A DNA stretch of 64,000 nt from an uncultured Prochlorococcus sp. (GTDB lineage: Bacteria > Cyanobacteriota > Cyanobacteriia > PCC-6307 > Cyanobiaceae), in contig NZ_CACOFR010000001.1 of NCBI RefSeq assembly GCF_902626525.1, positions 1 to 64,000 on the forward strand, given 5' to 3'. Positions 1 through 64,000 of this stretch are shown piece by piece (within the stretch, counting starts at the first letter, position 1; each line of letters starts with the position of its first letter). A program made the position numbers and the translations under genes. Below the pieces are notes generated by a model. The model was not told the DNA's origin and ran no database searches. It saw nothing but the letters and a program-made list of their open reading frames with translations.

Positions 1-1158
1 AATTTATTAGAACAGGATTTATTACCTGTGATTGAATTGTTAAAAACAAAAGATCCAATTTTAACTTCAGGTCCTAAGGTAAAGGAATTCGAAAAAGCTT
101 GGTCTAATTGGTTAGGTGTGAAATATAGTGTTTTTGTTAATAGTGGCTCTTCAGCTAACTTATTATGTTTAGCTTTATTAAAAGAAAAATTTCCTGAGGG
201 AGGTGATGTTATTGTTCCTCCATTCACTTGGAGTTCAGATATAAGTTCTATAATGTGGATGGGCTTTAATCCTGTATTTGTAGACATAAATTTATCTTCA
301 CTAAGCTTGAATACTGAACTAGTTATTAAAGAGTTTGAAAAAAATAAAAATATTAAAGCTATTTTTTTAACTCATGCCCAAGGTATCAATGGCTTAAACA
401 AAAAATTAATTGAATTTATTAATAAAAATGATATTTTTCTAATTGAAGATGTTTGTGAATCTCATGGTGTAGTATCGGAAAATAATAAAAAAGCAGGTTC
501 AATAGGTGACTTATCTTGTTTCTCTTTTTATTATGCACATCATATGAGCACTATTGAAGGGGGCATGGTTTGTACAGATGATGAAGAAAAATATGAGGTT
601 TTGAGAATGCTTAGGAGTCATGGAATGGTTAGAGAAATGGATAATCCTTTAAGAAAGAAGATTTGGATTGATAATTATAAGGATTTAAATGAAAAGTTTA
701 TTTTTACTAGACCTGCATTTAATTTAAGGAATAATGAGATAGGAGCAACTATCGGTCTCGAACAATTAAAAAGATTAGATTGGATGGTCAAAAAAAGGTC
801 TGAAAATTTTAAATTATTTTTAGATTTGCTTCCTGATTGGTGTTATAAAGGCTTTGATCTTGAAGGGCAAAGTAATTACGCCTTTAATTTAATCCTAAAA
901 GAAAAAGATGAATACTTAATGAGCGATTTGCAAAAACGTCTTGAGAAAAATGAGATTGAATTTAGAAGGGGTAGTGCAGGAGGAGGTAATCAGATGAGGC
1001 AGCCTTATGTTAGAGAATGTTTTAATTTTACTGAACAAGATATAAATAAAATCGCACCCGTTACGGACCATATCCATTTCTTTGGAATGTATTTAGGTAA
1101 TTATCCAGAATTAAGTTCAGAATCAATTAAAGAAATTGTAAATGTAATTAATGGATAA
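1..1158 (+). CDS. ColD-like GDP-4-keto-6-deoxyhexose 3-dehydratase (DegT/DnrJ fold), 5' end cut by window
   Basis: A fold-type I PLP/PMP enzyme of the DegT/DnrJ/EryC1 superfamily. The frame is open to base 1, so the true start lies outside the window; the first in-window start codon is GTG at 28 (residue numbers count from it). An SGSSAN phosphate-binding motif (39-44), the PLP-ring Asp (IEDVCESHG, 139-147) and a SFYYAHHMSTIEGG motif near 166-179 are visible. In ordinary sugar aminotransferases the residue at H171 is the Schiff-base Lys. His at this place is the hallmark of ColD and of the CDP-sugar 3-dehydratase E1, which use PMP to remove the C3 hydroxyl. Length fits ColD (about 390 residues) better than E1 (about 437). 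The next gene starts immediately after the stop, so they are probably cotranscribed. The exact nucleotide sugar is inferred. Confidence 0.75.
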   Translation, partial: NLLEQDLLPVIELLKTKDPILTSGPKVKEFEKAWSNWLGVKYSVFVNSGSSANLLCLALLKEKFPEGGDVIVPPFTWSSDISSIMWMGFNPVFVDINLSSLSLNTELVIKEFEKNKNIKAIFLTHAQGINGLNKKLIEFINKNDIFLIEDVCESHGVVSENNKKAGSIGDLSCFSFYYAHHMSTIEGGMVCTDDEEKYEVLRMLRSHGMVREMDNPLRKKIWIDNYKDLNEKFIFTRPAFNLRNNEIGATIGLEQLKRLDWMVKKRSENFKLFLDLLPDWCYKGFDLEGQSNYAFNLILKEKDEYLMSDLQKRLEKNEIEFRRGSAGGGNQMRQPYVRECFNFTEQDINKIAPVTDHIHFFGMYLGNYPELSSESIKEIVNVING

Positions 1159-1896
1159 ATGAATTTAAATATTGTTATTCTTGCTGGTGGGAAAGGAACA
1201 AGAGTAAGAGAAGTCCTAAAGGATACACCCAAAATAATGGCCCAAATTGAGGGGAAGCCTTTTTTGGAATGGCTATTAGCTTGGATTGACTCATGGAACT
1301 TAGAAATTTCAAAAAATATTATTTTGTCTACTTGTATCGGGCAAGAAATAATAAAGAAATATTGTGAAATAAATAATTTGAATGTGAAATGTGTACCAGA
1401 GCAAAAACCTCTTGGAACACTTGGAGCACTAGCTAATGTGGCATCTATAAATAATGCTAAAAATTATTTAGTTTTAAATGGAGATACAATTTTTAAAGCA
1501 GATTTTTATAAATTTCATAAAAGGTTCAGTTTAGAAGAGGATAAGCCCCTAATAATGTTAAAAAAAATTTTAAAGAATGATCGATACGGAGGTTTTGAAC
1601 AGATTGATAATGAATGGTTATTCAGTAAAAAAAGAACAGAATTTATATCATTAGGTGCATTTTTAATTTCAAGAGATAACTTGAAAAAAAGATGGTTAAG
1701 CGCAACTCAAATACCTTTTGAACATGACCTCATTAACAATTGCGGAAAAGAAATTTTGATTGATGAAAACCTTTTTGGTAGAGAGCCAGTTTCAGCAGAA
1801 GTCCTTAATATCAATACACCATTTATAGATATTGGCATACCCAAAACATTAAAAGAAGCTCAAACATTTATACCTAAAATTATTAATTTGAAGTAA
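1159..1896 (+). CDS. HddC-like sugar-1-phosphate guanylyltransferase
   Basis: Nucleotidyltransferase (Rossmann-like GT-A fold) that activates a sugar 1-phosphate. The signature LAGGKGTRVR lies at residues 8-17, followed by TPK (23-25), GKPFLEWL (32-39), the base-binding segment EQKPLGTLGAL (81-91) and the metal-binding GD at 108-109. Its closest family resemblance is to the D-glycero-D-manno-heptose-1-phosphate guanylyltransferase HddC. This fits the GmhA and GmhB-like genes 7 kb downstream, but glucose-1-P or mannose-1-P uridylyl/guanylyltransferases share the same motifs. The ATG follows the upstream stop with no gap. Substrate is inferred from context. Confidence 0.65.
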   Translation: MNLNIVILAGGKGTRVREVLKDTPKIMAQIEGKPFLEWLLAWIDSWNLEISKNIILSTCIGQEIIKKYCEINNLNVKCVPEQKPLGTLGALANVASINNAKNYLVLNGDTIFKADFYKFHKRFSLEEDKPLIMLKKILKNDRYGGFEQIDNEWLFSKKRTEFISLGAFLISRDNLKKRWLSATQIPFEHDLINNCGKEILIDENLFGREPVSAEVLNINTPFIDIGIPKTLKEAQTFIPKIINLK

Positions 1897-1904
1897 TTGA
1901 AACT

Positions 1905-3101
1905 ATGAAATTCGTTATTATTGGTTCTGGTATTATTGGACTCTCAATAGCTAAAGCCTTAATAGAGAAGAAGATTCATAAACCTTTAAATATTCTAATT
2001 TTAGATAAATATGCTATCCCCTCTAAAGGGACATCAGTACATAATAGTGGAGTTTTGCATGCTGGTTTGTACTATAAACCTGGATCAATGAAAGCAAAAC
2101 TTTCAATAGATGGAGGAATAAAACTGAGAGAATGGTGCAAAAAGATTAATCTTCCAATATTAGAATGTGGCAAATTATTAATACCTTTTAATGAAAATGA
2201 TTATGTAAATTTAGAAAAAATTGAAAAAAATGCATTAAATAATGGTTGCAATGTTGAAATGATAGATCATGATAGGGCTTCAAATATTCAACCTTTCCTA
2301 ATTAAAAAAGATAAGTACTTGTGGTCCCCAAATACTAGTGTTTTCGATCCAAAATTAATAGTAGAAAGACTTTATAAATCTTTGAAGGAAATGGGAGTTA
2401 ATTTCTTGAAAAAATCAGTGATTCTTGATGATTCAGATAAAAAAAGGTTGATTTTTGATGACTACACTAATTTAAGTTATGAGAATTATATAAATTGTGC
2501 TGGACCAGGCGCTCTAGATATTGCTAAATCAGTCACTAATAAATTTGATAATCTAACTATTCTTCCTTTTTTAGGACAATACGCGGTTCAAAAATCTGGA
2601 TTGGAAATTAAAACAAATCTATACCCAGTTCCAGATCCTGAGTTACCTTTTTTAGGAATTCACTTAACTCCTAGAATAAATGAATCATCTTTGATTGGAC
2701 CTAATGCTATCCCAGTATTTAAGAAAGATATTCAAGGTTATGATTTAAAAGATTTGAGAGATATTCCTTCAATAATTACGAATAATATTATTTTATTTGC
2801 ATCGAATAAATCTAATTATCGCAACCATGCTCTATCAGAATTATCTTTCAATTCTAAAAATAAATTTTATGTTAATGCACTGAGGTACTTTTCAAGTAAT
2901 CTTAAGTCTAATTTTCAAATAGAAATGGACTCTAAAACGTACGGGATAAGAGCTCAGTTGCTTAATCGAAATACATATGAATTGGAAAATGATTTTATTT
3001 ATGAGAAAATAAATAATAATATACATATTGTTAATGCTGTTAGTCCTGCATTTACATCATGTTTCTCTTTGGCTGAATTTATAGTGAATAAGTTAATTTA
3101 A
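1905..3101 (+). CDS. LhgO-like FAD-dependent oxidoreductase (DAO family)
   Basis: Flavoprotein of the D-amino-acid oxidase superfamily, most like L-2-hydroxyglutarate oxidase LhgO (398 residues, a normal length). The FAD Rossmann motif GSGIIG is at residues 7-12, and the family motif around HNSGVLHAGLYY is at 46-57. The C-terminal part contains YGIRAQLL and a final VSPAFTSCFSLAEF segment, which would cap the flavin. LhgO-like enzymes occur repeatedly in bacterial polysaccharide loci with unassigned substrates. Here the gene sits 8 bases after the HddC-like gene and 19 before an SDR, so a role in making an oxidised sugar is plausible. True 2-hydroxyglutarate oxidation is the alternative. Confidence 0.65.
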   Translation: MKFVIIGSGIIGLSIAKALIEKKIHKPLNILILDKYAIPSKGTSVHNSGVLHAGLYYKPGSMKAKLSIDGGIKLREWCKKINLPILECGKLLIPFNENDYVNLEKIEKNALNNGCNVEMIDHDRASNIQPFLIKKDKYLWSPNTSVFDPKLIVERLYKSLKEMGVNFLKKSVILDDSDKKRLIFDDYTNLSYENYINCAGPGALDIAKSVTNKFDNLTILPFLGQYAVQKSGLEIKTNLYPVPDPELPFLGIHLTPRINESSLIGPNAIPVFKKDIQGYDLKDLRDIPSIITNNIILFASNKSNYRNHALSELSFNSKNKFYVNALRYFSSNLKSNFQIEMDSKTYGIRAQLLNRNTYELENDFIYEKINNNIHIVNAVSPAFTSCFSLAEFIVNKLI

Positions 3102-3120
3102 TTTCAAATAAGATAAAACT

Positions 3121-4059
3121 ATGAAAATAATTATTTGTGGTGCAACTGGCTTTATTGGTAGAAATCTTGTTGAATACTTTAATAAAAATGGCAATGAAAT
3201 AATTGCAATTTTTAATAAAAGAGATCCTTTTCCTGTTAATTCGGGAAAGGTTAAATGGATAAAAGCAGATTTACGTATACCTGGAGTCCTTAAAGAACAT
3301 TTGCCAGGAACTGATGTTCTTCTTCAATTTGCTGCAACAACCTCTGGAGCTAAAGACATAATCGAAAGACCTTATATCCATGTAACTGATAACGCTGTAA
3401 TTAATTCATATTTGCTTAGAGAATGTTTTGAAAAAAAAGTAAGACATTTTATTTTTCCTAGTTGTACTGTTATGTTAAGTTCTATTGAGAATCAAAAAGA
3501 ATCTGATTGGGATCCAAATAATCAAATTTTTGGTAATTATTTTGGGGTTGGTAATACAAAAATTTATATTGAAAAAATGTGTGAGTTTTATAGTTCACTA
3601 GGTCTTAAAACAACAGCTTTAAGACATTCAAATGTATATGGGAAATACGATAAATTTGATCTTTATAAAAGTCATGTTTTAGGCGCAACTATTAGGAAGG
3701 TTATCAATGCTAAAGAAAATGAAGTACTGGAAGTCTGGGGATCGGGCAAAGCAAAAAGAGATTTTATATTTGTTGATGATCTTGTTGAAATGATAGAAAA
3801 ATCAATCTTAAATCAATCAGATAGTTTTGGGCTTTATAATTGTGGAATGGGATATTCCATATCAATAAATGATTTGGTAAAGAAAATAATAAAAATATCA
3901 GGTAAAAATCTAAGTATTAAAAATAATATTGATAAACCAGATTTCCCAACAGCTCTTTCACTTAATTGTGAAAAGGCTTTTACTGAATTGAAATGGAAAG
4001 TTAATACTAATTTAGAAGAGGGGTTAAAAAAAACATATCAATGGGTTAATGAGAACTAG
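3121..4059 (+). CDS. extended SDR sugar-nucleotide epimerase/reductase with altered YxxxK
   Basis: NAD(P)-binding extended short-chain dehydrogenase related to WcaG/GDP-fucose synthase and GalE families (312 residues). GATGFIG at 7-13 is the cofactor loop, and WGSGKAKRDFIFVDDL in the C-terminal half is the usual substrate-binding segment with the R-D-F/Y motif. The catalytic Lys appears as K147 in FGVGNTK, but the residue four before it is V143 instead of Tyr; Y140 and F141 lie nearby. The gene is the last of the first plus-strand run and converges with the Gmd-like gene 32 bases away. The reaction is not assignable from sequence alone. Confidence 0.6.
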   Translation: MKIIICGATGFIGRNLVEYFNKNGNEIIAIFNKRDPFPVNSGKVKWIKADLRIPGVLKEHLPGTDVLLQFAATTSGAKDIIERPYIHVTDNAVINSYLLRECFEKKVRHFIFPSCTVMLSSIENQKESDWDPNNQIFGNYFGVGNTKIYIEKMCEFYSSLGLKTTALRHSNVYGKYDKFDLYKSHVLGATIRKVINAKENEVLEVWGSGKAKRDFIFVDDLVEMIEKSILNQSDSFGLYNCGMGYSISINDLVKKIIKISGKNLSIKNNIDKPDFPTALSLNCEKAFTELKWKVNTNLEEGLKKTYQWVNEN

Positions 4060-4091
4060 AGAAGAAATTTAAAATTTAAGAATTAACATTT

Positions 4092-5066
4092 TTACTTAGG
4101 CATTGTTTCTCTTACTTCTTTTAGTAAAAATTCAACACTTTCTTCTAATGAATAAATTGGACGCCAATCGTTAAGTTTTTCAAACTTAGTTGTATCAGGA
4201 ACTTGTAAAGTAATATCTACTGGTCTAAATAATGTAGGGTCTGACTCACAAACAATTTTTGAAGAGGAATATTTAATAAGCATATTTAAAAATTCTCCTA
4301 CTAATAAAGCGTTCTTTCCTCCAAGATTATAAGCCTCTCCAGTTTTCCCATAAAGAGCAATGTCAATATAACAATCCATTGCATCTCTTACATCGATCAG
4401 TGTACGAAGAGATTCAAGATTCCCATGTTTAAGAATTTTTGTTTTACCCCTTTCAATTGATACTATCTGCCTAGCAAATGATGTAGCAAAAAGGTCAGCA
4501 CGTCTGGGATTTATATATGCAAACATTCGTGTTCTAATAGCTGAAATGTCATAAGCTTTCCCATAAGAATAAACTAACTGATCTTGTGAGCATTTTGAAA
4601 CTGAATATGGATTTACTGGGTTAATGGGACAATTCTCATTTATTGGGATCTGATTTTTATCTACTTGACCATATACTTCAGAAGTACTGCAATGAACAAC
4701 TAATGGTTTGATTTCTGTGATTCTTATAGCTTCAAGTAAATTAAGGGTCGAAAGAATATTATTTTGTACCACACTTACTGGTGTTTCAAAACAAGCCCTT
4801 ACGTTTGCATGAGAAGCTAAGTTAAATATTAAATCTGGTTTAACAAGATTTAATGTACGAATTACTGAAGATAAATCACAGAGATCGCATTCATAAAGAT
4901 TAATTTTATTTTGAATTTTCCTTAAATTATTAATTGTTGTAGTGCTATGCCATCTTGATATTCCATGTATGGATGTTTGTGGAAATCTCGTAAGTATTTG
5001 TTCAGCTAAATAACTACCACCAGAACCACTTATTCCTGTTATTAGGACTGTTTTGAAATTTCGCAT
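4092..5066 (-). CDS. GDP-mannose 4,6-dehydratase-type SDR
   Basis: Extended SDR of the GDP-mannose 4,6-dehydratase family (324 residues). The glycine-rich loop GISGSGGSYL is at 11-20, and STSEVYG (127-133) supplies the catalytic Ser/Thr and Glu typical of 4,6-dehydratases. YSVSK places Tyr154 and Lys158. The C-terminal half has the LRTLIDVRDAMDCY segment expected in this family. It would convert a GDP-hexose, or GDP-heptose as in the DmhA enzymes, to the 4-keto-6-deoxy form. That is the substrate needed by the ColD-like enzyme at the left edge and by the GDP-fucose synthase at 14287. It is transcribed opposite to its neighbours, and a 139-base intergenic region separates it from the next plus-strand gene. 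Confidence 0.75.
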   Translation of the reverse strand: MRNFKTVLITGISGSGGSYLAEQILTRFPQTSIHGISRWHSTTTINNLRKIQNKINLYECDLCDLSSVIRTLNLVKPDLIFNLASHANVRACFETPVSVVQNNILSTLNLLEAIRITEIKPLVVHCSTSEVYGQVDKNQIPINENCPINPVNPYSVSKCSQDQLVYSYGKAYDISAIRTRMFAYINPRRADLFATSFARQIVSIERGKTKILKHGNLESLRTLIDVRDAMDCYIDIALYGKTGEAYNLGGKNALLVGEFLNMLIKYSSSKIVCESDPTLFRPVDITLQVPDTTKFEKLNDWRPIYSLEESVEFLLKEVRETMPK

Positions 5067-5205
5067 TAATATATGTAAACAATTAGGTATTTAGACTACC
5101 ACAGTTTCAAAATAACTAATTTTGTTAATATAAAGTTTTTTTAAATTCTCAGTTATCTTGTTTTGATTGATGCATTAATATTAATTAATTGTTTTACAAA
5201 ATTTG

Positions 5206-6171
5206 ATGAAAAAAGTTCTAGTAACAGGTGGTACTGGGATGATAGGGAGATATTTAGTTCCGAAACTATTGTCTAGGAATTATGAAGTATTTATTGCCTC
5301 ATTAGATGGAGAAGAACTCTGCCCAAAAGGTGCAAATTTTAGAAAATTAGATTTGCGAAATTTTGATAATTGTTTGTCAGTATGTAGAGAGATGGATGAA
5401 GTTTATCATTTGGCGGGAGTGAAAGGATCTCCAAAAATGTGTAGAGAACAACCTGCGGATTTTTTTGTACCCACTATTACTTTTAGTTTAAATATGATGG
5501 AGGCAGCAAGAATATGCGGAGTTGATAAATACTTATATACAAGTTCAGTGGGTGTTTATCATCCAGCAGATATATTCAATGAAGATGATGTATGGAGAAC
5601 ATTCCCTTCAGAAAATGATAAATTTGCTGGCTGGGCCAAAAGAATGGGAGAACTTCAAGTGGAAGCTTATTTGCAGCAATACAAAAAAGGTAATTATTGT
5701 ATCGTAAGGCCAGGAAACGTTTATGGAAGATTTGATAACTTTGACCCTGATAATGCAATGGTTATTCCATCATTAATTGCAAGAATATATAATGGAGAAA
5801 ATCCACTCAAAGTTTGGGGAAATGGCAAGCCAATTAGAGACTTTATTCATGCTGATGATGTGGCATCAGCAATGATTTTCGTTATGGATAATAATATTAA
5901 TATCCCAGTAAATGTATCAAGTGGTAATGAAAATACTATAAAATCAATAGTAGAAATTATAAGTGAATCATTTGATCATATAGATTATGAATTTACTAAT
6001 GAAGGCCCCTCAGGCGATAATAAAAGGCTTATGAATGTTAGTAGGCTAAAAAGTTACGGATGGGAACCAAATGTAGCAATAAAAGATGGGATTGACGATA
6101 CAGTGAAATGGTATATAGCTGAAGGACATACTGGTTATCAAAGATATAATGCTTTTAAAGAAAAGAATTAA
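5206..6171 (+). CDS. extended SDR (WcaG/GDP-fucose synthase-like) with altered YxxxK
   Basis: NAD(P)-dependent extended SDR of the sugar epimerase/reductase group (321 residues). The ATG at 5206 is preferred over the TTG one codon upstream because it gives MKKVLVTGG, the standard beginning. The cofactor loop GGTGMIG is at 8-14. The segment around the expected catalytic motif reads FAGWAKRMGE (140-149): Lys145 is conserved but the Tyr position is Ala141. WGNGKPIRDFIHADDV marks the substrate domain. It opens a plus-strand run with the two ThDP genes, so it may act on the same sugar. Function beyond nucleotide-sugar modification is not assignable. Confidence 0.6.
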   Translation: MKKVLVTGGTGMIGRYLVPKLLSRNYEVFIASLDGEELCPKGANFRKLDLRNFDNCLSVCREMDEVYHLAGVKGSPKMCREQPADFFVPTITFSLNMMEAARICGVDKYLYTSSVGVYHPADIFNEDDVWRTFPSENDKFAGWAKRMGELQVEAYLQQYKKGNYCIVRPGNVYGRFDNFDPDNAMVIPSLIARIYNGENPLKVWGNGKPIRDFIHADDVASAMIFVMDNNINIPVNVSSGNENTIKSIVEIISESFDHIDYEFTNEGPSGDNKRLMNVSRLKSYGWEPNVAIKDGIDDTVKWYIAEGHTGYQRYNAFKEKN

Positions 6172-6271
6172 ACTTAGCATAAAATAATAATTCTTAAATT
6201 TTTTTATAACTAATCAATATTTGATTACAGTTTTCAAGATATGTTAATTTACAGGGACATAATTTAATCAA

Positions 6272-6865
6272 ATGTTAGTTAAAGATTTAATAGATTTTGA
6301 AAAAGACATAGCTGACATTTTTAATCAAGCTAAAATTAGGGCTCCAATCCATTTACATGGCAATAATGAAAATCAATTATTAAAAATATTTGAAAATATT
6401 AATTCAGATGATTGGATTTTTAGTTCATGGAGAAGTCATTATCACTGTTTGTTAAAGGGAGTTCCCCCCCAACAATTAAAAAAGGATATTCTCGATGGCA
6501 AAAGTATGACCCTCCTTTACCCAGAATATAAAATTTATACTAGTGCAATAGTCGCAGGGGTTATTCCTATTGCCTTAGGTACAGCACTTTCTCTAAAAAG
6601 AGAGGGAAAGAATGAAAAGGTTTTTCTTTTTATGGGTGGTATGACTTCTGAAACAGGTGCAGCTCATGAAGCACACAAATATGCAACATCGCATAACTTG
6701 CCATTAGAATTTATTATTGAAATTAATCATAAATCAGTTTGCACAGACACCTTAAAGACATGGAATATGAAAAAATATTCCTTAGTGGGAAAGAAAAATG
6801 TAACTCATTACGAATATGATTTGCCTTGGCCTCATGCAGGCTCTGGGGTTAGAGTACAATTTTAG
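6272..6865 (+). CDS. ThDP-dependent enzyme, alpha (diphosphate-binding) subunit
   Basis: A stand-alone diphosphate-binding domain of the thiamine-diphosphate superfamily, resembling the E1-alpha part of 2-oxo-acid dehydrogenases (197 residues, far shorter than the roughly 320 of E1-alpha). The segment MGGMTSETGAAHEA (121-134) followed by FIIEIN ending at N152 corresponds to the GDG-x(25-30)-N cofactor motif, with spacing 27. The metal-binding Asp of that motif is Gly123 here. It lies 11 bases before the beta-type gene, so the two likely form one enzyme. Such split pairs in polysaccharide loci are expected to move or condense a two-carbon unit. The substrate is unknown. Confidence 0.7.
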   Translation: MLVKDLIDFEKDIADIFNQAKIRAPIHLHGNNENQLLKIFENINSDDWIFSSWRSHYHCLLKGVPPQQLKKDILDGKSMTLLYPEYKIYTSAIVAGVIPIALGTALSLKREGKNEKVFLFMGGMTSETGAAHEAHKYATSHNLPLEFIIEINHKSVCTDTLKTWNMKKYSLVGKKNVTHYEYDLPWPHAGSGVRVQF

Positions 6866-6876
6866 GAATATTGGTT

Positions 6877-7413
6877 ATGAAATATTTTGATGAATTAAAA
6901 AGAACTATGGAATGGCTGAGTGATCAAGAAAATACTATTTTTATTGGTCAAGCTGTTGAAGTCCCTGGGACTGCCATGTTCAATACTTTAAAAGATATAG
7001 ACATGAATAAAAGAATAGAAATGCCTGTTTTTGAAGATACTCAGTTAGGGATTTCTGTTGGGATGTCGCTTACTGGTAAAAGAGTAATAAGCATTTTTCC
7101 TAGATGGAATTTTTTACTATGTGCAACAAATCAGCTTGTTAACCACTTAGATAAATTCCCCATTATGAGTGACGGTAAAATTAATCCAAAAATTATTGTT
7201 AGAACAGCTGTTGGTTCAGAAAGGCCCTTATTCCCAGGTCATCAACATATTGGTAATATGTCGAATGCATTTAGAGGAATGTTATCCTCCGTAAATGTTA
7301 TTGAACTTAATGAGCCTGAAGAGATTTTTCCTGCTTACGAAAAAGCATATAATAGCGAGGACGGAAAAAGTACAATATTAGTAGAGTTTCAAGACTTTTA
7401 TAATGAGAAATAA
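6877..7413 (+). CDS. ThDP-dependent enzyme, beta (pyrimidine-binding) subunit
   Basis: A stand-alone pyrimidine-binding domain, like E1-beta or the middle domain of transketolase, but without the C-terminal transketolase domain. The ATG at 6877 is preferred over a TTG two codons earlier, giving 178 residues. The segment MPVFEDTQLGISVGMSLTG contains the Glu expected to activate the thiamine aminopyrimidine ring. A further conserved stretch is VRTAVGSERPLFPGHQH. It probably pairs with the alpha-like protein just upstream (stop-to-start gap 11 bases). Downstream is the longest gap in the left half of the window. Partner and cofactor type are well supported; the reaction is not. Confidence 0.7.
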   Translation: MKYFDELKRTMEWLSDQENTIFIGQAVEVPGTAMFNTLKDIDMNKRIEMPVFEDTQLGISVGMSLTGKRVISIFPRWNFLLCATNQLVNHLDKFPIMSDGKINPKIIVRTAVGSERPLFPGHQHIGNMSNAFRGMLSSVNVIELNEPEEIFPAYEKAYNSEDGKSTILVEFQDFYNEK

Positions 7414-7707
7414 TTATATTAATAACAAAAAATTTATTTGATTTAAATTTGAGTAATTAAAAAAATTGGAATTTCTAAATTTAAAAATTAAATAAAAATT
7501 TTCTTTAGAAAAAATACTCTTTAATATTTATACCGGTAAAAATTAAGTACTTTTAAGATATTTTTCATAAATAATTTAGAAGATCCATACATAGTTGTTA
7601 TTTGGTAATTGTGTTTGACCTTTGCAATGTAAAATAATTTATTAGAACAACTTTAAGATGATAAAGTTAGGGCTTATTAATTCAATTAATGTTTTGAAAG
7701 GGTTTTT
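7414..7707. other. 294-base AT-rich intergenic region
   Basis: No open frame of useful size and no strong hairpin followed by a T-run was seen. A TTGACC hexamer at 7615-7620 could be a -35 element for the plus-strand gene at 7708, with TTTATT or TTATTA about 17-18 bases later as a weak -10. The promoter reading is tentative. Confidence 0.3.
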
Positions 7708-8640
7708 ATGACAAAAATTTTAGTAACAGGTGGTGCTGGTTATATTGGATCAGTCTTGATCCCGAAACTTCTCTCGGATGGTTATGAAGTAACTTGTGTA
7801 GATAACTTAATGTATGAGCCAACGAGCTTAATGATGGCAACAATTAATAAAAACTTTAAATTAATTGTAGGTGATGCGAGAGATAAAGAATTAATGAAAC
7901 CTTTGATAGAAAAAAACGATGTCATAATTCCACTTGCTTGTATGACGGGCGCACCTTTATGTAATAAAGATAAAGTTGCAGCAGCCTCAGTAAATAAAGA
8001 CTCTGTTGTTATGTGTTCAGAACTCAGTTCTCAAGACCAGTTGCTGATTTATCCATGTACGAATAGTGGATACGGAATTGGGGAGGAGGGGATTTTTTGT
8101 ACAGAGGAATCGCCTCTAAAGCCTATTTCTCTATATGGGAAATTAAAGGTTGAGGCTGAAAATATTCTCCTTCAAAAAGGGAATGCTATTACATTTAGAC
8201 TAGCTACAGTATTTGGAATAAGTCCTAGACCAAGGCTTGACCTCTTAGTAAATGATTTTACGTACCGAGCCTATTTTGATAAAACAGTTGTACTCTTTGA
8301 AGCAGAATTCAAAAGAAATTATTTGCATATTGAAGATGCCGCTGATGGATTTAGATTCGCTATAAAAAATCCCAATTTAATGGGAAATTGCTTTAATTTG
8401 GGATATAGTGAAGCAAATCTATCTAAACGTGAATTATGCGAAGAAATCAAAAAAGTTATTCCTGACTTTGTATATCTAATTTCTGAAATAGGTTCAGATA
8501 TAGATAAGAGAAACTACATCGTAAGTAATCAAAAGATAGAGGATGCAGGATTTAAGGCAAAAAGAGATTTATCAACCGGAATTAAGGAATTAGTGAAGGC
8601 TTTGCCATTATTAAAAAGAACTCAGTTTGCAAATATTTAA
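7708..8640 (+). CDS. NAD-dependent sugar epimerase/dehydratase (extended SDR)
   Basis: Extended SDR of 310 residues with the classical cofactor loop GGAGYIG (8-14) and an intact YGKLK catalytic motif (Tyr143, Lys147). The C-terminal half contains a KRNYLHIEDAADGF segment typical of nucleotide-sugar epimerases. Directly downstream are gmhA and a GmhB-like gene, so it may epimerise or reduce a GDP-heptose derivative, as SDRs do in 6-deoxyheptose loci. That assignment rests on context only. It starts the second plus-strand run after a 294-base gap. Confidence 0.7.
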   Translation: MTKILVTGGAGYIGSVLIPKLLSDGYEVTCVDNLMYEPTSLMMATINKNFKLIVGDARDKELMKPLIEKNDVIIPLACMTGAPLCNKDKVAAASVNKDSVVMCSELSSQDQLLIYPCTNSGYGIGEEGIFCTEESPLKPISLYGKLKVEAENILLQKGNAITFRLATVFGISPRPRLDLLVNDFTYRAYFDKTVVLFEAEFKRNYLHIEDAADGFRFAIKNPNLMGNCFNLGYSEANLSKRELCEEIKKVIPDFVYLISEIGSDIDKRNYIVSNQKIEDAGFKAKRDLSTGIKELVKALPLLKRTQFANI

Positions 8641-8701
8641 TCCTATATCGATAAACTCTATTTAAAAATATTTTTTAAATTGAAAATCAAGATTCAAATT
8701 T

Positions 8702-9292
8702 ATGAATAAAAAATTTACAACTAAAGAATATGTTAAAGCTTCTCTTTCAAAAACTATGGATCTCCTGCGAGTTCTAATAAATTTAGATGATTATATATTT
8801 AATATTCAAGAAGCTTCTCAGCTTATAGTCGATTCTATATCAAGCAATCATACTATTTATCTTGCAGGTAATGGAGGAAGCGCTGCTCAGTCACAACACT
8901 TTGCGGCTGAATTGGTCTCGAGATTTAATTTTGATAGAAATCCTTTGCCCGCAGTAGCACTAACTACCGATACCTCAGTTTTAACAGCAGTATCAAATGA
9001 TTATGGTTATGAAAAGGTTTTTGAGAGGCAGTTAGCTGGATTAGCCCAAAAAGGAGATGTTTTTATTGGATTTTCAACTTCAGGAACTTCAAAAAATATC
9101 CTTAATTGCTTTAAAAAAGCTAGAGAAATGAAATTATCATCAATTGGTATTTCAGGAGAAGTAGGTATGAAAGAATCTAAACCAGATATATTAATCTCTA
9201 TCCCCTCACAAAATACCCCTTTAATTCAAGAAATTCACTGCATTACTTCCCATTTAATTTGTGACATAGTTGAAAAGACAATTTTTAATTAA
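8702..9292 (+). CDS. gmhA: sedoheptulose-7-phosphate isomerase GmhA
   Basis: Cytosolic SIS-domain isomerase converting sedoheptulose 7-phosphate to D-glycero-D-manno-heptose 7-phosphate, the entry step to nucleotide-activated heptoses. The 196-residue length is normal. GNGGSA (56-61) binds phosphate, HFAAEL (66-71) carries Glu70 equivalent to the catalytic Glu65 of E. coli GmhA, and FSTSGTSKN (124-132) is the second phosphate loop. His184 in the IQEIHCITSH segment matches the catalytic His180. It lies 61 bases after an SDR gene and 42 before the GmhB-like gene, consistent with one transcript. Confidence 0.88.
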   Translation: MNKKFTTKEYVKASLSKTMDLLRVLINLDDYIFNIQEASQLIVDSISSNHTIYLAGNGGSAAQSQHFAAELVSRFNFDRNPLPAVALTTDTSVLTAVSNDYGYEKVFERQLAGLAQKGDVFIGFSTSGTSKNILNCFKKAREMKLSSIGISGEVGMKESKPDILISIPSQNTPLIQEIHCITSHLICDIVEKTIFN

Positions 9293-9334
9293 ATTAAAGA
9301 ATTGCTTATTAATCAATATAAAATTAAAAAATAA

Positions 9335-9976
9335 ATGTCAGAAATAATTAATCTAGATAAATTTTACTTTGAAGAATTTTCAAGATCAATATCAAAATTT
9401 ACTCTCAAATCGAAAAAAAAATTATTTAAGAAGGCATTATTTTTAGATAGAGATGGAGTTCTTATTGAGGATGTACATCATATTAATTCACCTGAAAAAG
9501 TAAAATTATGTCCGAAAGTTTTAGATTTTTTGAAAGATGCTAGAAAAAAAAATTATGGTTTAATTGTTGTAACTAATCAATCTTCAGTATCAAGGTCAAT
9601 AATTTCATACCAAGAATATAAAGCTATAACAAGTAAATTTCTATCACTACTTACTGAAGATATATACCCCGAATTTATTTTAAGTAGTTTTCATTTACCA
9701 AAAAATACAAATAATTTAGAAAATTATAATTGGCGAAAACCTGGAACAGGAATGATAGATTATGTATTAAATATTTCTAAATTCAATACATCTCAGTCAT
9801 ACATAATAGGAGATAAATTAACAGATCTAATCGCTGGTTACAGAAGTGGATTATCAAACTTCATATATGTAAAGTCAAAGCTTCATTCAAATCAATCAAA
9901 TTTAATAAAAAACTGGTCTATAAAAGAAAGTATTCCTTATAAAGAATTGATAGAACTAGATTCTTCTTTTATTTGA
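9335..9976 (+). CDS. GmhB-like HAD phosphatase (heptose bisphosphate type)
   Basis: HAD-superfamily phosphatase of the GmhB/histidinol-phosphatase group (213 residues). The nucleophile motif is LDRDG (Asp38, Asp40), motif II is VTNQSS (Thr80), motif III is the Lys in WRKPGTGM (Lys135) and motif IV is GDKLTD (Asp160, Asp164). In heptose 1,7-bisphosphate phosphatase a zinc site of Cys/His residues sits just before motif III. Here the region reads SSFHLP (117-122) and NYNWRK (130-135), keeping one His but no Cys. About 30 extra N-terminal residues precede the HAD fold. With gmhA upstream, dephosphorylation of a heptose bisphosphate is the natural guess. Confidence 0.7.
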   Translation: MSEIINLDKFYFEEFSRSISKFTLKSKKKLFKKALFLDRDGVLIEDVHHINSPEKVKLCPKVLDFLKDARKKNYGLIVVTNQSSVSRSIISYQEYKAITSKFLSLLTEDIYPEFILSSFHLPKNTNNLENYNWRKPGTGMIDYVLNISKFNTSQSYIIGDKLTDLIAGYRSGLSNFIYVKSKLHSNQSNLIKNWSIKESIPYKELIELDSSFI

Positions 9977-10107
9977 AAGGAATTAAATATTTTAAATTCT
10001 TAGCTGCTTAATTAATTGATAATAATCAAATTATAATTTGTTATAAATAATCTTAATAACCTAGAGTAAAATCCATATGAACTGGACTTTATTTCTGAAA
10101 CAATTGT

Positions 10108-10710
10108 ATGTTTAAATCTAAATATAAATTTATTGGAAGAAAAAGAATCTGTTCAAATAGCAAATTTGATGTTTTATTTGATAATCTTATTTCTCAAGAT
10201 AATCAAGAAATCAATGATTTTCTTGTCATTAAACCTAAAGTTAACCATAAAGGTTATATTTCTGGAATATGTGTACTCCCTATGTATAGAGATAAATTTT
10301 GTTTAATGAACGTCTGGCGACATCAATTTAAAAATTTTGTTTATCAAGCTCCTGCAGGTTTTATAGAAAAAAATGAGAAACCATATCAAACTGCTATTCG
10401 TGAATTAAAAGAAGAAACGTCTTTCATTTGCGAACAAAAGAATATGATTTCTCTTGGTACTTATATCCCTGATGCAGCACTTATTGAGTGTCGAGTAGCC
10501 TTATTTTTAGCAAAAGATTGTATGAAATCCTCTTCCAAAGTCGAAAGTGAAATCGGTTCTAGTGATGTTATTTACTTTTCTAAAAAAGAAATTAAAGAAT
10601 TGATTTTAAAAGAGGAAAATATTGGAGGTTCAACATTAGTTACCTGTATAAGATCATTAATACATTTGGATTTAAAAGATTCATCAACTTGCTCTTTTTA
10701 TAAAGATTAA
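10108..10710 (+). CDS. Nudix hydrolase (ADP-sugar pyrophosphatase-like)
   Basis: Nudix-fold pyrophosphohydrolase of 200 residues, most like ADP-ribose/nucleotide-sugar pyrophosphatases. The Nudix box runs from Gly84 to Phe106 with Glu90 and the RELKEET core at 98-104; the usual Gly near the end of the box is Ser. Upstream, the segment around VWRHQFKNFVYQAPAG (69-84) matches the strand-loop preceding the box in ADP-ribose pyrophosphatases. It would hydrolyse a nucleoside diphosphate linked to a sugar. Its place between the heptose genes and the exporter suggests turnover of an activated sugar, but housekeeping is equally possible. Confidence 0.75.
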   Translation: MFKSKYKFIGRKRICSNSKFDVLFDNLISQDNQEINDFLVIKPKVNHKGYISGICVLPMYRDKFCLMNVWRHQFKNFVYQAPAGFIEKNEKPYQTAIRELKEETSFICEQKNMISLGTYIPDAALIECRVALFLAKDCMKSSSKVESEIGSSDVIYFSKKEIKELILKEENIGGSTLVTCIRSLIHLDLKDSSTCSFYKD

Positions 10711-10717
10711 TTTGTTA

Positions 10718-10876
10718 ATGAGAATTTTTCAAAAGGAAATTACTCAAGATATAACTATCTATTCATTTAAATTAATTAGTTATAAAGGAAGAAATAGTCT
10801 CTTTATTTTTTGTAAGGAATCTTTTTTAATTATATATTTTTGGCCCTATTCGCATAGAATTAATATAAATATTTAA
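10718..10876 (+). CDS. possible 52-residue small protein
   Basis: A short ATG-started frame that fits exactly between the Nudix gene (7 bases before) and the 519-residue gene (5 bases after). The product is rich in Ile, Phe and Tyr, with a hydrophobic stretch near residues 28-42, and resembles nothing I recognise. The tight spacing on both sides is what makes it worth listing. In DNA this AT-rich such a frame can arise by chance, and it could also be the remnant of a larger gene. Confidence 0.3.
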   Translation: MRIFQKEITQDITIYSFKLISYKGRNSLFIFCKESFLIIYFWPYSHRININI

Positions 10877-10881
10877 AATCA

Positions 10882-12441
10882 GTGAATAGAATTTCTATCA
10901 ATAAATTACGAGAACTTTATAATCAAATATCAGAAAAAAGGATAATTAAGCCAAGATTGAAAAAAGGGATTTTTAATTATTTAAATTTATCTATTCATAT
11001 TAGTAGGGATGAGAGAGATTTTGACCTTACGAATTATCAATTATTTAGAAGTCTTATTTCATCAAATCAATTAGATTTAAGAGAAATAAAAAATAATAAA
11101 TCAAAAAAAATTTACGAAGACTATTTTTGTAATTTTAAGGAATTTCATTATTTATTATCAAAAGATATACCTTTTTTATTTTTAATTGATATTTTGAAAT
11201 TTATTAAACAAATAATTGATACAATAATAATATTAATAATAAGTACTATATCGTCTTTTAAAAACTCTTTTAAGATTATTTTATTTGGAAAGAATAAACT
11301 TATTAGAAAAAAAATTCATAGTATTTATTATTGGGAAAAAAGAGATAATTCAGCTTTGTATTATTATCCTAGTATTTTTGATGATAGTAATAACTTAATA
11401 TTCGTATCATCCTTTGCGGACAGTAAAAAATTTTTATTTTTGGGTTTATTAGGTTCTTTGAGAAATAGTAAATATATTTCTCCAGTAAAAAATTTAGATA
11501 TAAAAAGTCTTATATTAAGCTTATTTCAGTTTATACATCTTTATTTAAATGATTTATCTTTAGTATTTACAAATAAGGATTGTTCATTTTTGAAATTTTG
11601 GTATGGCTGGAAAAAATGTTCAGAAATTTTTTATAGTATTCTCATCTATAATTCCATTTTTGAATTAGTTAAAAATTCCTATGAATGTGAATTCATCTCT
11701 TGGCATGAAAATCAAGTCTCTAATCGTGCATTTTCATTGGCAGTATCAAATGCAATAAAAAAGTTTAATTGTAAATCAACTTTATCTACATATAATGGTT
11801 CTCCAATTTCACAACGAAATAAAAGGCAATTTTTCCCTACTAAAGATGAATTAAGAATAGGTTTTTGGGGTAAAAAATATTATGTACAAGATAAAGAATC
11901 AAAATATGAATTAGCTTCCTACTTAAATAAAAAAAAGATCAAAATAGATTTACAAATTGTTCCTGAAAATATGATTAGAATTCAAAATGATAAATTTGAA
12001 AGTTTTAAAAAAGTTAAATTAATTAGAGAAATTACAATATTTACTCATGACTCATATTGGGATCTTCTGGCATGTTTATCAGGAGTAATTAATTTTAGAA
12101 ATGATTTTCATAAAAAAAATTGTTCAACAATTAAAGAAAATAACTTAATATATATAAGGCTTCATCCTTGCTTAATTAAAAAAGAAGCATTAAAAAGAAT
12201 ATTGAGTATGCAAGAGATTTCTACAAACTACAGATTCGAATTTATAAGTAATAATAGTGAATCAATTATGGATTCAATTAAAAAAAGTTCATTTTGTTTT
12301 TTTGGATTATCATCATATATTAATTTAGCGATTTCTCTTAATTCAAATGTAATTTCAGTTGATACAAATCATATTGATAAATCTCCAATAAATTCAAAAT
12401 TCTTAAGTACTAGAAAATTTCTAGTTTCTAATCCATGGTAA
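10882..12441 (+). CDS. uncharacterised protein, possible polysaccharide glycosyltransferase
   Basis: A 519-residue protein I cannot assign to a family. The start is GTG at 10882; the nearest upstream in-frame stop is at 10861 with no ATG between, so GTG is the only reasonable choice. A hydrophobic stretch around residues 95-130 could be membrane associated. The C-terminal third has the look of a GT-B capsule/LPS transferase: IRLHPCLIKKEA followed by an SFCFFGLSSYINLAISL segment resembling the donor-binding region. Codon use is strongly biased to AT and Lys/Ile/Ser are very abundant. It ends 6 bases before the ABC exporter gene, suggesting a linked role in surface polymer assembly. Confidence 0.4.
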   Translation: MNRISINKLRELYNQISEKRIIKPRLKKGIFNYLNLSIHISRDERDFDLTNYQLFRSLISSNQLDLREIKNNKSKKIYEDYFCNFKEFHYLLSKDIPFLFLIDILKFIKQIIDTIIILIISTISSFKNSFKIILFGKNKLIRKKIHSIYYWEKRDNSALYYYPSIFDDSNNLIFVSSFADSKKFLFLGLLGSLRNSKYISPVKNLDIKSLILSLFQFIHLYLNDLSLVFTNKDCSFLKFWYGWKKCSEIFYSILIYNSIFELVKNSYECEFISWHENQVSNRAFSLAVSNAIKKFNCKSTLSTYNGSPISQRNKRQFFPTKDELRIGFWGKKYYVQDKESKYELASYLNKKKIKIDLQIVPENMIRIQNDKFESFKKVKLIREITIFTHDSYWDLLACLSGVINFRNDFHKKNCSTIKENNLIYIRLHPCLIKKEALKRILSMQEISTNYRFEFISNNSESIMDSIKKSSFCFFGLSSYINLAISLNSNVISVDTNHIDKSPINSKFLSTRKFLVSNPW

Positions 12442-12447
12442 TTTTTA

Positions 12448-14196
12448 ATGAAATTTTTAAAGGATAAATCTTTTTATAAAATACTTTCTTTATTAAGTAA
12501 AAAAAGAAAAAAACAACTTTATTTTCTTATCTTTTTTTTAACTCTCAATGGTGCTTTAGAGTTTTTTTCCGTAGCATCAATAATCCCTTTACTATCAATT
12601 ATTAGTTCAGAAAATATTAGTAATTCAATTCCAATTATTGGAAAATATATTACATTGCTAAATATAAATGATCCCTCTTTAAGATTGCTTTTTTTTACTT
12701 TATCTTTTTGTATATTTGTCTTCTCATCAACTCTTTTAAGGATATTCAATATTGCTTATATTTTTAGACTTTCTGCTAAGGTAAATATTGATATAAGTAA
12801 TTTAATATTTAGAAATAACATGTATCAATCATATGCAAAATATACAAATAAAAATTCATCAGAAATAATAACATTGGCTTTAGAAAAGGTTGATATAGCT
12901 ACTGCATGCATTGATTCTTTATTAACAGTAATAGCGAGTACTATGCTTGGAATATCTATTATTATTTCTTTATTAATACTCAAATGGCAGGTTGTAATGA
13001 TTGGAATAATTTTTATTTATTTTTATTATTCTTTGGTTTATACAAATATAAAAAAAATGTTATATAAAGATGGAAAAATAACTTCAAGAATAATTCCACT
13101 TCGTTTGAAGGTTCTACAAGAGGGACTGGAAGGCTATAAAGATATAATTATCAATAGTTTAGAAAAAGTTTATACTAGCTTATTTTATGAATATCAATCA
13201 GTAATTAAATTAAAACAAGCAAATTTAAATTTCTTTTTGACAATTCCAAGAATCTTAATAGAAGGAATAATATTAACTATAATAGCAATTTTGGCTTATT
13301 TTTTATTTAAATCTCAACAAAATATTGCCTCTTCCATTCCCCTTATAGGTTCTTTTATTTATGCATTTCAAAGATTATTACCACTTACCCAGCAAATTTA
13401 TGCTGCTTCTGCGAATTATAAATATAAATCTACAGTAATTAATGACTTGGTAAATGATTTGGAAGAAGGTAAAAATAATCAGGCTTTATATCTTTCTAAG
13501 AAAAGAATTTATTTTAAAAAAAAGCTACTTTTTAAAGGTATCAAATTTGGTTTTAAAAATAAAAATAATGTACTAAATAATATAAATTTTAGAATTGATA
13601 AAGGAGATATAATAGGAATTTATGGAGAGACTGGAAGTGGAAAAAGTACTTTATTAAATATTATTATGGGTTTAGTTTCTCCTTCTAGTGGGAATATAAA
13701 AATAGATAATATTGATATTTCGAATGAATATTCTCTCGTTAATTGGACAATGAATTTTGCCCATGTTCCACAAAATATTTTTTTAAAAGAAGCTACTATT
13801 GAAGAAAATATAGCGTTTGGAGAAGAAAAGGAAAATATAGACTTTGAATTGTTAGTTAAGGCCGCTAAGGTTGCACATATTTATTCTTTTATTAAAAAGA
13901 CTGATAAGGGGTTTAAAACACTTGTTGGAGAAAGGGGAATACTTTTGAGTGGAGGTCAAAGGCAAAGAATTGCGATAGCTAGAGCAATTTATAAGTCAAG
14001 AAATATCTTAGTTTTAGATGAAGCAACCAGCGCTCTTGATGATTCTACTGAAGAAAAGATTCTTAGATCTATTTTGGATATGTATAGGAACTTAACAATA
14101 ATAATGGTTACTCATAGAATTAGTACACTCAAAAATTGTAATCGTATTTTTAAAGTTCATAATGGAAAGATAATTGAAGAAAAAAAAGTTGCATAG
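12448..14196 (+). CDS. ABC-type lipid-linked oligosaccharide/polysaccharide exporter (PglK/MsbA-like)
   Basis: A half-transporter with fused membrane and ATPase domains (582 residues). About six hydrophobic helices occupy residues 20-330. The ATPase domain has Walker A GETGSGKS (393-400), the Q-loop VPQN (440-443), signature LSGGQ (500-504), Walker B LVLDE (521-525) and H-loop His556, so it should be active as a homodimer. Domain order and size match MsbA and the Campylobacter flippase PglK, which flips undecaprenyl-linked oligosaccharides. Placed in a glycan island with a Wzy-like gene and no recognisable Wzx, it is a good candidate for moving the lipid-linked glycan across the inner membrane. 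The substrate is inferred. Confidence 0.82.
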   Translation: MKFLKDKSFYKILSLLSKKRKKQLYFLIFFLTLNGALEFFSVASIIPLLSIISSENISNSIPIIGKYITLLNINDPSLRLLFFTLSFCIFVFSSTLLRIFNIAYIFRLSAKVNIDISNLIFRNNMYQSYAKYTNKNSSEIITLALEKVDIATACIDSLLTVIASTMLGISIIISLLILKWQVVMIGIIFIYFYYSLVYTNIKKMLYKDGKITSRIIPLRLKVLQEGLEGYKDIIINSLEKVYTSLFYEYQSVIKLKQANLNFFLTIPRILIEGIILTIIAILAYFLFKSQQNIASSIPLIGSFIYAFQRLLPLTQQIYAASANYKYKSTVINDLVNDLEEGKNNQALYLSKKRIYFKKKLLFKGIKFGFKNKNNVLNNINFRIDKGDIIGIYGETGSGKSTLLNIIMGLVSPSSGNIKIDNIDISNEYSLVNWTMNFAHVPQNIFLKEATIEENIAFGEEKENIDFELLVKAAKVAHIYSFIKKTDKGFKTLVGERGILLSGGQRQRIAIARAIYKSRNILVLDEATSALDDSTEEKILRSILDMYRNLTIIMVTHRISTLKNCNRIFKVHNGKIIEEKKVA

Positions 14197-14286
14197 AAGA
14201 ATTTTATAACTCTTACTTTTATATGGGTAAAATAGATAATAAATTCAAATTTATTTATTTAAAATTAAAAATTTGTATTTAATTTT

Positions 14287-15273
14287 ATGAGTTTTATTAA
14301 TCACGAACAGAAATTTGTAGTTTTTGGATCTTCCGGTATGGTTGGCAGCTCTATCCTTAGGATATTAACAAATAAAGGGTATAAAAGAATTTTTAATCCA
14401 ACTAGAAAGGAATTAAACCTGCTTGATATGAATTCTGTTGAATCATGGTTTAATAAGCATAAACCTGATGTTGTAATATTGTGTGCAGCTAAAGTTGGTG
14501 GGATTCATGCTAATAATTCCCATCCAGCAGACTTTATTCTGGAAAATTTAAAAATTCAAACAAATGTTATTGATGCATCTTGGAAATTTAATGTAAAAAA
14601 ATTTTTATTTTTAGGAAGTAGTTGTATTTATCCAAAACATGCTAATCAACCTATTATTGAAGAGGAATTACTTAAAGGTGAATTAGAACTAACAAATCAG
14701 TGGTATGCTATTGCTAAGATCTCTGGAATTAAGCTCTGCGAAGCATTAAAAAAACAATATGGTTTTAATGCAATAAGTTTGATGCCTACAAATTTGTATG
14801 GTCCAGGAGATAATTATGATGAAATAAATAGTCACGTTCTAGCAAGTTTTATAAGACGTTTTTATAAAGCTAAAATGGAAAAATCAGAAAAAGTTATTTG
14901 CTGGGGATCTGGTAATCCTATGAGAGAATTTTTGCATGTAGATGATTTGGGAAATGCAATTTTATTTGTTTTGGAGAATTGGGATATAAATGGTGATTTT
15001 ATTCCTTTGGATTTAAATGGTGAACCTCTCTCTTTTTTAAATGTTGGGACTGGAAAGGATATTTCAATTAAAGAACTAGCAAATCTAGTTGCAGAAATTA
15101 TAGGATTTAAAGGAACAATTAAATGGGATAAATCTATGCCTGATGGCACACCAAGGAAGTTACTAGATATTAGCAGGTTAAAAAATTTAGGTTGGAGTCC
15201 AAAAATTAATTTTAAGGATGGTTTGAAATCAACCATTGAGATTTTTGAAAGACAATCAAAAAGCAAAAATTAA
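14287..15273 (+). CDS. fcl: GDP-L-fucose synthase
   Basis: Dual-function epimerase/reductase converting GDP-4-keto-6-deoxy-D-mannose to GDP-L-fucose (328 residues, typical). The cofactor loop GSSGMVG is at 14-20. The catalytic triad is visible as GSSCIYP (110-116) and YAIAK (Tyr140, Lys144). The family-typical AAKVGGIHANN segment (67-77), the MPTNLYGPGDN motif and SHVLASFIRRF are all present. Its substrate could come from the Gmd-type enzyme at 4092. It converges with the deacetylase gene downstream, with 23 bases between stops. Confidence 0.88.
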   Translation: MSFINHEQKFVVFGSSGMVGSSILRILTNKGYKRIFNPTRKELNLLDMNSVESWFNKHKPDVVILCAAKVGGIHANNSHPADFILENLKIQTNVIDASWKFNVKKFLFLGSSCIYPKHANQPIIEEELLKGELELTNQWYAIAKISGIKLCEALKKQYGFNAISLMPTNLYGPGDNYDEINSHVLASFIRRFYKAKMEKSEKVICWGSGNPMREFLHVDDLGNAILFVLENWDINGDFIPLDLNGEPLSFLNVGTGKDISIKELANLVAEIIGFKGTIKWDKSMPDGTPRKLLDISRLKNLGWSPKINFKDGLKSTIEIFERQSKSKN

Positions 15274-15296
15274 TTTTTTTTAATTCAAACATTTAA

Positions 15297-16169
15297 TTAT
15301 TTTCTACTTACTATATTTAACAAAAGGCTTATCCTGTTTGATGTGAAAAATTTTATTTCTTTTAAGCTTATAGGAAAGTATATCAAGTCCTTTTTATGAG
15401 TCGATATAGGATGTCTATTAAGTAGTTTGCTTCTATTAGTTAATTTATTTGAATAATTGGAACCTCTAATTCCTAAATGAATATATTTAAAATATTTTTT
15501 TAAAACTCTATTCGATCTTTGATTGAAACTACTTTTATTGCCAAACGGATAAGCAAAATGATTAATTGGAATATTCAATTTTTTAAAAATATCAATACCC
15601 TCCTTAATTATTATTTTAATTTGATTTTCGTTTAATTCACTAAAGTTTTCATGATTGAAACCATGCATGCCAATTGTATGGCCAAGTTTTTGAATCTTTA
15701 CAATATGTTCTTTTGATAATGGGATAAATTGACTTTTTAAATTATAGATTAATCTTTCATCATAATTGGGATATAAAATTTGGAAAAATTCTTGATTTTT
15801 ATTTTTTTTATCTTTTAGCAAGCATGGAATTATAAAAAATATTGCTTTTATATTTAAGGGTTTTAAAACTTTTTCGGCAAATTCAAGATTGTTATAAAAG
15901 CCATCATCAAGAGTTAATAAAGAGTATGATTGGTCAGTGTATTTTTTATTGAAAAAATTATCAATATTTTCTGGGTTTAAAAATTTTTCTTGAGAATCTA
16001 TCTTTTTAAGAATTGATTTATAATGAGAGAAATAATTTTCTTGAGTGCTATGAAGATTATAAATAGTTAATCTTGATTTTTTGTATTTCTCTTTAATTAA
16101 AAAAATCTTGGGGAAAACAACCCCTAGAAAATCTGATATATTGATAATTATTTTTCTTAATAATAACAT
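15297..16169 (-). CDS. polysaccharide deacetylase (NodB domain)
   Basis: A carbohydrate esterase family 4 protein of 290 residues. The N-terminal motif LTLDDGF supplies the paired Asp residues for base catalysis and metal binding. GMHGFNHENFSELN has the His residues of the HxxxH metal motif, and NHFAYPFGNKSSF corresponds to the third motif. No clear signal peptide is seen, although the first 20 residues are hydrophobic and could anchor the protein. It would remove N- or O-acetyl groups from a surface sugar. It is the last gene of the minus-strand arabinose block, 7 bases after the DprE1-like gene. Confidence 0.75.
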   Translation of the reverse strand: MLLLRKIIINISDFLGVVFPKIFLIKEKYKKSRLTIYNLHSTQENYFSHYKSILKKIDSQEKFLNPENIDNFFNKKYTDQSYSLLTLDDGFYNNLEFAEKVLKPLNIKAIFFIIPCLLKDKKNKNQEFFQILYPNYDERLIYNLKSQFIPLSKEHIVKIQKLGHTIGMHGFNHENFSELNENQIKIIIKEGIDIFKKLNIPINHFAYPFGNKSSFNQRSNRVLKKYFKYIHLGIRGSNYSNKLTNRSKLLNRHPISTHKKDLIYFPISLKEIKFFTSNRISLLLNIVSRK

Positions 16170-16176
16170 TTAAAAT

Positions 16177-17529
16177 TTAAAAAATATTAAGTCTTTTTGA
16201 TAAATCTGAGCAAAAAATATTCTTAGGATCCATTTTGCTTTTTACTTCTTTCCATTCATTAAGTCTTGGGTAAGTGCTCTTAAACATTTCAGAAGACTGC
16301 ATTGAATCCTTAGCTAAATATATTCTTCCTCCAGCGCTAAGAACCTTCTCATCAAGTTTTAATAAAGTTTGATTAAGATTGCTAAGATATAAAGGAAAAT
16401 CTATAGCTAAAGTCCATCCTTTAATTGGAAAAGATAAAAATGCTTTATTTCCAGGTCCAAATTTTTTTAGAACAGTTAAGAAACTAGGGGTACTAATTTT
16501 CTTTGTTATTTCTAAAATTTCAAAGATAGTTTTATATTCATTCTCAGGTACAACGAACTGATACTGTATAAATCCTTTCGATCCATAAAACTTGTTCCAA
16601 TTTTTTATACCATCAAGTGGATGAAAAAAGTTACTTATTGACTTAATTTCATCTTTTTGTTCTTTTGGTGTTTTTCTATACCAAACTTCATTAAATGCTT
16701 TTACTGTAAATTTATTAAGTAACCTAAATGGCAGAATAGATGGAGCTGAAGCAATTGATTTTGAATGATAAGATAATATATTTTTATTAGGATCTTTTTT
16801 TAAAAGATCATTATCATCTGCATGATTACCAACCGTTAATACTCCTCTATTTTTTTGACTTAGACTATCTACCCAGGCAACAATATATTGGTAATTATCT
16901 TGAGAATTTGTCATTGCATCCATAAGATCATCTAGATCTTTATATTTGTATGTATTTGCTTTCATTTTTGAAGTTTTTATTGGTATTAGAGAAAAAGTAG
17001 CTTCTATAATTACGCCAGTTAATCCCATTCCACCTATGGTCGCCCAAAACTGATTCTTTATTTCAATAGTTTCATTATTATTTGAAGAAAGTTTTTTTAA
17101 ATTACCCAATCCATCTATTAGAAGTATTTCTTTGATGTGATTACCAAAACTCCCATTTAAATGATGATTTTTACCATGAACATCTGAAGCTATTGCTCCC
17201 CCAATAGTAACGTTTCTTGTGCCAGGTGAAACGGGAATGAAGAATCCCTCTGGGATGATTTTTTTTAAAAGCGAATCAATACTTACCCCACTTCCTGCAG
17301 TTATAAATCCTTCTTTTTTATTTAAATAAATATGATCAAAGTCATGTAAACTAAAAACTGATTCATTTTTAAGTTGAGCCGCATCCCCATAAGAACGCCC
17401 AAGACCTCTTGCTAAAAGAGAGTTTTTATTAGAATTGACTATTATATTTTCTAATTGCTCAAATTTATTTGGTTTTATTATTCTTACATTTGCTGGATTA
17501 TGTAGACCCCAACCACTAATTAAATTCAT
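16177..17529 (-). CDS. DprE1-like decaprenylphosphoryl-ribose 2'-oxidase
   Basis: FAD-binding oxidoreductase of the vanillyl-alcohol oxidase superfamily (450 residues). The FAD-binding stretch ARGLGRSYGDAA (40-51), then SPGTRNVTIGGAIASDVHGKNHH and a GGMGLTGVI motif, are characteristic of DprE1. In mycobacteria DprE1 oxidises the 2'-hydroxyl of decaprenylphosphoryl-D-ribose, and DprE2 then reduces the keto form to arabinose. The DprE2-like gene lies directly upstream (23 bases), and a UbiA phosphoribosyltransferase lies in the same minus-strand block. That context strongly favours this function over a generic sugar oxidase. Whether a Cys aligns with the mycobacterial drug-sensitive one was not checked. 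Confidence 0.8.
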   Translation of the reverse strand: MNLISGWGLHNPANVRIIKPNKFEQLENIIVNSNKNSLLARGLGRSYGDAAQLKNESVFSLHDFDHIYLNKKEGFITAGSGVSIDSLLKKIIPEGFFIPVSPGTRNVTIGGAIASDVHGKNHHLNGSFGNHIKEILLIDGLGNLKKLSSNNNETIEIKNQFWATIGGMGLTGVIIEATFSLIPIKTSKMKANTYKYKDLDDLMDAMTNSQDNYQYIVAWVDSLSQKNRGVLTVGNHADDNDLLKKDPNKNILSYHSKSIASAPSILPFRLLNKFTVKAFNEVWYRKTPKEQKDEIKSISNFFHPLDGIKNWNKFYGSKGFIQYQFVVPENEYKTIFEILEITKKISTPSFLTVLKKFGPGNKAFLSFPIKGWTLAIDFPLYLSNLNQTLLKLDEKVLSAGGRIYLAKDSMQSSEMFKSTYPRLNEWKEVKSKMDPKNIFCSDLSKRLNIF

Positions 17530-17552
17530 CTTTTCTTTAATTTTTATAATTT

Positions 17553-18281
17553 TTATAGCTTTGAAGCATATTTTCTAGGTAAATGACGAATAAAAAACAT
17601 AATTATACTCCACCACCAAGGTAAGTATTCAATTCCTCTTTTTTGAGGATTGCGCATTAAATAATCTGCAACTTTATTAGTAGATATACAAAGAAAATTT
17701 GGAGCTCCTATTGCCATCCGAGTGGAAATGAATCCTGATTTTATTATACGTACAGAGAACGGCTTTTTTTCACATCTAAGTAATAGGCCCTCACAGAAGG
17801 TTGATAATGCAGCTTTTGCTGCGCCATAATGATAATTAGAGGGTCTTCCTCTATCAGATGCAACAGATGTAAAAACCCAAAGACTTCCGAATTTTTCAAA
17901 ACGTTTTTCGTTTGTTATTTCTGTTAACCAAGGTAATAATCCAAGATAGTTAACATAATTAATTTTTAATGCTTCAGTAATATTTTTCTTAGCCAAATCT
18001 GGATTACCAAGAGTACCAGCTGTAATTAAATAAAGATCATATAAATCAACTTTAGGTTTGAAACTTTTTTCTGGATAACAATTAAAAATTAGATCATTTT
18101 TCTCTTGAGTTACATTAGCTCTATAAACATCTTTGAGTATATGGAATAGCTCTAAATTACTATCTAAATCTCTGCAAACTAAATGAAATTTTTCACATCC
18201 CTTTTGGGCTAATTTTATACAGATTGATTTTGCAACGGCACTTGTACTTCCAATTATTAATGCGCTTTTAAAATACTTCAT
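17553..18281 (-). CDS. DprE2-like decaprenylphosphoryl-2-ketoribose reductase
   Basis: Classical short-chain dehydrogenase of 242 residues. It has a GSTSAVAKSI cofactor loop (11-20), a catalytic Ser139 in FTSVASDRGRPSNY, and YGAAK (Tyr152, Lys156). The SVASDRGRPSNYxYGAAK arrangement and the C-terminal hydrophobic segment ending in HLPRKYASKL are typical of DprE2. It would reduce the 2-keto intermediate made by the DprE1-like enzyme to polyprenylphosphoryl-D-arabinofuranose. Both genes are adjacent in the same order as a partner pair. Confidence 0.8.
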   Translation of the reverse strand: MKYFKSALIIGSTSAVAKSICIKLAQKGCEKFHLVCRDLDSNLELFHILKDVYRANVTQEKNDLIFNCYPEKSFKPKVDLYDLYLITAGTLGNPDLAKKNITEALKINYVNYLGLLPWLTEITNEKRFEKFGSLWVFTSVASDRGRPSNYHYGAAKAALSTFCEGLLLRCEKKPFSVRIIKSGFISTRMAIGAPNFLCISTNKVADYLMRNPQKRGIEYLPWWWSIIMFFIRHLPRKYASKL

Positions 18282-18371
18282 TCAAAGATTTGATATTAAA
18301 TATCTTTTTTTAATTTACCATTACATTTAAATTAAATAAAAAAATTTTATTCATTTTAACTTTTACAATTT

Positions 18372-19958
18372 TTAATTAGATCCAATTTTATTATTTGAAT
18401 TAAAATGCCTTTTTAAATTTATTGAAATAATTATTGATAATGCAGTTATACTCCATATTGTTATTAATCTTCTAAGAATAGAAATAGTTAATGCGCTTAT
18501 TCCAGATAGTCCTTCTTGTTGAAGCAAAATTGTTGAAGTAACTTCATTAACTCCTAAACCTCCAGGTAAACCTGATAAAACCCCCAGCATTCCAGATATA
18601 AAATATATAATTATCGCATCAGATAAAGTTATTGAAGCTGGAGAAATTATATATACAAGCAACCATAGAATTAAAGCTTCAATACCCCATAAATAAAAAC
18701 TTGTAAAAAGTGAAAAAATAAAAGTTTTAAAAGGTCTTTCTTTGGGGATATATTTCTTTAAAGCATCCCAATATTTTGTAAAAAATTGGAAAAAATTTTT
18801 TTTAAAAAAAATTAAAATTATTAAAATCATACAAATTAAAAAAATTAAATATTCAAATTTTATAAATAAAAATAAATTTATTAATTGTTGATATTTAATA
18901 TAAATAAAATTTGGAGATAAAATACATAACCAAATCAGCACAGATAGAAGATCAAAAAATCTTTCTATGAAAAATACAGGGAATAATTTTTTTATTGGAT
19001 ATCCTAAATATTTATTTAAGAGCTGAACTCTAGAAATTTCACCAATTTTCCCAGGAGTTGCGGTAAGTGCAAAACCACTAAACCACCACATTAAATCTTT
19101 AATATTAAAATTTCCTATTGATAATGAGTTAAGTATAATTCTCCAACGTAGATATCTACCTAAATAACTTAAGCCGAGTATGAAATACAGAAGAGGAAGC
19201 CATGATATTAATTTAATTATTGAAGCTTTTAAATCAGTAACTTGTACTACATCTAAATTTAAAAGTTTATTAATGCCAAATATAAAAATAAATATTGAAA
19301 CAATAATGAAAATATTACTCTCATAATTATTTTCTTTATATTTATTGGGTTTATTTTTAAAACTACGAAAATGAGGGTATGAACTTGCCTCAAGAAGTTC
19401 TTTGTCGCCTGAGCTATCACCATATACCTCTAAATACTTTGGTTCTGGCATATATCCAAGATAATCTCGTAAACGATTCACTTTTTCTGCTCCTTTGCAG
19501 TTGGGGGTTTTCAAGACAAATTTGTCTTTACCTTTAATTTTTAAAATGTCATTGCATTCAGTAGCAATAAGCTCAACATTAAAATAACTAGATAAAGATG
19601 AAATTATAGGTTTAGGAGAAGCACTAATTATTAAAATTCTGTGTCCTTTATTTTTGTGCCATTTTAATCTTTCCATAGCGGCTGGTTTAATAAGCCTTTT
19701 TAAGATAATAGGAAGTTTTTTTAAGAGTACTTTTTTTCTTTTTAAGATGGTACTAGAATTAATGGCTTTGTTAATTAAAGTTTCTTTTAATTTGGTAGAA
19801 AAATCTTTTTCAAAAATAAATTTAAATAACTTTGGCAATATATAAATCAAATCTAAAATCAAACCAAATAATCCTCTTGATAAAAAAAGAAAAATTAACG
19901 TCGAATCTCCTCTTATAAGAGTCTTATCACAATCAAAAACTACTATATATTCTCTCAT
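18372..19958 (-). CDS. fusion of HAD-IB phosphatase and LPG-synthase-TM/UPF0104 flippase-like domain
   Basis: A 528-residue two-part protein. Residues 1-205 are a HAD phosphatase of the SerB-like IB type: FDCDKT (Asp9, Asp11), ISASPK (111-116) and GDSSGD (Asp181, Asp185). From about 215 to 520 follow roughly eight membrane helices with ATPGKIGEI (300-308) and GLPGGLGVNE (463-472). These are the two hallmark motifs of the lysylphosphatidylglycerol-synthase membrane/UPF0104 family. The HAD part could remove the 5-phosphate from polyprenyl-phosphoryl-5-phosphoribose, a step needed between UbiA and DprE1; the membrane part could bind or flip the lipid. Both roles are inferred from the flanking genes. 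It precedes the DprE2-like gene by 90 bases and follows gtrA by 7. Confidence 0.78.
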   Translation of the reverse strand: MREYIVVFDCDKTLIRGDSTLIFLFLSRGLFGLILDLIYILPKLFKFIFEKDFSTKLKETLINKAINSSTILKRKKVLLKKLPIILKRLIKPAAMERLKWHKNKGHRILIISASPKPIISSLSSYFNVELIATECNDILKIKGKDKFVLKTPNCKGAEKVNRLRDYLGYMPEPKYLEVYGDSSGDKELLEASSYPHFRSFKNKPNKYKENNYESNIFIIVSIFIFIFGINKLLNLDVVQVTDLKASIIKLISWLPLLYFILGLSYLGRYLRWRIILNSLSIGNFNIKDLMWWFSGFALTATPGKIGEISRVQLLNKYLGYPIKKLFPVFFIERFFDLLSVLIWLCILSPNFIYIKYQQLINLFLFIKFEYLIFLICMILIILIFFKKNFFQFFTKYWDALKKYIPKERPFKTFIFSLFTSFYLWGIEALILWLLVYIISPASITLSDAIIIYFISGMLGVLSGLPGGLGVNEVTSTILLQQEGLSGISALTISILRRLITIWSITALSIIISINLKRHFNSNNKIGSN

Positions 19959-19965
19959 AATATGT

Positions 19966-20376
19966 TTATTTAAAAGTTATGTATTTATGACCATAGAAAC
20001 TTGTAAAAACTAATATTCCAAGACCACAAGTATGAGAAATAAGCTCAATAAGTAATAAATTATCAAAGAAAATCATTAACCAGTTTTTCATCAAAATACT
20101 TACGAAGAATGTTTGTAACACAGAAATAAAATTTACAAGTGCAAATGCTGGAAAAGATTTTTTAATTGATTTGTTTGAATTTAAGAAAACATATCTTTTA
20201 GCGAGAAGAAAAGCAATAATCATACCTATCCCATATGAAATAAGTATTGCAATCTCAAATCTAAAAAAAATTGATAAAATTATCCTGCAAATGATATTTA
20301 TAATTGCGGAAGTACTACCGGTAATTATAAAAAGAATAAATTGTATTTTCCCTTCTCTTTTTTTTGAATATATCAT
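19966..20376 (-). CDS. GtrA-family membrane protein
   Basis: A 136-residue protein with four hydrophobic segments and a short basic N-terminus, as in the GtrA family of small polyprenyl-linked sugar translocases. In mycobacteria a GtrA-like protein (Rv3789) is encoded with the arabinose-lipid genes and has been linked to that pathway. The ATG overlaps the stop of the upstream FAD oxidoreductase gene by four bases, and the HAD-fusion gene follows after 7 bases, so all three are probably cotranslated from one transcript. Assignment to arabinose-lipid flipping is inference. Confidence 0.72.
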   Translation of the reverse strand: MIYSKKREGKIQFILFIITGSTSAIINIICRIILSIFFRFEIAILISYGIGMIIAFLLAKRYVFLNSNKSIKKSFPAFALVNFISVLQTFFVSILMKNWLMIFFDNLLLIELISHTCGLGILVFTSFYGHKYITFK

Positions 20377-21671
20377 TTACTTTTTAATATTTTTTTCACT
20401 AAATTTCTTCCAAAATCTATACTTTCACTTATACCTCTATCCTCTGGATAATAAGCAGTGGTATCTACTGTAAAAATACCATTAAAAGGTTCTTGATCTG
20501 GTAATTTGTCTTTAAAATTTTTCTCGCAGATAGGTTGGGCATATTTATATCTACTACAGTGTGAAGATATTAAATCTTTATTTTTTAAATTAGGATTTAA
20601 TGATTTTACGCATTGCCAAGCATCTTCTTTGAAAGATTCATCATCTCTTAAATAATCAGGATGATTTTGTGGCATGTAGAAAGGTATATAAGTAATATTT
20701 TCAGGAAGGTTTCTTAAATTGCTCATTTCTATAATACCTGGAATTGAGAATCTTGAATCATTTATATTAGTCCAAAAATTATTAGTTACTTTTTCACTGG
20801 TCTTTAAAATTACGCAAGCACATGCTACATAATTTAATTTTTTATATGAATTAGTAATTAAATTATTTATATTACTTTTGCTGAATATTTCTCCAATAAG
20901 TGGCAATGGGATAGTACTAATAACTAAATCAAATTTATATTCATCTGTGGGCGTATTTATATATGCTCCAGATTTTTTTAAAGGCTGAATATTTATAATT
21001 GGGCTAGAAATTTTTATTTCACCTCCATTTGCCATTATTATTTTTGACATTTCATTAATAAGCTGTATAGATCCATTTTTAAGGAATCCCAAATTCTCTT
21101 TAAGCTTTTTTCTTGATTTACCTAATCTATTAATTCTGCTCCAGATCCAAGCTGCAGAAATCTGATTTGAAAATTGATAAAATTTATAAGAAAATAGTTT
21201 TTCCCATAATTCTTCATATCCCTCATCTCCCAACCATTTCCTCAACCAATTGATGGCATCTATATTGTCTAAATGATTCCAGTCTTTTATAGTTAAGCAT
21301 CTGGCAGCGTGTAACAAATATCTTAATCTAGTTAAAAAGGAAACTTTTGAAAACATTATTACCGATATTAAGGAACCCCACTTATATAATTTCCCTTGAT
21401 AGTAAAACCCCATTTTTGTTCTTTTCCAATTTAGTTGATTCTTTAATCCAATTTCATCAAGTATTCTAAAAAATCCTTTATCATTTAAACAATGAAAATG
21501 ATAATAACGTTCAATTTCTAAACCTTCAAAATCAAAACAAGATGCCATACCACCCAATCTATTATCGGCTTCAAAAATTACAGGTTTATAACCTTGAATG
21601 GTCAATTCATATGCAACAGCAAGACCCATAGGCCCACCTCCTATAACTGCTATTTTGGAACTTTTTCTCAT
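20373..21671 (-). CDS. FAD-dependent amine-oxidase/PPO-like oxidoreductase
   Basis: A 432-residue flavoprotein with an N-terminal GGGPMG dinucleotide-binding motif (11-16), the VIFEADNRLGGMAS signature that follows it in amine oxidase, protoporphyrinogen oxidase and UDP-galactopyranose mutase relatives, and a C-terminal flavin-capping segment (VDTTAYYPEDRGISESI). It is not a standard UDP-galactopyranose mutase by motif. Proteins of this group are frequent in polysaccharide loci and unassigned. It sits between the UbiA transferase and gtrA in the arabinose block. A role in modifying the lipid-linked pentose, or an independent sugar oxidation, are both possible. Confidence 0.65.
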   Translation of the reverse strand: MRKSSKIAVIGGGPMGLAVAYELTIQGYKPVIFEADNRLGGMASCFDFEGLEIERYYHFHCLNDKGFFRILDEIGLKNQLNWKRTKMGFYYQGKLYKWGSLISVIMFSKVSFLTRLRYLLHAARCLTIKDWNHLDNIDAINWLRKWLGDEGYEELWEKLFSYKFYQFSNQISAAWIWSRINRLGKSRKKLKENLGFLKNGSIQLINEMSKIIMANGGEIKISSPIINIQPLKKSGAYINTPTDEYKFDLVISTIPLPLIGEIFSKSNINNLITNSYKKLNYVACACVILKTSEKVTNNFWTNINDSRFSIPGIIEMSNLRNLPENITYIPFYMPQNHPDYLRDDESFKEDAWQCVKSLNPNLKNKDLISSHCSRYKYAQPICEKNFKDKLPDQEPFNGIFTVDTTAYYPEDRGISESIDFGRNLVKKILKSK

Positions 21672-21722
21672 AAAAAAATTGATTTCATATTAAATTGTAC
21701 ATTTTAAATTTATTCAGAACAT

Positions 21723-22661
21723 TTAATAGAATATTATTCCAACTATTAATACTGATATTAGCCATAAAAATACAACTAGTCTTATTGCTTTATCATGTAT
21801 CAAAATAAGCTCTGGGTTTTCAGTAGTTATTGATTTACCATTATATTTTCTTATTTCAGAGATCTCAGGATCACTTATGAATTGATACCGGAATAAACCC
21901 ATTAAAACAAAAGGTAAGGTTACCAGCATCCATGATGATGAAGCTCCATTTAGAGATGGACCAGCTGCCCATAAACTGTAGCTTATGAAAGTGCCTGATA
22001 CTAATAAGCTTTCATATCTAAGAAGTAAAGGAAGAGAATAGCTTCTAAGAATATCCCTTGTTAAGATAAGTGTTTTTTTGTAATACAAAAGTTCCGCTTT
22101 TCTCTTCTCAACTGCTAAAAATAGAGCTAAAAGACCAATTGTTAAAATAAACCATGGTGAAAATCTGAGTTCTGTCGCTACTAAACCTGCTATTGCTCTT
22201 AGTAGAAATCCTGAGGCAATACAAAAAATATCTAAAATAGGTTCTCTTTTTAATCTTATGCAATATGCAATTTGAATAAAGACATAAAGAAGAATTATAA
22301 ATAAAAATTGAAAAGATATTAATTGAGCTATCTTTAAACTAATTAATCCAAAAATTAAAGAAGCATTCTTAGCCAATGTTTTTGAGATTTTACCGCTTGC
22401 AATAGGTCTATAACGTTTAATTGGATGCATTTTATCTTTAGATATATCTCTAAGATCATTAAATAAGTATATGGCTGAAGATATAAAGCAAAAACTTATA
22501 AACCCATAAAATGATTTTAAAAAGATATACTGATTAAATTGAAAAGAAAATAATAATGATGCGAAAACTAATAAATTTTTAGACCATTGTATTGGTCTTA
22601 TCGCTTGAAAAAATGAAATAAAAAGTTTTAAAAAATAAGTTTTTGAAATTATCCCTTTCAA
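21723..22661 (-). CDS. UbiA-family polyprenyl-phosphate phosphoribosyltransferase (DPPR synthase-like)
   Basis: Integral membrane UbiA-superfamily enzyme of 312 residues with eight or nine helices. The first Asp-rich motif is NDLRDISKD (68-76), followed by HPIKRYRPIASG (79-90). The second conserved motif is YCIRLKREPILDIF (133-146), then GFLLRAIAG (151-159). The HPxKxxRPIASG arrangement distinguishes decaprenyl-phosphate phosphoribosyltransferases from quinone prenyltransferases. It would transfer phosphoribose from PRPP to a polyprenyl phosphate. The start is TTG at 22661: upstream in frame there is a stop within 15 bases and no ATG. It leads the arabinose-lipid set. Confidence 0.82.
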   Translation of the reverse strand: MKGIISKTYFLKLFISFFQAIRPIQWSKNLLVFASLLFSFQFNQYIFLKSFYGFISFCFISSAIYLFNDLRDISKDKMHPIKRYRPIASGKISKTLAKNASLIFGLISLKIAQLISFQFLFIILLYVFIQIAYCIRLKREPILDIFCIASGFLLRAIAGLVATELRFSPWFILTIGLLALFLAVEKRKAELLYYKKTLILTRDILRSYSLPLLLRYESLLVSGTFISYSLWAAGPSLNGASSSWMLVTLPFVLMGLFRYQFISDPEISEIRKYNGKSITTENPELILIHDKAIRLVVFLWLISVLIVGIIFY

Positions 22662-22779
22662 AATAATGATTGATTAAATTTTTATTTTATTTTTTATTGC
22701 AAATTTAAGGGTTGTTTTGTTTTAATTATTTATAAATTAATAATTAAAAAATAGCTTATTTTAACAAATATAAATTTAA

Positions 22780-23940
22780 TTAAAAATTATAGTGCTTTAA
22801 AAGTGGCAATGGATCATAAGATCCAATTCCCCAAGGTCCTAGTAAGAAAATTGTAATAAGAAAAATATAAGTTAATAAACCAAAAAATTTTGGAAAATAT
22901 AATTTTGATTCTTTTGCAGAAATAAGCATTAATAAGTTACAGCAAATTGTTGAAGCAGCAAGAAATCTTGTATCATCTCTAGCAATAAAAGATAAAATTA
23001 AGGGAGAAAAGATAGATAATTTAAGATAAAGTGGCAATTTCACGAATTTAAAAACTAAATATAGAATAAAGCAGTAATAAATAGTAATAAGATAACTTCC
23101 ACCTAATAATGATTTTGGAGTAAGTAAAATAATGGAATGTTCAAAACTATCTTTTAAAGTATGAATTAGTTCTACATTCATAGAAGTTTCTAATTCCTTG
23201 CTTATATTTGTTAAATAAATCCCTAGTTCCTCTCTGCCTGGTTCATATCTACCAAAAACTAATAGTAAAAAACCTGTAATTAAAGGGAGTAAAAAAATTG
23301 GTAGGATTTTTGAAATTTTCTTATATCTTATATTCGGATATTTATAAAATAAAAGTCCAATAATTAAAGGGATATAGAAAAAAAGTGAAGCTTCATGAAT
23401 TAGAAGCTGTAGAGAAATAATTAGTGAAATAAATATACATTTTTTAGTAAAAGAATAAGACTCACTAAGAGTTAATATTATTGTAAAAAGAGAAAAAACT
23501 AAGCATATTAGATCCATTCTCCCAATGTCATATCCTAACCTAAAAAATAAAACTGGACTTAAAGTAAATAAAGTATAAAAAGGTATTTTTTCTTTTAATT
23601 TCCAATCCTTAAAACATGATCTTGTAAATATCCAGAAAGTAATACAAAATAAAACTGAAAAAAATAAATGAGAAGTTAATACCAATGATGAGGGATTAAG
23701 ATTATCTGATAAACGCAATATCTTAAATAGTGATCCTATTAAACCTCTTTTTATAAATCCTAAATCGAAATAATTAACATAATAATATCCTTTTAAAGTT
23801 GAACTTATAGAGCTTAAAGATCGAAAGGGGGGTAAAGAGACTATGAAAACTAAAAATATAGATGATATAAAATAATAAATTTCTATTAAATTCTCGCGGA
23901 TAAGAAGACTTTTTTTGGAACTGTTATATTTAAAAAACAT
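22780..23940 (-). CDS. polytopic membrane protein, possible GT-C glycosyltransferase
   Basis: A 386-residue membrane protein with about nine hydrophobic segments and no recognisable catalytic motif. After the first helix comes a loop with YYVNYFDLGFIKRG, and another acidic loop GYDIGRMD lies near residue 140. This general layout resembles GT-C transferases that use polyprenyl-phosphate sugars. Its place just upstream of the UbiA gene (118 bases) makes it a candidate for the arabinosyl- or other lipid-sugar-dependent transferase of the block. That is inference, and it could equally be a polymerase or unknown transporter. Confidence 0.45.
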   Translation of the reverse strand: MFFKYNSSKKSLLIRENLIEIYYFISSIFLVFIVSLPPFRSLSSISSTLKGYYYVNYFDLGFIKRGLIGSLFKILRLSDNLNPSSLVLTSHLFFSVLFCITFWIFTRSCFKDWKLKEKIPFYTLFTLSPVLFFRLGYDIGRMDLICLVFSLFTIILTLSESYSFTKKCIFISLIISLQLLIHEASLFFYIPLIIGLLFYKYPNIRYKKISKILPIFLLPLITGFLLLVFGRYEPGREELGIYLTNISKELETSMNVELIHTLKDSFEHSIILLTPKSLLGGSYLITIYYCFILYLVFKFVKLPLYLKLSIFSPLILSFIARDDTRFLAASTICCNLLMLISAKESKLYFPKFFGLLTYIFLITIFLLGPWGIGSYDPLPLLKHYNF

Positions 23941-23949
23941 AATTAAAGT

Positions 23950-24978
23950 TTAAAAAAAACTAATATAAATATATTCGCCTAATGTTTCTATAATTCTTCC
24001 ATTTAAACCTTCTTTAAATTTCTTAATGCCATTTGACGTTTTTTTATTAAAACCACCAAGATCAAATTCTTTCAAGCCCTTTTTTTTACTCTCAATAATT
24101 GCATGCCAAAGTAATAAGGTATTTGCTTGAAATTTTCTACCCATATCATTCGTGAATCCAAATAAATATAAAGCTTTATCTTTGAATAATAATACACCAA
24201 TACTGCCTAAATTCTTGTCAGGTTCTTTTAAACTAGATGCCTGATAAATTTTTAAACTTAATAGTCCATTATTTTCTGAATCGTTAAATAACCAATTTAA
24301 ACATTTTTCATGACTTATTGGAATAAATGATAAATTCATTGCATATTTATTGTATTCAATGAGAATATTTTTAATCATATTAATATCATTGATTTCTTTA
24401 GCTTTTGCAAATTTTAATCCTTTTTTAAGTCCATTTCGCCAATTCCCTCTAAGCTTTTTAAAAAGTTCTTGCTCTGATTTAAGTAAATCCACTATGTAGG
24501 TTTTTGTTGGATATGATCTTAACTTTATAAAATTTAATTTTTTTAAATGCTTATCATATGTGTAAATATAAGAAGGTGAGAAAGATATCAATTTTGTGTA
24601 TTTGTTTTTGATGAATCTAATAATTTCAATTAATACAAGGTATTTATATTTATGGAATTCTTTACATATTAAAGGACCATCATTAATTCTAAAAAATTTA
24701 ATTAATCCCAAACAAAAAGATTTTTTCGTTAAACTTACAATCCCATATATATGATTTTTATGGTAAATTTTTAGATAATATGAATAATCTTTATTAAGGT
24801 AATATCCAGGTGTTTGAATATGAGAAATATTTGTGAAATTTAATTTTTCATATATTTTTTTGTATTCAGATAAATCTATTTCATCAACAATAAATTTATT
24901 TTTTTTCCCCTTTAATTTTTTTATTGGATTCTTACAAAATGAGTAATTTAATTTTGTAAAAATTTTTTCAATTCTCAT
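23950..24978 (-). CDS. FemAB/GNAT-like transferase
   Basis: A 342-residue protein with the double-GNAT look of FemAB or peptidoglycan-bridge transferases. The best visible motif is in the C-terminal third: GFTNDMGRKFQANTLLLWHAI followed by EFDLGGFNKKTSNGIKKFKEG, a combination usual in that superfamily. FemAB relatives attach amino acids or acyl groups to lipid-linked sugars, and many occur in exopolysaccharide loci. Ten bases separate it from the next gene, so it is probably in one operon. Acceptor and donor cannot be deduced. Confidence 0.65.
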   Translation of the reverse strand: MRIEKIFTKLNYSFCKNPIKKLKGKKNKFIVDEIDLSEYKKIYEKLNFTNISHIQTPGYYLNKDYSYYLKIYHKNHIYGIVSLTKKSFCLGLIKFFRINDGPLICKEFHKYKYLVLIEIIRFIKNKYTKLISFSPSYIYTYDKHLKKLNFIKLRSYPTKTYIVDLLKSEQELFKKLRGNWRNGLKKGLKFAKAKEINDINMIKNILIEYNKYAMNLSFIPISHEKCLNWLFNDSENNGLLSLKIYQASSLKEPDKNLGSIGVLLFKDKALYLFGFTNDMGRKFQANTLLLWHAIIESKKKGLKEFDLGGFNKKTSNGIKKFKEGLNGRIIETLGEYIYISFF

Positions 24979-25011
24979 ATTCAGAATTTTTAAAAAAATT
25001 GTACAACTTAA

Positions 25012-26412
25012 TTAATATAATTTTAAAACAAAATTTTGAGGAAAATTAAATTGTTTTTTTATTAATAATCTTTTTATTATACCTCTACCAAGTTTATAAA
25101 AAAACTTTCGAGAATCACAATATGTATCTTTAAATTTTTTGTAAAATTTTAAATTAAGAATATTCTGATTATTTTTTGAGTCATAAAAAATTAGAAACTT
25201 ACCAATAATTTTTCCGTTTTCCAGTATTTTTATTTCTTTTTTTGTTGAGGAGTAAACTATTTTGAACGAATTTATATATTCTTCAAAACATCTTTCTATA
25301 CAATTCTCAATTATTTTTGAATTGATATCTTGATGAACGGGAAGTGTAATTTGATTCTTGAACCTTCTTTTGGCATTTTTATATTTATCTCTTGATTGCA
25401 CTACTTCAGGCGGCAGGTCAGGCCAATTTCCAAAAGGCAAGCCATATAAATTATATTGTTTTAAAATCTTTGTTCTTTCTTTTGTATTTTCAAAATTAAC
25501 TATACCTAGATACGGTATATATTCTAAATTTTCCATTTTCAAAAAAGGAAGTATCAATTTTAAATTTTTTTTCCATGAGTTAAAGTTTGATACTCTTTTC
25601 TTTTTTATAAAATCTATTTTTTCGTAATAAAGATTGAATAATCTTTTTGACATCACACCTAAACTATAATTTATCTTATAGTTTGAGCTATTATGATTAT
25701 TGAAGTTCAGTTTTGGATATTTATATCCAAAGTATTTTCTAATCTTTCGCTTGAAAAATAAATTCAGAAAATCTATTATTCTTCGTAGTTTAAAATCTTG
25801 ATAATTACTTTTCAGAGCTATATCAAAATTCTTAAATTGTTTGTAATCAAAAGAATCTTTAAATTTAATAATGCTTCCATCTTCTATTCCAAATAATTTA
25901 TGAGGACTATATATCTCTATATCAGAAAAACTCTTTTCAAATGCAGTTAAACAATGAGTACTATCTTCTATTAATGTTATATTCTTTCTATTAATATATT
26001 CTAGTAAATCACTATTTATTCTATTTATTTTTCCAAAGTAGTTTACAAACAAAAAAATATCTACTTTGTTAGATTTTAATATTGAGATTAGTTTTTTACT
26101 TTTCAGAAGGTCGTGTTCATAAAAAATTATTTTTGCATTTGTTCTTCTTAATAAAGATAATGATTCGTTGCAAATAAAATCTGGAATAAAAATTGTTCTT
26201 TTACTCTTAAAAATACTAAGGTATTGGTAAATTCTTAATAAAGATAATGTTGAACGTGGATATAGAATTAGATTTTTGGATTTATAAAGAATCTTGTAGT
26301 GATCATTTTTATCTTTAAAAGCTTTGTAAATAGAAAAGAATATATTTTTAGTTTTCATCAAGGGATATAGCGATATCCTGTTTTTATAATTAATTTTTTG
26401 TGTTTGAGTCAT
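25012..26412 (-). CDS. DegT/DnrJ-like PLP aminotransferase (divergent, C-terminally extended)
   Basis: A 466-residue protein whose first roughly 370 residues resemble the DegT/DnrJ/EryC1 sugar aminotransferase fold. LIEDSTHC carries the pyridine-binding Asp150, and SPHKLFGIEDGS (169-180) carries Lys172 as the probable Schiff-base residue. Unlike the left-edge enzyme it retains that Lys. About 90 extra C-terminal residues have no family match I recognise. The gene lies directly upstream of the FemAB-like gene (33 bases). Together they could install and acylate an amino sugar, which is inference. Confidence 0.6.
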   Translation of the reverse strand: MTQTQKINYKNRISLYPLMKTKNIFFSIYKAFKDKNDHYKILYKSKNLILYPRSTLSLLRIYQYLSIFKSKRTIFIPDFICNESLSLLRRTNAKIIFYEHDLLKSKKLISILKSNKVDIFLFVNYFGKINRINSDLLEYINRKNITLIEDSTHCLTAFEKSFSDIEIYSPHKLFGIEDGSIIKFKDSFDYKQFKNFDIALKSNYQDFKLRRIIDFLNLFFKRKIRKYFGYKYPKLNFNNHNSSNYKINYSLGVMSKRLFNLYYEKIDFIKKKRVSNFNSWKKNLKLILPFLKMENLEYIPYLGIVNFENTKERTKILKQYNLYGLPFGNWPDLPPEVVQSRDKYKNAKRRFKNQITLPVHQDINSKIIENCIERCFEEYINSFKIVYSSTKKEIKILENGKIIGKFLIFYDSKNNQNILNLKFYKKFKDTYCDSRKFFYKLGRGIIKRLLIKKQFNFPQNFVLKLY

Positions 26413-26456
26413 GAATTATTTTTAAATTAATTTGTAATTTTAAAAGATTAAAAAAT

Positions 26457-27440
26457 CTAATAATTATTAATTGATATTTTGTGCCAATCCCATGCTGATT
26501 GAAGAATGGTTTCAATTTTAGAGTATTTTGGCTCCCAATTAAGAATATTCTTTGCCTTTTTTATATCCGCAAATAATTTAGATGGATCACCAATTCTTTT
26601 AGGGCAAAATTCCTTTTTAATCTTCAAGCCTGTAATCGATTCTAGTGTATTTATAATATTCATAATACTTGTGCCAGAACCACTGCCTAAATTGAAAAAA
26701 TCAGATTTGCCATTTGAGTTAAGATACTCAATTGCATTTAAATGAGCTCTAGCTAAATCATTTACATGTATATAATCTCTCACCGCAGTCCCATCTTTTG
26801 TATTGTAGTTATTTCCGAATATTTTTAGCTTAATGCCTTTATTAATAGATTTAATTACAAGAGGAATTAAATGAGTTTCTGGATTATGATTTTCTCCAAT
26901 TTCTTTATCAAAATCGGCTCCCGCAGCATTGAAATATCTCAAAGAAACATACTTTAAGTTAGAAGATTTCTCGCACCATTTTAAAATCTTCTCACATAAA
27001 AGCTTTGTTTCTCCATAAGGACTTAAAGGTATAAGTTCTGAGTCCTCATTTACTGGTAAACTTTTTACTTCTCCATATACTGAGCAAGAAGATGAAAATA
27101 TAATAGGTATTGAAAGTTCTGTGCAAATTCTCGTAACTGATTCCATTCCACCAATATTATTGGAAATGTAATCTAGAGGATTAATAAAAGATTCCTGTAC
27201 ATAGGCTGATGCTGCAAAATGCACTAAATAGTTTGGTTTTATTTTTGAGATTAGATCATATAATTTATTAGATTCCCTAACATCCAACAAGAAAAAATCA
27301 CCCCATTTTACGAACTCTTTATATCCTGTAGATAAATTATCTATAGTAAATATCTGATGTCCTTTACTTTTCGCATATTTACAGAAATGTGAGCCAATAT
27401 ATCCAGCTCCACCAGTTACAACAATTCTTTGGCTATACAT
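26457..27440 (-). CDS. galE: UDP-glucose 4-epimerase
   Basis: Interconverts UDP-glucose and UDP-galactose (or the GlcNAc/GalNAc pair). The 327-residue protein begins with GGAGYIGSH (10-18), has SSSCSVYGE and PYGETK (Tyr142, Lys146) for catalysis, and the GalE-specific LRYFNAAGAD segment followed by NHNPETHLIPL. All are intact, so it should be active with tightly bound NAD. Its ATG lies 25 bases inside the end of the upstream glycosyltransferase gene, indicating translational coupling. It supplies galactose-type donors to the locus. Confidence 0.88.
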   Translation of the reverse strand: MYSQRIVVTGGAGYIGSHFCKYAKSKGHQIFTIDNLSTGYKEFVKWGDFFLLDVRESNKLYDLISKIKPNYLVHFAASAYVQESFINPLDYISNNIGGMESVTRICTELSIPIIFSSSCSVYGEVKSLPVNEDSELIPLSPYGETKLLCEKILKWCEKSSNLKYVSLRYFNAAGADFDKEIGENHNPETHLIPLVIKSINKGIKLKIFGNNYNTKDGTAVRDYIHVNDLARAHLNAIEYLNSNGKSDFFNLGSGSGTSIMNIINTLESITGLKIKKEFCPKRIGDPSKLFADIKKAKNILNWEPKYSKIETILQSAWDWHKISINNY

Positions 27441-28366
27441 TTAAGCCGCTTGTATTTAGATAATGTTAACACTATTCCTTGTATCTTTCTAAAAATTAAC
27501 TTAAAGAAAATTCTAATAAATGAATAAGTTAATAAATATCTAAAACCACCTTTAATAAGATGCTCCCTAATAGAAATTAAATTTGTTTTAAGAGGATGGT
27601 TTATAAAATTACTAATAAGTAGAAAAGTCTCCCAATTTTTAATATCTGCAGTTGAAATAATACCTTTAGAATGAAAATATCTAGAATTATTTCTGTGAAT
27701 ATTAATAATTCGCTTAGTAAATTCCTTGGATTTGCTCATGTTTTGTATATCTCTTCTATAAATCCCCAATGGCTCTGGAAAGTGCTTAATCTTTTCGCCA
27801 TTATCAATTACTCTTATCCAAAAATCCCAGTCCTCAACACCTAAGAATTTTTTGCCCTCTTTAAAAAAACCAACTTTATCAAAGATTTCTTTTTTTATAG
27901 TTATTGCGGAGGGAGATAAAGTATTACCCGAAATTAATAAATTTGAAAGATTTTTAGGCGGATTATTCCTTAAATAAAATAAATAATTATTACTTACAAT
28001 AATCTCATCATTTGATATTAATGAGTATCTTTTATTCTTAATAATTTCATATATTTTAGTAAGTTTGTTTGGAACCCACAAGTCATCAGCATCAAGCAAG
28101 CAAATATAAATACCATCAGAAGCTTTGATACCTGAATTTCTTGCAGCTCCAAGACCTTTATTTGATTGTGTTATAACTTTAATATTATTTTTAAGTTTGT
28201 AATTATTTAAGATTTGAGAAGTATTATCAAAAGATCCGTCATCAACTGCAACTATCTCATAATTATTAAAATCTTGCTTCAGAATTGAATCAATTGTTCC
28301 TTCTAAAGTATCTTCCACGTTGTAGCAAGGAACTATTATTGAAAAAAATATTTTGTTAGATTTCAT
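27416..28366 (-). CDS. family 2 glycosyltransferase
   Basis: GT-A fold inverting glycosyltransferase of 316 residues. The N-terminus shows FSIIVPCYNVEDTL, then VAVDDGSFDNT for nucleotide binding, LGAARNSGIKASDG, the metal-binding LLDADDLW (DxD) and the acceptor-side GVEDWDFWIR. These are the complete GT2 motifs. A short C-terminal hydrophobic tail could associate with the membrane. The stop region overlaps galE by 25 bases. Donor and acceptor are unknown. Confidence 0.82.
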   Translation of the reverse strand: MKSNKIFFSIIVPCYNVEDTLEGTIDSILKQDFNNYEIVAVDDGSFDNTSQILNNYKLKNNIKVITQSNKGLGAARNSGIKASDGIYICLLDADDLWVPNKLTKIYEIIKNKRYSLISNDEIIVSNNYLFYLRNNPPKNLSNLLISGNTLSPSAITIKKEIFDKVGFFKEGKKFLGVEDWDFWIRVIDNGEKIKHFPEPLGIYRRDIQNMSKSKEFTKRIINIHRNNSRYFHSKGIISTADIKNWETFLLISNFINHPLKTNLISIREHLIKGGFRYLLTYSFIRIFFKLIFRKIQGIVLTLSKYKRLKCIAKELL

Positions 28367-28497
28367 TATTATTGTTCAATGTAAACCTTAATATCTAATC
28401 AAATAATTTTAATATGAAAAAAATTGATTATAAAAATAACAATTAAAAATGTAATTAAAATTGTTAAATATTTATTAACTCTAATAATAAAAAGTTT

Positions 28498-30228
28498 CTA
28501 ATAAATATTATCTAAGTTCCTTGGGGGGAGATTTTTATAAATAAACTTTTTTTGAAGGCAATCTTCAATTAATTGTAAATTATTCTTTTTAAAATGAATT
28601 CTCTGAGTTTTTTGTTTTTTTATATTTTCGTAATTTATTAAATGATTATATTCTGGCAACCCATAACACATTACAGGTTTTTTATTCTCAAGTCCTTCTT
28701 CTAAAACTGTAGATGAATAAGAAATCATACAGTCACAATTTTCTATTTCTTTATCTAGTGAAGTATCGTTTCTTAAAGTTATAAAATCCTTTAAATCTTC
28801 AAAAGCATTATTTAAAATCTCAACATTTATTTCATTCGGAACATCTCTTATTCTTACTATTAATTCAAAAATATTTTTATATTTTGAGATTTTTTTATAT
28901 ATTTCAAAAATACTACCAAAAAACTCAGGTGATGATTCATAATAATATCTTCTCGCACCTAATTCTTTAACGGTACCTACATATAAGATCTGAGTCCTTT
29001 TATTTCTTTTTTTTATATTTATTTCTTTTTTCGTAGAAGCTTTTTTATTATTAATAAAATTAATTTTTGAGTATTTTTTATCTAACGAATCTAAATAATC
29101 ATCACAAAAATGAGACTGACTTAATAACCCTATTTTTTTTTCCTTTGAAAAGGCTAGTCCAATACCAATTGATTTTGAAGCTAGTAAATTTGCTTGACCA
29201 TTTTTTTGAGTTGTTTGAGAACCATGACTTATTAGATAAACGTTTTTATTTTTTTGACTTAAAACTCTTGATAAAGAAAAAAGATCAGGGAATCTTACTG
29301 AATGAAAAAATGACTTTTTTATTTTTGAACTTCTAAATATTTTTTCAAGATATAAAGTAAAATTAAAGGTCGTGGATAAGTTTGAATATATTTGTTTGAT
29401 TAAATAATTGTAAAATCTCTCATCGAGTAATGTCGAATTAACATTACTAATAAAATTAAAATTGTAATTTTTGCTAACAGGAAGTAAAAAAAATCCTACT
29501 TCTTTAAATTCTTTCCAAAAAATTAATTTAATTAATTGTTCAAATATTAATTTAATGATTCTTATATATGAGTTAGATGAGCAAAAGTAAATTATTGATT
29601 TGCCTTCAGATATAAATTTTGATTTTAAATAATCTAAAAAATATACCTTACTATCTGAAATTAAATAAACCTCCTTTCTATTTTTAAATAATAAATTCTT
29701 AAGTAGAAAGCTTTGAAAATATAAAACTGAATTAAAAAATAAATTACCTCTTATTTCAGAATATCTATCAATATAAGAAAGTTTTCTTGTTTTGTTATCA
29801 CTATATAAATAGTCTATTGCAATAAGTAGATCAATTTTTTTTGAATATTTAATCCATTTATTTTTTTTTATAAGAATATAGTATTCAAAATCAGGTATAA
29901 TTTCTTGCATATAAAAAAAACGAGATATTTTAATTTCTAGGAATGGATCAAGTAATTCATCAAAATCTTTAACTTGATTCACAACTTTAAATTTTTTTAA
30001 ATTGTCTATCAGAAGATTCTTTGCTTTATTAGTTTTTAATAATAAACTTTCTGCATTTGAAGATACAATTATTGGGTTTGGGAAATAATGATTTATTTTT
30101 TTACGTTCAAATTTGTTAAGTATGTATTTATTTAAAGTGAAGATATTTTTTTCTTTTTTGAAAAATCTTTTTCCTAATTTACTTTTATCAATTAGTACAT
30201 AGAGGCTATTTTTATTGGTTTTAGACAT
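28498..30228 (-). CDS. uncharacterised protein with GT-B-like C-terminus
   Basis: A 576-residue protein without a clear family. Lys, Ile, Phe and Ser dominate. The central SHGSQTTQKNGQANLL, the following YVGTVKELGARRYYYESSP and the late MISYSSTVLEEGLENKKPVMCYG resemble the donor half of GT-B transferases acting on capsule or LPS, where a His-Gly segment and a Ser/Glu segment bind the nucleotide sugar. The first 200 residues match nothing I know. The ATG overlaps the stop of the GT2/cytidylyltransferase fusion gene by 8 bases, so the two are coupled. It may be the transferase that uses the CMP-sugar made there (inference). Confidence 0.45.
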   Translation of the reverse strand: MSKTNKNSLYVLIDKSKLGKRFFKKEKNIFTLNKYILNKFERKKINHYFPNPIIVSSNAESLLLKTNKAKNLLIDNLKKFKVVNQVKDFDELLDPFLEIKISRFFYMQEIIPDFEYYILIKKNKWIKYSKKIDLLIAIDYLYSDNKTRKLSYIDRYSEIRGNLFFNSVLYFQSFLLKNLLFKNRKEVYLISDSKVYFLDYLKSKFISEGKSIIYFCSSNSYIRIIKLIFEQLIKLIFWKEFKEVGFFLLPVSKNYNFNFISNVNSTLLDERFYNYLIKQIYSNLSTTFNFTLYLEKIFRSSKIKKSFFHSVRFPDLFSLSRVLSQKNKNVYLISHGSQTTQKNGQANLLASKSIGIGLAFSKEKKIGLLSQSHFCDDYLDSLDKKYSKINFINNKKASTKKEINIKKRNKRTQILYVGTVKELGARRYYYESSPEFFGSIFEIYKKISKYKNIFELIVRIRDVPNEINVEILNNAFEDLKDFITLRNDTSLDKEIENCDCMISYSSTVLEEGLENKKPVMCYGLPEYNHLINYENIKKQKTQRIHFKKNNLQLIEDCLQKKFIYKNLPPRNLDNIY

Positions 30229-31576
30229 TTTTAAATCTATCGCTAATTAAATCAGCATCATCTTGATTTCTAACTTCTATAAAAGAGACTTGATCATGAA
30301 TTTTATGAAGATAAACTTTATTTCCAACTAGTGAATTTTTTCTAATAACTTCTGTATGCGTAATACAACCAAGTCCATGTGATCCTAATAATAATGACTT
30401 TTTAAATTCTCTTGGAATATCTCCTTCATCTAACCTAACTAAATTGTTTTTACTTTTTTCCTGCCATGCCCAAGCATACTCTGATTTCGCTGGCATAACA
30501 GTATCTGCGCCTGAATTTAGGAAAGCTTTTATTAACTCATCAATTAAATTTTTATTTCTAAATGGGAAAGTAATTTCTGCATGAATAATAATATCTGGAT
30601 GATAATTTAGTTCATTCTCAAGAACTTTCAGATGCCAACAATGAACATCTTCGATTGTTGACTTTGGGGTTGATAAATTAGACTCTCTTAGCTTTGCTAT
30701 TGAAAATCCAAGATTCTTTGCCGTTTTGGCAGTATCTTCATTATCTGTAGCGACAAAATATGAGTCTACGAATTTACTAGAAAATATTGATTCTGACATA
30801 TACTCTAATAAATTAATATTTTTAAATTTGGGGATCACACCTTTAATTGGTATAACAAGGCATTTTTCGAAATTTTGATGATCTATAATTCCAGGTTTAT
30901 GTTCAGTTGATATCTTTTCGATTATTTTGGTAACTCCTTCAAGTCTTTTACTATTCCCTGATTGATGTATCCCATGATAATGATAAACAGGTGCTTTGGG
31001 AGTATATTTGATTTTATAGTTTTTCTTCAAAATCTCTCCAGCCCAAATTCTATCTTCAATATTCTCTACGTCATTGTTAAAGTTAATCTCTTCCCATACA
31101 TCTCTTTTGATAATAGAATTAGCATTATGAAAAAAACTATCTTTTTTCTGTATTCTCTCATCCTCTCCAAAAACAATAAGTAAATCTCTCTTATCTTCGT
31201 CACTTGAAAAGTCCATTGGAACTTGCTTTCCATAAACTCCGGCAAGTTTAGGATCTGAATTTATTTCTTCAAAAAGATCAGTTAGCCAATTGCTATTTAT
31301 CGGTAGGCAATGAGCAGATAAAATAACAATATGTAATCCTTCAGAGGCTTGAATACCCATATTAATTGCTTTACCAGGTTTATATTCTTTTATTTTTACT
31401 ATTTTTTCAACTCCATGTCTTTTCGCCTTTTCAACAGTTTTGTCATCACTAAAAGAATCTACAAGAATTATTTCGAAATTTTTATAGGATTGTTTTTTAA
31501 TTCTTTCAATACAAAGTCCTATCCATCGCTCTTCATTTTTTGTTCTTATGATTATTGATATTAAATTTTTCTCCAT
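30221..31576 (-). CDS. bifunctional GT2 glycosyltransferase / CMP-sugar synthetase fusion
   Basis: A 451-residue two-domain protein. Residues 1-235 are a GT2 domain (SIIIRTKNEERWIG, VDSFSDDKT, GKAINMGIQASEG), but the usual DxD position reads ILSAHCLP, as in some rhamnosyltransferase-like branches. Residues 245-451 resemble NeuA-type cytidylyltransferases: IPIKGVIPKFKNINLLEYM, FVATDNEDTAKTAKNLGF and HAEITFPFRNKNLIDELI. The first NeuA motif is degenerate compared with IPARGGSxxxxxKN. This would couple activation of a 2-keto acid sugar to transfer, or one domain may be regulatory. A more canonical CMP synthetase lies 2 kb upstream in the same transcription direction. Confidence 0.65.
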   Translation of the reverse strand: MEKNLISIIIRTKNEERWIGLCIERIKKQSYKNFEIILVDSFSDDKTVEKAKRHGVEKIVKIKEYKPGKAINMGIQASEGLHIVILSAHCLPINSNWLTDLFEEINSDPKLAGVYGKQVPMDFSSDEDKRDLLIVFGEDERIQKKDSFFHNANSIIKRDVWEEINFNNDVENIEDRIWAGEILKKNYKIKYTPKAPVYHYHGIHQSGNSKRLEGVTKIIEKISTEHKPGIIDHQNFEKCLVIPIKGVIPKFKNINLLEYMSESIFSSKFVDSYFVATDNEDTAKTAKNLGFSIAKLRESNLSTPKSTIEDVHCWHLKVLENELNYHPDIIIHAEITFPFRNKNLIDELIKAFLNSGADTVMPAKSEYAWAWQEKSKNNLVRLDEGDIPREFKKSLLLGSHGLGCITHTEVIRKNSLVGNKVYLHKIHDQVSFIEVRNQDDADLISDRFKNV

Positions 31577-31638
31577 TAGGAATTAAATAATTTAAAAACC
31601 TTAGGGTCATTTTAACATTGAAAATAGTTTATTTATCT

Positions 31639-32814
31639 TTAAATAACTAATGGTTTAATGTCCGTCCAAGTCGAATTATTTTTAAGACTTTTAAAAGCTG
31701 ATTCAATTACTGCTGTTGAGTATATTGCTTCTTTTGCATCACAAACCCTAGTATCATTTTTAGAACTGAATTTATTTATTACATTAAATAAATAATTATT
31801 AATTGACTCAATTCCATATCCCTCAAATATAAAAGAATCTTTATAAGAATAAATTTTAGTAAAGTCTGGATTAACCTCTTCTGTAAATGCATCGTCAGTT
31901 AAGATTTTTAATCCTCTCTCTTTTTGTTCACAATCTAATCTTCCTTTAGTACCGACAATATGAAAATCTTGCTTTGACATTGAGGATGATTTATTGGATT
32001 CTATCCAACTACAAATTATAAATTGATTAAAAGAAATGTTTTTATTAGTTTCCCACTCAATGTTACATTGAATACTATCGTAAGAATTAATGCCTTTTTT
32101 TATTAAAAAAGATTTTTGACCTGATGCATTTACTCTTTTTGGGACTGCACCTGTTACATATCTCATGACGTCAACATAATGTACACCTAAGTAAGAAAAA
32201 ATATTGCTTCTTTCTACCCAATTTTTAAAGTTTTCCATTGGCACCTCTTTTCTTTGAGTATATTCCGTATATGAGTAAAGAGGGTCACCAATAAGACCAT
32301 TTTGAAAAGAATCTCTGACATATTTTATTTGTCTATCAAATCTTTTATGAAATTCAACGAAAATAGGTACAGCTAATTTTTTACTTAATTCGTATAATTT
32401 TATAGATTCATTAAGTTTTAAAGTAAGAGGCTTAACTACCATTAATGGAATTTTGGCTTTTAAAAGTGCCTCTGACCATTCATAGTGCAGATCATCAGGA
32501 ATTGAAATAATTCCAGCAAGAAAGTTTTTACTAATTTTATATTCCTTTAAAAATATTTTTGGTAATCCTTTGCAAAAAATAAATTTGTATTTTACAAGAT
32601 CTTTTGTATCAATTAATTTTTTCAAGGATTCATATTTTTCTAAAAAATGATTTTTACTATTTTCTTTATTAATCGCAATGATTATTTTTACATTAATTTG
32701 ATTTAATTTTGCGAATGAGAATATTGCAGGCAGAATAGTTCCATATTCTTTTTTATTCTTTCCACAAACATAGAATCCAGTCCCAACTAAAATTATTTCT
32801 AAAGATTTTTTCAT
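31639..32814 (-). CDS. Gfo/Idh/MocA-family oxidoreductase
   Basis: NAD(P)-dependent sugar dehydrogenase of 391 residues. A Rossmann start (VGTGFYVCG) is followed by MVVKPLTL, the counterpart of the EKP motif, FHKRFD, and YLGVHYVDVMRYVTG, where the His-Tyr-Asp region lines the active site of this family. The cofactor loop and the EKP motif (VKP here) are slightly unusual. The gene is adjacent to an Ldh2-type dehydrogenase (2 bases) and a CMP-sugar synthetase. The set probably reduces or epimerises a keto-sugar acid before activation, as proposed from context only. Confidence 0.75.
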   Translation of the reverse strand: MKKSLEIILVGTGFYVCGKNKKEYGTILPAIFSFAKLNQINVKIIIAINKENSKNHFLEKYESLKKLIDTKDLVKYKFIFCKGLPKIFLKEYKISKNFLAGIISIPDDLHYEWSEALLKAKIPLMVVKPLTLKLNESIKLYELSKKLAVPIFVEFHKRFDRQIKYVRDSFQNGLIGDPLYSYTEYTQRKEVPMENFKNWVERSNIFSYLGVHYVDVMRYVTGAVPKRVNASGQKSFLIKKGINSYDSIQCNIEWETNKNISFNQFIICSWIESNKSSSMSKQDFHIVGTKGRLDCEQKERGLKILTDDAFTEEVNPDFTKIYSYKDSFIFEGYGIESINNYLFNVINKFSSKNDTRVCDAKEAIYSTAVIESAFKSLKNNSTWTDIKPLVI

Positions 32815-32816
32815 TT

Positions 32817-33827
32817 TTATTCAATAGATATTAAATCTAAGATATTTTTCATAACTGGAATACCTTTTTTTTCTCTTTCTTTCGAAAAAATGATTTGAGG
32901 ATCATTTGGCATTAATACGGGTTGATTCTTATTATTTGGATCTTGTTCTCTAACTTCATCAGACATTATTTTTAATGCCTCATTAAATACATCTGAATGT
33001 ATATTGACATCATTTCTAAATACAAGATAGAACTGACCTAAATTTCTATTTTGTTCAATAGATGAGCCATACATACTTGGTATATGCGGACCAAAAGGCA
33101 TTCCTGAAAGAGTAGAACAAAGGACTTCAACCATTGAAGCTAATGCAAAACCTTTATAGTTTCCAATTCCAAGAAGTGCTTTTGCCTTTTCAGGATTATT
33201 GGTAGGGTTGCCTTCGGCATCAACGGCTACATTATCTTTAAGTGTTTCATTTTTTTCTTTAGATTCAAGTATTTTATTCCAAGGAATAAAAGTGGGAGCC
33301 ATATCAACGCAAAATGGTTCTTCATTTTTTCTTGGAGCAGCAAAGCAAATTGGGTTTGTCCCAAAAAAAGAGCTTTTTCCTCCATAACTCTTTAATAATG
33401 AATCCGCATGAGTAAAAGAAAAGCTACAAAATCCATTTCTTGCCGCCTTTAATGAAAAAGAGGCCATAGCACCAGGATGACTCGAATTGAAGACAGAAAT
33501 TGCTGAAATTCCATATTTATTTGCTAAATCCATTCCTATTTCTATACTTTTAAATCCTGCCGCATGGCCAAATCCATTATCAGCATCGAGGCCTACAAAA
33601 GCAGGAAATGTATTTATTACTTCTAGTTTTGGATTGCCATTTATTCTTCCATTTTTTAAAGCATTAATATAGTGCGGTAATAACCTGATTCCATGTGAAT
33701 CTACCCCTCTTAAAGAAGTTTCAACTAATCCTTTGGAAACAGATTCGGCTGAAAAATCATTAGCTCCGTTTTTAATTAAACATTCCTTTATTTTGATCTC
33801 TAAAATTTTATGATCTATCTTTTTCAT
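32817..33827 (-). CDS. Ldh2-family NAD(P)-dependent 2-oxo-acid dehydrogenase
   Basis: Member of the malate/L-lactate dehydrogenase 2 family, a Rossmann-free NADH-binding fold reducing 2-oxo acids. The ATG at 33827 is chosen over an upstream start that would overlap the neighbouring gene by 50 bases; it gives 336 residues starting MKKIDHK, right for the family. The active-site motif is LRGVDSHGIRLLPHY. GADNGFGH-like DADNGFGHAAG, a NSSHPGAMA loop and FGTNPICFAAP are typical. The protein would convert a 2-keto acid to a 2-hydroxy acid or the reverse. It starts 5 bases after the CMP-sugar synthetase stop. Confidence 0.78.
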   Translation of the reverse strand: MKKIDHKILEIKIKECLIKNGANDFSAESVSKGLVETSLRGVDSHGIRLLPHYINALKNGRINGNPKLEVINTFPAFVGLDADNGFGHAAGFKSIEIGMDLANKYGISAISVFNSSHPGAMASFSLKAARNGFCSFSFTHADSLLKSYGGKSSFFGTNPICFAAPRKNEEPFCVDMAPTFIPWNKILESKEKNETLKDNVAVDAEGNPTNNPEKAKALLGIGNYKGFALASMVEVLCSTLSGMPFGPHIPSMYGSSIEQNRNLGQFYLVFRNDVNIHSDVFNEALKIMSDEVREQDPNNKNQPVLMPNDPQIIFSKEREKKGIPVMKNILDLISIE

Positions 33828-33831
33828 AATA

Positions 33832-34539
33832 TTATTCAGAGTAATATTCAACTTTATTATTGTATGACTTGAATCCCTCAATAACTGATCTTATTAATTT
33901 AAAGTCATCTTCATTTTTAATAACTAAAGAGGTGAGCCTTGATTGTATTTCATAATATCCTACTGATCCTGAAAAGAAGCTGTATTTGTTTTTTAAATAG
34001 TTTTTTTTGAAAACTTTACTTTCCCAACCCATCATGGATGGAACAAAAGATTTAATTGGTTTTAAATCTTGAGTTTTTGAAAACTTGTCTTTAGTTGTAA
34101 AATTTATTGGAGATTCTTCAAATAAAGCTTGTATATAATTAGATTGGACTGAAAATAATGAATTAAAACCTTCTTGAATTAAAGTAGTAGTAAAGTTTAT
34201 AATATCTTTTTTTGTCTGTAGCGGTGCTATTGCATTAAACCAAACAATATAATCACAATCAAATTTATTTATAAAGTCATATATAACGTCATCTGATTTC
34301 GCATCACTAGAAGAAAGTAAGGAATTTCTATTGTAATATTGCAAGTTATAGTTTTCTGCAATTTTCTTAAAAAGAATATTATCACCATTAATGACAATTT
34401 GATCAAATATTTCTGAATTTATAGCAGATTCAATCCCCCATGCTAAAACTGGTTTGCCTTCTATAAGTGCTAGATTTTTTTGCTTAAATCTTTGTGACCC
34501 TATTCTTGCAGGAATCATACAAATAATTTTATTTTTCAT
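33832..34539 (-). CDS. CMP-sugar synthetase (NeuA/KdsB-like cytidylyltransferase)
   Basis: A 235-residue CTP:sugar-acid cytidylyltransferase. The conserved N-terminal motif reads IPARIGSQRFKQKNL, with GKPVLAWGIESA following, then the NGDN and WFNAIAPLQTKKDI segments expected for NeuA-type enzymes. This protein has a complete nucleotide-binding motif, in contrast to the fused domain at 30221. It begins the minus-strand set with Ldh2 and Gfo/Idh/MocA genes. No NeuB-type synthase is visible in the window, so the sugar acid it activates is uncertain. Confidence 0.75.
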   Translation of the reverse strand: MKNKIICMIPARIGSQRFKQKNLALIEGKPVLAWGIESAINSEIFDQIVINGDNILFKKIAENYNLQYYNRNSLLSSSDAKSDDVIYDFINKFDCDYIVWFNAIAPLQTKKDIINFTTTLIQEGFNSLFSVQSNYIQALFEESPINFTTKDKFSKTQDLKPIKSFVPSMMGWESKVFKKNYLKNKYSFFSGSVGYYEIQSRLTSLVIKNEDDFKLIRSVIEGFKSYNNKVEYYSE

Positions 34540-34629
34540 TTTTTGATTAATATAACAAAGACTGATAATGTAAGAAAAAATTTTTAAGTAAATTAAATCC
34601 TTTACATAGAAACTTTTTAAAGTAAAAAA

Positions 34630-35502
34630 ATGAAATTATTAATACTTGGATCAAATGGACTTTTAGGTAATACATTAATAAAATATTTTTTTGAAAAAAA
34701 CAATTATGAAACTTATGGTTTTTTAAGAGATTCTTCTAAATTAAAATTCTTTAAAAGGAAATATACTAGTAGATTAATAATTATTCAAGATATTCTAGAT
34801 ATTAATAATTTGAGAAAAAAAATTAAGGAGTTGATGCCTGATGTAATAATTAATTGTATTGGCCAGACTAACAAAATACCAGAACAAAAATTTAATAATA
34901 TTGAAAAATATATAAATTTAAACTCTTTATTTCCTTTTAGATTAAAGGAAATATGTGTTGAAATTAAATCTAGATTGATTCACTTTAGCTCGGACTGTGT
35001 TTTTTCAGGAAAAAAAGGTTTCTATAGCGAGAAAGATAATCCTGACCCTACAGATATATATGGAAAGAGTAAATTATTAGGAGAGCTTGATAATGAAAAT
35101 ATTATTACTATTAGAAAATCTGTGATAGGACATGAATTAGATTCTAAGAAAGGTTTGCTAGAATGGTTTTTAAGCCAGGAGGGATCTGTTGATGGTTATA
35201 AAGAAGCAATTTTCTCTGGACTTACTGTATTAGAATTAGCTCGAATAATTGATATGTATATTCTTCCAAATAAAGACATAAAAGGAATAATACACCTATC
35301 AGGTGATCCAATATCCAAATATGATTTATTAAAAATAATTGCAAATCAGTACAATAAAATTATTAAAATAGAGCCAAATGAAGAAATTAAAATTGATAGG
35401 TCATTAAATTCAGAATATTTTAAAAAACTTACTGGATATAAAAGTGATCCATGGCCATTATTAGTTAAGTCAATGGAAGAATTTAATTTATTAAATCAAT
35501 GA
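34630..35502 (+). CDS. RmlD/WbvR-like 4-reductase (extended SDR)
   Basis: NAD(P)H-dependent reductase of the dTDP-4-dehydrorhamnose reductase family (290 residues). The cofactor motif GSNGLLG lies at 7-13, INCIGQTN replaces the usual INAAAYT, and SSDCVFSG (120-127) with YGKSK (Tyr144, Lys148) forms the catalytic site. It overlaps the next gene by four bases (ATGA). Because that gene is a UDP-GlcNAc 4,6-dehydratase, this protein more likely reduces UDP-2-acetamido-2,6-dideoxy-L-hexos-4-ulose, as WbvR does, than a dTDP sugar. No rmlA, rmlB or rmlC is present in the window. Confidence 0.7.
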   Translation: MKLLILGSNGLLGNTLIKYFFEKNNYETYGFLRDSSKLKFFKRKYTSRLIIIQDILDINNLRKKIKELMPDVIINCIGQTNKIPEQKFNNIEKYINLNSLFPFRLKEICVEIKSRLIHFSSDCVFSGKKGFYSEKDNPDPTDIYGKSKLLGELDNENIITIRKSVIGHELDSKKGLLEWFLSQEGSVDGYKEAIFSGLTVLELARIIDMYILPNKDIKGIIHLSGDPISKYDLLKIIANQYNKIIKIEPNEEIKIDRSLNSEYFKKLTGYKSDPWPLLVKSMEEFNLLNQ

Positions 35503-36518
35503 ATTTAAACTCCAAAAACTTTTTAATTACAGGAGGAACAGGTTCTTTTGGGACAACTTTATGTAATTACCTTTTAAAAAAGAAAGTTAAAAATATAAGG
35601 ATTTTTAGCAGAGATGAAAATAAACAATATCAAATGAGGAAAAATATAAAAGACTCTAGAGTGAATTTTTGTATTGGGGACATAAGAGACTATGACTCTA
35701 TTTTAAACGCTTGTCATGAAATTGATTATGTTTTTCATGCAGCTGCTTTAAAACAGGTCCCATCTTGTGAGTTTTATCCTATGGAAGCTGTTAAAACAAA
35801 TATTATTGGCACTGAAAACCTATTGAAAGCCGCTTCAAATAGCAAATTAGAAAAAGTTGTTCTACTTAGTACTGATAAAGCAGTTTATCCTATTAATGCA
35901 ATGGGATTATCAAAGGCAATGATGGAAAAATTGATGCTATCAAAAAACTTAATAAATGATATGAGTACAATATTTTGCGCAACTAGGTATGGGAATGTAA
36001 TGTGCTCAAGAGGTTCTGTTATACCCTTATTTGTAAATCAAATAAAAAATAATCTCCCAATTACTATTACTGATCCTCAAATGACAAGATACCTTATGTC
36101 TTTAGATGAATCTGTTGATTTAGTTCTGCATGCTTTCAATAATGGCTCACAAGGGGATATTTTTGTACAAAAATCACCTGCCTGTTCACTAATAGATTTA
36201 GTTACTGCTTTAAAAAATATATTTAATTACAAAAAAGAAAATATCATAATAGGAACTAGACACGGAGAAAAACTTTATGAATCTCTTTTATCTAGAGAAG
36301 AGATGGCTAGGGTTGAAGATAATGGAAAATTCTTCAGATTACCATGTGATAATAGATCTTTAAATTATGATAAATTTTTTAAAGAGGGTAAGGAAATTAA
36401 CAAAGAGCATAAAGAATATACGTCACATAATACTAAGAGGCTTTCGGTAGAAGAGATTCAACAAATTTTGTTAGGTTTAGATTTTATTAAAGAAGCACTT
36501 GCATTGGAGAACAATTAA
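35499..36518 (+). CDS. UDP-GlcNAc 4,6-dehydratase/5-epimerase (FnlA/CapE/WbjB/WbvB-like)
   Basis: Extended SDR of 339 residues that starts UDP-2-acetamido-2,6-dideoxy-L-hexose pathways by 4,6-dehydration with C5 inversion. The cofactor loop is TGGTGSFG (11-18). The catalytic region shows STDKAVYP (124-131) and MGLSK (135-139), with Met replacing Tyr. This substitution is characteristic of CapE/WbjB and distinguishes them from PseB. The C-terminal TRHGEKLYESLLSREEM and TSHNTKRLSVEE segments are also typical of CapE. The product would go to the reductase just upstream (or the FnlB-like protein at 44650) and to the 2-epimerase at 43349. Confidence 0.85.
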   Translation: MNLNSKNFLITGGTGSFGTTLCNYLLKKKVKNIRIFSRDENKQYQMRKNIKDSRVNFCIGDIRDYDSILNACHEIDYVFHAAALKQVPSCEFYPMEAVKTNIIGTENLLKAASNSKLEKVVLLSTDKAVYPINAMGLSKAMMEKLMLSKNLINDMSTIFCATRYGNVMCSRGSVIPLFVNQIKNNLPITITDPQMTRYLMSLDESVDLVLHAFNNGSQGDIFVQKSPACSLIDLVTALKNIFNYKKENIIIGTRHGEKLYESLLSREEMARVEDNGKFFRLPCDNRSLNYDKFFKEGKEINKEHKEYTSHNTKRLSVEEIQQILLGLDFIKEALALENN

Positions 36519-36523
36519 CTTTT

Positions 36524-37483
36524 TTACTTAAAGTATTCTTTTTTAAACCAATCAATTGTGAGTTTAATCCCGTCATCTAATGAAATTTCTGGACTCCAAT
36601 TTAAATTATTTATAGCTTTACTAATATCTGGTTTTCTTTGAAGAGGGTCATCCTCAGGAAGTGATTTATATATAAAATTCAAGTTTGGATTTATAAGCTT
36701 TTTAATTTTTCTTGCTAGTTCTATAATTGTAAATTCATGTGGATTTCCAATATTTACTGGTGTGTAGATCTCAGAGTCCATAAGTTTTATCATCCCTTTT
36801 ATAAGGTCATCAACGAAACAAAATGAGCGAGTTTGATTACCATCTCCATATATTGTCAATGGTTTTCCTTGCAGAGCTTGAAAAATAAAATTGCTAACTA
36901 CCCTTCCATCATCGCAACGCATTCTTGGCCCGTAAGTATTAAAAATCCTCATAATCCTCGTATTGAGATTATGCATTCGCTGATAATCCGAACATAATGT
37001 TTCAGCAATCCTTTTCCCTTCGTCGTAACAGCTTCTTATGCCAACCGTATTCACAGATCCCCTGTATTCTTCATTCTGAGGGTTTATCTCTGGATCACCG
37101 TATACTTCACTTGTACTAGCTAGTAAAAAATCTGCTCCAACTCTTCTGGCTAGTCCCAACATATTGTAAGTTCCAAGAAAGATTGTTTTAGATGTTTTGA
37201 TAGGATTTGATTGATAATGAACGGGAGAGGCAGGACAAGCTAAATGCCATATTTTATCAACTTCTAGTTGGATTGGTTCGGTAACATCATGCCTTATAAT
37301 CTCAAAATTTGGGTGATTTAACCATTTAGCAATATTAGATTTGTCTCCAGTAAAATAATTATCTAAACATATTACCTTTTCTCCTTTTTGCATTAATTCA
37401 TCAATAAGGTGTGAACCAAGAAATCCTGCACCACCCGAAACTAGATTACGCTTATTATTAGTAGTATTTATTTTGTTATTCAT
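36524..37483 (-). CDS. UDP-glucuronate decarboxylase (UDP-xylose synthase)
   Basis: Extended SDR of 319 residues making UDP-xylose from UDP-glucuronate. The ATG at 37483 is preferred over a TTG ten codons earlier. The cofactor loop [34 protein letters not shown] and YDEGK (catalytic Tyr and Lys) are all present, as is [19 protein letters not shown], the stretch that binds the uracil and glucuronate. The family match is close to complete. It is divergent from the UDP-glucose dehydrogenase gene (222-base spacer), which makes its substrate, so the two form a UDP-xylose module. It converges with the FnlA-like gene with only 5 bases between stops. Confidence 0.9.
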
Positions 37484-37705
37484 AATTAAATTTGTTTTAA
37501 AAAAAATATTCAAAAGTATACAAATAAATAAACTCTTACTTTATGAATAATGCTTGAAAATTATTTTTAGAATTTTATCATATAATAATTTTGAAATATT
37601 TTGATATTTAAATCAATAGATTTAGAAATGTTATAGTTAAGATCTAAAAATCAATTTTTCTAAATTTAGGTTTTTATTAATATAAAAATTTTCTTTTAAT
37701 CCCAT

Positions 37706-39133
37706 ATGACCAATTATTTAGTAAAAAAAATTTGTTGTATTGGAGCCGGATATGTTGGAGGCCCAACTATGGCTGTTTTTGCTAATCATTGCCCGAATAT
37801 AAAAATTACAGTAGTAGATATAAATCAAAAAAGGATAGATGCTTGGAAAAGTAATGATCCTGCCGATTTCCCAATTTTTGAGCCTCAATTAGATGAGTTA
37901 ATTTTAAATTGTAGAGAAAAAAATCTATTTTTTACAACAAATTTAGAGCAATCCATAGCAGAAGCAGATATGATTTTTATCTCTGTAAATACTCCCACCA
38001 AAACGAAAGGAGTTGGAGCTGGTAAAGCAAGTGATCTTAAGTGGGTTGAAGCATCAGCTAGACAGATAGCAAAATTTGCTAATTCTCATACTATTGTCGT
38101 TGAAAAAAGTACCTTGCCAGTTAAAACAGCTGAAACAATAAAGAAAATATTATCAAGCTCACAGGAAAATAATCTAGACAAAAAAGAGAAAAGCTTCTCT
38201 GTTTTATCCAATCCTGAATTTCTTTCTGAAGGAAATGCTATTAATGATTTAGAGAATCCAGATAGAGTTCTTATTGGAGGTGATGATGAAAAAGCTATTG
38301 AGGCCTTATCAGAAATTTACTCAAATTGGGTTCCAAAAAATAAAATTCTGAAAACTAATATTTGGAGTTCAGAACTTTCCAAATTAACTGCAAATGCTTT
38401 TTTAGCGCAAAGAATTTCTTCAATCAATTCAATATCAGCATTATGTGAGTCTACAGGAGCTGATATTAATCAAGTTAAAAAAGCTATAGGAATGGATACA
38501 AGAATTGGAGAGAAATTTTTATCACCTGGTCCAGGTTTTGGTGGAAGTTGTTTTCAAAAAGATATTCTTAATTTGGTTTATTTATCAAGCTTTTATAAAT
38601 TAGAAGAAGTTGCAAATTATTGGCAAGGAGTAATTGATATTAATAATTGGCAAAAATCAAGGATATCAAGATTAGTAGTAAATTATTTATTTGGAAATGT
38701 TTCTGAAAAAAAGATTGCGATTCTGGGATTTGCTTTTAAAGCTAATACCAACGATACAAGGCAATCTCCTTCTATAGATATATGTAAGGATTTGTTGGAA
38801 GAGGGAGCTCATCTTTCAATCTATGATCCAAAGGTGGAAAATTCAAAAATAATAGATGATCTACAAAACAATTTTAATAAAACAGAAGTTAATCAAGGAT
38901 ATGGTTCTTGGGAAATTGCATCCTCAGTTTTGGATGCTTCCAAAGGTAGCGACGCCATAATATTACTAACTGAATGGAACGAATTCTTGAATATTGACTG
39001 GAAAAAAATAATTAAATTGATGAGAAAACCCGCATGGGTATTTGATACAAGATCATGTATAGATCATAAAATTGCAAGAGAGGCTGGCTTTAATGTTTGG
39101 AAAATTGGTAATTCATCATTTTTTAATGTATGA
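37706..39133 (+). CDS. ugd: UDP-glucose 6-dehydrogenase
   Basis: NAD-dependent four-electron oxidation of UDP-glucose to UDP-glucuronate. The 475-residue length, extended N-terminal GAGYVGGPTM (13-22), VNTPTKTKG and the catalytic GFGGSCFQKD (Cys282, Lys285) match the eukaryote-like long form. FAFKANTNDTRQSPS begins the UDP-binding C-terminal domain. It shares a 222-base divergent region with the UDP-xylose synthase gene; a TATAAT at 37581-37586 could be a -10 element for this gene, but a good -35 was not seen. It ends 11 bases before a GtrA-family gene. Confidence 0.92.
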   Translation: MTNYLVKKICCIGAGYVGGPTMAVFANHCPNIKITVVDINQKRIDAWKSNDPADFPIFEPQLDELILNCREKNLFFTTNLEQSIAEADMIFISVNTPTKTKGVGAGKASDLKWVEASARQIAKFANSHTIVVEKSTLPVKTAETIKKILSSSQENNLDKKEKSFSVLSNPEFLSEGNAINDLENPDRVLIGGDDEKAIEALSEIYSNWVPKNKILKTNIWSSELSKLTANAFLAQRISSINSISALCESTGADINQVKKAIGMDTRIGEKFLSPGPGFGGSCFQKDILNLVYLSSFYKLEEVANYWQGVIDINNWQKSRISRLVVNYLFGNVSEKKIAILGFAFKANTNDTRQSPSIDICKDLLEEGAHLSIYDPKVENSKIIDDLQNNFNKTEVNQGYGSWEIASSVLDASKGSDAIILLTEWNEFLNIDWKKIIKLMRKPAWVFDTRSCIDHKIAREAGFNVWKIGNSSFFNV

Positions 39134-39144
39134 ATTTTTTATAA

Positions 39145-39552
39145 ATGATCAAAGAAAATATATATAGAAAGAAATTAATATTTCATTTGAAAAATAATAA
39201 AAAAGTACTTTTTTTAATATATGGTTTAGTTAATGTATTAATTACAAATTTCTTATTACAAATTTTTTTATTATTTTTCCCAATATTTTTTTCTACTCTG
39301 ATAAGTCAAATATTTAATTTAAATTTTGGATTTTATTTATATGGCTTGAAAGTTTTTAAAGTTAAATTTCTTGGCAAGAAAATTTATTTTAAATATTTAT
39401 TTTTTCACTTATTTCTATGGATATTGAATTGGTTCTTAATAAATTTTATTTATTCTTATAATATTTCAAAGAATTTAGCGGCATTGTTAGTAGTGCCTTT
39501 TCTTGCTTTAATATCATTTGTATATCAAAAGAATATTGTTTTTATTAAGTAA
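39145..39552 (+). CDS. GtrA-family membrane protein
   Basis: A 135-residue protein with four hydrophobic helices and short charged ends, typical of GtrA-like polyprenyl-phosphate sugar flippases. It lies 11 bases after ugd and 12 before a GtrB/DPM-like GT2, the usual gtrA-gtrB arrangement that makes and flips a lipid-linked sugar. The sequence is very rich in Phe, Leu and Ile. This is the second GtrA-like protein in the island; the other belongs to the arabinose block. Confidence 0.7.
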   Translation: MIKENIYRKKLIFHLKNNKKVLFLIYGLVNVLITNFLLQIFLLFFPIFFSTLISQIFNLNFGFYLYGLKVFKVKFLGKKIYFKYLFFHLFLWILNWFLINFIYSYNISKNLAALLVVPFLALISFVYQKNIVFIK

Positions 39553-39564
39553 TTTGTTTTGAAG

Positions 39565-40305
39565 ATGGATAGGAATCTCAAATATAAAAATTATGAAAAA
39601 AATTTTGAAAGTAAAGATATCTTATTATCAGTAATAGTACCTTGCTTTAATGAAATTAATACACTCGCAAAAGTTATTGATAAAATAAAGGAATCGCCAA
39701 TTAAAGAAAAAGAAATTATCATAATTGATGATTTCTCAATTGATGGTTCTAGAGAATACTTGGAAAATTTAATTGATAATCAAATAATAACAAAATTTCA
39801 TAATCGCAATATGGGTAAAGGAGCTGCAATTAGTACAGGTATAAAAACTGCCTCAGGCAAGATAATTATAATTCAAGATGCTGATCTAGAATATGATCCT
39901 GACGAATATCCTAATATGATTAATCCAATTGTTCATAATAAAGCTGATATTGTCTATGGAAGTAGATTTAAGGGAGGGCAGCCTCACAGAGTAGTTTATT
40001 TTTGGCATAGAGTTGGCAATGGATTTTTAACTCTATTAAGTAATATTTTTACTGACTTGAATTTAAGTGATATGGAGACTTGCTACAAGGCTTTTAAAAG
40101 TGAAATATTAAAAAATATTAGAATTGAAGAGAAAAGATTTGGCTTTGAACCTGAAATAACTGCAAAGATATCAAAAAAAAATTATAGAATTTTTGAAGTA
40201 GGTATTTCTTATTACGGTAGAACTTATCAAGAGGGTAAAAAGATAGGCTGGAAAGATGGTTTTCAGGCTATTTTGTGTATTTTAAAATATAATTTATTCA
40301 GATAA
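39565..40305 (+). CDS. GtrB/dolichol-phosphate-mannose-synthase-like GT2
   Basis: A 246-residue GT2 enzyme that transfers a sugar from a nucleotide to polyprenyl phosphate. The ATG at 39565 is chosen over an upstream TTG. Motifs in order are SVIVPCFNEINTL, IIDDFSIDG, RNMGKGAAISTGIK, the metal motif QDADLEYDP and GSRFKGGQ, then DMETCYKAF and FGFEPEITAKI. These match the soluble DPM/GtrB catalytic domain, and no membrane helices are present. Partnered by the GtrA-like protein upstream. Its last bases overlap the convergent membrane-protein gene by 12. Confidence 0.82.
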   Translation: MDRNLKYKNYEKNFESKDILLSVIVPCFNEINTLAKVIDKIKESPIKEKEIIIIDDFSIDGSREYLENLIDNQIITKFHNRNMGKGAAISTGIKTASGKIIIIQDADLEYDPDEYPNMINPIVHNKADIVYGSRFKGGQPHRVVYFWHRVGNGFLTLLSNIFTDLNLSDMETCYKAFKSEILKNIRIEEKRFGFEPEITAKISKKNYRIFEVGISYYGRTYQEGKKIGWKDGFQAILCILKYNLFR

Positions 40306-42090
40306 AGTTGCCATCTTACAATACTTAAAAGTTTGTTTTTTACGATTGAAAAAATTCCTACTTGCGGCATCCGTATTAATAAGCTTGCAGTCATAATGTT
40401 TTTCATTAACTTTGTCGCTTAAATTTGTAATTATTTGCTTTATATTATATTTTTTTAAACATAAGTCTTTTGAATTGGATAATTTTAAAAGTTCATTTTC
40501 TTTTATACACTTTTTAAATTTATCTATTTCTAAATAATTGTTTGGGTAATAAAGCCTCATATTTCTTTTATTTATTAGAAAACTTCCTGAAATATTTTGA
40601 TCTATTATCTTAGATAAATTGTATCCATATGCTGTTTTATGCATCAACTTTGAATAATCTTTCAAGGCTAAAAAATTTAAGTATATGGATGAAAATAAAA
40701 ATAGAATTATTATAAAAAATTGTGATATTGTTGCAATATAAAATAAAAATTTTATTTTATATTTTTTAATTGAGTTGATTAACTCTTCAGATTTATAAAT
40801 TAATATTATTAATGGAGCCACATAATAATCAGCTCTACCTTGGCACACTAAAATTAGTAATACCAGCTGTGCTAAACATATAAAGAGAAGACTATCACAA
40901 GATTTAATGATTTTCTTCTTTTTTGAATTGAGATTGACGAAGATTAATGATATAAATAAAATCCAAATGCTTGGTCCTAAAGAAGAACCTAAATCACTAA
41001 AACTATTTGGTAAAAATATTCTTATAAAAAATAAATTCTCTCTATTATAAGAAGAAATAAAATTAGCAAAGTTTATTACCAATTCATCATTCTTATTAAA
41101 TAGATTTGCTAATAAAGGGTAAAAAAAGTTTCCTGTTATAAGGAATCTACTAATAGTTATACATATTAATGCTAATAAAGAAATTAAAATTAATTTACTT
41201 GTTAAAATATATTTGATAGATTGAACAATTTTCTTGTTTTTTTGTTCATCTATTAAGAGATTTAAAGTAAGATCAATTAAGATTGGGGTAATAATAATTA
41301 TTGATGAAATTTTAAAAGTAACGCAGCTTATTATTGATATTAATAATAATTTAATAGTGTAAATTGATTTATTTGATTTCCAAATAATATATAAAACTAT
41401 TAGAGATGATTCTCCTAAAAATAAAGGTTTTCCAATTGTACTCCACTGAATGATTGTAGGTACTGATAGAAAAGCTATTAAATAAAAATTATTTTTTATT
41501 GATCTAGATAAGAAAGTAATTATTAAAGGTAAATTAATTATTTGAACAAATCTTATTAACCAAATATTATTTTCCTGGACAAAAGCAAGATTTGCATAGT
41601 CAGCTAATCCTAATAGACCTTGATGTAACCCTCCATCAACAAAAAATTTACCTCTCAAATAATATTGGTAAGGATAACCAACATGATAGTCAGCAGAATC
41701 AGGGTGATTTATAGGACCTACAGAAGATAAGAAAATTAAAATAAGTAAAAGAACTATTAAATATAAATATACTTTTTGTAATTTGTTGATATTTGATTTA
41801 TTAAAAAAATTTCTAATCTCATTGTCTAGGAAAGTTTTTATTTTAAATAATTTTGATAGACAATTTTTGTTTATAAGAATAGAAAAAAAAAGAATTATTA
41901 TTGAAAATATTAATAATGGTATTTTGCTTATTCCAAAAAATATTGATAATAAAGATATGAATCCTAGTAATAATTGAGAAAAAGGAAAAGATGCGAATAA
42001 TGCTGCATAAATTATTTTCTCATCTAATTCATTTTCTCTTGGAAAAAAAATTATTATTGAAGATGTGTAAATAATTAAAAATGAAAGCAT
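40294..42090 (-). CDS. large polytopic membrane protein, possible GT-C or polymerase
   Basis: A 598-residue protein with about twelve hydrophobic segments and a soluble C-terminal tail of about 120 residues. An acidic loop after the early helices (NHPDSADYHVGYP) resembles the catalytic Asp loop of GT-C lipid-sugar transferases. No other motif is recognised. It is the last gene of the minus-strand group with wzy-like, FnlB-like, FnlC-like and WbuB-like genes, one base after the WbuB-like stop. The GtrA/GtrB-like genes opposite could provide its donor. Assignment is tentative. Confidence 0.45.
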   Translation of the reverse strand: MLSFLIIYTSSIIIFFPRENELDEKIIYAALFASFPFSQLLLGFISLLSIFFGISKIPLLIFSIIILFFSILINKNCLSKLFKIKTFLDNEIRNFFNKSNINKLQKVYLYLIVLLLILIFLSSVGPINHPDSADYHVGYPYQYYLRGKFFVDGGLHQGLLGLADYANLAFVQENNIWLIRFVQIINLPLIITFLSRSIKNNFYLIAFLSVPTIIQWSTIGKPLFLGESSLIVLYIIWKSNKSIYTIKLLLISIISCVTFKISSIIIITPILIDLTLNLLIDEQKNKKIVQSIKYILTSKLILISLLALICITISRFLITGNFFYPLLANLFNKNDELVINFANFISSYNRENLFFIRIFLPNSFSDLGSSLGPSIWILFISLIFVNLNSKKKKIIKSCDSLLFICLAQLVLLILVCQGRADYYVAPLIILIYKSEELINSIKKYKIKFLFYIATISQFFIIILFLFSSIYLNFLALKDYSKLMHKTAYGYNLSKIIDQNISGSFLINKRNMRLYYPNNYLEIDKFKKCIKENELLKLSNSKDLCLKKYNIKQIITNLSDKVNEKHYDCKLINTDAASRNFFNRKKQTFKYCKMATLSE

Positions 42091-43344
42091 TTATGAATCC
42101 TTTTTTTTATTTGTTAAAGTATTAACCTTAACTAAATTAATAAATAATTTCTCTAAATTTTTAATTAAATATTTTTTAGAAAACATTTGGTTTGCATATT
42201 TTTTACCATTTTTGCCAATTTGATTTAAATTTTTTTTATCCATATTAATAACTTTTCCCATTATTTTAGAGAAAGTTATATGATCTCCAGAGTTGCATAT
42301 TAAACCTCCTTTTGCTTTTTTTATAACCTTTGCTCCTTCTCCCGAAATCATTCCAACAATAGGAATTCCTGATGTAAGGTAAAACTGAATCTTTCCAGGA
42401 ATTGTCATATTAAAAACTTCTCTATCTAAGAGACTTATAATTAGCGCATCAGCATGTTTAAAAAATGATGGCATTCTGCTAATTGGATAGCTATTGATTA
42501 ATTCAAAATATTTATCAAGTTCTTGCTTTTTAATTTCTTTCTCCAACCAAATTTTTTTGCTTCCTTCTCCAATTATTATTATTCTAAAATTATATTTGTT
42601 TTTTTTACTTAGAATTTTTACTGCTTTTGTAATGCTTAAAAAATCCTGAGCCTCACCAATATTTCCAGCAAATAAAAAAGTAAAAATTTTTTTGTTTTTA
42701 ATTTCTGGAGCTAATTTAGATTTTTCTTTAAATAAATCTGAATCTGACCAACTTGGGAAATAATCTGTATTATTTTTGACGGATGGGTATTTTTTTATCT
42801 CTTTTAGAATACTTTTTGATTGAGCTAATATTACATCACAATTACTATAAATCCAATTAACTAAAATTTTTAAAAGATTAATTTGCCAATCTTTTTTTAT
42901 AATGTTTAATGCAACTAAAGTATTTGGCCATAAATCAAGTATCCATAGAACATTAGGACAATTATTCAATTTTGAAAAAAATGCAGAAGTTATTCCTACT
43001 GTTACTGGAGATAATTGAAAAGTAAAAACGATATCAAATTTTTTACGCTTTAATTTGAAGTACCCAAAGAAAATTGAATTAATAAGAAAACTAAAGTAAT
43101 TTAAACTTAGAGTAAGTTTATTGTTTTTTCTAGGAAATACTGGAACCCTAATTATTTTTGCCCCTTTGTATTTATTAAATTTTTTTTTATCTTTTAAAAA
43201 TTCTTTATAGATCTCTCCTTTTGGATAGTTTGGATATCCTGTAAGAACTGTAATATCATGCTCGAGGTTAGTAAATTCTTCGCATAATTCATTTATACGA
43301 AAATTTTCAGGCCAAAAGTACTGGGTTACGATTAGTATTCTCAA
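42091..43344 (-). CDS. WbuB-like family 4 glycosyltransferase (likely L-FucNAc-type sugar)
   Basis: GT-B retaining transferase of 417 residues. It begins MRILIVTQYFWPENFRIN and has VLTGYPNYPKGEIY, both signature segments of WbuB, the L-fucosamine transferase of E. coli O26-type loci. FLFAGNIGEAQD starts the C-terminal donor domain, and a late PGKIQFYLTSGIPIVGM segment precedes the nucleotide-binding end. The start is TTG, since no ATG lies in frame before an upstream stop. It directly follows the FnlC-like gene (4 bases), the arrangement expected for a FucNAc or related donor. Confidence 0.78.
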   Translation of the reverse strand: MRILIVTQYFWPENFRINELCEEFTNLEHDITVLTGYPNYPKGEIYKEFLKDKKKFNKYKGAKIIRVPVFPRKNNKLTLSLNYFSFLINSIFFGYFKLKRKKFDIVFTFQLSPVTVGITSAFFSKLNNCPNVLWILDLWPNTLVALNIIKKDWQINLLKILVNWIYSNCDVILAQSKSILKEIKKYPSVKNNTDYFPSWSDSDLFKEKSKLAPEIKNKKIFTFLFAGNIGEAQDFLSITKAVKILSKKNKYNFRIIIIGEGSKKIWLEKEIKKQELDKYFELINSYPISRMPSFFKHADALIISLLDREVFNMTIPGKIQFYLTSGIPIVGMISGEGAKVIKKAKGGLICNSGDHITFSKIMGKVINMDKKNLNQIGKNGKKYANQMFSKKYLIKNLEKLFINLVKVNTLTNKKKDS

Positions 43345-43348
43345 TTTA

Positions 43349-44479
43349 CTATAAAAATTTTTTCCATGTTTTTCTTTGTATGTAGTCTGTATAACTTATG
43401 ATTATTCTTAAAACTTTTTCTGAAATATTTTTGCATTGATAATCTTTTACAATATCAAGTTTTCTATCATCCCCCTTTTTACTTTTAATTAATATATCTA
43501 TAGCTTGCCTGACTCTCTCACTATTTACTCCAGTCATCATAACTGCCGTCTCCTCCATTGCTTCGGGTCTTTCATGTGTCTCTCTAATGTTTATCGCGGG
43601 GAAGTTTAAGATGGATGACTCTTCATTTATAGTGCCACTATCTGATAGAACTAAGCGAGCGTTAAGCTGTAATTGTATATAGTCTGTAAAACTTTGGGGT
43701 TTGATAAGAATAATTTTTTTATTTAATCTGCAGTTAGATTCATTTATTTTATTTCTTGTCCTTGGATGAGTTGATACAACAACTTCTAAATTGTATAGAT
43801 TTACTAGATTATTAAGAATATTAATTATTTTCTCAAAATTCGAAGAGTTTATATTCTCTTCTCTATGAAAACTTGCTAGAAAATAATTATTATTATCTAA
43901 ATTTAGATCTTTAAGAATTTTAGATTCTCTAATCTTTTTCTTATAAAAGTCTATTACCTCAAACATTGGACTTCCAATTTTAATAACTAAGTCTTTTGGA
44001 ATGCCTTCAGAAATCAAATAATCTCTAGCAATTGTACTGTAAGTCATATTTACATCAGCCGTATGATCAACTATCTTTCTATTAATTTCTTCAGGAACTC
44101 GCATATCGAAACATCTATTACCAGCTTCAAAATGGAAGGTTGGAATTTGTCTTTTTTTTGCTGCAATTATAGCCATACAACTGTTAGTATCTCCTAGAAC
44201 TAGTAGAGCATCGGGATTTATTTTTTCAAGAAGATCATCAATCTTAATCAGTATCTTGCCAATAGTTTTAGTAGCATTTACATCTGCAGCATTCAAAAAA
44301 TAGTCTGGCTTCCTTAAATTTAAGTCTTTAAAGAAGATTTGATTTAATTCATAATCATAATTCTGACCAGTATGAACGAGAGTATGGTTGGTGAATTGGT
44401 CTAATTTAGGAATAATTCTACTTAAACGTATAATCTCGGGCCTTGTCCCAACTACTGTTATTACTTTCAGTTTGCTCAT
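43349..44479 (-). CDS. UDP-L-FucNAc/L-RhaNAc 2-epimerase (FnlC/CapG/WbjD/WbvD-like)
   Basis: A UDP-GlcNAc 2-epimerase family member (376 residues with the ATG at 44479; a longer TTG frame is less likely). GTRPEIIRLS (11-20), TGQNYDYELNQIFF, HFEAGNRCFDMRVPEE and GSPMFEVIDFY match the FnlC/CapG/WbjD branch rather than WecB. It performs the final C2 epimerisation to UDP-L-FucNAc or UDP-L-QuiNAc. Upstream is a FnlB-like reductase gene and downstream a WbuB-like transferase. The dehydratase for the same pathway lies 7 kb away on the opposite strand. Confidence 0.85.
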   Translation of the reverse strand: MSKLKVITVVGTRPEIIRLSRIIPKLDQFTNHTLVHTGQNYDYELNQIFFKDLNLRKPDYFLNAADVNATKTIGKILIKIDDLLEKINPDALLVLGDTNSCMAIIAAKKRQIPTFHFEAGNRCFDMRVPEEINRKIVDHTADVNMTYSTIARDYLISEGIPKDLVIKIGSPMFEVIDFYKKKIRESKILKDLNLDNNNYFLASFHREENINSSNFEKIINILNNLVNLYNLEVVVSTHPRTRNKINESNCRLNKKIILIKPQSFTDYIQLQLNARLVLSDSGTINEESSILNFPAINIRETHERPEAMEETAVMMTGVNSERVRQAIDILIKSKKGDDRKLDIVKDYQCKNISEKVLRIIISYTDYIQRKTWKKFL

Positions 44480-44649
44480 TTTTAAAAGATTATAATTTTT
44501 AAATTTAAGAACAACTAACAATCATAGATAAACTATAAACTGCCTTTATAATTATTTTAATTTAATTTAATTAACAAAACAAATCTAATTTATAAATGCA
44601 TTTATAATTATTTTTTATTTTGATTTTTTTGATTCAATTTACTTATTAT

Positions 44650-45372
44650 TTATAATTTTTTATAACTTAAATAAGTTTTATATAATTTAGTTTCTAGATC
44701 ATTTTTTATGGAAGAAGGATTTGATATTTTCTGAAAATTCTTGATTTTTTTTGCCAGATAATCAATATTTACTTTGTTTATATTATCTATCTTGATATAG
44801 ATACTTTGAAAATCATTGTTTTCTATTAAAAAAGCTAATTGCTCACATAGATCTTCAATATAAACTAATTCTATTTCCTTATTTGGCTCAATAATATTAA
44901 GTTCAATTTTATTTAAAACATTGAAGCAAAAAGTGGCAACTACAGAATTATAATTTGGCTTACATCCCATCCCAAATATTCCTGGGAGTCTTAAAATAGC
45001 TATTTTATTTTTATGAAAATTATTTAGTTTAATTAGAATATTCTCGCATTCTTTTTTACTCCTTCCATATTCATTATTCTTCTCAGCTTGGATAGAGGAA
45101 GCATAATAAATTTTTGTATTTATGTTTTTTTCTATAACTTTGCAAAGCTTTTTAGTAAGATTATAATTTCCCTTTTTAAAATCTTCATTAATGGTTTTTT
45201 TATTTAAGCCTGCCAGATGAAATACTATATCAATCTTATTTATTATTTTTTCTAGATCTTCTAAAAGATCTTCTCTCGAAAATTCAAAAATATTATGTTC
45301 TGAGTTTGATCTAAGATATCTGACTAAATTTTTCCCAATAAAACCTTTTGATCCAGTTACTAATATATTCAT
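44650..45372 (-). CDS. FnlB/CapF/WbjC-like reductase lacking the C-terminal cupin domain
   Basis: An extended SDR of 240 residues with GSKGFIG (7-13), SSIQAEKNNEYGRSK (catalytic Tyr102, Lys106) and CKPNYNSVVATFC (137-149). These are the exact signatures of the CapF/WbjC/FnlB N-terminal domain. Full CapF is about 369 residues with a metal-binding cupin that carries out C3 epimerisation; here the protein stops right after LYKTYLSYKKL, the end of the SDR domain. The 170 bases to the FnlC-like start are too short to encode the missing part. The protein should still reduce C4. Whether the locus then makes L-FucNAc or a C3 epimer is open. Confidence 0.78.
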   Translation of the reverse strand: MNILVTGSKGFIGKNLVRYLRSNSEHNIFEFSREDLLEDLEKIINKIDIVFHLAGLNKKTINEDFKKGNYNLTKKLCKVIEKNINTKIYYASSIQAEKNNEYGRSKKECENILIKLNNFHKNKIAILRLPGIFGMGCKPNYNSVVATFCFNVLNKIELNIIEPNKEIELVYIEDLCEQLAFLIENNDFQSIYIKIDNINKVNIDYLAKKIKNFQKISNPSSIKNDLETKLYKTYLSYKKL

Positions 45373-45378
45373 ATTAGA

Positions 45379-46719
45379 TTAAGATAATTTCAGATTTTTA
45401 ATCTCAAGGTTATTTTCTTGAGAAATATTAGTCAATCCTGCAAACAATGCGGCAAAAACGATACTTATTTTCCCATCATAAAATGTTAAGTCACTGAGAT
45501 GAGATAGAAACATTATGCTTAAAGAAACTAGCCAAGCTTTATCTACATAATTATGATTTAACTCAATTTTAAGTTTATTAATAATATTAAAGGCTTTCTT
45601 GTAAAGACTTAAAAATGTTGTTGAAAGGATTAAAGATAAAGGTATGCCGAAGTTATAAGCTAACTCTAAAAAAATATTGTGAGAATGGTTAGCTTTTATA
45701 CTTAAATAAGGTACTATTACATGACCTTTATTAGTAAAAACATTTGCAAAAGTTCCAGCTCCCCATCCAAAAATTGGCTTTTGAAAAATGAATGATAAAG
45801 TACTCTTCCAGATAAGTAATCTTGGATAATTTGCTCCCACACCTACATCATAATTTAGGATCTTTTTAGTAGCCTCTATTTGGATAATATTCTCAAAATT
45901 GACTTCATTTAAAAATGAAAACAAAGGTAGTAAAAAATAAACAATAAATATTCCTAACAAAAATAATAAACAAAATTTAATAGATTTTTTTATTCCAAAA
46001 ATAAATAGAAAAGATATTATAACTCCCAATAATGCGTTTCTTGAGGAGCTTAAAAGTGAGAAATAAACTAAAAATATATTTATGAAAATTAAAGTTAATC
46101 TATTTGAGAATAGTTCGTCCTTATTTCTAAGAAAAGATAATGAAAATGGTAGACATAATGTTAACCAAATACCAAGATAATTACTGTTGTTGAATAAACC
46201 AGTATGACCTGCTTCTTTTAAGGATCTATTGAACCAAACGATGGTCCCAAATAAAGTTTCAAAAGGTCCATTTATATCAAAAAACTTTTGAATAATACAA
46301 CTTATAATTACAGGAAAAGTTCCAGAGATAAGAAAAATACTAAATAATTCTCTTTGTTTAATATTGATTAAATATATTTGAAATCCAAGATAAAAAATTA
46401 AAATAGGAATCCAATTAAATAAATTTAGCCAAATTATAGTTTTGTTTATTTCTAAAATAGGATCATAATTAATTCTCAAGAAGGCATACAAACTATTAAA
46501 AAAAATTAAAAAAATTGAGATAAATATAGGATAGTTCCACTTGTTTTGTAATATTGCTTCTTTTTTAAGGGTAAATGCAATTATTAATGATATTAAAAGA
46601 AAGATGCCCCCTATTGGTAATGCTGAAGGAAGAAAAAATACTCCAAGAAGAAAAAGTTTATGACCTAAATCTAAATAGTTTTTAAATGAAAGAAAAGATG
46701 TTATTTTATTTATACTCAT
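45379..46719 (-). CDS. Wzy-like O-antigen polymerase/ligase (Wzy_C family)
   Basis: A 446-residue polytopic protein with about ten to twelve membrane helices and a large periplasmic loop between roughly residues 270 and 350. The loop ends in ANHSHNIFLELAYNFG, the His-containing motif of the Wzy_C/O-antigen ligase family, and WGAGTFANVF precedes it. It would polymerise lipid-linked repeat units or ligate the polymer in the periplasm. It is the first gene of the minus-strand group and lies immediately beside the tRNA gene that bounds the island. Confidence 0.75.
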   Translation of the reverse strand: MSINKITSFLSFKNYLDLGHKLFLLGVFFLPSALPIGGIFLLISLIIAFTLKKEAILQNKWNYPIFISIFLIFFNSLYAFLRINYDPILEINKTIIWLNLFNWIPILIFYLGFQIYLINIKQRELFSIFLISGTFPVIISCIIQKFFDINGPFETLFGTIVWFNRSLKEAGHTGLFNNSNYLGIWLTLCLPFSLSFLRNKDELFSNRLTLIFINIFLVYFSLLSSSRNALLGVIISFLFIFGIKKSIKFCLLFLLGIFIVYFLLPLFSFLNEVNFENIIQIEATKKILNYDVGVGANYPRLLIWKSTLSFIFQKPIFGWGAGTFANVFTNKGHVIVPYLSIKANHSHNIFLELAYNFGIPLSLILSTTFLSLYKKAFNIINKLKIELNHNYVDKAWLVSLSIMFLSHLSDLTFYDGKISIVFAALFAGLTNISQENNLEIKNLKLS

Positions 46720-46835
46720 AAGAAGTTATGGCTAAATACTTTATGAATAAAACACTATAGATATAATTTATTTATTGTAAAATGATTATTTATTTTTTTT
46801 CTTATCATGAGGAAAAGATAAAAGTTGTCAATATG

Positions 46836-46909
<74 letters not shown>

Positions 46910-46917
46910 ATTCTTTT

Positions 46918-46946
46918 ATTATATCTGAAGCTTAAATACTAAACAA
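46918..46946 (-). promoter_or_regulatory. probable sigma-70-type promoter of tRNA-Arg
   Basis: On the minus strand a perfect TATAAT (-10) at 46918-46923 is preceded, after 17 bases, by TTGTTT (-35) at 46941-46946. Initiation would fall about 2 bases before the tRNA 5' end. Spacing and -10 are ideal; the -35 matches only the TTG core. Confidence 0.6.
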
Positions 46947-47016
46947 TCAGTATTGATAAATAAACATTTTGATAAATTTTTAAACTAACTATAAAAAATC
47001 TTAATATATTCGTAAT

Positions 47017-47730
47017 ATGAAATATATTACTAAAAAAAAGATTTTGGCAAAGAGACTTACGGAAATTCAAAAAAAGGTAATAATTAATGATTTTGTTAAT
47101 GGGTTAACTATTGATCAATTATCAAAGAAATTTTCTTGTACAAAACTCACTATCGTAAGAAACTTAAAGAAAAATCTTACTGAAAGAAAATACAATTCTA
47201 TACTCAAAAAAAATAAAAATTCTCTAATAAATATATCTGAAAGAATAATTACTTCTAATCAATTAGCTTCAAATAACGTGGAAAACAATATTTTAGTGAA
47301 TGAGGATACAAATTTTTTAGAAAATAGATCCATAGAAATTGATAGTGATCAAACTTATTCAGAAACGAATTTTATGGAAATCGCTCCTCTAGATTATGAT
47401 ATTGATATTGAAAAACAAAAAGATTTATCATCCATACCAATATCGGAAATAGATTTACCAAAAATTGTATATATGTTAGTAGATAACAAGATAGAATTAG
47501 AAGTTAAATTACTTAGGGATTATCCTAACTGGCAATTCCTTTCCCAAGACGAATTAAAAAGAAAAACTATAGAAATTTATTTTGATTTAAAAATTGCAAA
47601 AAAGATTTGTAATAAGGAACAAAAAGTTATAAAAGTGCCTAATACTGAGGTGTTTAGGATTGTCTCTCCAATTTTAATTTCTAGAGGTATTTCAAGAATT
47701 GTTAGTCCAGATAAATTAATAGCACTTTAA
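47017..47730 (+). CDS. conserved hypothetical protein with helix-turn-helix
   Basis: A 237-residue protein with an N-terminal resolvase-like HTH: IINDFVNGLTIDQLSKKFSCTKLTIVRNLKK (about residues 22-52), preceded by basic residues. A polar linker rich in Asn and Glu (residues 65-135) leads to a conserved-looking C-terminal domain starting SSIPISEIDLPKIVYMLVDNKIEL. The architecture suggests a DNA-binding regulator, but no regulatory family was recognised. It is the first gene on the core side of the tRNA and is divergent from it. Confidence 0.55.
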   Translation: MKYITKKKILAKRLTEIQKKVIINDFVNGLTIDQLSKKFSCTKLTIVRNLKKNLTERKYNSILKKNKNSLINISERIITSNQLASNNVENNILVNEDTNFLENRSIEIDSDQTYSETNFMEIAPLDYDIDIEKQKDLSSIPISEIDLPKIVYMLVDNKIELEVKLLRDYPNWQFLSQDELKRKTIEIYFDLKIAKKICNKEQKVIKVPNTEVFRIVSPILISRGISRIVSPDKLIAL

Positions 47731-47740
47731 AAAATTGGTT

Positions 47741-47962
47741 TTAATTTTTTTTTCCATAAATTAAAGAGACAATAGTTCCCGTAACTGATCCTGAAATAAA
47801 ACTCGTTCCGATAATAAAACTTATTGGTAAACTTATTGTTTCATTTATAAATAAGTTAACTTTGCTTTTATTTGAGCTGTTTTGAATGCCGATTATTAAA
47901 ATTAAAAATAAGCTAGTATTGAATATTGCGCTTAGAATTATTTTCTTAAGAAATAATTGCAT
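47741..47962 (-). CDS. small two-helix membrane protein (LapA-like)
   Basis: A 73-residue protein with two hydrophobic segments (about 8-27 and 45-67), separated by a polar loop with NSSNKSKVNLF, and a basic end. The layout, including an Asn-Ser loop and an ETISLPISFIIG segment before the second helix, resembles the LapA/DUF1049 family. It converges with the HTH gene (10 bases) and is 28 bases downstream of rsmI, so may be cotranscribed with it. Function unknown. Confidence 0.5.
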   Translation of the reverse strand: MQLFLKKIILSAIFNTSLFLILIIGIQNSSNKSKVNLFINETISLPISFIIGTSFISGSVTGTIVSLIYGKKN

Positions 47963-47990
47963 TTACTTATTTGATAGTAATAATAAAATT

Positions 47991-48854
47991 TTAATATAAA
48001 TTATATATTAGGCTTTTTTTAATGTTTTTTTTCTTAGCCAAGTAACTTGATGCTGAAGAAAGAGTTAACCCTGCATCTATTAATTCAGTTAAATCCTTTT
48101 TTAAAATAAATTCATTGATTTCTGAGGTTTTAATATTTTTTCTACCATTAATGACTATTGTAATTTCTCCAACAACATTTCTGTCTTCAAAATGCCTTAG
48201 AACCATATCTATATTCATTCCAATTTGCTCTTCATATTTTTTTGTTAATTCACGGAATACTTGAATTTCTCTGTCTCCTCCACAAAATATTTTTAATTCA
48301 ATCAATAGTTTTTTGAATCTATGAGGAGACTCATAAAGAATTGTAGTATTATCAAAATTACTAATTTCTTGAAGTATTTGATCTCTTTCTTTTTTCTTTC
48401 TTGGCAAGAACCCCAAGAATATAAATGAAGATGAAGGGAAGCCACTAGAAACAAGTGCTGTTAATGCAGCGCAAGGTCCAGGGATGCAAATAACATCATA
48501 ATTATTCTCTCGTACTTTTTTAATAAGATTCTCTCCAGGATCGCAAATGCTAGGCATTCCAGCATCACTTACTAATGCGACTGATTTTTCTTTCTTTAAT
48601 GAATCTACAATAAAGTGGATTTTGTTAATAGAGTTATGTTGGTGAAAACTTATAAGTTTATTGGAAATTCCAAATTTGGACATTAATTTTTTTGTTTGCC
48701 TTGTATCTTCACAGGCTATAAAAGTAACTCTCTTCAGAATATTAAGAGCTCTTAAAGAAATATCATCTAAATTTCCTATTGGTGTACCCACAATATATAA
48801 AACACTATTTTCAGGTTCTTGAGTTCTATGGGATAATGGGGAATTAATGTTCAT
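47991..48854 (-). CDS. rsmI: 16S rRNA (cytidine1402-2'-O)-methyltransferase RsmI
   Basis: SAM-dependent ribosomal RNA methyltransferase of the tetrapyrrole-methylase fold (287 residues). YIVGTPIGNLDDIS, ACEDTRQTKKL, FHQHN, LVSDAGMPSICDPGE and the LYESPHR motif are all present and characteristic. It modifies C1402 in the ribosomal P-site region. Its ATG is separated from the divergent cysQ start by only 3 bases. The gene is followed by the LapA-like small protein gene. Confidence 0.93.
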   Translation of the reverse strand: MNINSPLSHRTQEPENSVLYIVGTPIGNLDDISLRALNILKRVTFIACEDTRQTKKLMSKFGISNKLISFHQHNSINKIHFIVDSLKKEKSVALVSDAGMPSICDPGENLIKKVRENNYDVICIPGPCAALTALVSSGFPSSSFIFLGFLPRKKKERDQILQEISNFDNTTILYESPHRFKKLLIELKIFCGGDREIQVFRELTKKYEEQIGMNIDMVLRHFEDRNVVGEITIVINGRKNIKTSEINEFILKKDLTELIDAGLTLSSASSYLAKKKNIKKSLIYNLY

Positions 48855-48857
48855 TTC

Positions 48858-49766
48858 GTGGTTAAAATACCATTTAATTTAGATATTCATAATCTTATCG
48901 ATGATTTGAGGAATTTCAGCTGGGAAGCTTCAGAAATTCTTCTTTATTACTCAAAGTTGTTAAGAAAGGAAGAAAACAAAAAAATAATTATAAAAACAAA
49001 GGGGGGAGAAGATCCAGTTACATCTGCAGATCTAAAAGTAAATGAATTAATTATTAAAAGCTTAAATGAAAAGTATAAAGAAAAAAATTGGAGCATTTTA
49101 AGCGAGGAGAATGTAAAGTTAAATAATGATATTTATAAAAATAATTTTGATTGGGAATGGATTCTTGATCCTTTAGATGGGACTAAAGATTTTATAGAAG
49201 GCACAAACGATTATGCTCTCCATTTAGCCTTGAACTATAAAAATAAGCCTCATCTTGGAATTGTATTAATTCCTGAAAAAAATGAATTATGGATCTCTGA
49301 TGGAAAGAATTTGAGATGTGAGAGAAGAGATGGATCTCTTAATCAATTGTTAAAACCAAAAAACAAAAGTATCAACGAAATGACTTTTGTTTGTAGCAAA
49401 AACCACAGGAATAAAGCTCTTGAACGATTAATTGAGAAATTAAATTTTAAAAAAGTAAATTTTATGGGAAGTATAGGTTGTAAGATTGCTTCCATTATTA
49501 GAGGTGATAGTGATATTTATATTTGTTTAAGTTTGCCAGGTAAAAGTTCTCCAAAAGATTGGGACTTCGCTGCACCTGAGGCGATTTTAAGTGCTTATGG
49601 AGGAGCTATAACTAATTTAAATAATGAAAATTTAATATATAGCCAAAAAAACTTTGTTCAAGAGGGTATCATAATCGCAACAAATGATAAAAAGACACAC
49701 GGCGAAAAATGTAAAGAAATTAAAAAAATTATAAGAAAATATAATTTATTCCCTATTGATTCTTAA
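48858..49766 (+). CDS. cysQ: 3'(2'),5'-bisphosphate nucleotidase CysQ-like (inositol monophosphatase family)
   Basis: Metal-dependent phosphatase of 302 residues, expected to remove the 3'-phosphate from PAP, a by-product of sulfate assimilation. The metal site is visible as SEEN (82-85), DPLDGTKDF (104-112) and the C-terminal [30 protein letters not shown] (49-59) is the N-terminal signature. The start is GTG at 48858, 3 bases from the divergent rsmI start, and no later Met would leave an intact domain. It overlaps the pnp stop by 4 bases in convergent orientation. Confidence 0.85.
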
Positions 49767-51928
49767 TTGAGAGGAGCTACAGGAGTTGGAGTTGGTTCAG
49801 GATATGACATGCCTCCATTCTGAGCTACGCCTCTTAAAGTGAGATTTATCCTCCCTCTGCTATCGATTTCTCGAACTCTTACAGTAACCTCATCACCTTG
49901 CCTTACTACATCCTCAACTCTCTCAACCCTTGCTTCGGATAATTGGGAGATATGCACCATCCCTTCTTTCCCTGGAAGAATTTCAACAAAAGCACCTATA
50001 GGAATAATTCTGGTTACCACACCCGAAAAAATTTCTCCTTCATGAACTTTTCTCGTTAAGCCTTCTATGATTTTTTGAGCTTCTTCTGCGGCAGCTCCAT
50101 CATGAGAAGCTATTGTCACGATGCCTCCATCCTCTATATCTATTTTCGTATTAGTTCTTTCTGTAATCCCTTTAATAGTTCTACCTCCAGGACCAATAAC
50201 AGTTCCAATAAGTTCTGGATCAATCCTAAAACTTAAAAGTCTTGGAGCATGAGGAGATAATGACTCTTGAGGTTTATCTATCGCTTCCTGCATTTTTTCT
50301 AAGATATGCAATCTCGCAGGACGCGCTTTTTTAATGGCATCAGAAATAATTGATACTGATAATCCTGTGATTTTCATATCCATTTGTAATGCTGTTATAC
50401 CTTTTTCAGTACCAGCAACTTTGAAGTCCATGTCGCCAAGGAAATCTTCAATACCTTGAATATCTGTGAGAATTCTCACTTCTGCCCCTTCTTTGATTAA
50501 TCCCATTGCGGTTCCACTTACAAGTGCTTTAAGGGGAACTCCAGCATCTAATAATGACAATGTGCTGCCACACACTGATCCCATTGAAGTGGAACCATTC
50601 GAACTTAAAACTTCACTCACTACTCGTAAAACATATGGAAAAGTTTCCTTGCCAGGAAGTACAGGAATTATGGCTCTTTCGGCTAATGCACCATGTCCTA
50701 TTTCTCTTCTGCCAGGAGTTCTCATTGGTCTAGTCTCTCCAACTGAATAAGGTGGAAAATTATAGTGATGCAAGTAAGTTTTTTCAGTGCTTGGATTTAG
50801 ATCATCCATCTCTTGAGCATCACTGGGTGTTCCAAGTGTCGTAGTAGATAAAACTTGTGTGAGTCCTCTTTGAAATAATGCTGATCCATGAACTCTTTTA
50901 GGAAGAATTCCTGCAGAAGCTGATATTTTTCTGACCTCATCCAAATCTCTTCCATCAACCCTTTTGCCATCTTTAATAATTTGAGACCTCATAAGTTTTT
51001 TTGTTAGTTTTTTGAAGTCAGAATGAATCAACTTATCATTGTTTGTTGTTAAAACTTTTAATTGATTATCGTCTTTTAAAGCTTCAATTTTGGTTTGAAC
51101 TTCAAGTTTTATTTTTTCAAGCTCAAGATCTCTATCTTCTTTAGACTGATCAAATTTCTTCAAAACCAAGTCAATCGGCTTAGTGCAGTTTTTTTCTAAA
51201 TATGATGATAAAGTTATATCTTCATCAGGCTCAGACGGCTTAATTTGTTTTAGGCCTAATTCTTTTAGTAAATCTTCTTGAGACTTTATAAGTTCTGTTA
51301 CTGCCTCGTAACCAAAATCTATAGCCTCAATTGTATCTTGCTCTGATAATTGATTAGCACCTGCTTCAATCATGACTATCCCGTCAGGTGACCCTGCAAC
51401 AACAATGTCTAAATCTCCTTTCTCAATCTCTCTATAGCTTGGATTTAAGATGAAATCATCACCTATTAGTCCTACTCTAACCGCGGCCATTGGTCCATAA
51501 AATGGTATTTCTCCAAGTAAAGTTGCTATTGAGGCTCCAGTAACAGCTAATACATCTGCTGGTACTCTCTCATCTAGAGACAGGCAAGAAGCAACAATTT
51601 GAATCTCATCTCTCATCCATGAAGGGAAAAGTGGCCTCATTGGCCTATCAATTAATCTTGAAATTAAAGTCGCTCTTTCTGGAGGGCGACCTTCCCTCCT
51701 CATAAAACCACCTGGAATTCTTCCCGCAGCATAGAGTTTTTCTTCATAGTCACAGATAAGAGGTAGAAAGTCAGAAGCTTCTTTTTTTTCCGTTTTTGTT
51801 GCTGTAACTAATAGAGAAGTGTCACCACACTCAATCATTACTGATCCGTTTGCTTGAGGAGCATATAGTCCTGTAGTTAGTCGTATCTCTCGTCCGTCAA
51901 ACGTGATCGACTTATTTTGTCCTTCCAC
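49763..51928 (-). CDS. pnp: polyribonucleotide nucleotidyltransferase (PNPase)
   Basis: Phosphorolytic 3'-5' exoribonuclease of 721 residues. Two RNase PH domains ([19 protein letters not shown] at the N-terminus; [16 protein letters not shown] in the middle) flank an alpha-helical linker. A KH domain ([16 protein letters not shown]) and an S1 domain ([20 protein letters not shown] onward) follow. The start is GTG at 51928. It lies 172 bases downstream of rpsN, with a stem-loop in the gap. It is the last gene of the long core minus-strand series. Confidence 0.96.
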
Positions 51929-52049
51929 TTTTTAAAATATAAATTTAGACATAATTTATTCTTACATTTTATAGGGACATATTGAGTAAATTATTTAGAT
52001 AAGCTATATAAATTTTTAAAAATCTACTAAAAAGTATCTTAATTTCCTT

Positions 52050-52075
52050 AATTACCATAATTTCGTTGGTAATTA
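52050..52075 (-). promoter_or_regulatory. stem-loop in the rpsN-pnp intergenic region
   Basis: A 26-base inverted repeat with a perfect 9-bp stem (TAATTACCA/TGGTAATTA) and an 8-9-base loop, placed 26 bases after the rpsN stop and about 120 before the pnp start. No T-run follows on the minus strand, so it is not a standard terminator. It may be an RNA-processing or pnp leader element. In other bacteria the pnp leader hairpin is used for autoregulation; that parallel is inference. Confidence 0.45.
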
Positions 52076-52100
52076 TAATACTTAAAATAAGAGATTTCTT

Positions 52101-52403
52101 CTACCAACTTGATTTAACTACCCCTGGGAGTTCACCATTATGAGCTCTTTGCCTTAACTGATTCCTGCAAAGACCAAAGTCTCTGTAAACTCCTCTTGGT
52201 TTACCTGTTGCCCAGCATCTATTTCTAACTCTGTTAGGAGCAGAGTTTCTTGGAAGAGCTTGAATTTGTCTATGTATTTCTAACCTTTTCATTGGATCTT
52301 TTGCAGCTTTGAATTCATCTAATAAAGATTTCCTTTTTGCAGCATATTTTTTAACAAGCTTTTTGCGTTTAACTTCTCTCGCAATCATGGACTTTTTCGC
52401 CAT
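52101..52403 (-). CDS. rpsN: 30S ribosomal protein S14
   Basis: A 100-residue S14 of the long, zinc-free type: no CxxC motif is present. It begins [16 protein letters not shown] and contains [22 protein letters not shown] and [21 protein letters not shown], which are diagnostic. It binds 16S rRNA in the small-subunit head. It is transcribed away from rseP with a 60-base gap. Confidence 0.97.
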
Positions 52404-52463
52404 TTAACAAAATTTAAAACCAATCTATATATTAACAGGCCGGCTAACAATTTAAAAATTTAT

Positions 52464-53543
52464 TTATTGGTTTAATAATCTCTGTACGATTAACAATTGA
52501 CTGGTGTCTCTAATTATTAATAGCACACTTAATCCAACTAAAAGAAAAAAACTGGATTGGGTCACAACCATTTGTACTTTAACTGGTACAGGTTTTCCCC
52601 TAAACCCTTCAATTAAAGTGAAAACGAGTTGACCTCCGTCTAGGAGTGGTAAAGGTAATGAATTGAGAACTGCTAAATTAATAGATATTAAAGCTGCAAA
52701 CAATAATATACCCGTCCCTCCTTGTTGTGAAAGTTGAGCGCCAATTTCAACTATTTTTACTGGCCCACTTAATTGTTGTGCTGTTGAGGAGAAATTTGTT
52801 ATTAATCCTTTATAACCTTGAATAGTTTTTGACAAAAGTGAGGAAAACTCATTATTTGTGTACTTAAAAAGTTCATAAAAGTTCTTTGTTTTTTTTGTCT
52901 CTTTCCTGATATTAGGCTGTAATTGAGCTCCTATTGTCCCTTTCCCATCAACATTTTTTGGGACTAAAGTTAAATCTTTAATAATCCCATCTCTCTCTAT
53001 TGTTATTGAAATTGGATTCTCGGATGAATCTTGAATCTTTTTAACTAAAGCGGAAACTGCCTGATCACCAACTCCTAAAGTGCTGGTCTCAATTTTTAAG
53101 ATTTTATCTCCAGATTCTAATCCTGCAAGAGAAGCAGCCTTTTCAGGCTGAGTAGCTAAAACTAAAATACCCGGTTCAGGATCAAATGGAATCCCTATAG
53201 TAGTTACATTAATAATTAAGATTGTATAAGCAAGAATTAAGTTGGCGAATACACCAGCAGATATCACAATAACTCTCTGAATTATTGGCCTATTTTTTAA
53301 AAGATTTGGATCTTTAGGATCAATATTATTAAGTTCTTCATCAGGGAAGGAAACAAAGCCTCCTAATGGAAATGCTCTAAATGAATAAGTGATATCTTTA
53401 TATTTTTTCTGAATTATAGAGGGGCCAAAACCAATTGAAAATCCATCAACATAAATGCCCTGTAGAATTGCTGCAAGAAAATGTCCCATCTCATGAAAAA
53501 AAATGAGAAATCCAAGAACAGTTATTGAAGTTAAAACATTCAT
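52464..53543 (-). CDS. rseP: site-2 protease family zinc metalloprotease RseP
   Basis: Intramembrane zinc metalloprotease of 359 residues. HEMGH (17-21) in the first helix holds the two His ligands and the catalytic Glu, and NSLPLPLLDGGQL near the C-terminus supplies the Asp ligand. A PDZ domain occupies roughly residues 115-205 (GILVLATQPEKAASLAGLESGDKI). Cyanobacterial members cleave membrane-bound regulators; the substrate is not shown here. Eleven bases separate it from serS, suggesting cotranscription. Confidence 0.9.
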   Translation of the reverse strand: MNVLTSITVLGFLIFFHEMGHFLAAILQGIYVDGFSIGFGPSIIQKKYKDITYSFRAFPLGGFVSFPDEELNNIDPKDPNLLKNRPIIQRVIVISAGVFANLILAYTILIINVTTIGIPFDPEPGILVLATQPEKAASLAGLESGDKILKIETSTLGVGDQAVSALVKKIQDSSENPISITIERDGIIKDLTLVPKNVDGKGTIGAQLQPNIRKETKKTKNFYELFKYTNNEFSSLLSKTIQGYKGLITNFSSTAQQLSGPVKIVEIGAQLSQQGGTGILLFAALISINLAVLNSLPLPLLDGGQLVFTLIEGFRGKPVPVKVQMVVTQSSFFLLVGLSVLLIIRDTSQLLIVQRLLNQ

Positions 53544-53553
53544 CTTTATTATA

Positions 53554-54831
53554 TTAAGCAGTTTTTATGGAATTTGATCCGAAATATGGAACTAGAGCAT
53601 CTGGAATTATAACGCTCCCATCTTTTTGCTGGCCATTCTCAAGAATTGCAGCCATTGTCCTTCCGATAGCAAGACCACTACCATTTAAGGTATGCAAATA
53701 TCTATTTTTATTATCAATTTTTGTTCTTATTGATGATCTGCGCGCTTGAAAGTCTAAACAATTGCTGCAACTTGAAATTTCTCTATAACATTTACTACTG
53801 GGCAGCCAGACTTCAAGATCAAAAGTCCTACTAGAAGAGAAACCTAAGTCCCCAGTGCATATATCTACTAATCTATAGGGAAGATTGAGCTTTTTTAAAA
53901 TGCTTTCTGCATCAGAAGTAATCTTTTTATGAGCCTCTAAAGATTTACTTGGATCACAAAACCAATAAAGTTCAACCTTGTTAAATTGATGAAGTCTTAT
54001 TAAACCTTTAGTATCTCTTCCATAACTTCCAGCTTCTCTTCTAAAGCATGGGCTATATGCAACATACTTAATTGGTAATTGCTTTGGATCAATAATCTCA
54101 TTTCTGTGAAAAGAAGTTAGTGGAACTTCAGCTGTAGGAGAAAGCCATAAATCGTCATTAGAACACTTAAAACTTTCATTTGCAAATTTAGGTAACTGTC
54201 CAGATCCCTTTAGACTTTCTGAATTTACTAAGGCTGGAAGCATTAATTCGACATAACCATTTTTAGTATGCATATCGAGCATGAAATTTATTAATGCCCT
54301 TTCTAATCTGGCGCCATTACCAATAAGCGTAATAAAACGACTTCTTGATATTCTTGTTGATTTTGTAGATTCAAAAAGATTAAGCTTTTCACCTATTTCC
54401 CAGTGAGATTTAAGATCATTTGCTATCAAGGGGTCCCCCCAAGTTTTTAATTGTATATTGTTACTTTCGTTTTTTCCGATAGGTGCTTCATTGCTAGGGA
54501 AATTTGGCAAATTTGAAATCTCATTATTAATTTGCTTATCTAATATTCTTTGCTTCTCTTCAAATTCAGAAATTTTGCTTCTATATTCGTTTCCCTTTTT
54601 CTTTAAATTATTTATTTCTAGAGAATTATTGTTTTTATATTTACTAATTTCTTGACCAATTAATTTACTTAACTTCTTGCTCTCAGATTGGAGGCCAGAT
54701 ATTTCTATATCTAATTCTTTTTTCTTAATTGTTAATTCATGTATGTTTGCTATATTAAAAAGTTTTCCTCTTGAAGATAAAATCTCTTCAACAGATTTTG
54801 GATTTTCTCTTATTAATTTTTGATCTAACAC
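53554..54831 (-). CDS. serS: seryl-tRNA synthetase
   Basis: Class II aminoacyl-tRNA synthetase of 425 residues. It starts GTG with [10 protein letters not shown], then an antiparallel coiled coil (residues about 30-105) that binds the tRNA-Ser long arm. Motif 2 is [22 protein letters not shown] and motif 3 is [17 protein letters not shown]. The active-site pieces [11 protein letters not shown] and ELYWFCDP are intact. The gene lies between rseP and the Ycf46-type gene in the core minus-strand series. Confidence 0.96.
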
Positions 54832-54957
54832 TCTTTTCTTTTTTTATACCTTAATCAAGATAGTTAATCTAAATTCATTATTAGTGATTTTTGATGAAAA
54901 ATTAACTAAATTAATGATTCCTAACTTTTGCAATATTTTTTATAAATCAAAATTTAG

Positions 54958-56424
54958 TTAAGATGCAGAACGAGCTCTTCCTGTCGATGACCATTCTTTT
55001 AATAAATCAATTTGCTCTTTAGCAGTTCTTGATAAGGGTACTAATTCAGAAACTGCTTTTATTAAATCTTTTTCCATTAGTTCCCTTTGTTCAGAGAACG
55101 AAATGTGCATTCCCTCTATTACCGCTTGTTCAAGTTCTGCTCCAGAAAACCCGTCTGTTCTGTCAATAATCGTTGAAAGAGGAAAGCTATAGCTGGGCCT
55201 TCTTTTTTTTAAGTGCAAATCAAGGATACTTAATCTTTCTTCTGAATTTGGTAAATCTAGAAAAAATATTTCATCAAATCTACCCTTTCTTAATAATTCA
55301 GCGGGAAGCTTATCTATAGCATTAGCGGTAGCAATTACAAATACAGCAGTTTCTTTTTCCGCCATCCAAGTTAGTAAACTTGCCAAAACCCTTTGACTTG
55401 TTCCCCCATCACTTCTTGCATCACCACCAAAACCTTTATCAATTTCATCTATCCAGAGGATACAAGGTGACATAGCCTCAGCTCTAGATATTGTCTCTCT
55501 TGTTCTCGCTTCACTTGAACCAACAAGGCTAGAAAAAAGTCTTCCCACATCCAGTCTAAGAAGCGGCATTGACCAACTATTAGAAATTGATTTTGCGGTG
55601 AGAGATTTCCCTGTTCCTTGCGCTCCTACAAGTAAGACCCCTTTGGGAATAGGTAGTCCATAGTCTCTGGCTTCTTTAGAAAAAGCTCTATATCTTTGAT
55701 TTAGCCAAACTTTTAAGACATTGAGACCACCAATGTCATCTTGACTTGATGTTGCTTCAAAAAATTCTAAAATTTCACTTCTGGCAATAACTTGTTTTTT
55801 CTCTTCAATAATATCTTTGATATCTTCTTTACTTATTTTTCCCCTTTGAGCAAGTGCCTTTGCCGTAACTTGCTTTACTTTTATCTCAGTTAAGCCACTT
55901 GAAGCTATAGAAAGTTCATTTAAGTCGTGATCATCAAGATTTGAATTGGTATTTGTAGCAATTTTTTTTATTAGATTTTTTAATTCTCTTTGATCAGGTA
56001 AAGGTAAGTTTATAATTGTCATTAATTCGTCAAGCTCCTCTGAGGAAGGGAAAAGGTGCGAACTAATAATTAAATTATGATTAGTTTCCTTAAGCACAGA
56101 AGATAGTTCTTTAATGGTTCTATTTATAGATGGATCTTCATAAAATTTATGAAAATCTTTAACTAATAATATCGTCGATACTTCAGGACTTTGTTCTTTA
56201 AGCCAATTAAGTATTCCTAAGGGGTTGTTTGAAAATTTACCTTCATCATTCAATGATCCTTTAATTCCGTTAACGCAATCCCAACATACGTATCTTTTTC
56301 TATTTAATCTTCCACATAAGTAATTTAGTATTTTTTCTAATCTTTCTTCTTCTTTAGTTCTTATCCAAATTAATGAAGTCCTTGATTTTATAAGTAATTC
56401 TAAATTATTACACCAAGAATTCAT
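54958..56424 (-). CDS. Ycf46-type AAA+ ATPase
   Basis: A 488-residue protein with an N-terminal half unlike classical AAA proteins (SLIWIRTKEEERLEKIL), then a AAA+ domain with Walker A GAQGTGKS, Walker B ILWIDEID and a GFGGDARSDGGTSQRVLASLL segment with sensor/arginine-finger features. This architecture matches Ycf46 of plastids and cyanobacteria, which has been linked to photosynthesis and inorganic-carbon use. The 126-base gap to serS has no strong terminator. Function is known only generally. Confidence 0.82.
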   Translation of the reverse strand: MNSWCNNLELLIKSRTSLIWIRTKEEERLEKILNYLCGRLNRKRYVCWDCVNGIKGSLNDEGKFSNNPLGILNWLKEQSPEVSTILLVKDFHKFYEDPSINRTIKELSSVLKETNHNLIISSHLFPSSEELDELMTIINLPLPDQRELKNLIKKIATNTNSNLDDHDLNELSIASSGLTEIKVKQVTAKALAQRGKISKEDIKDIIEEKKQVIARSEILEFFEATSSQDDIGGLNVLKVWLNQRYRAFSKEARDYGLPIPKGVLLVGAQGTGKSLTAKSISNSWSMPLLRLDVGRLFSSLVGSSEARTRETISRAEAMSPCILWIDEIDKGFGGDARSDGGTSQRVLASLLTWMAEKETAVFVIATANAIDKLPAELLRKGRFDEIFFLDLPNSEERLSILDLHLKKRRPSYSFPLSTIIDRTDGFSGAELEQAVIEGMHISFSEQRELMEKDLIKAVSELVPLSRTAKEQIDLLKEWSSTGRARSAS

Positions 56425-56440
56425 TATTAAGAGTTAGCAA

Positions 56441-57583
56441 TTATTTTTTACTGTTAGGCTCAAAAGGCAATCTTTTATCTGAAATGGTTGCAGCAGAAGT
56501 TGTGATTGCTTCATTTTTACCTAATAATTGTTGATCCAAAATTTTCTGTAGATTCTCAGGCAGAGCTTCTTTGTTGAGAAGAAAGGTTTGAAATGCTTGA
56601 AATATGTTAGCAACAACCATATAAAGTAATACTCCTGCTGGGAGAGGGAAAAACAGAAACATACCAGTAATCATAACTGGAGTGATTTTGTTTGCAGTTG
56701 ATTGCTGTGGGTTTGCTGGCATTCCTTGGCTAGACAAAACCTGAGAAAGTAACAACGTTAAACCAAATGCGCCAACTAGTGCAGCAATGTCCCAATTTAT
56801 GGACCCATCAACATAAAATCCAACTTGACCAAGTGCTTTAATAAATAGAAAACCGCTTTTGGCCGCAAGACCAGGAATTTTTGCTTCAATTGTTGCGTCA
56901 CCCGGTTTAATTGCTGTTACTGTTCCATCCTGGGAAACCTTTAAAAATTCTTCTCCTTTAGAAACTTTCCAAGTGGGGAGAAATTTTGAACCATTGTCGT
57001 ACTTAGATAAAATTTCTGAATAGCTATTGCCATTCGTCGTTTGTAAATTTATTTTGACTGACTCCTCTGATCCTAATTTTGTTCCATTAGGTATTGTCGC
57101 TATTACTGGGAAATGAGATTTTTCAGTAATAAAAATTGAGTGTCTGGGAGATTTATATGGTTTTGGATCAATAGCCGCTATTTGATCTTGGGGAACAATC
57201 TTAAGATTTATGTTGTAAGGTACATCGGCAAATGGTGAGCCTCTCAAAGTTGCGAATAATGCAAATAGCACTGGCATTTGTACAATTAATGGAAGGCAAC
57301 CTGCAAGAGGACTGCCAAACTCATTCATTAATTTTCCTAATTCTTCTTGCTGTTTTTTGGGATCACTTGAAAACTTAGATTTTATTTCTGCTTGTCTTTT
57401 TTGCATTACTGGTTGGGCAATCTTCATCCTTCTTGCACTTCTTATGGAACCAGCGCTTAATGGGAAAAGTGCGATCCTAATAACAACTGTTAAGGCAACA
57501 ATTGCTAACCCATAACTTGGGACTAAACCGTAGAAAAAATCCAGAATAGGGATAAGTAGTTTTTCAGAAATGAACCCTATCAC
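56441..57583 (-). CDS. yidC: membrane protein insertase YidC/Oxa1
   Basis: Insertase of 380 residues with a GTG start at 57583 and conserved helices around [28 protein letters not shown] and the C-terminal [29 protein letters not shown]. Arg36 in the first conserved helix is the positively charged groove residue. Between residues about 121 and 260 is a large soluble loop; its middle reads like a bacterial Ig-like (Big_2) repeat ([23 protein letters not shown], split here as [10 protein letters not shown] and KPGDATIEA). The enzyme inserts membrane proteins, including thylakoid ones. It lies in the conserved rpmH-rnpA-PH-yidC series. Confidence 0.92.
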
Positions 57584-57655
57584 GATATTAAAAAGAGTGG
57601 AAATTTACTAGACATTTTATTTTACAGGAAAAAAAGTTTTTTGTAATTAATTTAT

Positions 57656-58069
57656 TTAGGATTTAGTAGCAAATCCTTCTACCGCGTTAAGATTTTGGCT
57701 TTGTGATCTTTTAATTATATTTTCTTCAATGAATTTTTGCTTTTCTCTGAATAATGGTAATGATTTCATTTCGACCTTTGATCCGTCATTAAGAATTAGA
57801 ACCATATCGCCATATGATCCGAATCCCCTTGGAATAGATCTTATCTCTTCAATGTTACTTATTGAAACTTGTGTTTTATTTTTCCCAAACCAACCACCAT
57901 TTATTGTAATTCTTTTATTTGTGATCTTATATCTCAACCACAAGGCCCTTACAATTGCAGCAAAAGAAAATGGCAAACCAAGAATAGTTATTCCTGCTAA
58001 TAGATTTATTATTAAATCACTTTTTGCAGGACCACCTTCATAAAAGGTTTCTTCATTCATGTTAATCAT
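57656..58069 (-). CDS. PH-domain membrane-associated protein
   Basis: A 137-residue protein with two hydrophobic segments near residues 20-45 and a bacterial PH-type domain after them: RYKITNKRITINGGWFGKNKTQVSISNIEEIRS. Cyanobacteria carry a conserved gene of this kind between rnpA and yidC, suggesting a link with membrane-protein biogenesis (inference from position). The ATG overlaps the rnpA stop by four bases, so translation is coupled. No enzymatic motif is seen. Confidence 0.75.
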   Translation of the reverse strand: MINMNEETFYEGGPAKSDLIINLLAGITILGLPFSFAAIVRALWLRYKITNKRITINGGWFGKNKTQVSISNIEEIRSIPRGFGSYGDMVLILNDGSKVEMKSLPLFREKQKFIEENIIKRSQSQNLNAVEGFATKS

Positions 58070-58452
58070 TTGATCAGACGAGATTTGAACATTAAATTTT
58101 GAAATTCCTCCAAAAGTCTATTATTATCATTGCAGAAATCCCCAAACTTAAGGTTAACAAGTAACCAATAAGGTTTGTGGTTATTAATTTTCTGAATGTT
58201 TTTTAATAACCATTCCTGCAGAATTCTTCTTATTTTATTTCTATCTACAGCTTTTTTTGAAACTTTTTTACTAATAGCAATTGCTACCCTCAAATTGTTT
58301 GAGGTATTTTTGATTTTATGGGATGTGAGTATTTCAGGATTTGATACTACCACTTTAAAAGTCATTAATTTTCCATAATATGTAATGGAATTTTTATGGA
58401 TATAATTAAAAGTCCTATAACCTCTTAAACGCATATCTTTAGGTAAGGCCAT
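58066..58452 (-). CDS. rnpA: ribonuclease P protein component
   Basis: Basic 128-residue protein that assists the RNase P RNA in maturing tRNA 5' ends. The signature is the central VAIAISKKVSKKAVDRNKIRRILQEWL segment, with the RNKIRR core, and LPKDMRLRGYRTFNYI at the N-terminus. It follows rpmH by 13 bases, the universal rpmH-rnpA order, and overlaps the PH-domain gene by 4. Confidence 0.92.
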   Translation of the reverse strand: MALPKDMRLRGYRTFNYIHKNSITYYGKLMTFKVVVSNPEILTSHKIKNTSNNLRVAIAISKKVSKKAVDRNKIRRILQEWLLKNIQKINNHKPYWLLVNLKFGDFCNDNNRLLEEFQNLMFKSRLIK

Positions 58453-58465
58453 TTTTGATTTGAGA

Positions 58466-58603
58466 TTAGACTGCTATTCTTTCTCTACCTTTTTGTCTTC
58501 TGCTTTTAATAACTCTTCTCCCTGTATGAGAACGCATTCTTACTCTAAATCCAGATACACGTTTTCTTTTTCTTGATGTTCCGCCAAAAGTTCTTTTAGT
58601 CAT
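58466..58603 (-). CDS. rpmH: 50S ribosomal protein L34
   Basis: A 45-residue ribosomal protein too small for many gene callers. It reads [15 protein letters not shown] then [20 protein letters not shown] and ends GRERIAV, matching L34 with its TxGRxxxxxRRxKGR core. The stop precedes the rnpA start by 13 bases. Upstream 30 bases separate it from the DUF2808 gene, which ends in the same orientation. Confidence 0.96.
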
Positions 58604-58633
58604 TTTTTTTACTATCCATAATTAATTTATCAT

Positions 58634-59212
58634 TTAATCGATCACTATAGTCCAGCTTCCTAAATAGTTTGAAACTGATTTACCTTTCGGTTGTCCATAT
58701 GAATGAAATTGATATAAACCTGATTTACTTGGATTAAAAACTTTCAAGACAATTGCATAACTTTCTTTATTAGATGGAATTGGGCTATAAGGATAAATGT
58801 TTAGTGAACGTAATGATGATTCTTCAGTATTAATTTCAATATCAGCTGGAATATCTTCTAGACATTTAGTTCGACTTTCAAAACCGCCGATTTTCACCTT
58901 GCAAAAACTTATATTTTTTTTATTTAGAGCTACCTTAAAGGTTTCTGGGATAGCTAGATTTATTTTTAAGAGATCTGCCCTTCTATCAGATGGCCTTAGG
59001 AAGAAATAAATTTTACTTCTAAATCTTCTCGTATTTTCTGTTTGAAACCACTTTAATCTTCTATAAGCGCTATCTTGATCCCATTGGAATTCTAACCCTG
59101 CCTTTGCATCTTGGATGTAAGTTGAAAAAGGTGTCGCAACTAATATTGTAGGTAGAAGAAAAAATCTTAAAATTTTAAAGTTTAAAGCGAATTTTTTTGT
59201 TTTTTTTAACAT
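58634..59212 (-). CDS. DUF2808 secreted protein
   Basis: A 192-residue protein with an N-terminal signal-like hydrophobic stretch (about 16-33, ending near ...TYIQDAKAG), then the DUF2808 domain known from cyanobacteria: FQWDQDSAYRRLKWFQTENTRR, LAIPETFK and the C-terminal YQFHSYGQPKG segment. Family function is unknown; the export signal implies a periplasmic or outer-membrane location. It is cotranscription-compatible with rpmH downstream. Confidence 0.75.
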   Translation of the reverse strand: MLKKTKKFALNFKILRFFLLPTILVATPFSTYIQDAKAGLEFQWDQDSAYRRLKWFQTENTRRFRSKIYFFLRPSDRRADLLKINLAIPETFKVALNKKNISFCKVKIGGFESRTKCLEDIPADIEINTEESSLRSLNIYPYSPIPSNKESYAIVLKVFNPSKSGLYQFHSYGQPKGKSVSNYLGSWTIVID

Positions 59213-59285
59213 TGGCTAAATAAAATGTTTAAAAGGATAAATGGCTATATCCAAATTTAGAGTGGTAACAATTATTTTACCAAGA

Positions 59286-59669
59286 TTAACATCTATCTGA
59301 CCTTAATTTTGAAGCACCTCTTAAATAGGGATGCTTAATGGGATTATTAGGAGGTAATAAAACTTGTGCCAATATTCTTATACAAAAATCAACATCATTA
59401 GAGACATACATTTGTTGGCAATCTAAAAATGCAACCGAATCAAGTCCATTACATCTTCTTGCAATTGACGCAGGAAAACAGGCATCAAGATCTTTTGTCG
59501 CGGTGAATGTAATGGATAATAAGTTAGCCTTAGTAAGGTTGTTGCGTGAGATTAATTCATTTACTAATTCCACTACCACTTCCTCTATTTCCTCAATAGA
59601 GTTCCCTGATGCTGTTGTGGCTCCTCTTATAAATTTAATTATATAATCATCTTTAATTTTTTCATGCAT
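59286..59669 (-). CDS. aroH: chorismate mutase (AroH class)
   Basis: A 127-residue monofunctional chorismate mutase of the trimeric AroH class. RGATTASGNSIEEIEEVVVELV at the N-terminus and SITFTATKDLDACFPASIARR (with the catalytic Arg and Cys region) are diagnostic. It converts chorismate to prephenate for Phe and Tyr synthesis. It lies 6 bases after sppA on the same strand, 73 before the DUF2808 gene. Confidence 0.9.
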   Translation of the reverse strand: MHEKIKDDYIIKFIRGATTASGNSIEEIEEVVVELVNELISRNNLTKANLLSITFTATKDLDACFPASIARRCNGLDSVAFLDCQQMYVSNDVDFCIRILAQVLLPPNNPIKHPYLRGASKLRSDRC

Positions 59670-59675
59670 ATTAAT

Positions 59676-60503
59676 TCAAGGCTTATATAACCAAAGTATT
59701 TTATAGGATAAATCAATCTCAAAAAAGATATTGTTGATAACTTTTTCAATAATTTTGCTTCCAGGAATTAGTCCAAGTAATTTCTTCTTTTTCTTCCCAA
59801 ATGTTAAGGGCTGCATTTTAGGATCAATATTAACCATTTTTGCAGCAAGTTCCCTAGCAATGAATTCATCTCCGAGTTCGTCCACAAGTCCTAATTCTTT
59901 TGCTTGCGATCCAGTGAAAATTCTACCATCGGCAAATTTTCTTACTTCTTCAACCGGTAAATTTCTCCCTTCAGCAACAGCTTCAGTAAATTGTTTGTAG
60001 CTCTCATCAATGAGTCCTTGAAGTAGTACTCTACCTTCGTCACTCAAAGGTTTGTCTGGAGAAAGTATATCTTTGAATACTCCGCTCTTTACAGTTTCGA
60101 ATTTTATACCAATCTTATCTAATAATTCAGATAGATTATTCCCTCTTATAATCACACCAATCGATCCTGTGATTGTACCTGGATTAGCAACTATTTTGTC
60201 AGATGCAACACCAATGTAAACACCTCCAGATGCAGAAATGTTTCCAAAACTAGCAATGACTTTACATCCTTTATCTTTTAGTCTTTTAATAGCAGAATAT
60301 ATTTCTTGGCTATCACCAACTGTACCCCCTGGAGAATCAATTCTCACGATTAGGGCAGGAAATTCTCTATCCTCAATTTGTTTAAGAGCTTTAAGGACAG
60401 AAACTCTTGTTGAACTTGTAATAGGCTCATCAATTACTATACGAGCCATTCTTTTTTTTGACTTTCGTCGAAAAGGCCAAATCATTCTTTTAAGGTAAAA
60501 CAT
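59676..60503 (-). CDS. sppA: signal peptide peptidase SppA (S49 family)
   Basis: Serine protease of 275 residues, the short single-domain form. The nucleophile Ser92 sits in NISASGGVYIG and the general base Lys144 in SGVFKDILSPD, 52 residues later as in Bacillus SppA. An RIDSPGG motif (54-60) binds substrate. Unlike many SppA proteins no N-terminal membrane helix is obvious; only a basic RRKSKKR stretch precedes the domain, although the C-terminus has an Ile/Phe-rich tail. It degrades leftover signal peptides. It is divergent from the EamA gene with 33 bases between. Confidence 0.88.
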   Translation of the reverse strand: MFYLKRMIWPFRRKSKKRMARIVIDEPITSSTRVSVLKALKQIEDREFPALIVRIDSPGGTVGDSQEIYSAIKRLKDKGCKVIASFGNISASGGVYIGVASDKIVANPGTITGSIGVIIRGNNLSELLDKIGIKFETVKSGVFKDILSPDKPLSDEGRVLLQGLIDESYKQFTEAVAEGRNLPVEEVRKFADGRIFTGSQAKELGLVDELGDEFIARELAAKMVNIDPKMQPLTFGKKKKKLLGLIPGSKIIEKVINNIFFEIDLSYKILWLYKP

Positions 60504-60536
60504 AAAACTACTTTAAAAAGATTATCAGCAGACCTA

Positions 60537-61478
60537 ATGAATTCAATCCTAAATTGGTTTTTAATGATACTCCCTTTTGCACTTTGGGGTACTTCTATGG
60601 CGGCAATGACTCCCTTAGTCTCTAGTGCAGGCCCTGAGTTTGTGGCTTGTTTAAGGTTACTTCCTGCTGGAATTCTTGTTCTTATAACAACATATTTGTT
60701 TAAAAGAGATTTGAAAATTTATAAGTGTGATTTGAAGTGGTTTTTTGTTTTTACAATTGTAGATGCCACTTTTTTTCAATTGTTTTTAACTTATGGTATT
60801 GCAAAAACTGGAGCAGGTTTAGGCTCTGTATTGATTGATTCTCAACCCCTTTTAGTAGCTATTCTAGCGAGGACAATTTTTGGAAATTTAATCAATCCGA
60901 TTGGATGGTTAGGATTACTTTTTGGATTGGGAGGGATAATATTCTTAGGAGTTCCGAAAGAGTTTTTGGAAAATTGGTGGTTAATGTCTAATAATGCTAC
61001 AAGTGAAGTGGCTTTTAACTATGGAGAACTATGGATGCTTGCAGCTTCTCTAGCCATGGCACTTGGTACTATTTTAATTAGATTCACATGTACTAAAAGT
61101 GATCCAGTCGCAGTTACAGGCTGGCATATGGTTTTAGGGAGCGTGCCTCTAATTATTAGGCATTGCCTACAATCAAATTTTCAAATAATACCAAATTGGT
61201 CGCTATTTGATTGGGGTCTCATGTCATTTGCAAGTATCTTCGGAGGAGCAATAGCTTATGGATTATTTTTCTACTTTGCTAATAATAAAGAAATAACTGG
61301 ATTTAGCACTCTTGCATTTTTAACTCCTGTATTTGCTCTTCTCAGTGGTGGAGTTTGGTTAGATGAAAGACTTACTATTGTTCAATGGATAGGAGTGGTT
61401 TTTGTTCTTATCTCGGTATTTTTTGTTAGTCAAAGAAGGTCTTTGTGGGAAAATAAATTTTCAGATACTACTATTTAA
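60537..61478 (+). CDS. EamA/DMT-family transporter
   Basis: A 313-residue membrane protein with ten predicted helices in two EamA repeats. The first repeat is near PFALWGTSMAAMTPLV and the second near ELWMLAASLAMALGTILIR. GAIAYGLFFYFANN and LTPVFALLSGGVWLDERLT are the usual terminal motifs of the DMT superfamily. Substrate cannot be told; these proteins export metabolites or amino acids. It is divergent from sppA and precedes a GT4 gene by 28 bases. Confidence 0.8.
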   Translation: MNSILNWFLMILPFALWGTSMAAMTPLVSSAGPEFVACLRLLPAGILVLITTYLFKRDLKIYKCDLKWFFVFTIVDATFFQLFLTYGIAKTGAGLGSVLIDSQPLLVAILARTIFGNLINPIGWLGLLFGLGGIIFLGVPKEFLENWWLMSNNATSEVAFNYGELWMLAASLAMALGTILIRFTCTKSDPVAVTGWHMVLGSVPLIIRHCLQSNFQIIPNWSLFDWGLMSFASIFGGAIAYGLFFYFANNKEITGFSTLAFLTPVFALLSGGVWLDERLTIVQWIGVVFVLISVFFVSQRRSLWENKFSDTTI

Positions 61479-61506
61479 TTAGTTTCTAAGTGTAAAAAGT
61501 ATAATA

Positions 61507-62601
61507 ATGCGAATAGTTTTAATAAGTACTCCAATAGGTTTTTTGGGAAGTGGTAAAGGTGGAGGAGTAGAGTTAACTTTGAATTCCTTAGTGTCGGGTT
61601 TGCTTTCTTTAGGTCACTCGGTTGATGTGATTGCTCCAAAAAATTCTAAATTATTTAAAAGTAATGAAAAAGCAAAATTGCATTTAGTAGAGGGTGAAGA
61701 TCAAATTAGTTGGCAGCATCAAGATTATAATTCGCCTGTGATTATCCCAGATAATTCACTTCTTGCAGGAATGCTAGAAAAGGGATTGGAAATTACTAAA
61801 CAAGCTGATGTATTGCTTAATATGTCTTATGATTGGTTGCCAATTTGGATGACTATAAATGCAGAGATACCCATTGCCCATATTATTAGTATGGGTTCTG
61901 AAAGTTCAGTAATTAGTAATTTAATCTCAAAAGTATATGCTAAACGTCCATATAATTTTGCTTTTCATTCAAAAATTCAAGCTTACGATTATCCATTCAT
62001 AAAAAAACCTATAATTATTGGAAATGGTTTTAAATTAGATAATTATATTTTTCAAGATTCAATGGATGGGCCATTGGCTTGGGTTGGAAGAGTGGCGCCG
62101 GAGAAAGGTTTAGAGGATGCAGTTTATGCAGCAAATGAACTGGGCGAAAAATTAAATGTTTGGGGATTGATAGAAGATGAAATCTATGCCTCTAAAATAG
62201 AAAAATCATTTCCTGATGGAGTCATTAATTGGATGGGGTTTTTAGCAAACGATGATTTACAAAAAGAAATAGGTAAATGTAGGGCCCTAATCAATACTCC
62301 GAAATGGAACGAGGCTTATGGGAATGTTATTGTTGAAGCCTTAGCCTGTGGGGTGCCAGTCATAGCCTATAGAAGGGGAGGACCAAGTGAAATTATTCAG
62401 CATGGGGAAACTGGATATCTTGTTGATCCGGATCATAAAGAGTCCCTAGTTTCCTACGTAGAAATTATTGATAAAATAAAGCGGAAAAATTGTAGAGAAT
62501 GGGTAGAAAAAAATGCTTCTACAGATATATTTGCTAACAAGGTTTTGGACTGGCTTAATGAGATAATTAATGAATATAAGAAAGATGAATATAATAAATG
62601 A
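61507..62601 (+). CDS. family 4 glycosyltransferase
   Basis: GT-B retaining glycosyltransferase of 364 residues. The N-terminal GSGKGGGVELTLNSLVSGLLSLGH is the acceptor-side motif, WVGRVAPEKGLEDAV starts the donor domain, and EAYGNVIVEALACGVPVIAYRRGG carries the EX7E catalytic motif. It may act in lipid or core glycan assembly in the conserved genome, outside the variable island. Its stop overlaps the next start by four bases (ATGA). Confidence 0.82.
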   Translation: MRIVLISTPIGFLGSGKGGGVELTLNSLVSGLLSLGHSVDVIAPKNSKLFKSNEKAKLHLVEGEDQISWQHQDYNSPVIIPDNSLLAGMLEKGLEITKQADVLLNMSYDWLPIWMTINAEIPIAHIISMGSESSVISNLISKVYAKRPYNFAFHSKIQAYDYPFIKKPIIIGNGFKLDNYIFQDSMDGPLAWVGRVAPEKGLEDAVYAANELGEKLNVWGLIEDEIYASKIEKSFPDGVINWMGFLANDDLQKEIGKCRALINTPKWNEAYGNVIVEALACGVPVIAYRRGGPSEIIQHGETGYLVDPDHKESLVSYVEIIDKIKRKNCREWVEKNASTDIFANKVLDWLNEIINEYKKDEYNK

Positions 62602-64000
62602 TTCTTTTTAACTCAAAAAAAAGGCTTATAACTTTATTAATAATTTTAGTTTCTGGGATCATTATTTTTATTCTTGATTTAGGAACAACAGGACTTATTG
62701 ATGAGACTCCTCCACTATTTGCCTCCTCAGCACGTGCAATGAGTGAATCTGGTGATTGGTTAACTCCAAAAGTCAATGGAATATTCCGTTTTGATAAACC
62801 TCCACTAATTTATTGGCTAATGGGTATTTTTTACTCATTACCGAAAAATGAGATTTGGGATAATTTAGGAACGTTATCAGCAAGATTACCTTCAGCTTTG
62901 GGATCATTATTTTTAATGTTGATGATTGGAGATACATTATTTTGTTGGCCACAAAAAGGTGATAGACAATTTCTCACTCCAATAGTTGCATCATTAGGTT
63001 TCTCTCTTTCCCCACTAATAATTATCTGGAGTAGAACAGCTGTGAGCGATGCTCTGTTAACGGGAACTTTAGGGATCAGCCTGCTTTTGTTTTGGAGAAG
63101 TATGGTGTGTCAAAAAAATGAAAAATGCATTTCAGCATGGGTCTTTTTGGGGTTTGCAATTTTAACTAAAGGACCTGTCGCGCTTGTTTTAGCAACATTA
63201 ACTATTACATCTTTTTTATTTACTCAGAGTGATTGGAAAAGTTTACTATCTAAAATCAACCCTAAGAAAGGTTTTTTAATAACATTTTTAATAAGTATTC
63301 CATGGTACCTCTTAGAACTAATAAAAGAAGGCAAGCCTTTTTGGGATAACTTTTTTGGTTACCATAATTTCCAAAGATATACATCAGTTGTCAATAATCA
63401 CACAGAACCCTTTTGGTTTTTTCTCTACATAATGATATTGGCTTCATTACCTTTTACTCCTTTTTTATATCACGGTATTTTTAAAGCTTTTAAGGATTTC
63501 TTGAAAAGTTTAAAAGAAAAGTGCACTGTTTCTGAAACACTTTATACTTATTCTCTATGCTGGTTATTATCAGTTTTAATCTTCTTTAGTATTTCTGCGA
63601 CTAAACTACCAAGCTATTGGTTACCAGCAATTCCAGCAGCTGCAATTTTGATAAGTAATAGCTTTATAAGCTTAAAAAATCCAAATCAAACTTACAGATA
63701 TTTATGGATTTTTAATATTTTAATTTTGTTTGGATTCTCAACGGCATTCTTTTTCTCAAATATTTGGTTAAGTTCGATAAATGATCCTGAAATGCCTAAT
63801 CTTGTATCTAGACTATTGAGTGAAGGGATAATTTTCAAAGCCAGATTATATTTTTCCTTATTTACAATCATCGCAATAATTTTATTTTCCCTAAAATCCA
63901 AAAATATTATCCTTTATCTTCAAATTTTTCTTTTAGTTGGACAACCTTTTTTAATGACTCCAATTAGAAAATTAGCGGATAATTCAAGGCAATTACCTTT
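62598..64000 (+). CDS. ArnT/PMT-like GT39 membrane glycosyltransferase, 3' end cut by window
   Basis: A partial protein of at least 467 residues. The frame starts ATG at 62598, coupled to the GT4 stop, and stays open to the window end. An N-terminal helix is followed by LIDETPPLFASSARAMSESG and a FDKPPLIYWLMG motif, the DE-acidic and KPP signatures of GT39/ArnT-type enzymes. Many hydrophobic helices follow, with ATKLPSYWLPAIPAA late in the visible part. It would transfer a sugar from a polyprenyl-phosphate carrier. The partner GT4 upstream may act on the same molecule. Confidence 0.8.
   Translation, partial: MILFNSKKRLITLLIILVSGIIIFILDLGTTGLIDETPPLFASSARAMSESGDWLTPKVNGIFRFDKPPLIYWLMGIFYSLPKNEIWDNLGTLSARLPSALGSLFLMLMIGDTLFCWPQKGDRQFLTPIVASLGFSLSPLIIIWSRTAVSDALLTGTLGISLLLFWRSMVCQKNEKCISAWVFLGFAILTKGPVALVLATLTITSFLFTQSDWKSLLSKINPKKGFLITFLISIPWYLLELIKEGKPFWDNFFGYHNFQRYTSVVNNHTEPFWFFLYIMILASLPFTPFLYHGIFKAFKDFLKSLKEKCTVSETLYTYSLCWLLSVLIFFSISATKLPSYWLPAIPAAAILISNSFISLKNPNQTYRYLWIFNILILFGFSTAFFFSNIWLSSINDPEMPNLVSRLLSEGIIFKARLYFSLFTIIAIILFSLKSKNIILYLQIFLLVGQPFLMTPIRKLADNSRQLP

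Follow-up and report, generated by a model that had tools for sequence, protein, structure and literature searches.

The 64,000-nucleotide stretch of Prochlorococcus DNA analyzed here (the window; positions 1 to 64,000 of contig NZ_CACOFR010000001.1, from the genome below called G000) carries a gene of FnlB/CapF type that encodes the SDR domain and no cupin. On sequence evidence its product, FnlB', seems to be a functional reductase of one domain, kept by selection. Our leading, though tentative, reading is that FnlB' is a C4 ketoreductase descended from an FnlB/CapF protein that lost its cupin, and that a QnlA-type enzyme provides the C3 epimerization.

The FnlB' gene and its missing cupin

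The FnlB' gene lies in a sugar island, and its 240-aa frame is present on the minus strand at 44650-45372, as the preliminary description had it. The relevant features are:

34630..35502, plus strand: QnlA/Mg535-type RmlD-like reductase, candidate C3 epimerase/C4 reductase (Cys123, Glu169), from profile, alignment and neighbors of relatives
35499..36518, plus strand: FnlA/CapE-type UDP-GlcNAc 4,6-dehydratase/5-epimerase (TIGR04130, E 2e-136, under the 730-bit cut-off)
36524-37513, minus strand: epimerase/dehydratase, in the conserved stretch 36524..42090
37706-39133, plus strand: nucleotide-sugar dehydrogenase, in the same stretch
39145-39552, plus strand: small membrane protein, in the same stretch
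39559-40305, plus strand: GT2, in the same stretch
40294-42090, minus strand: 598-aa membrane protein, in the same stretch
42091..43344, minus strand: WbuB/WcaI-like glycosyltransferase adjoining FnlC (NF007640, under cut-off)
43349..44479, minus strand: FnlC/QnlB-type UDP-HexNAc 2-epimerase (TIGR00236, 230.5 bits, above cut-off)
44480..44649, no strand: AT-rich spacer between FnlB' and FnlC, 170 nt, 12% GC, no cupin remnant (no cupin score)
44650..45372, minus strand: FnlB' (SDR-only FnlB/CapF), 240 aa, without cupin (NF047837 and 2zkl matches, AlphaFold2 model)
45379..46719, minus strand: Wzy/O-antigen-ligase-like membrane protein, ending 6 nt upstream of FnlB' (PF04932, E 1e-17)

FnlC adjoins FnlB', and FnlA lies 8 kb from FnlB' on the other strand; the stretch 36524..42090 between the two halves keeps its order in G425, G493 and G422. 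With a TTG further upstream as start codon the FnlC frame reaches 44521, as listed; its start is probably at 44479 (MSKLKVITVVGTRPE) because the FnlC proteins of relatives begin M-x-KL-x-V. The label WbuB for the glycosyltransferase at 42091..43344 is our assumption. Elsewhere in the window, genes at 16177-18281 and 21723-22661 encode an FAD/ALO oxidase, an SDR and a UbiA prenyltransferase, which we take to resemble DprE1, DprE2 and DPPR synthase; a polyprenyl-phosphate arabinose route in Prochlorococcus is possible. Two ORFs of the sugar island at 6272-7413 (197 and 180 aa) match two domains of a thiamine-dependent enzyme (E1_dh, and Transket_pyr just under cut-off), and at 30221-31576 a family-2 glycosyltransferase is fused with a cytidylyltransferase-like domain.

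The match of FnlB' to the FnlB/CapF model NF047837 (372 positions) runs over positions 1-241 (E 8.5e-63) and scores 212.5 bits, under the cut-off of 500 bits; the protein also aligns with residues 1-242 of the 369 of Staphylococcus aureus CapF 2zkl (E 2e-43). Its C terminus, LYKTYLSYKKL, ends 3 residues past LYKTYLSY, the last SDR motif before the cupin. By both alignments FnlB' stops where the CapF cupin starts, so the truncation does fall right before that domain, as had been claimed. The N-terminal CapF-like SDR domain, described earlier as intact, is indeed complete and keeps its Ser-Tyr-Lys active site: Ser92, Tyr102 and Lys106 are invariant in all 20 FnlB relatives compared (6 SDR-only and 14 full-length). 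An AlphaFold2 model built from a five-row alignment has a mean pLDDT of 83, and CapF chains take the first five places among its Foldseek matches in the PDB, with GDP-fucose synthases at lower rank. Three residues, H26, I132 and K155, are uniform in the six SDR-only proteins and absent from all 14 full-length relatives; Gly136 replaces the Trp or Phe found in 13 of these 14.

In CapF, the cupin epimerizes C3 and the SDR domain then reduces C4, as the available text of two reports describes (PMC5393024, PMC3699295). Nothing resembling a cupin remnant was detected in the spacer or in the open stretches of at least 40 aa in the window (best E 0.9). The distance of 170 bases to the FnlC-like gene given by the preliminary description holds with the likely FnlC start at 44479, and there is no room for a cupin, which needs about 375 nt (about 125 residues). 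The stretch 3' of FnlB' in the five other SDR-only genomes measures 72-177 nt as cut, the one from G425 taking in the FnlC start codon and the one from G440 ending at a gene other than FnlC. A profile made from six CapF-type cupins was run on 12 genomes, with stops read through in G000. It gave no match at E<=0.1 in G000, G378, G425, G493 and G422, and a weak one in G440 (22 bits, contig C40); matches in G202 and G441 were weak as well. The cupins of three full-length genomes matched at 1e-63 to 1e-62, their own sequences being rows of the profile. RmlC-type epimerases (PF00908, 12 genomes searched) were found in none of the six SDR-only genomes.

Searches with Cupin_2 (PF07883) and WbuC (TIGR04366) covered the six SDR-only genomes. 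G000 has a single Cupin_2 match, inside a 493-aa frame that is presumably a mannose-1-phosphate guanylyltransferase, and a single weak WbuC match, under cut-off, in a 420-aa frame. A WbuC-type cupin above cut-off occurs in G378 on another contig than FnlB' (C22, 4171-4530), and a second one, under cut-off, lies on C22 too. Short frames of 100-157 aa match Cupin_2 in G493, G422, G425 and G440, the last of which has further matches in frames of 186 and 243 aa. These matches leave room for a separate cupin in genomes other than G000. G000 itself is 96.8% complete, with a small chance of a missed cupin gene, and there the four cupin profiles gave no support for a split partner, which had been named as a possible refutation. 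Hence the cupin is missing, as first described, from the gene, the spacer and the window, and none of CapF type was detected in G000. Because the defining Zn-cupin was tested for and is absent, we rank FnlB' as a derived cupin-less variant, outside FnlB/CapF.

Distribution and conservation of FnlB'

An FnlB-like match (E<=1e-10) was obtained in eight of 266 genomes of the genus, six of them SDR-only (G000, G425, G493, G378, G422 and G440; open frames 242-256) and two full length (367 and 375). A survey of 400 genomes of the family gave three FnlB matches, one of them full length (G166, from another genus), and in 386 genomes of the phylum (E<=1e-15) the sole match was the window's own genome; the three genome sets overlap. 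All ten plasmid FnlB proteins examined, from 21 records with an FnlB-like match, are full length (367-401 aa). In a tree of 12 rows the SDR-only proteins form one clade (support 96/97). Values of dN/dS (NG86, four pairs, the distant ones near saturation at synonymous sites) were 0.19-0.23 for FnlB', 0.16-0.33 for QnlA, 0.09-0.14 for FnlC and 0.06-0.10 for FnlA.

The six genomes end at the same point and have no internal stops, which disposes of the assembly frameshift that the preliminary description had put forward as a refutation; the same truncated gene in six genomes thus excludes chance, frameshift and assembly error. Despite the missing domain and a score far below the NCBIfam cut-off, it is highly implausible that FnlB' is a decaying remnant or an artefact of assembly or sequencing, given this shared, stop-free end, a dN/dS of about 0.2 and invariant catalytic residues.

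Among viral contigs, FnlB' used as a single-protein query found no match, and an alignment query found three, of which one is split and the others are full length. In the split case (contig IMGVR_UViG_3300021511_000252, 4992-6051), a 234-aa SDR ORF without fused cupin, like FnlB', is directly followed by an overlapping 123-aa ORF for a CapF-type cupin, whereas none was found in the window's genome. The cupin ORF has its own AGGAGG ribosome site, and the pair lies downstream of an FnlA-like gene. The ribosome site suggests a genuine split, in which SDR and cupin can function unfused, with an assembly frameshift as the alternative. Phage records gave four weak or suspect matches to FnlB', two of them staphylococcal and perhaps host DNA. 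Pelagibacter phage Mosig EXVC030M carries a 242-aa 'putative epimerase' (3001-3729 of the phage sequence examined) with a weak resemblance to FnlB', 33% over residues 1-140; this phage protein may be a further short SDR of CapF type. No cupin-less FnlB/CapF is named in the literature searched, which was mostly that available without subscription.

A QnlA-like gene beside FnlA

The preliminary description overlooked the QnlA-like gene at 34630-35502, which overlaps the FnlA-like gene by 4 nt. It encodes a 290-aa RmlD-like protein that scores well below the RmlD cut-off and has the motif Ser121-Asp-Cys123, with a cysteine two residues past the catalytic Ser/Thr. Every QnlA-like protein whose sequence spans this site (15 in all) has Cys123 and Glu169; in the one RmlD compared the two positions are Tyr and Pro. 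For this comparison, of the QnlA-like proteins from 13 genus genomes nine were aligned whole and three fragments were checked, the fragment from G378 stopping short of position 123; three of 42 plasmid records were aligned. In human GDP-fucose synthase, Cys116, two residues past Thr114, is the proposed base of C3 epimerization, with His186 as the acid (PMC12362431, in the text available). Mg535 of Megavirus, a cupin-free RmlD-like protein of 270 aa, is described as carrying out C3 epimerization and C4 reduction with that cysteine conserved (PMC9614988). We liken Cys123 to the cysteine of Mg535 and GDP-fucose synthase by its position in the motif. No residue of the QnlA-like proteins clearly corresponds to the partner histidine of GDP-fucose synthase (position 168 varies), and Glu169 as the partner of Cys123 is a guess. 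Proteins of RmlD type with 28-42% identity to the QnlA-like protein are also encoded on 77 IMG/VR viral contigs.

In G202, G562 and G441, and likewise on plasmids of Mesorhizobium and Rhizobium, relatives of QnlA adjoin FnlA and a 2-epimerase; no FnlB was found in the rhizobial plasmid stretches fetched or in the stretches from these three genomes. In stretches from Legionella adelaidensis and G464 the QnlA relative lies beside FnlA without an adjacent 2-epimerase. FnlA, QnlA and a 2-epimerase (fnlA-qnlA-qnlB) make up the route to UDP-L-QuiNAc, in which no cupin is needed, and WbvB-WbvR-WbvD of Vibrio cholerae O37 is, we assume, a cassette of this type (UDP-L-RhaNAc/UDP-L-QuiNAc). All three components recur in the window, QnlA as an RmlD-like protein that has the cysteine, but the window differs by the added SDR-only FnlB and by a split of the genes into two oppositely oriented groups separated by about 7 kb. 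With the FnlB/WbjC/CapF system for UDP-L-FucNAc it shares the full-length SDR domain, the Ser-Tyr-Lys site and the place before FnlC; the C-terminal Zn-cupin, the C3-epimerase half, is missing from FnlB', and FnlA is here 8 kb away beside QnlA. The Megavirus genes Mg534-Mg535-Mg536, to which we compare the window's QnlA by the description of Mg535 as a cupin-free C3 epimerase, are viral, and the text available on them mentions no FnlB homologue (PMC9614988). In Proteus, as far as the accessible text goes, the four O antigens with QuiNAc have fnlA-qnlAB and the six with FucNAc have fnlABC, while the FucNAc-containing serotype O53 is without fnlABC (PMC5560731).

A QnlA-like gene (E<=1e-15) is present in all six SDR-only genomes, in G378 and G440 as a fragment at a contig end, versus none of the three genomes with full-length FnlB, which are 70-81% complete. 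FnlA-like genes occur in all nine genomes with any FnlB. Taken as independent, the association of QnlA with FnlB' has a probability of 1 in 84 (hand calculation); it is suggestive only, and does not amount to six independent events, because there is one FnlB' clade and a common arrangement. The order Wzy-FnlB'-FnlC-glycosyltransferase is common to five of the six SDR-only genomes and the whole arrangement to four. Across the genus, 13 of 266 genomes have a QnlA-like gene, seven of them without a detected FnlB'. The FnlA proteins of the SDR-only genomes cluster with most of the qnl-type ones (96/92; inner clade 99/99), although two qnl FnlAs (Mesorhizobium and G562) group with the fnl types; the FnlC tree does not separate fnl and qnl types.

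Possible reactions of FnlB'

From the SDR-only architecture, its conservation, the catalytic residues, the lack of a detected CapF-type cupin in G000 and the co-occurrence with QnlA we infer a set of reactions, a sharing of intermediates and the products. FnlA (35499-36518) would convert UDP-GlcNAc to the L-arabino 4-keto sugar, and the QnlA-like enzyme (34630-35502) would epimerize C3 by way of Cys123 and reduce C4 to give UDP-L-RhaNAc, which the 2-epimerase (43349-44479) would turn into UDP-L-QuiNAc. Part of the C3-epimerized 4-keto intermediate would be reduced by FnlB' with the opposite outcome at C4, giving UDP-L-PneNAc, and from this the same 2-epimerase would make UDP-L-FucNAc. In the simplest account, the cupin would be dispensable once the QnlA-type enzyme had already done the C3 epimerization, and FnlB' would have been retained for a second sugar (L-PneNAc, then L-FucNAc) besides L-RhaNAc and L-QuiNAc.

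It is conceivable, if doubtful, that one C3-epimerized 4-keto intermediate, reduced in two ways by QnlA and a cupin-less FnlB, is a branch point that yields two 2-acetamido-2,6-dideoxy-L-hexoses for the same polysaccharide (L-QuiNAc together with L-FucNAc, or with an altro/ido sugar). To our knowledge, no altro or ido sugar from an FnlA/FnlB-type pathway has been reported. GDP-fucose synthase performs every step on one active site and releases a single product (PMC12362431, in the text available), so that the sharing of an intermediate is not a given. Moreover, FnlA, QnlA and FnlC are complete without FnlB' in the rhizobial stretches and in G202, G562 and G441; FnlB' therefore need not belong to the set. 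By its gene content, the pathway in the window can presumably make UDP-L-QuiNAc without FnlB, and L-FucNAc may still arise from a shared intermediate through FnlB'. It had been claimed that the product would differ from L-FucNAc unless another protein epimerizes C3: the proviso probably applies, given the QnlA-like gene with all six SDR-only FnlB proteins, and a different product is not established.

FnlB' might instead reduce the non-epimerized FnlA product, yielding UDP-2-acetamido-2,6-dideoxy-L-altrose or -L-idose (a stereochemistry derived within this analysis). The C3 epimerase of CapF is, in the reports as available, the cupin (PMC5393024, PMC3699295), no cupin of that type was found in G000, and H26, I132, K155 and Gly136 could fit a changed substrate, as they would also suit the cupin-loss reading that we favor. 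We consider such a product unlikely: the QnlA-like gene of all six genomes could epimerize C3, the active-site residues of the SDR are those of CapF, and the adjoining FnlC would have to take the altered sugar.

Alternatively, FnlB' may have left the FnlA pathway and may reduce or epimerize another NDP-4-keto sugar of the island. G440 would fit such a change. There FnlB' lies on another contig (C41) than FnlA-QnlA, beside nucleotidyltransferase-like genes and away from FnlC, and no FnlC was detected in this genome (83% complete). The G440 FnlA (17784-19196 of the retrieved stretch, contig C24) is a chimera of 470 aa, in which part of a family-1 glycosyltransferase replaces, in frame, the C-terminal end of FnlA. 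The chimera is probably a scar of rearrangement, and the FnlA-FnlB' pathway of G440 may be broken; with a chimeric FnlA and no FnlC found, G440 is therefore unusable as independent support. With FnlC directly after FnlB' in five of the six genomes and an FnlA-like gene in all six, a role outside the FnlA pathway seems improbable.

A single-domain SDR can carry out both steps, as described for enzymes in two partly available reports (PMC12362431, PMC4691112), and GDP-fucose synthases are among the lower-ranking matches to the AlphaFold2 model; FnlB' could in this manner epimerize C3 and reduce C4 in its SDR site, making a cupin superfluous. However, the cysteine of the Ser/Thr-X-Cys motif of GDP-fucose synthase is absent from all six proteins (SSIQ, SSSQ, SSIH, SSKQ), which makes self-epimerization at C3 very unlikely; Cys137 is uniform in FnlB', yet it also occurs in six of the 14 full-length proteins.

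Whichever reaction FnlB' catalyzes, the FnlB'/QnlA set bears on where C3 epimerization happens in FnlA-type pathways, a step that, in the text available, is credited to FnlA in some annotations (PMC5560731, PMC6467956) and to CapF or its cupin elsewhere (PMC5393024, PMC3699295). A cupin-less lineage with a candidate replacement epimerase in all six genomes is a test case, supplied by nature, for whether CapF needs its two domains in one chain. The surface polysaccharide of Prochlorococcus is a likely phage receptor, and the cluster suggests that this very abundant marine cyanobacterium displays specific rare amino sugars on its surface.
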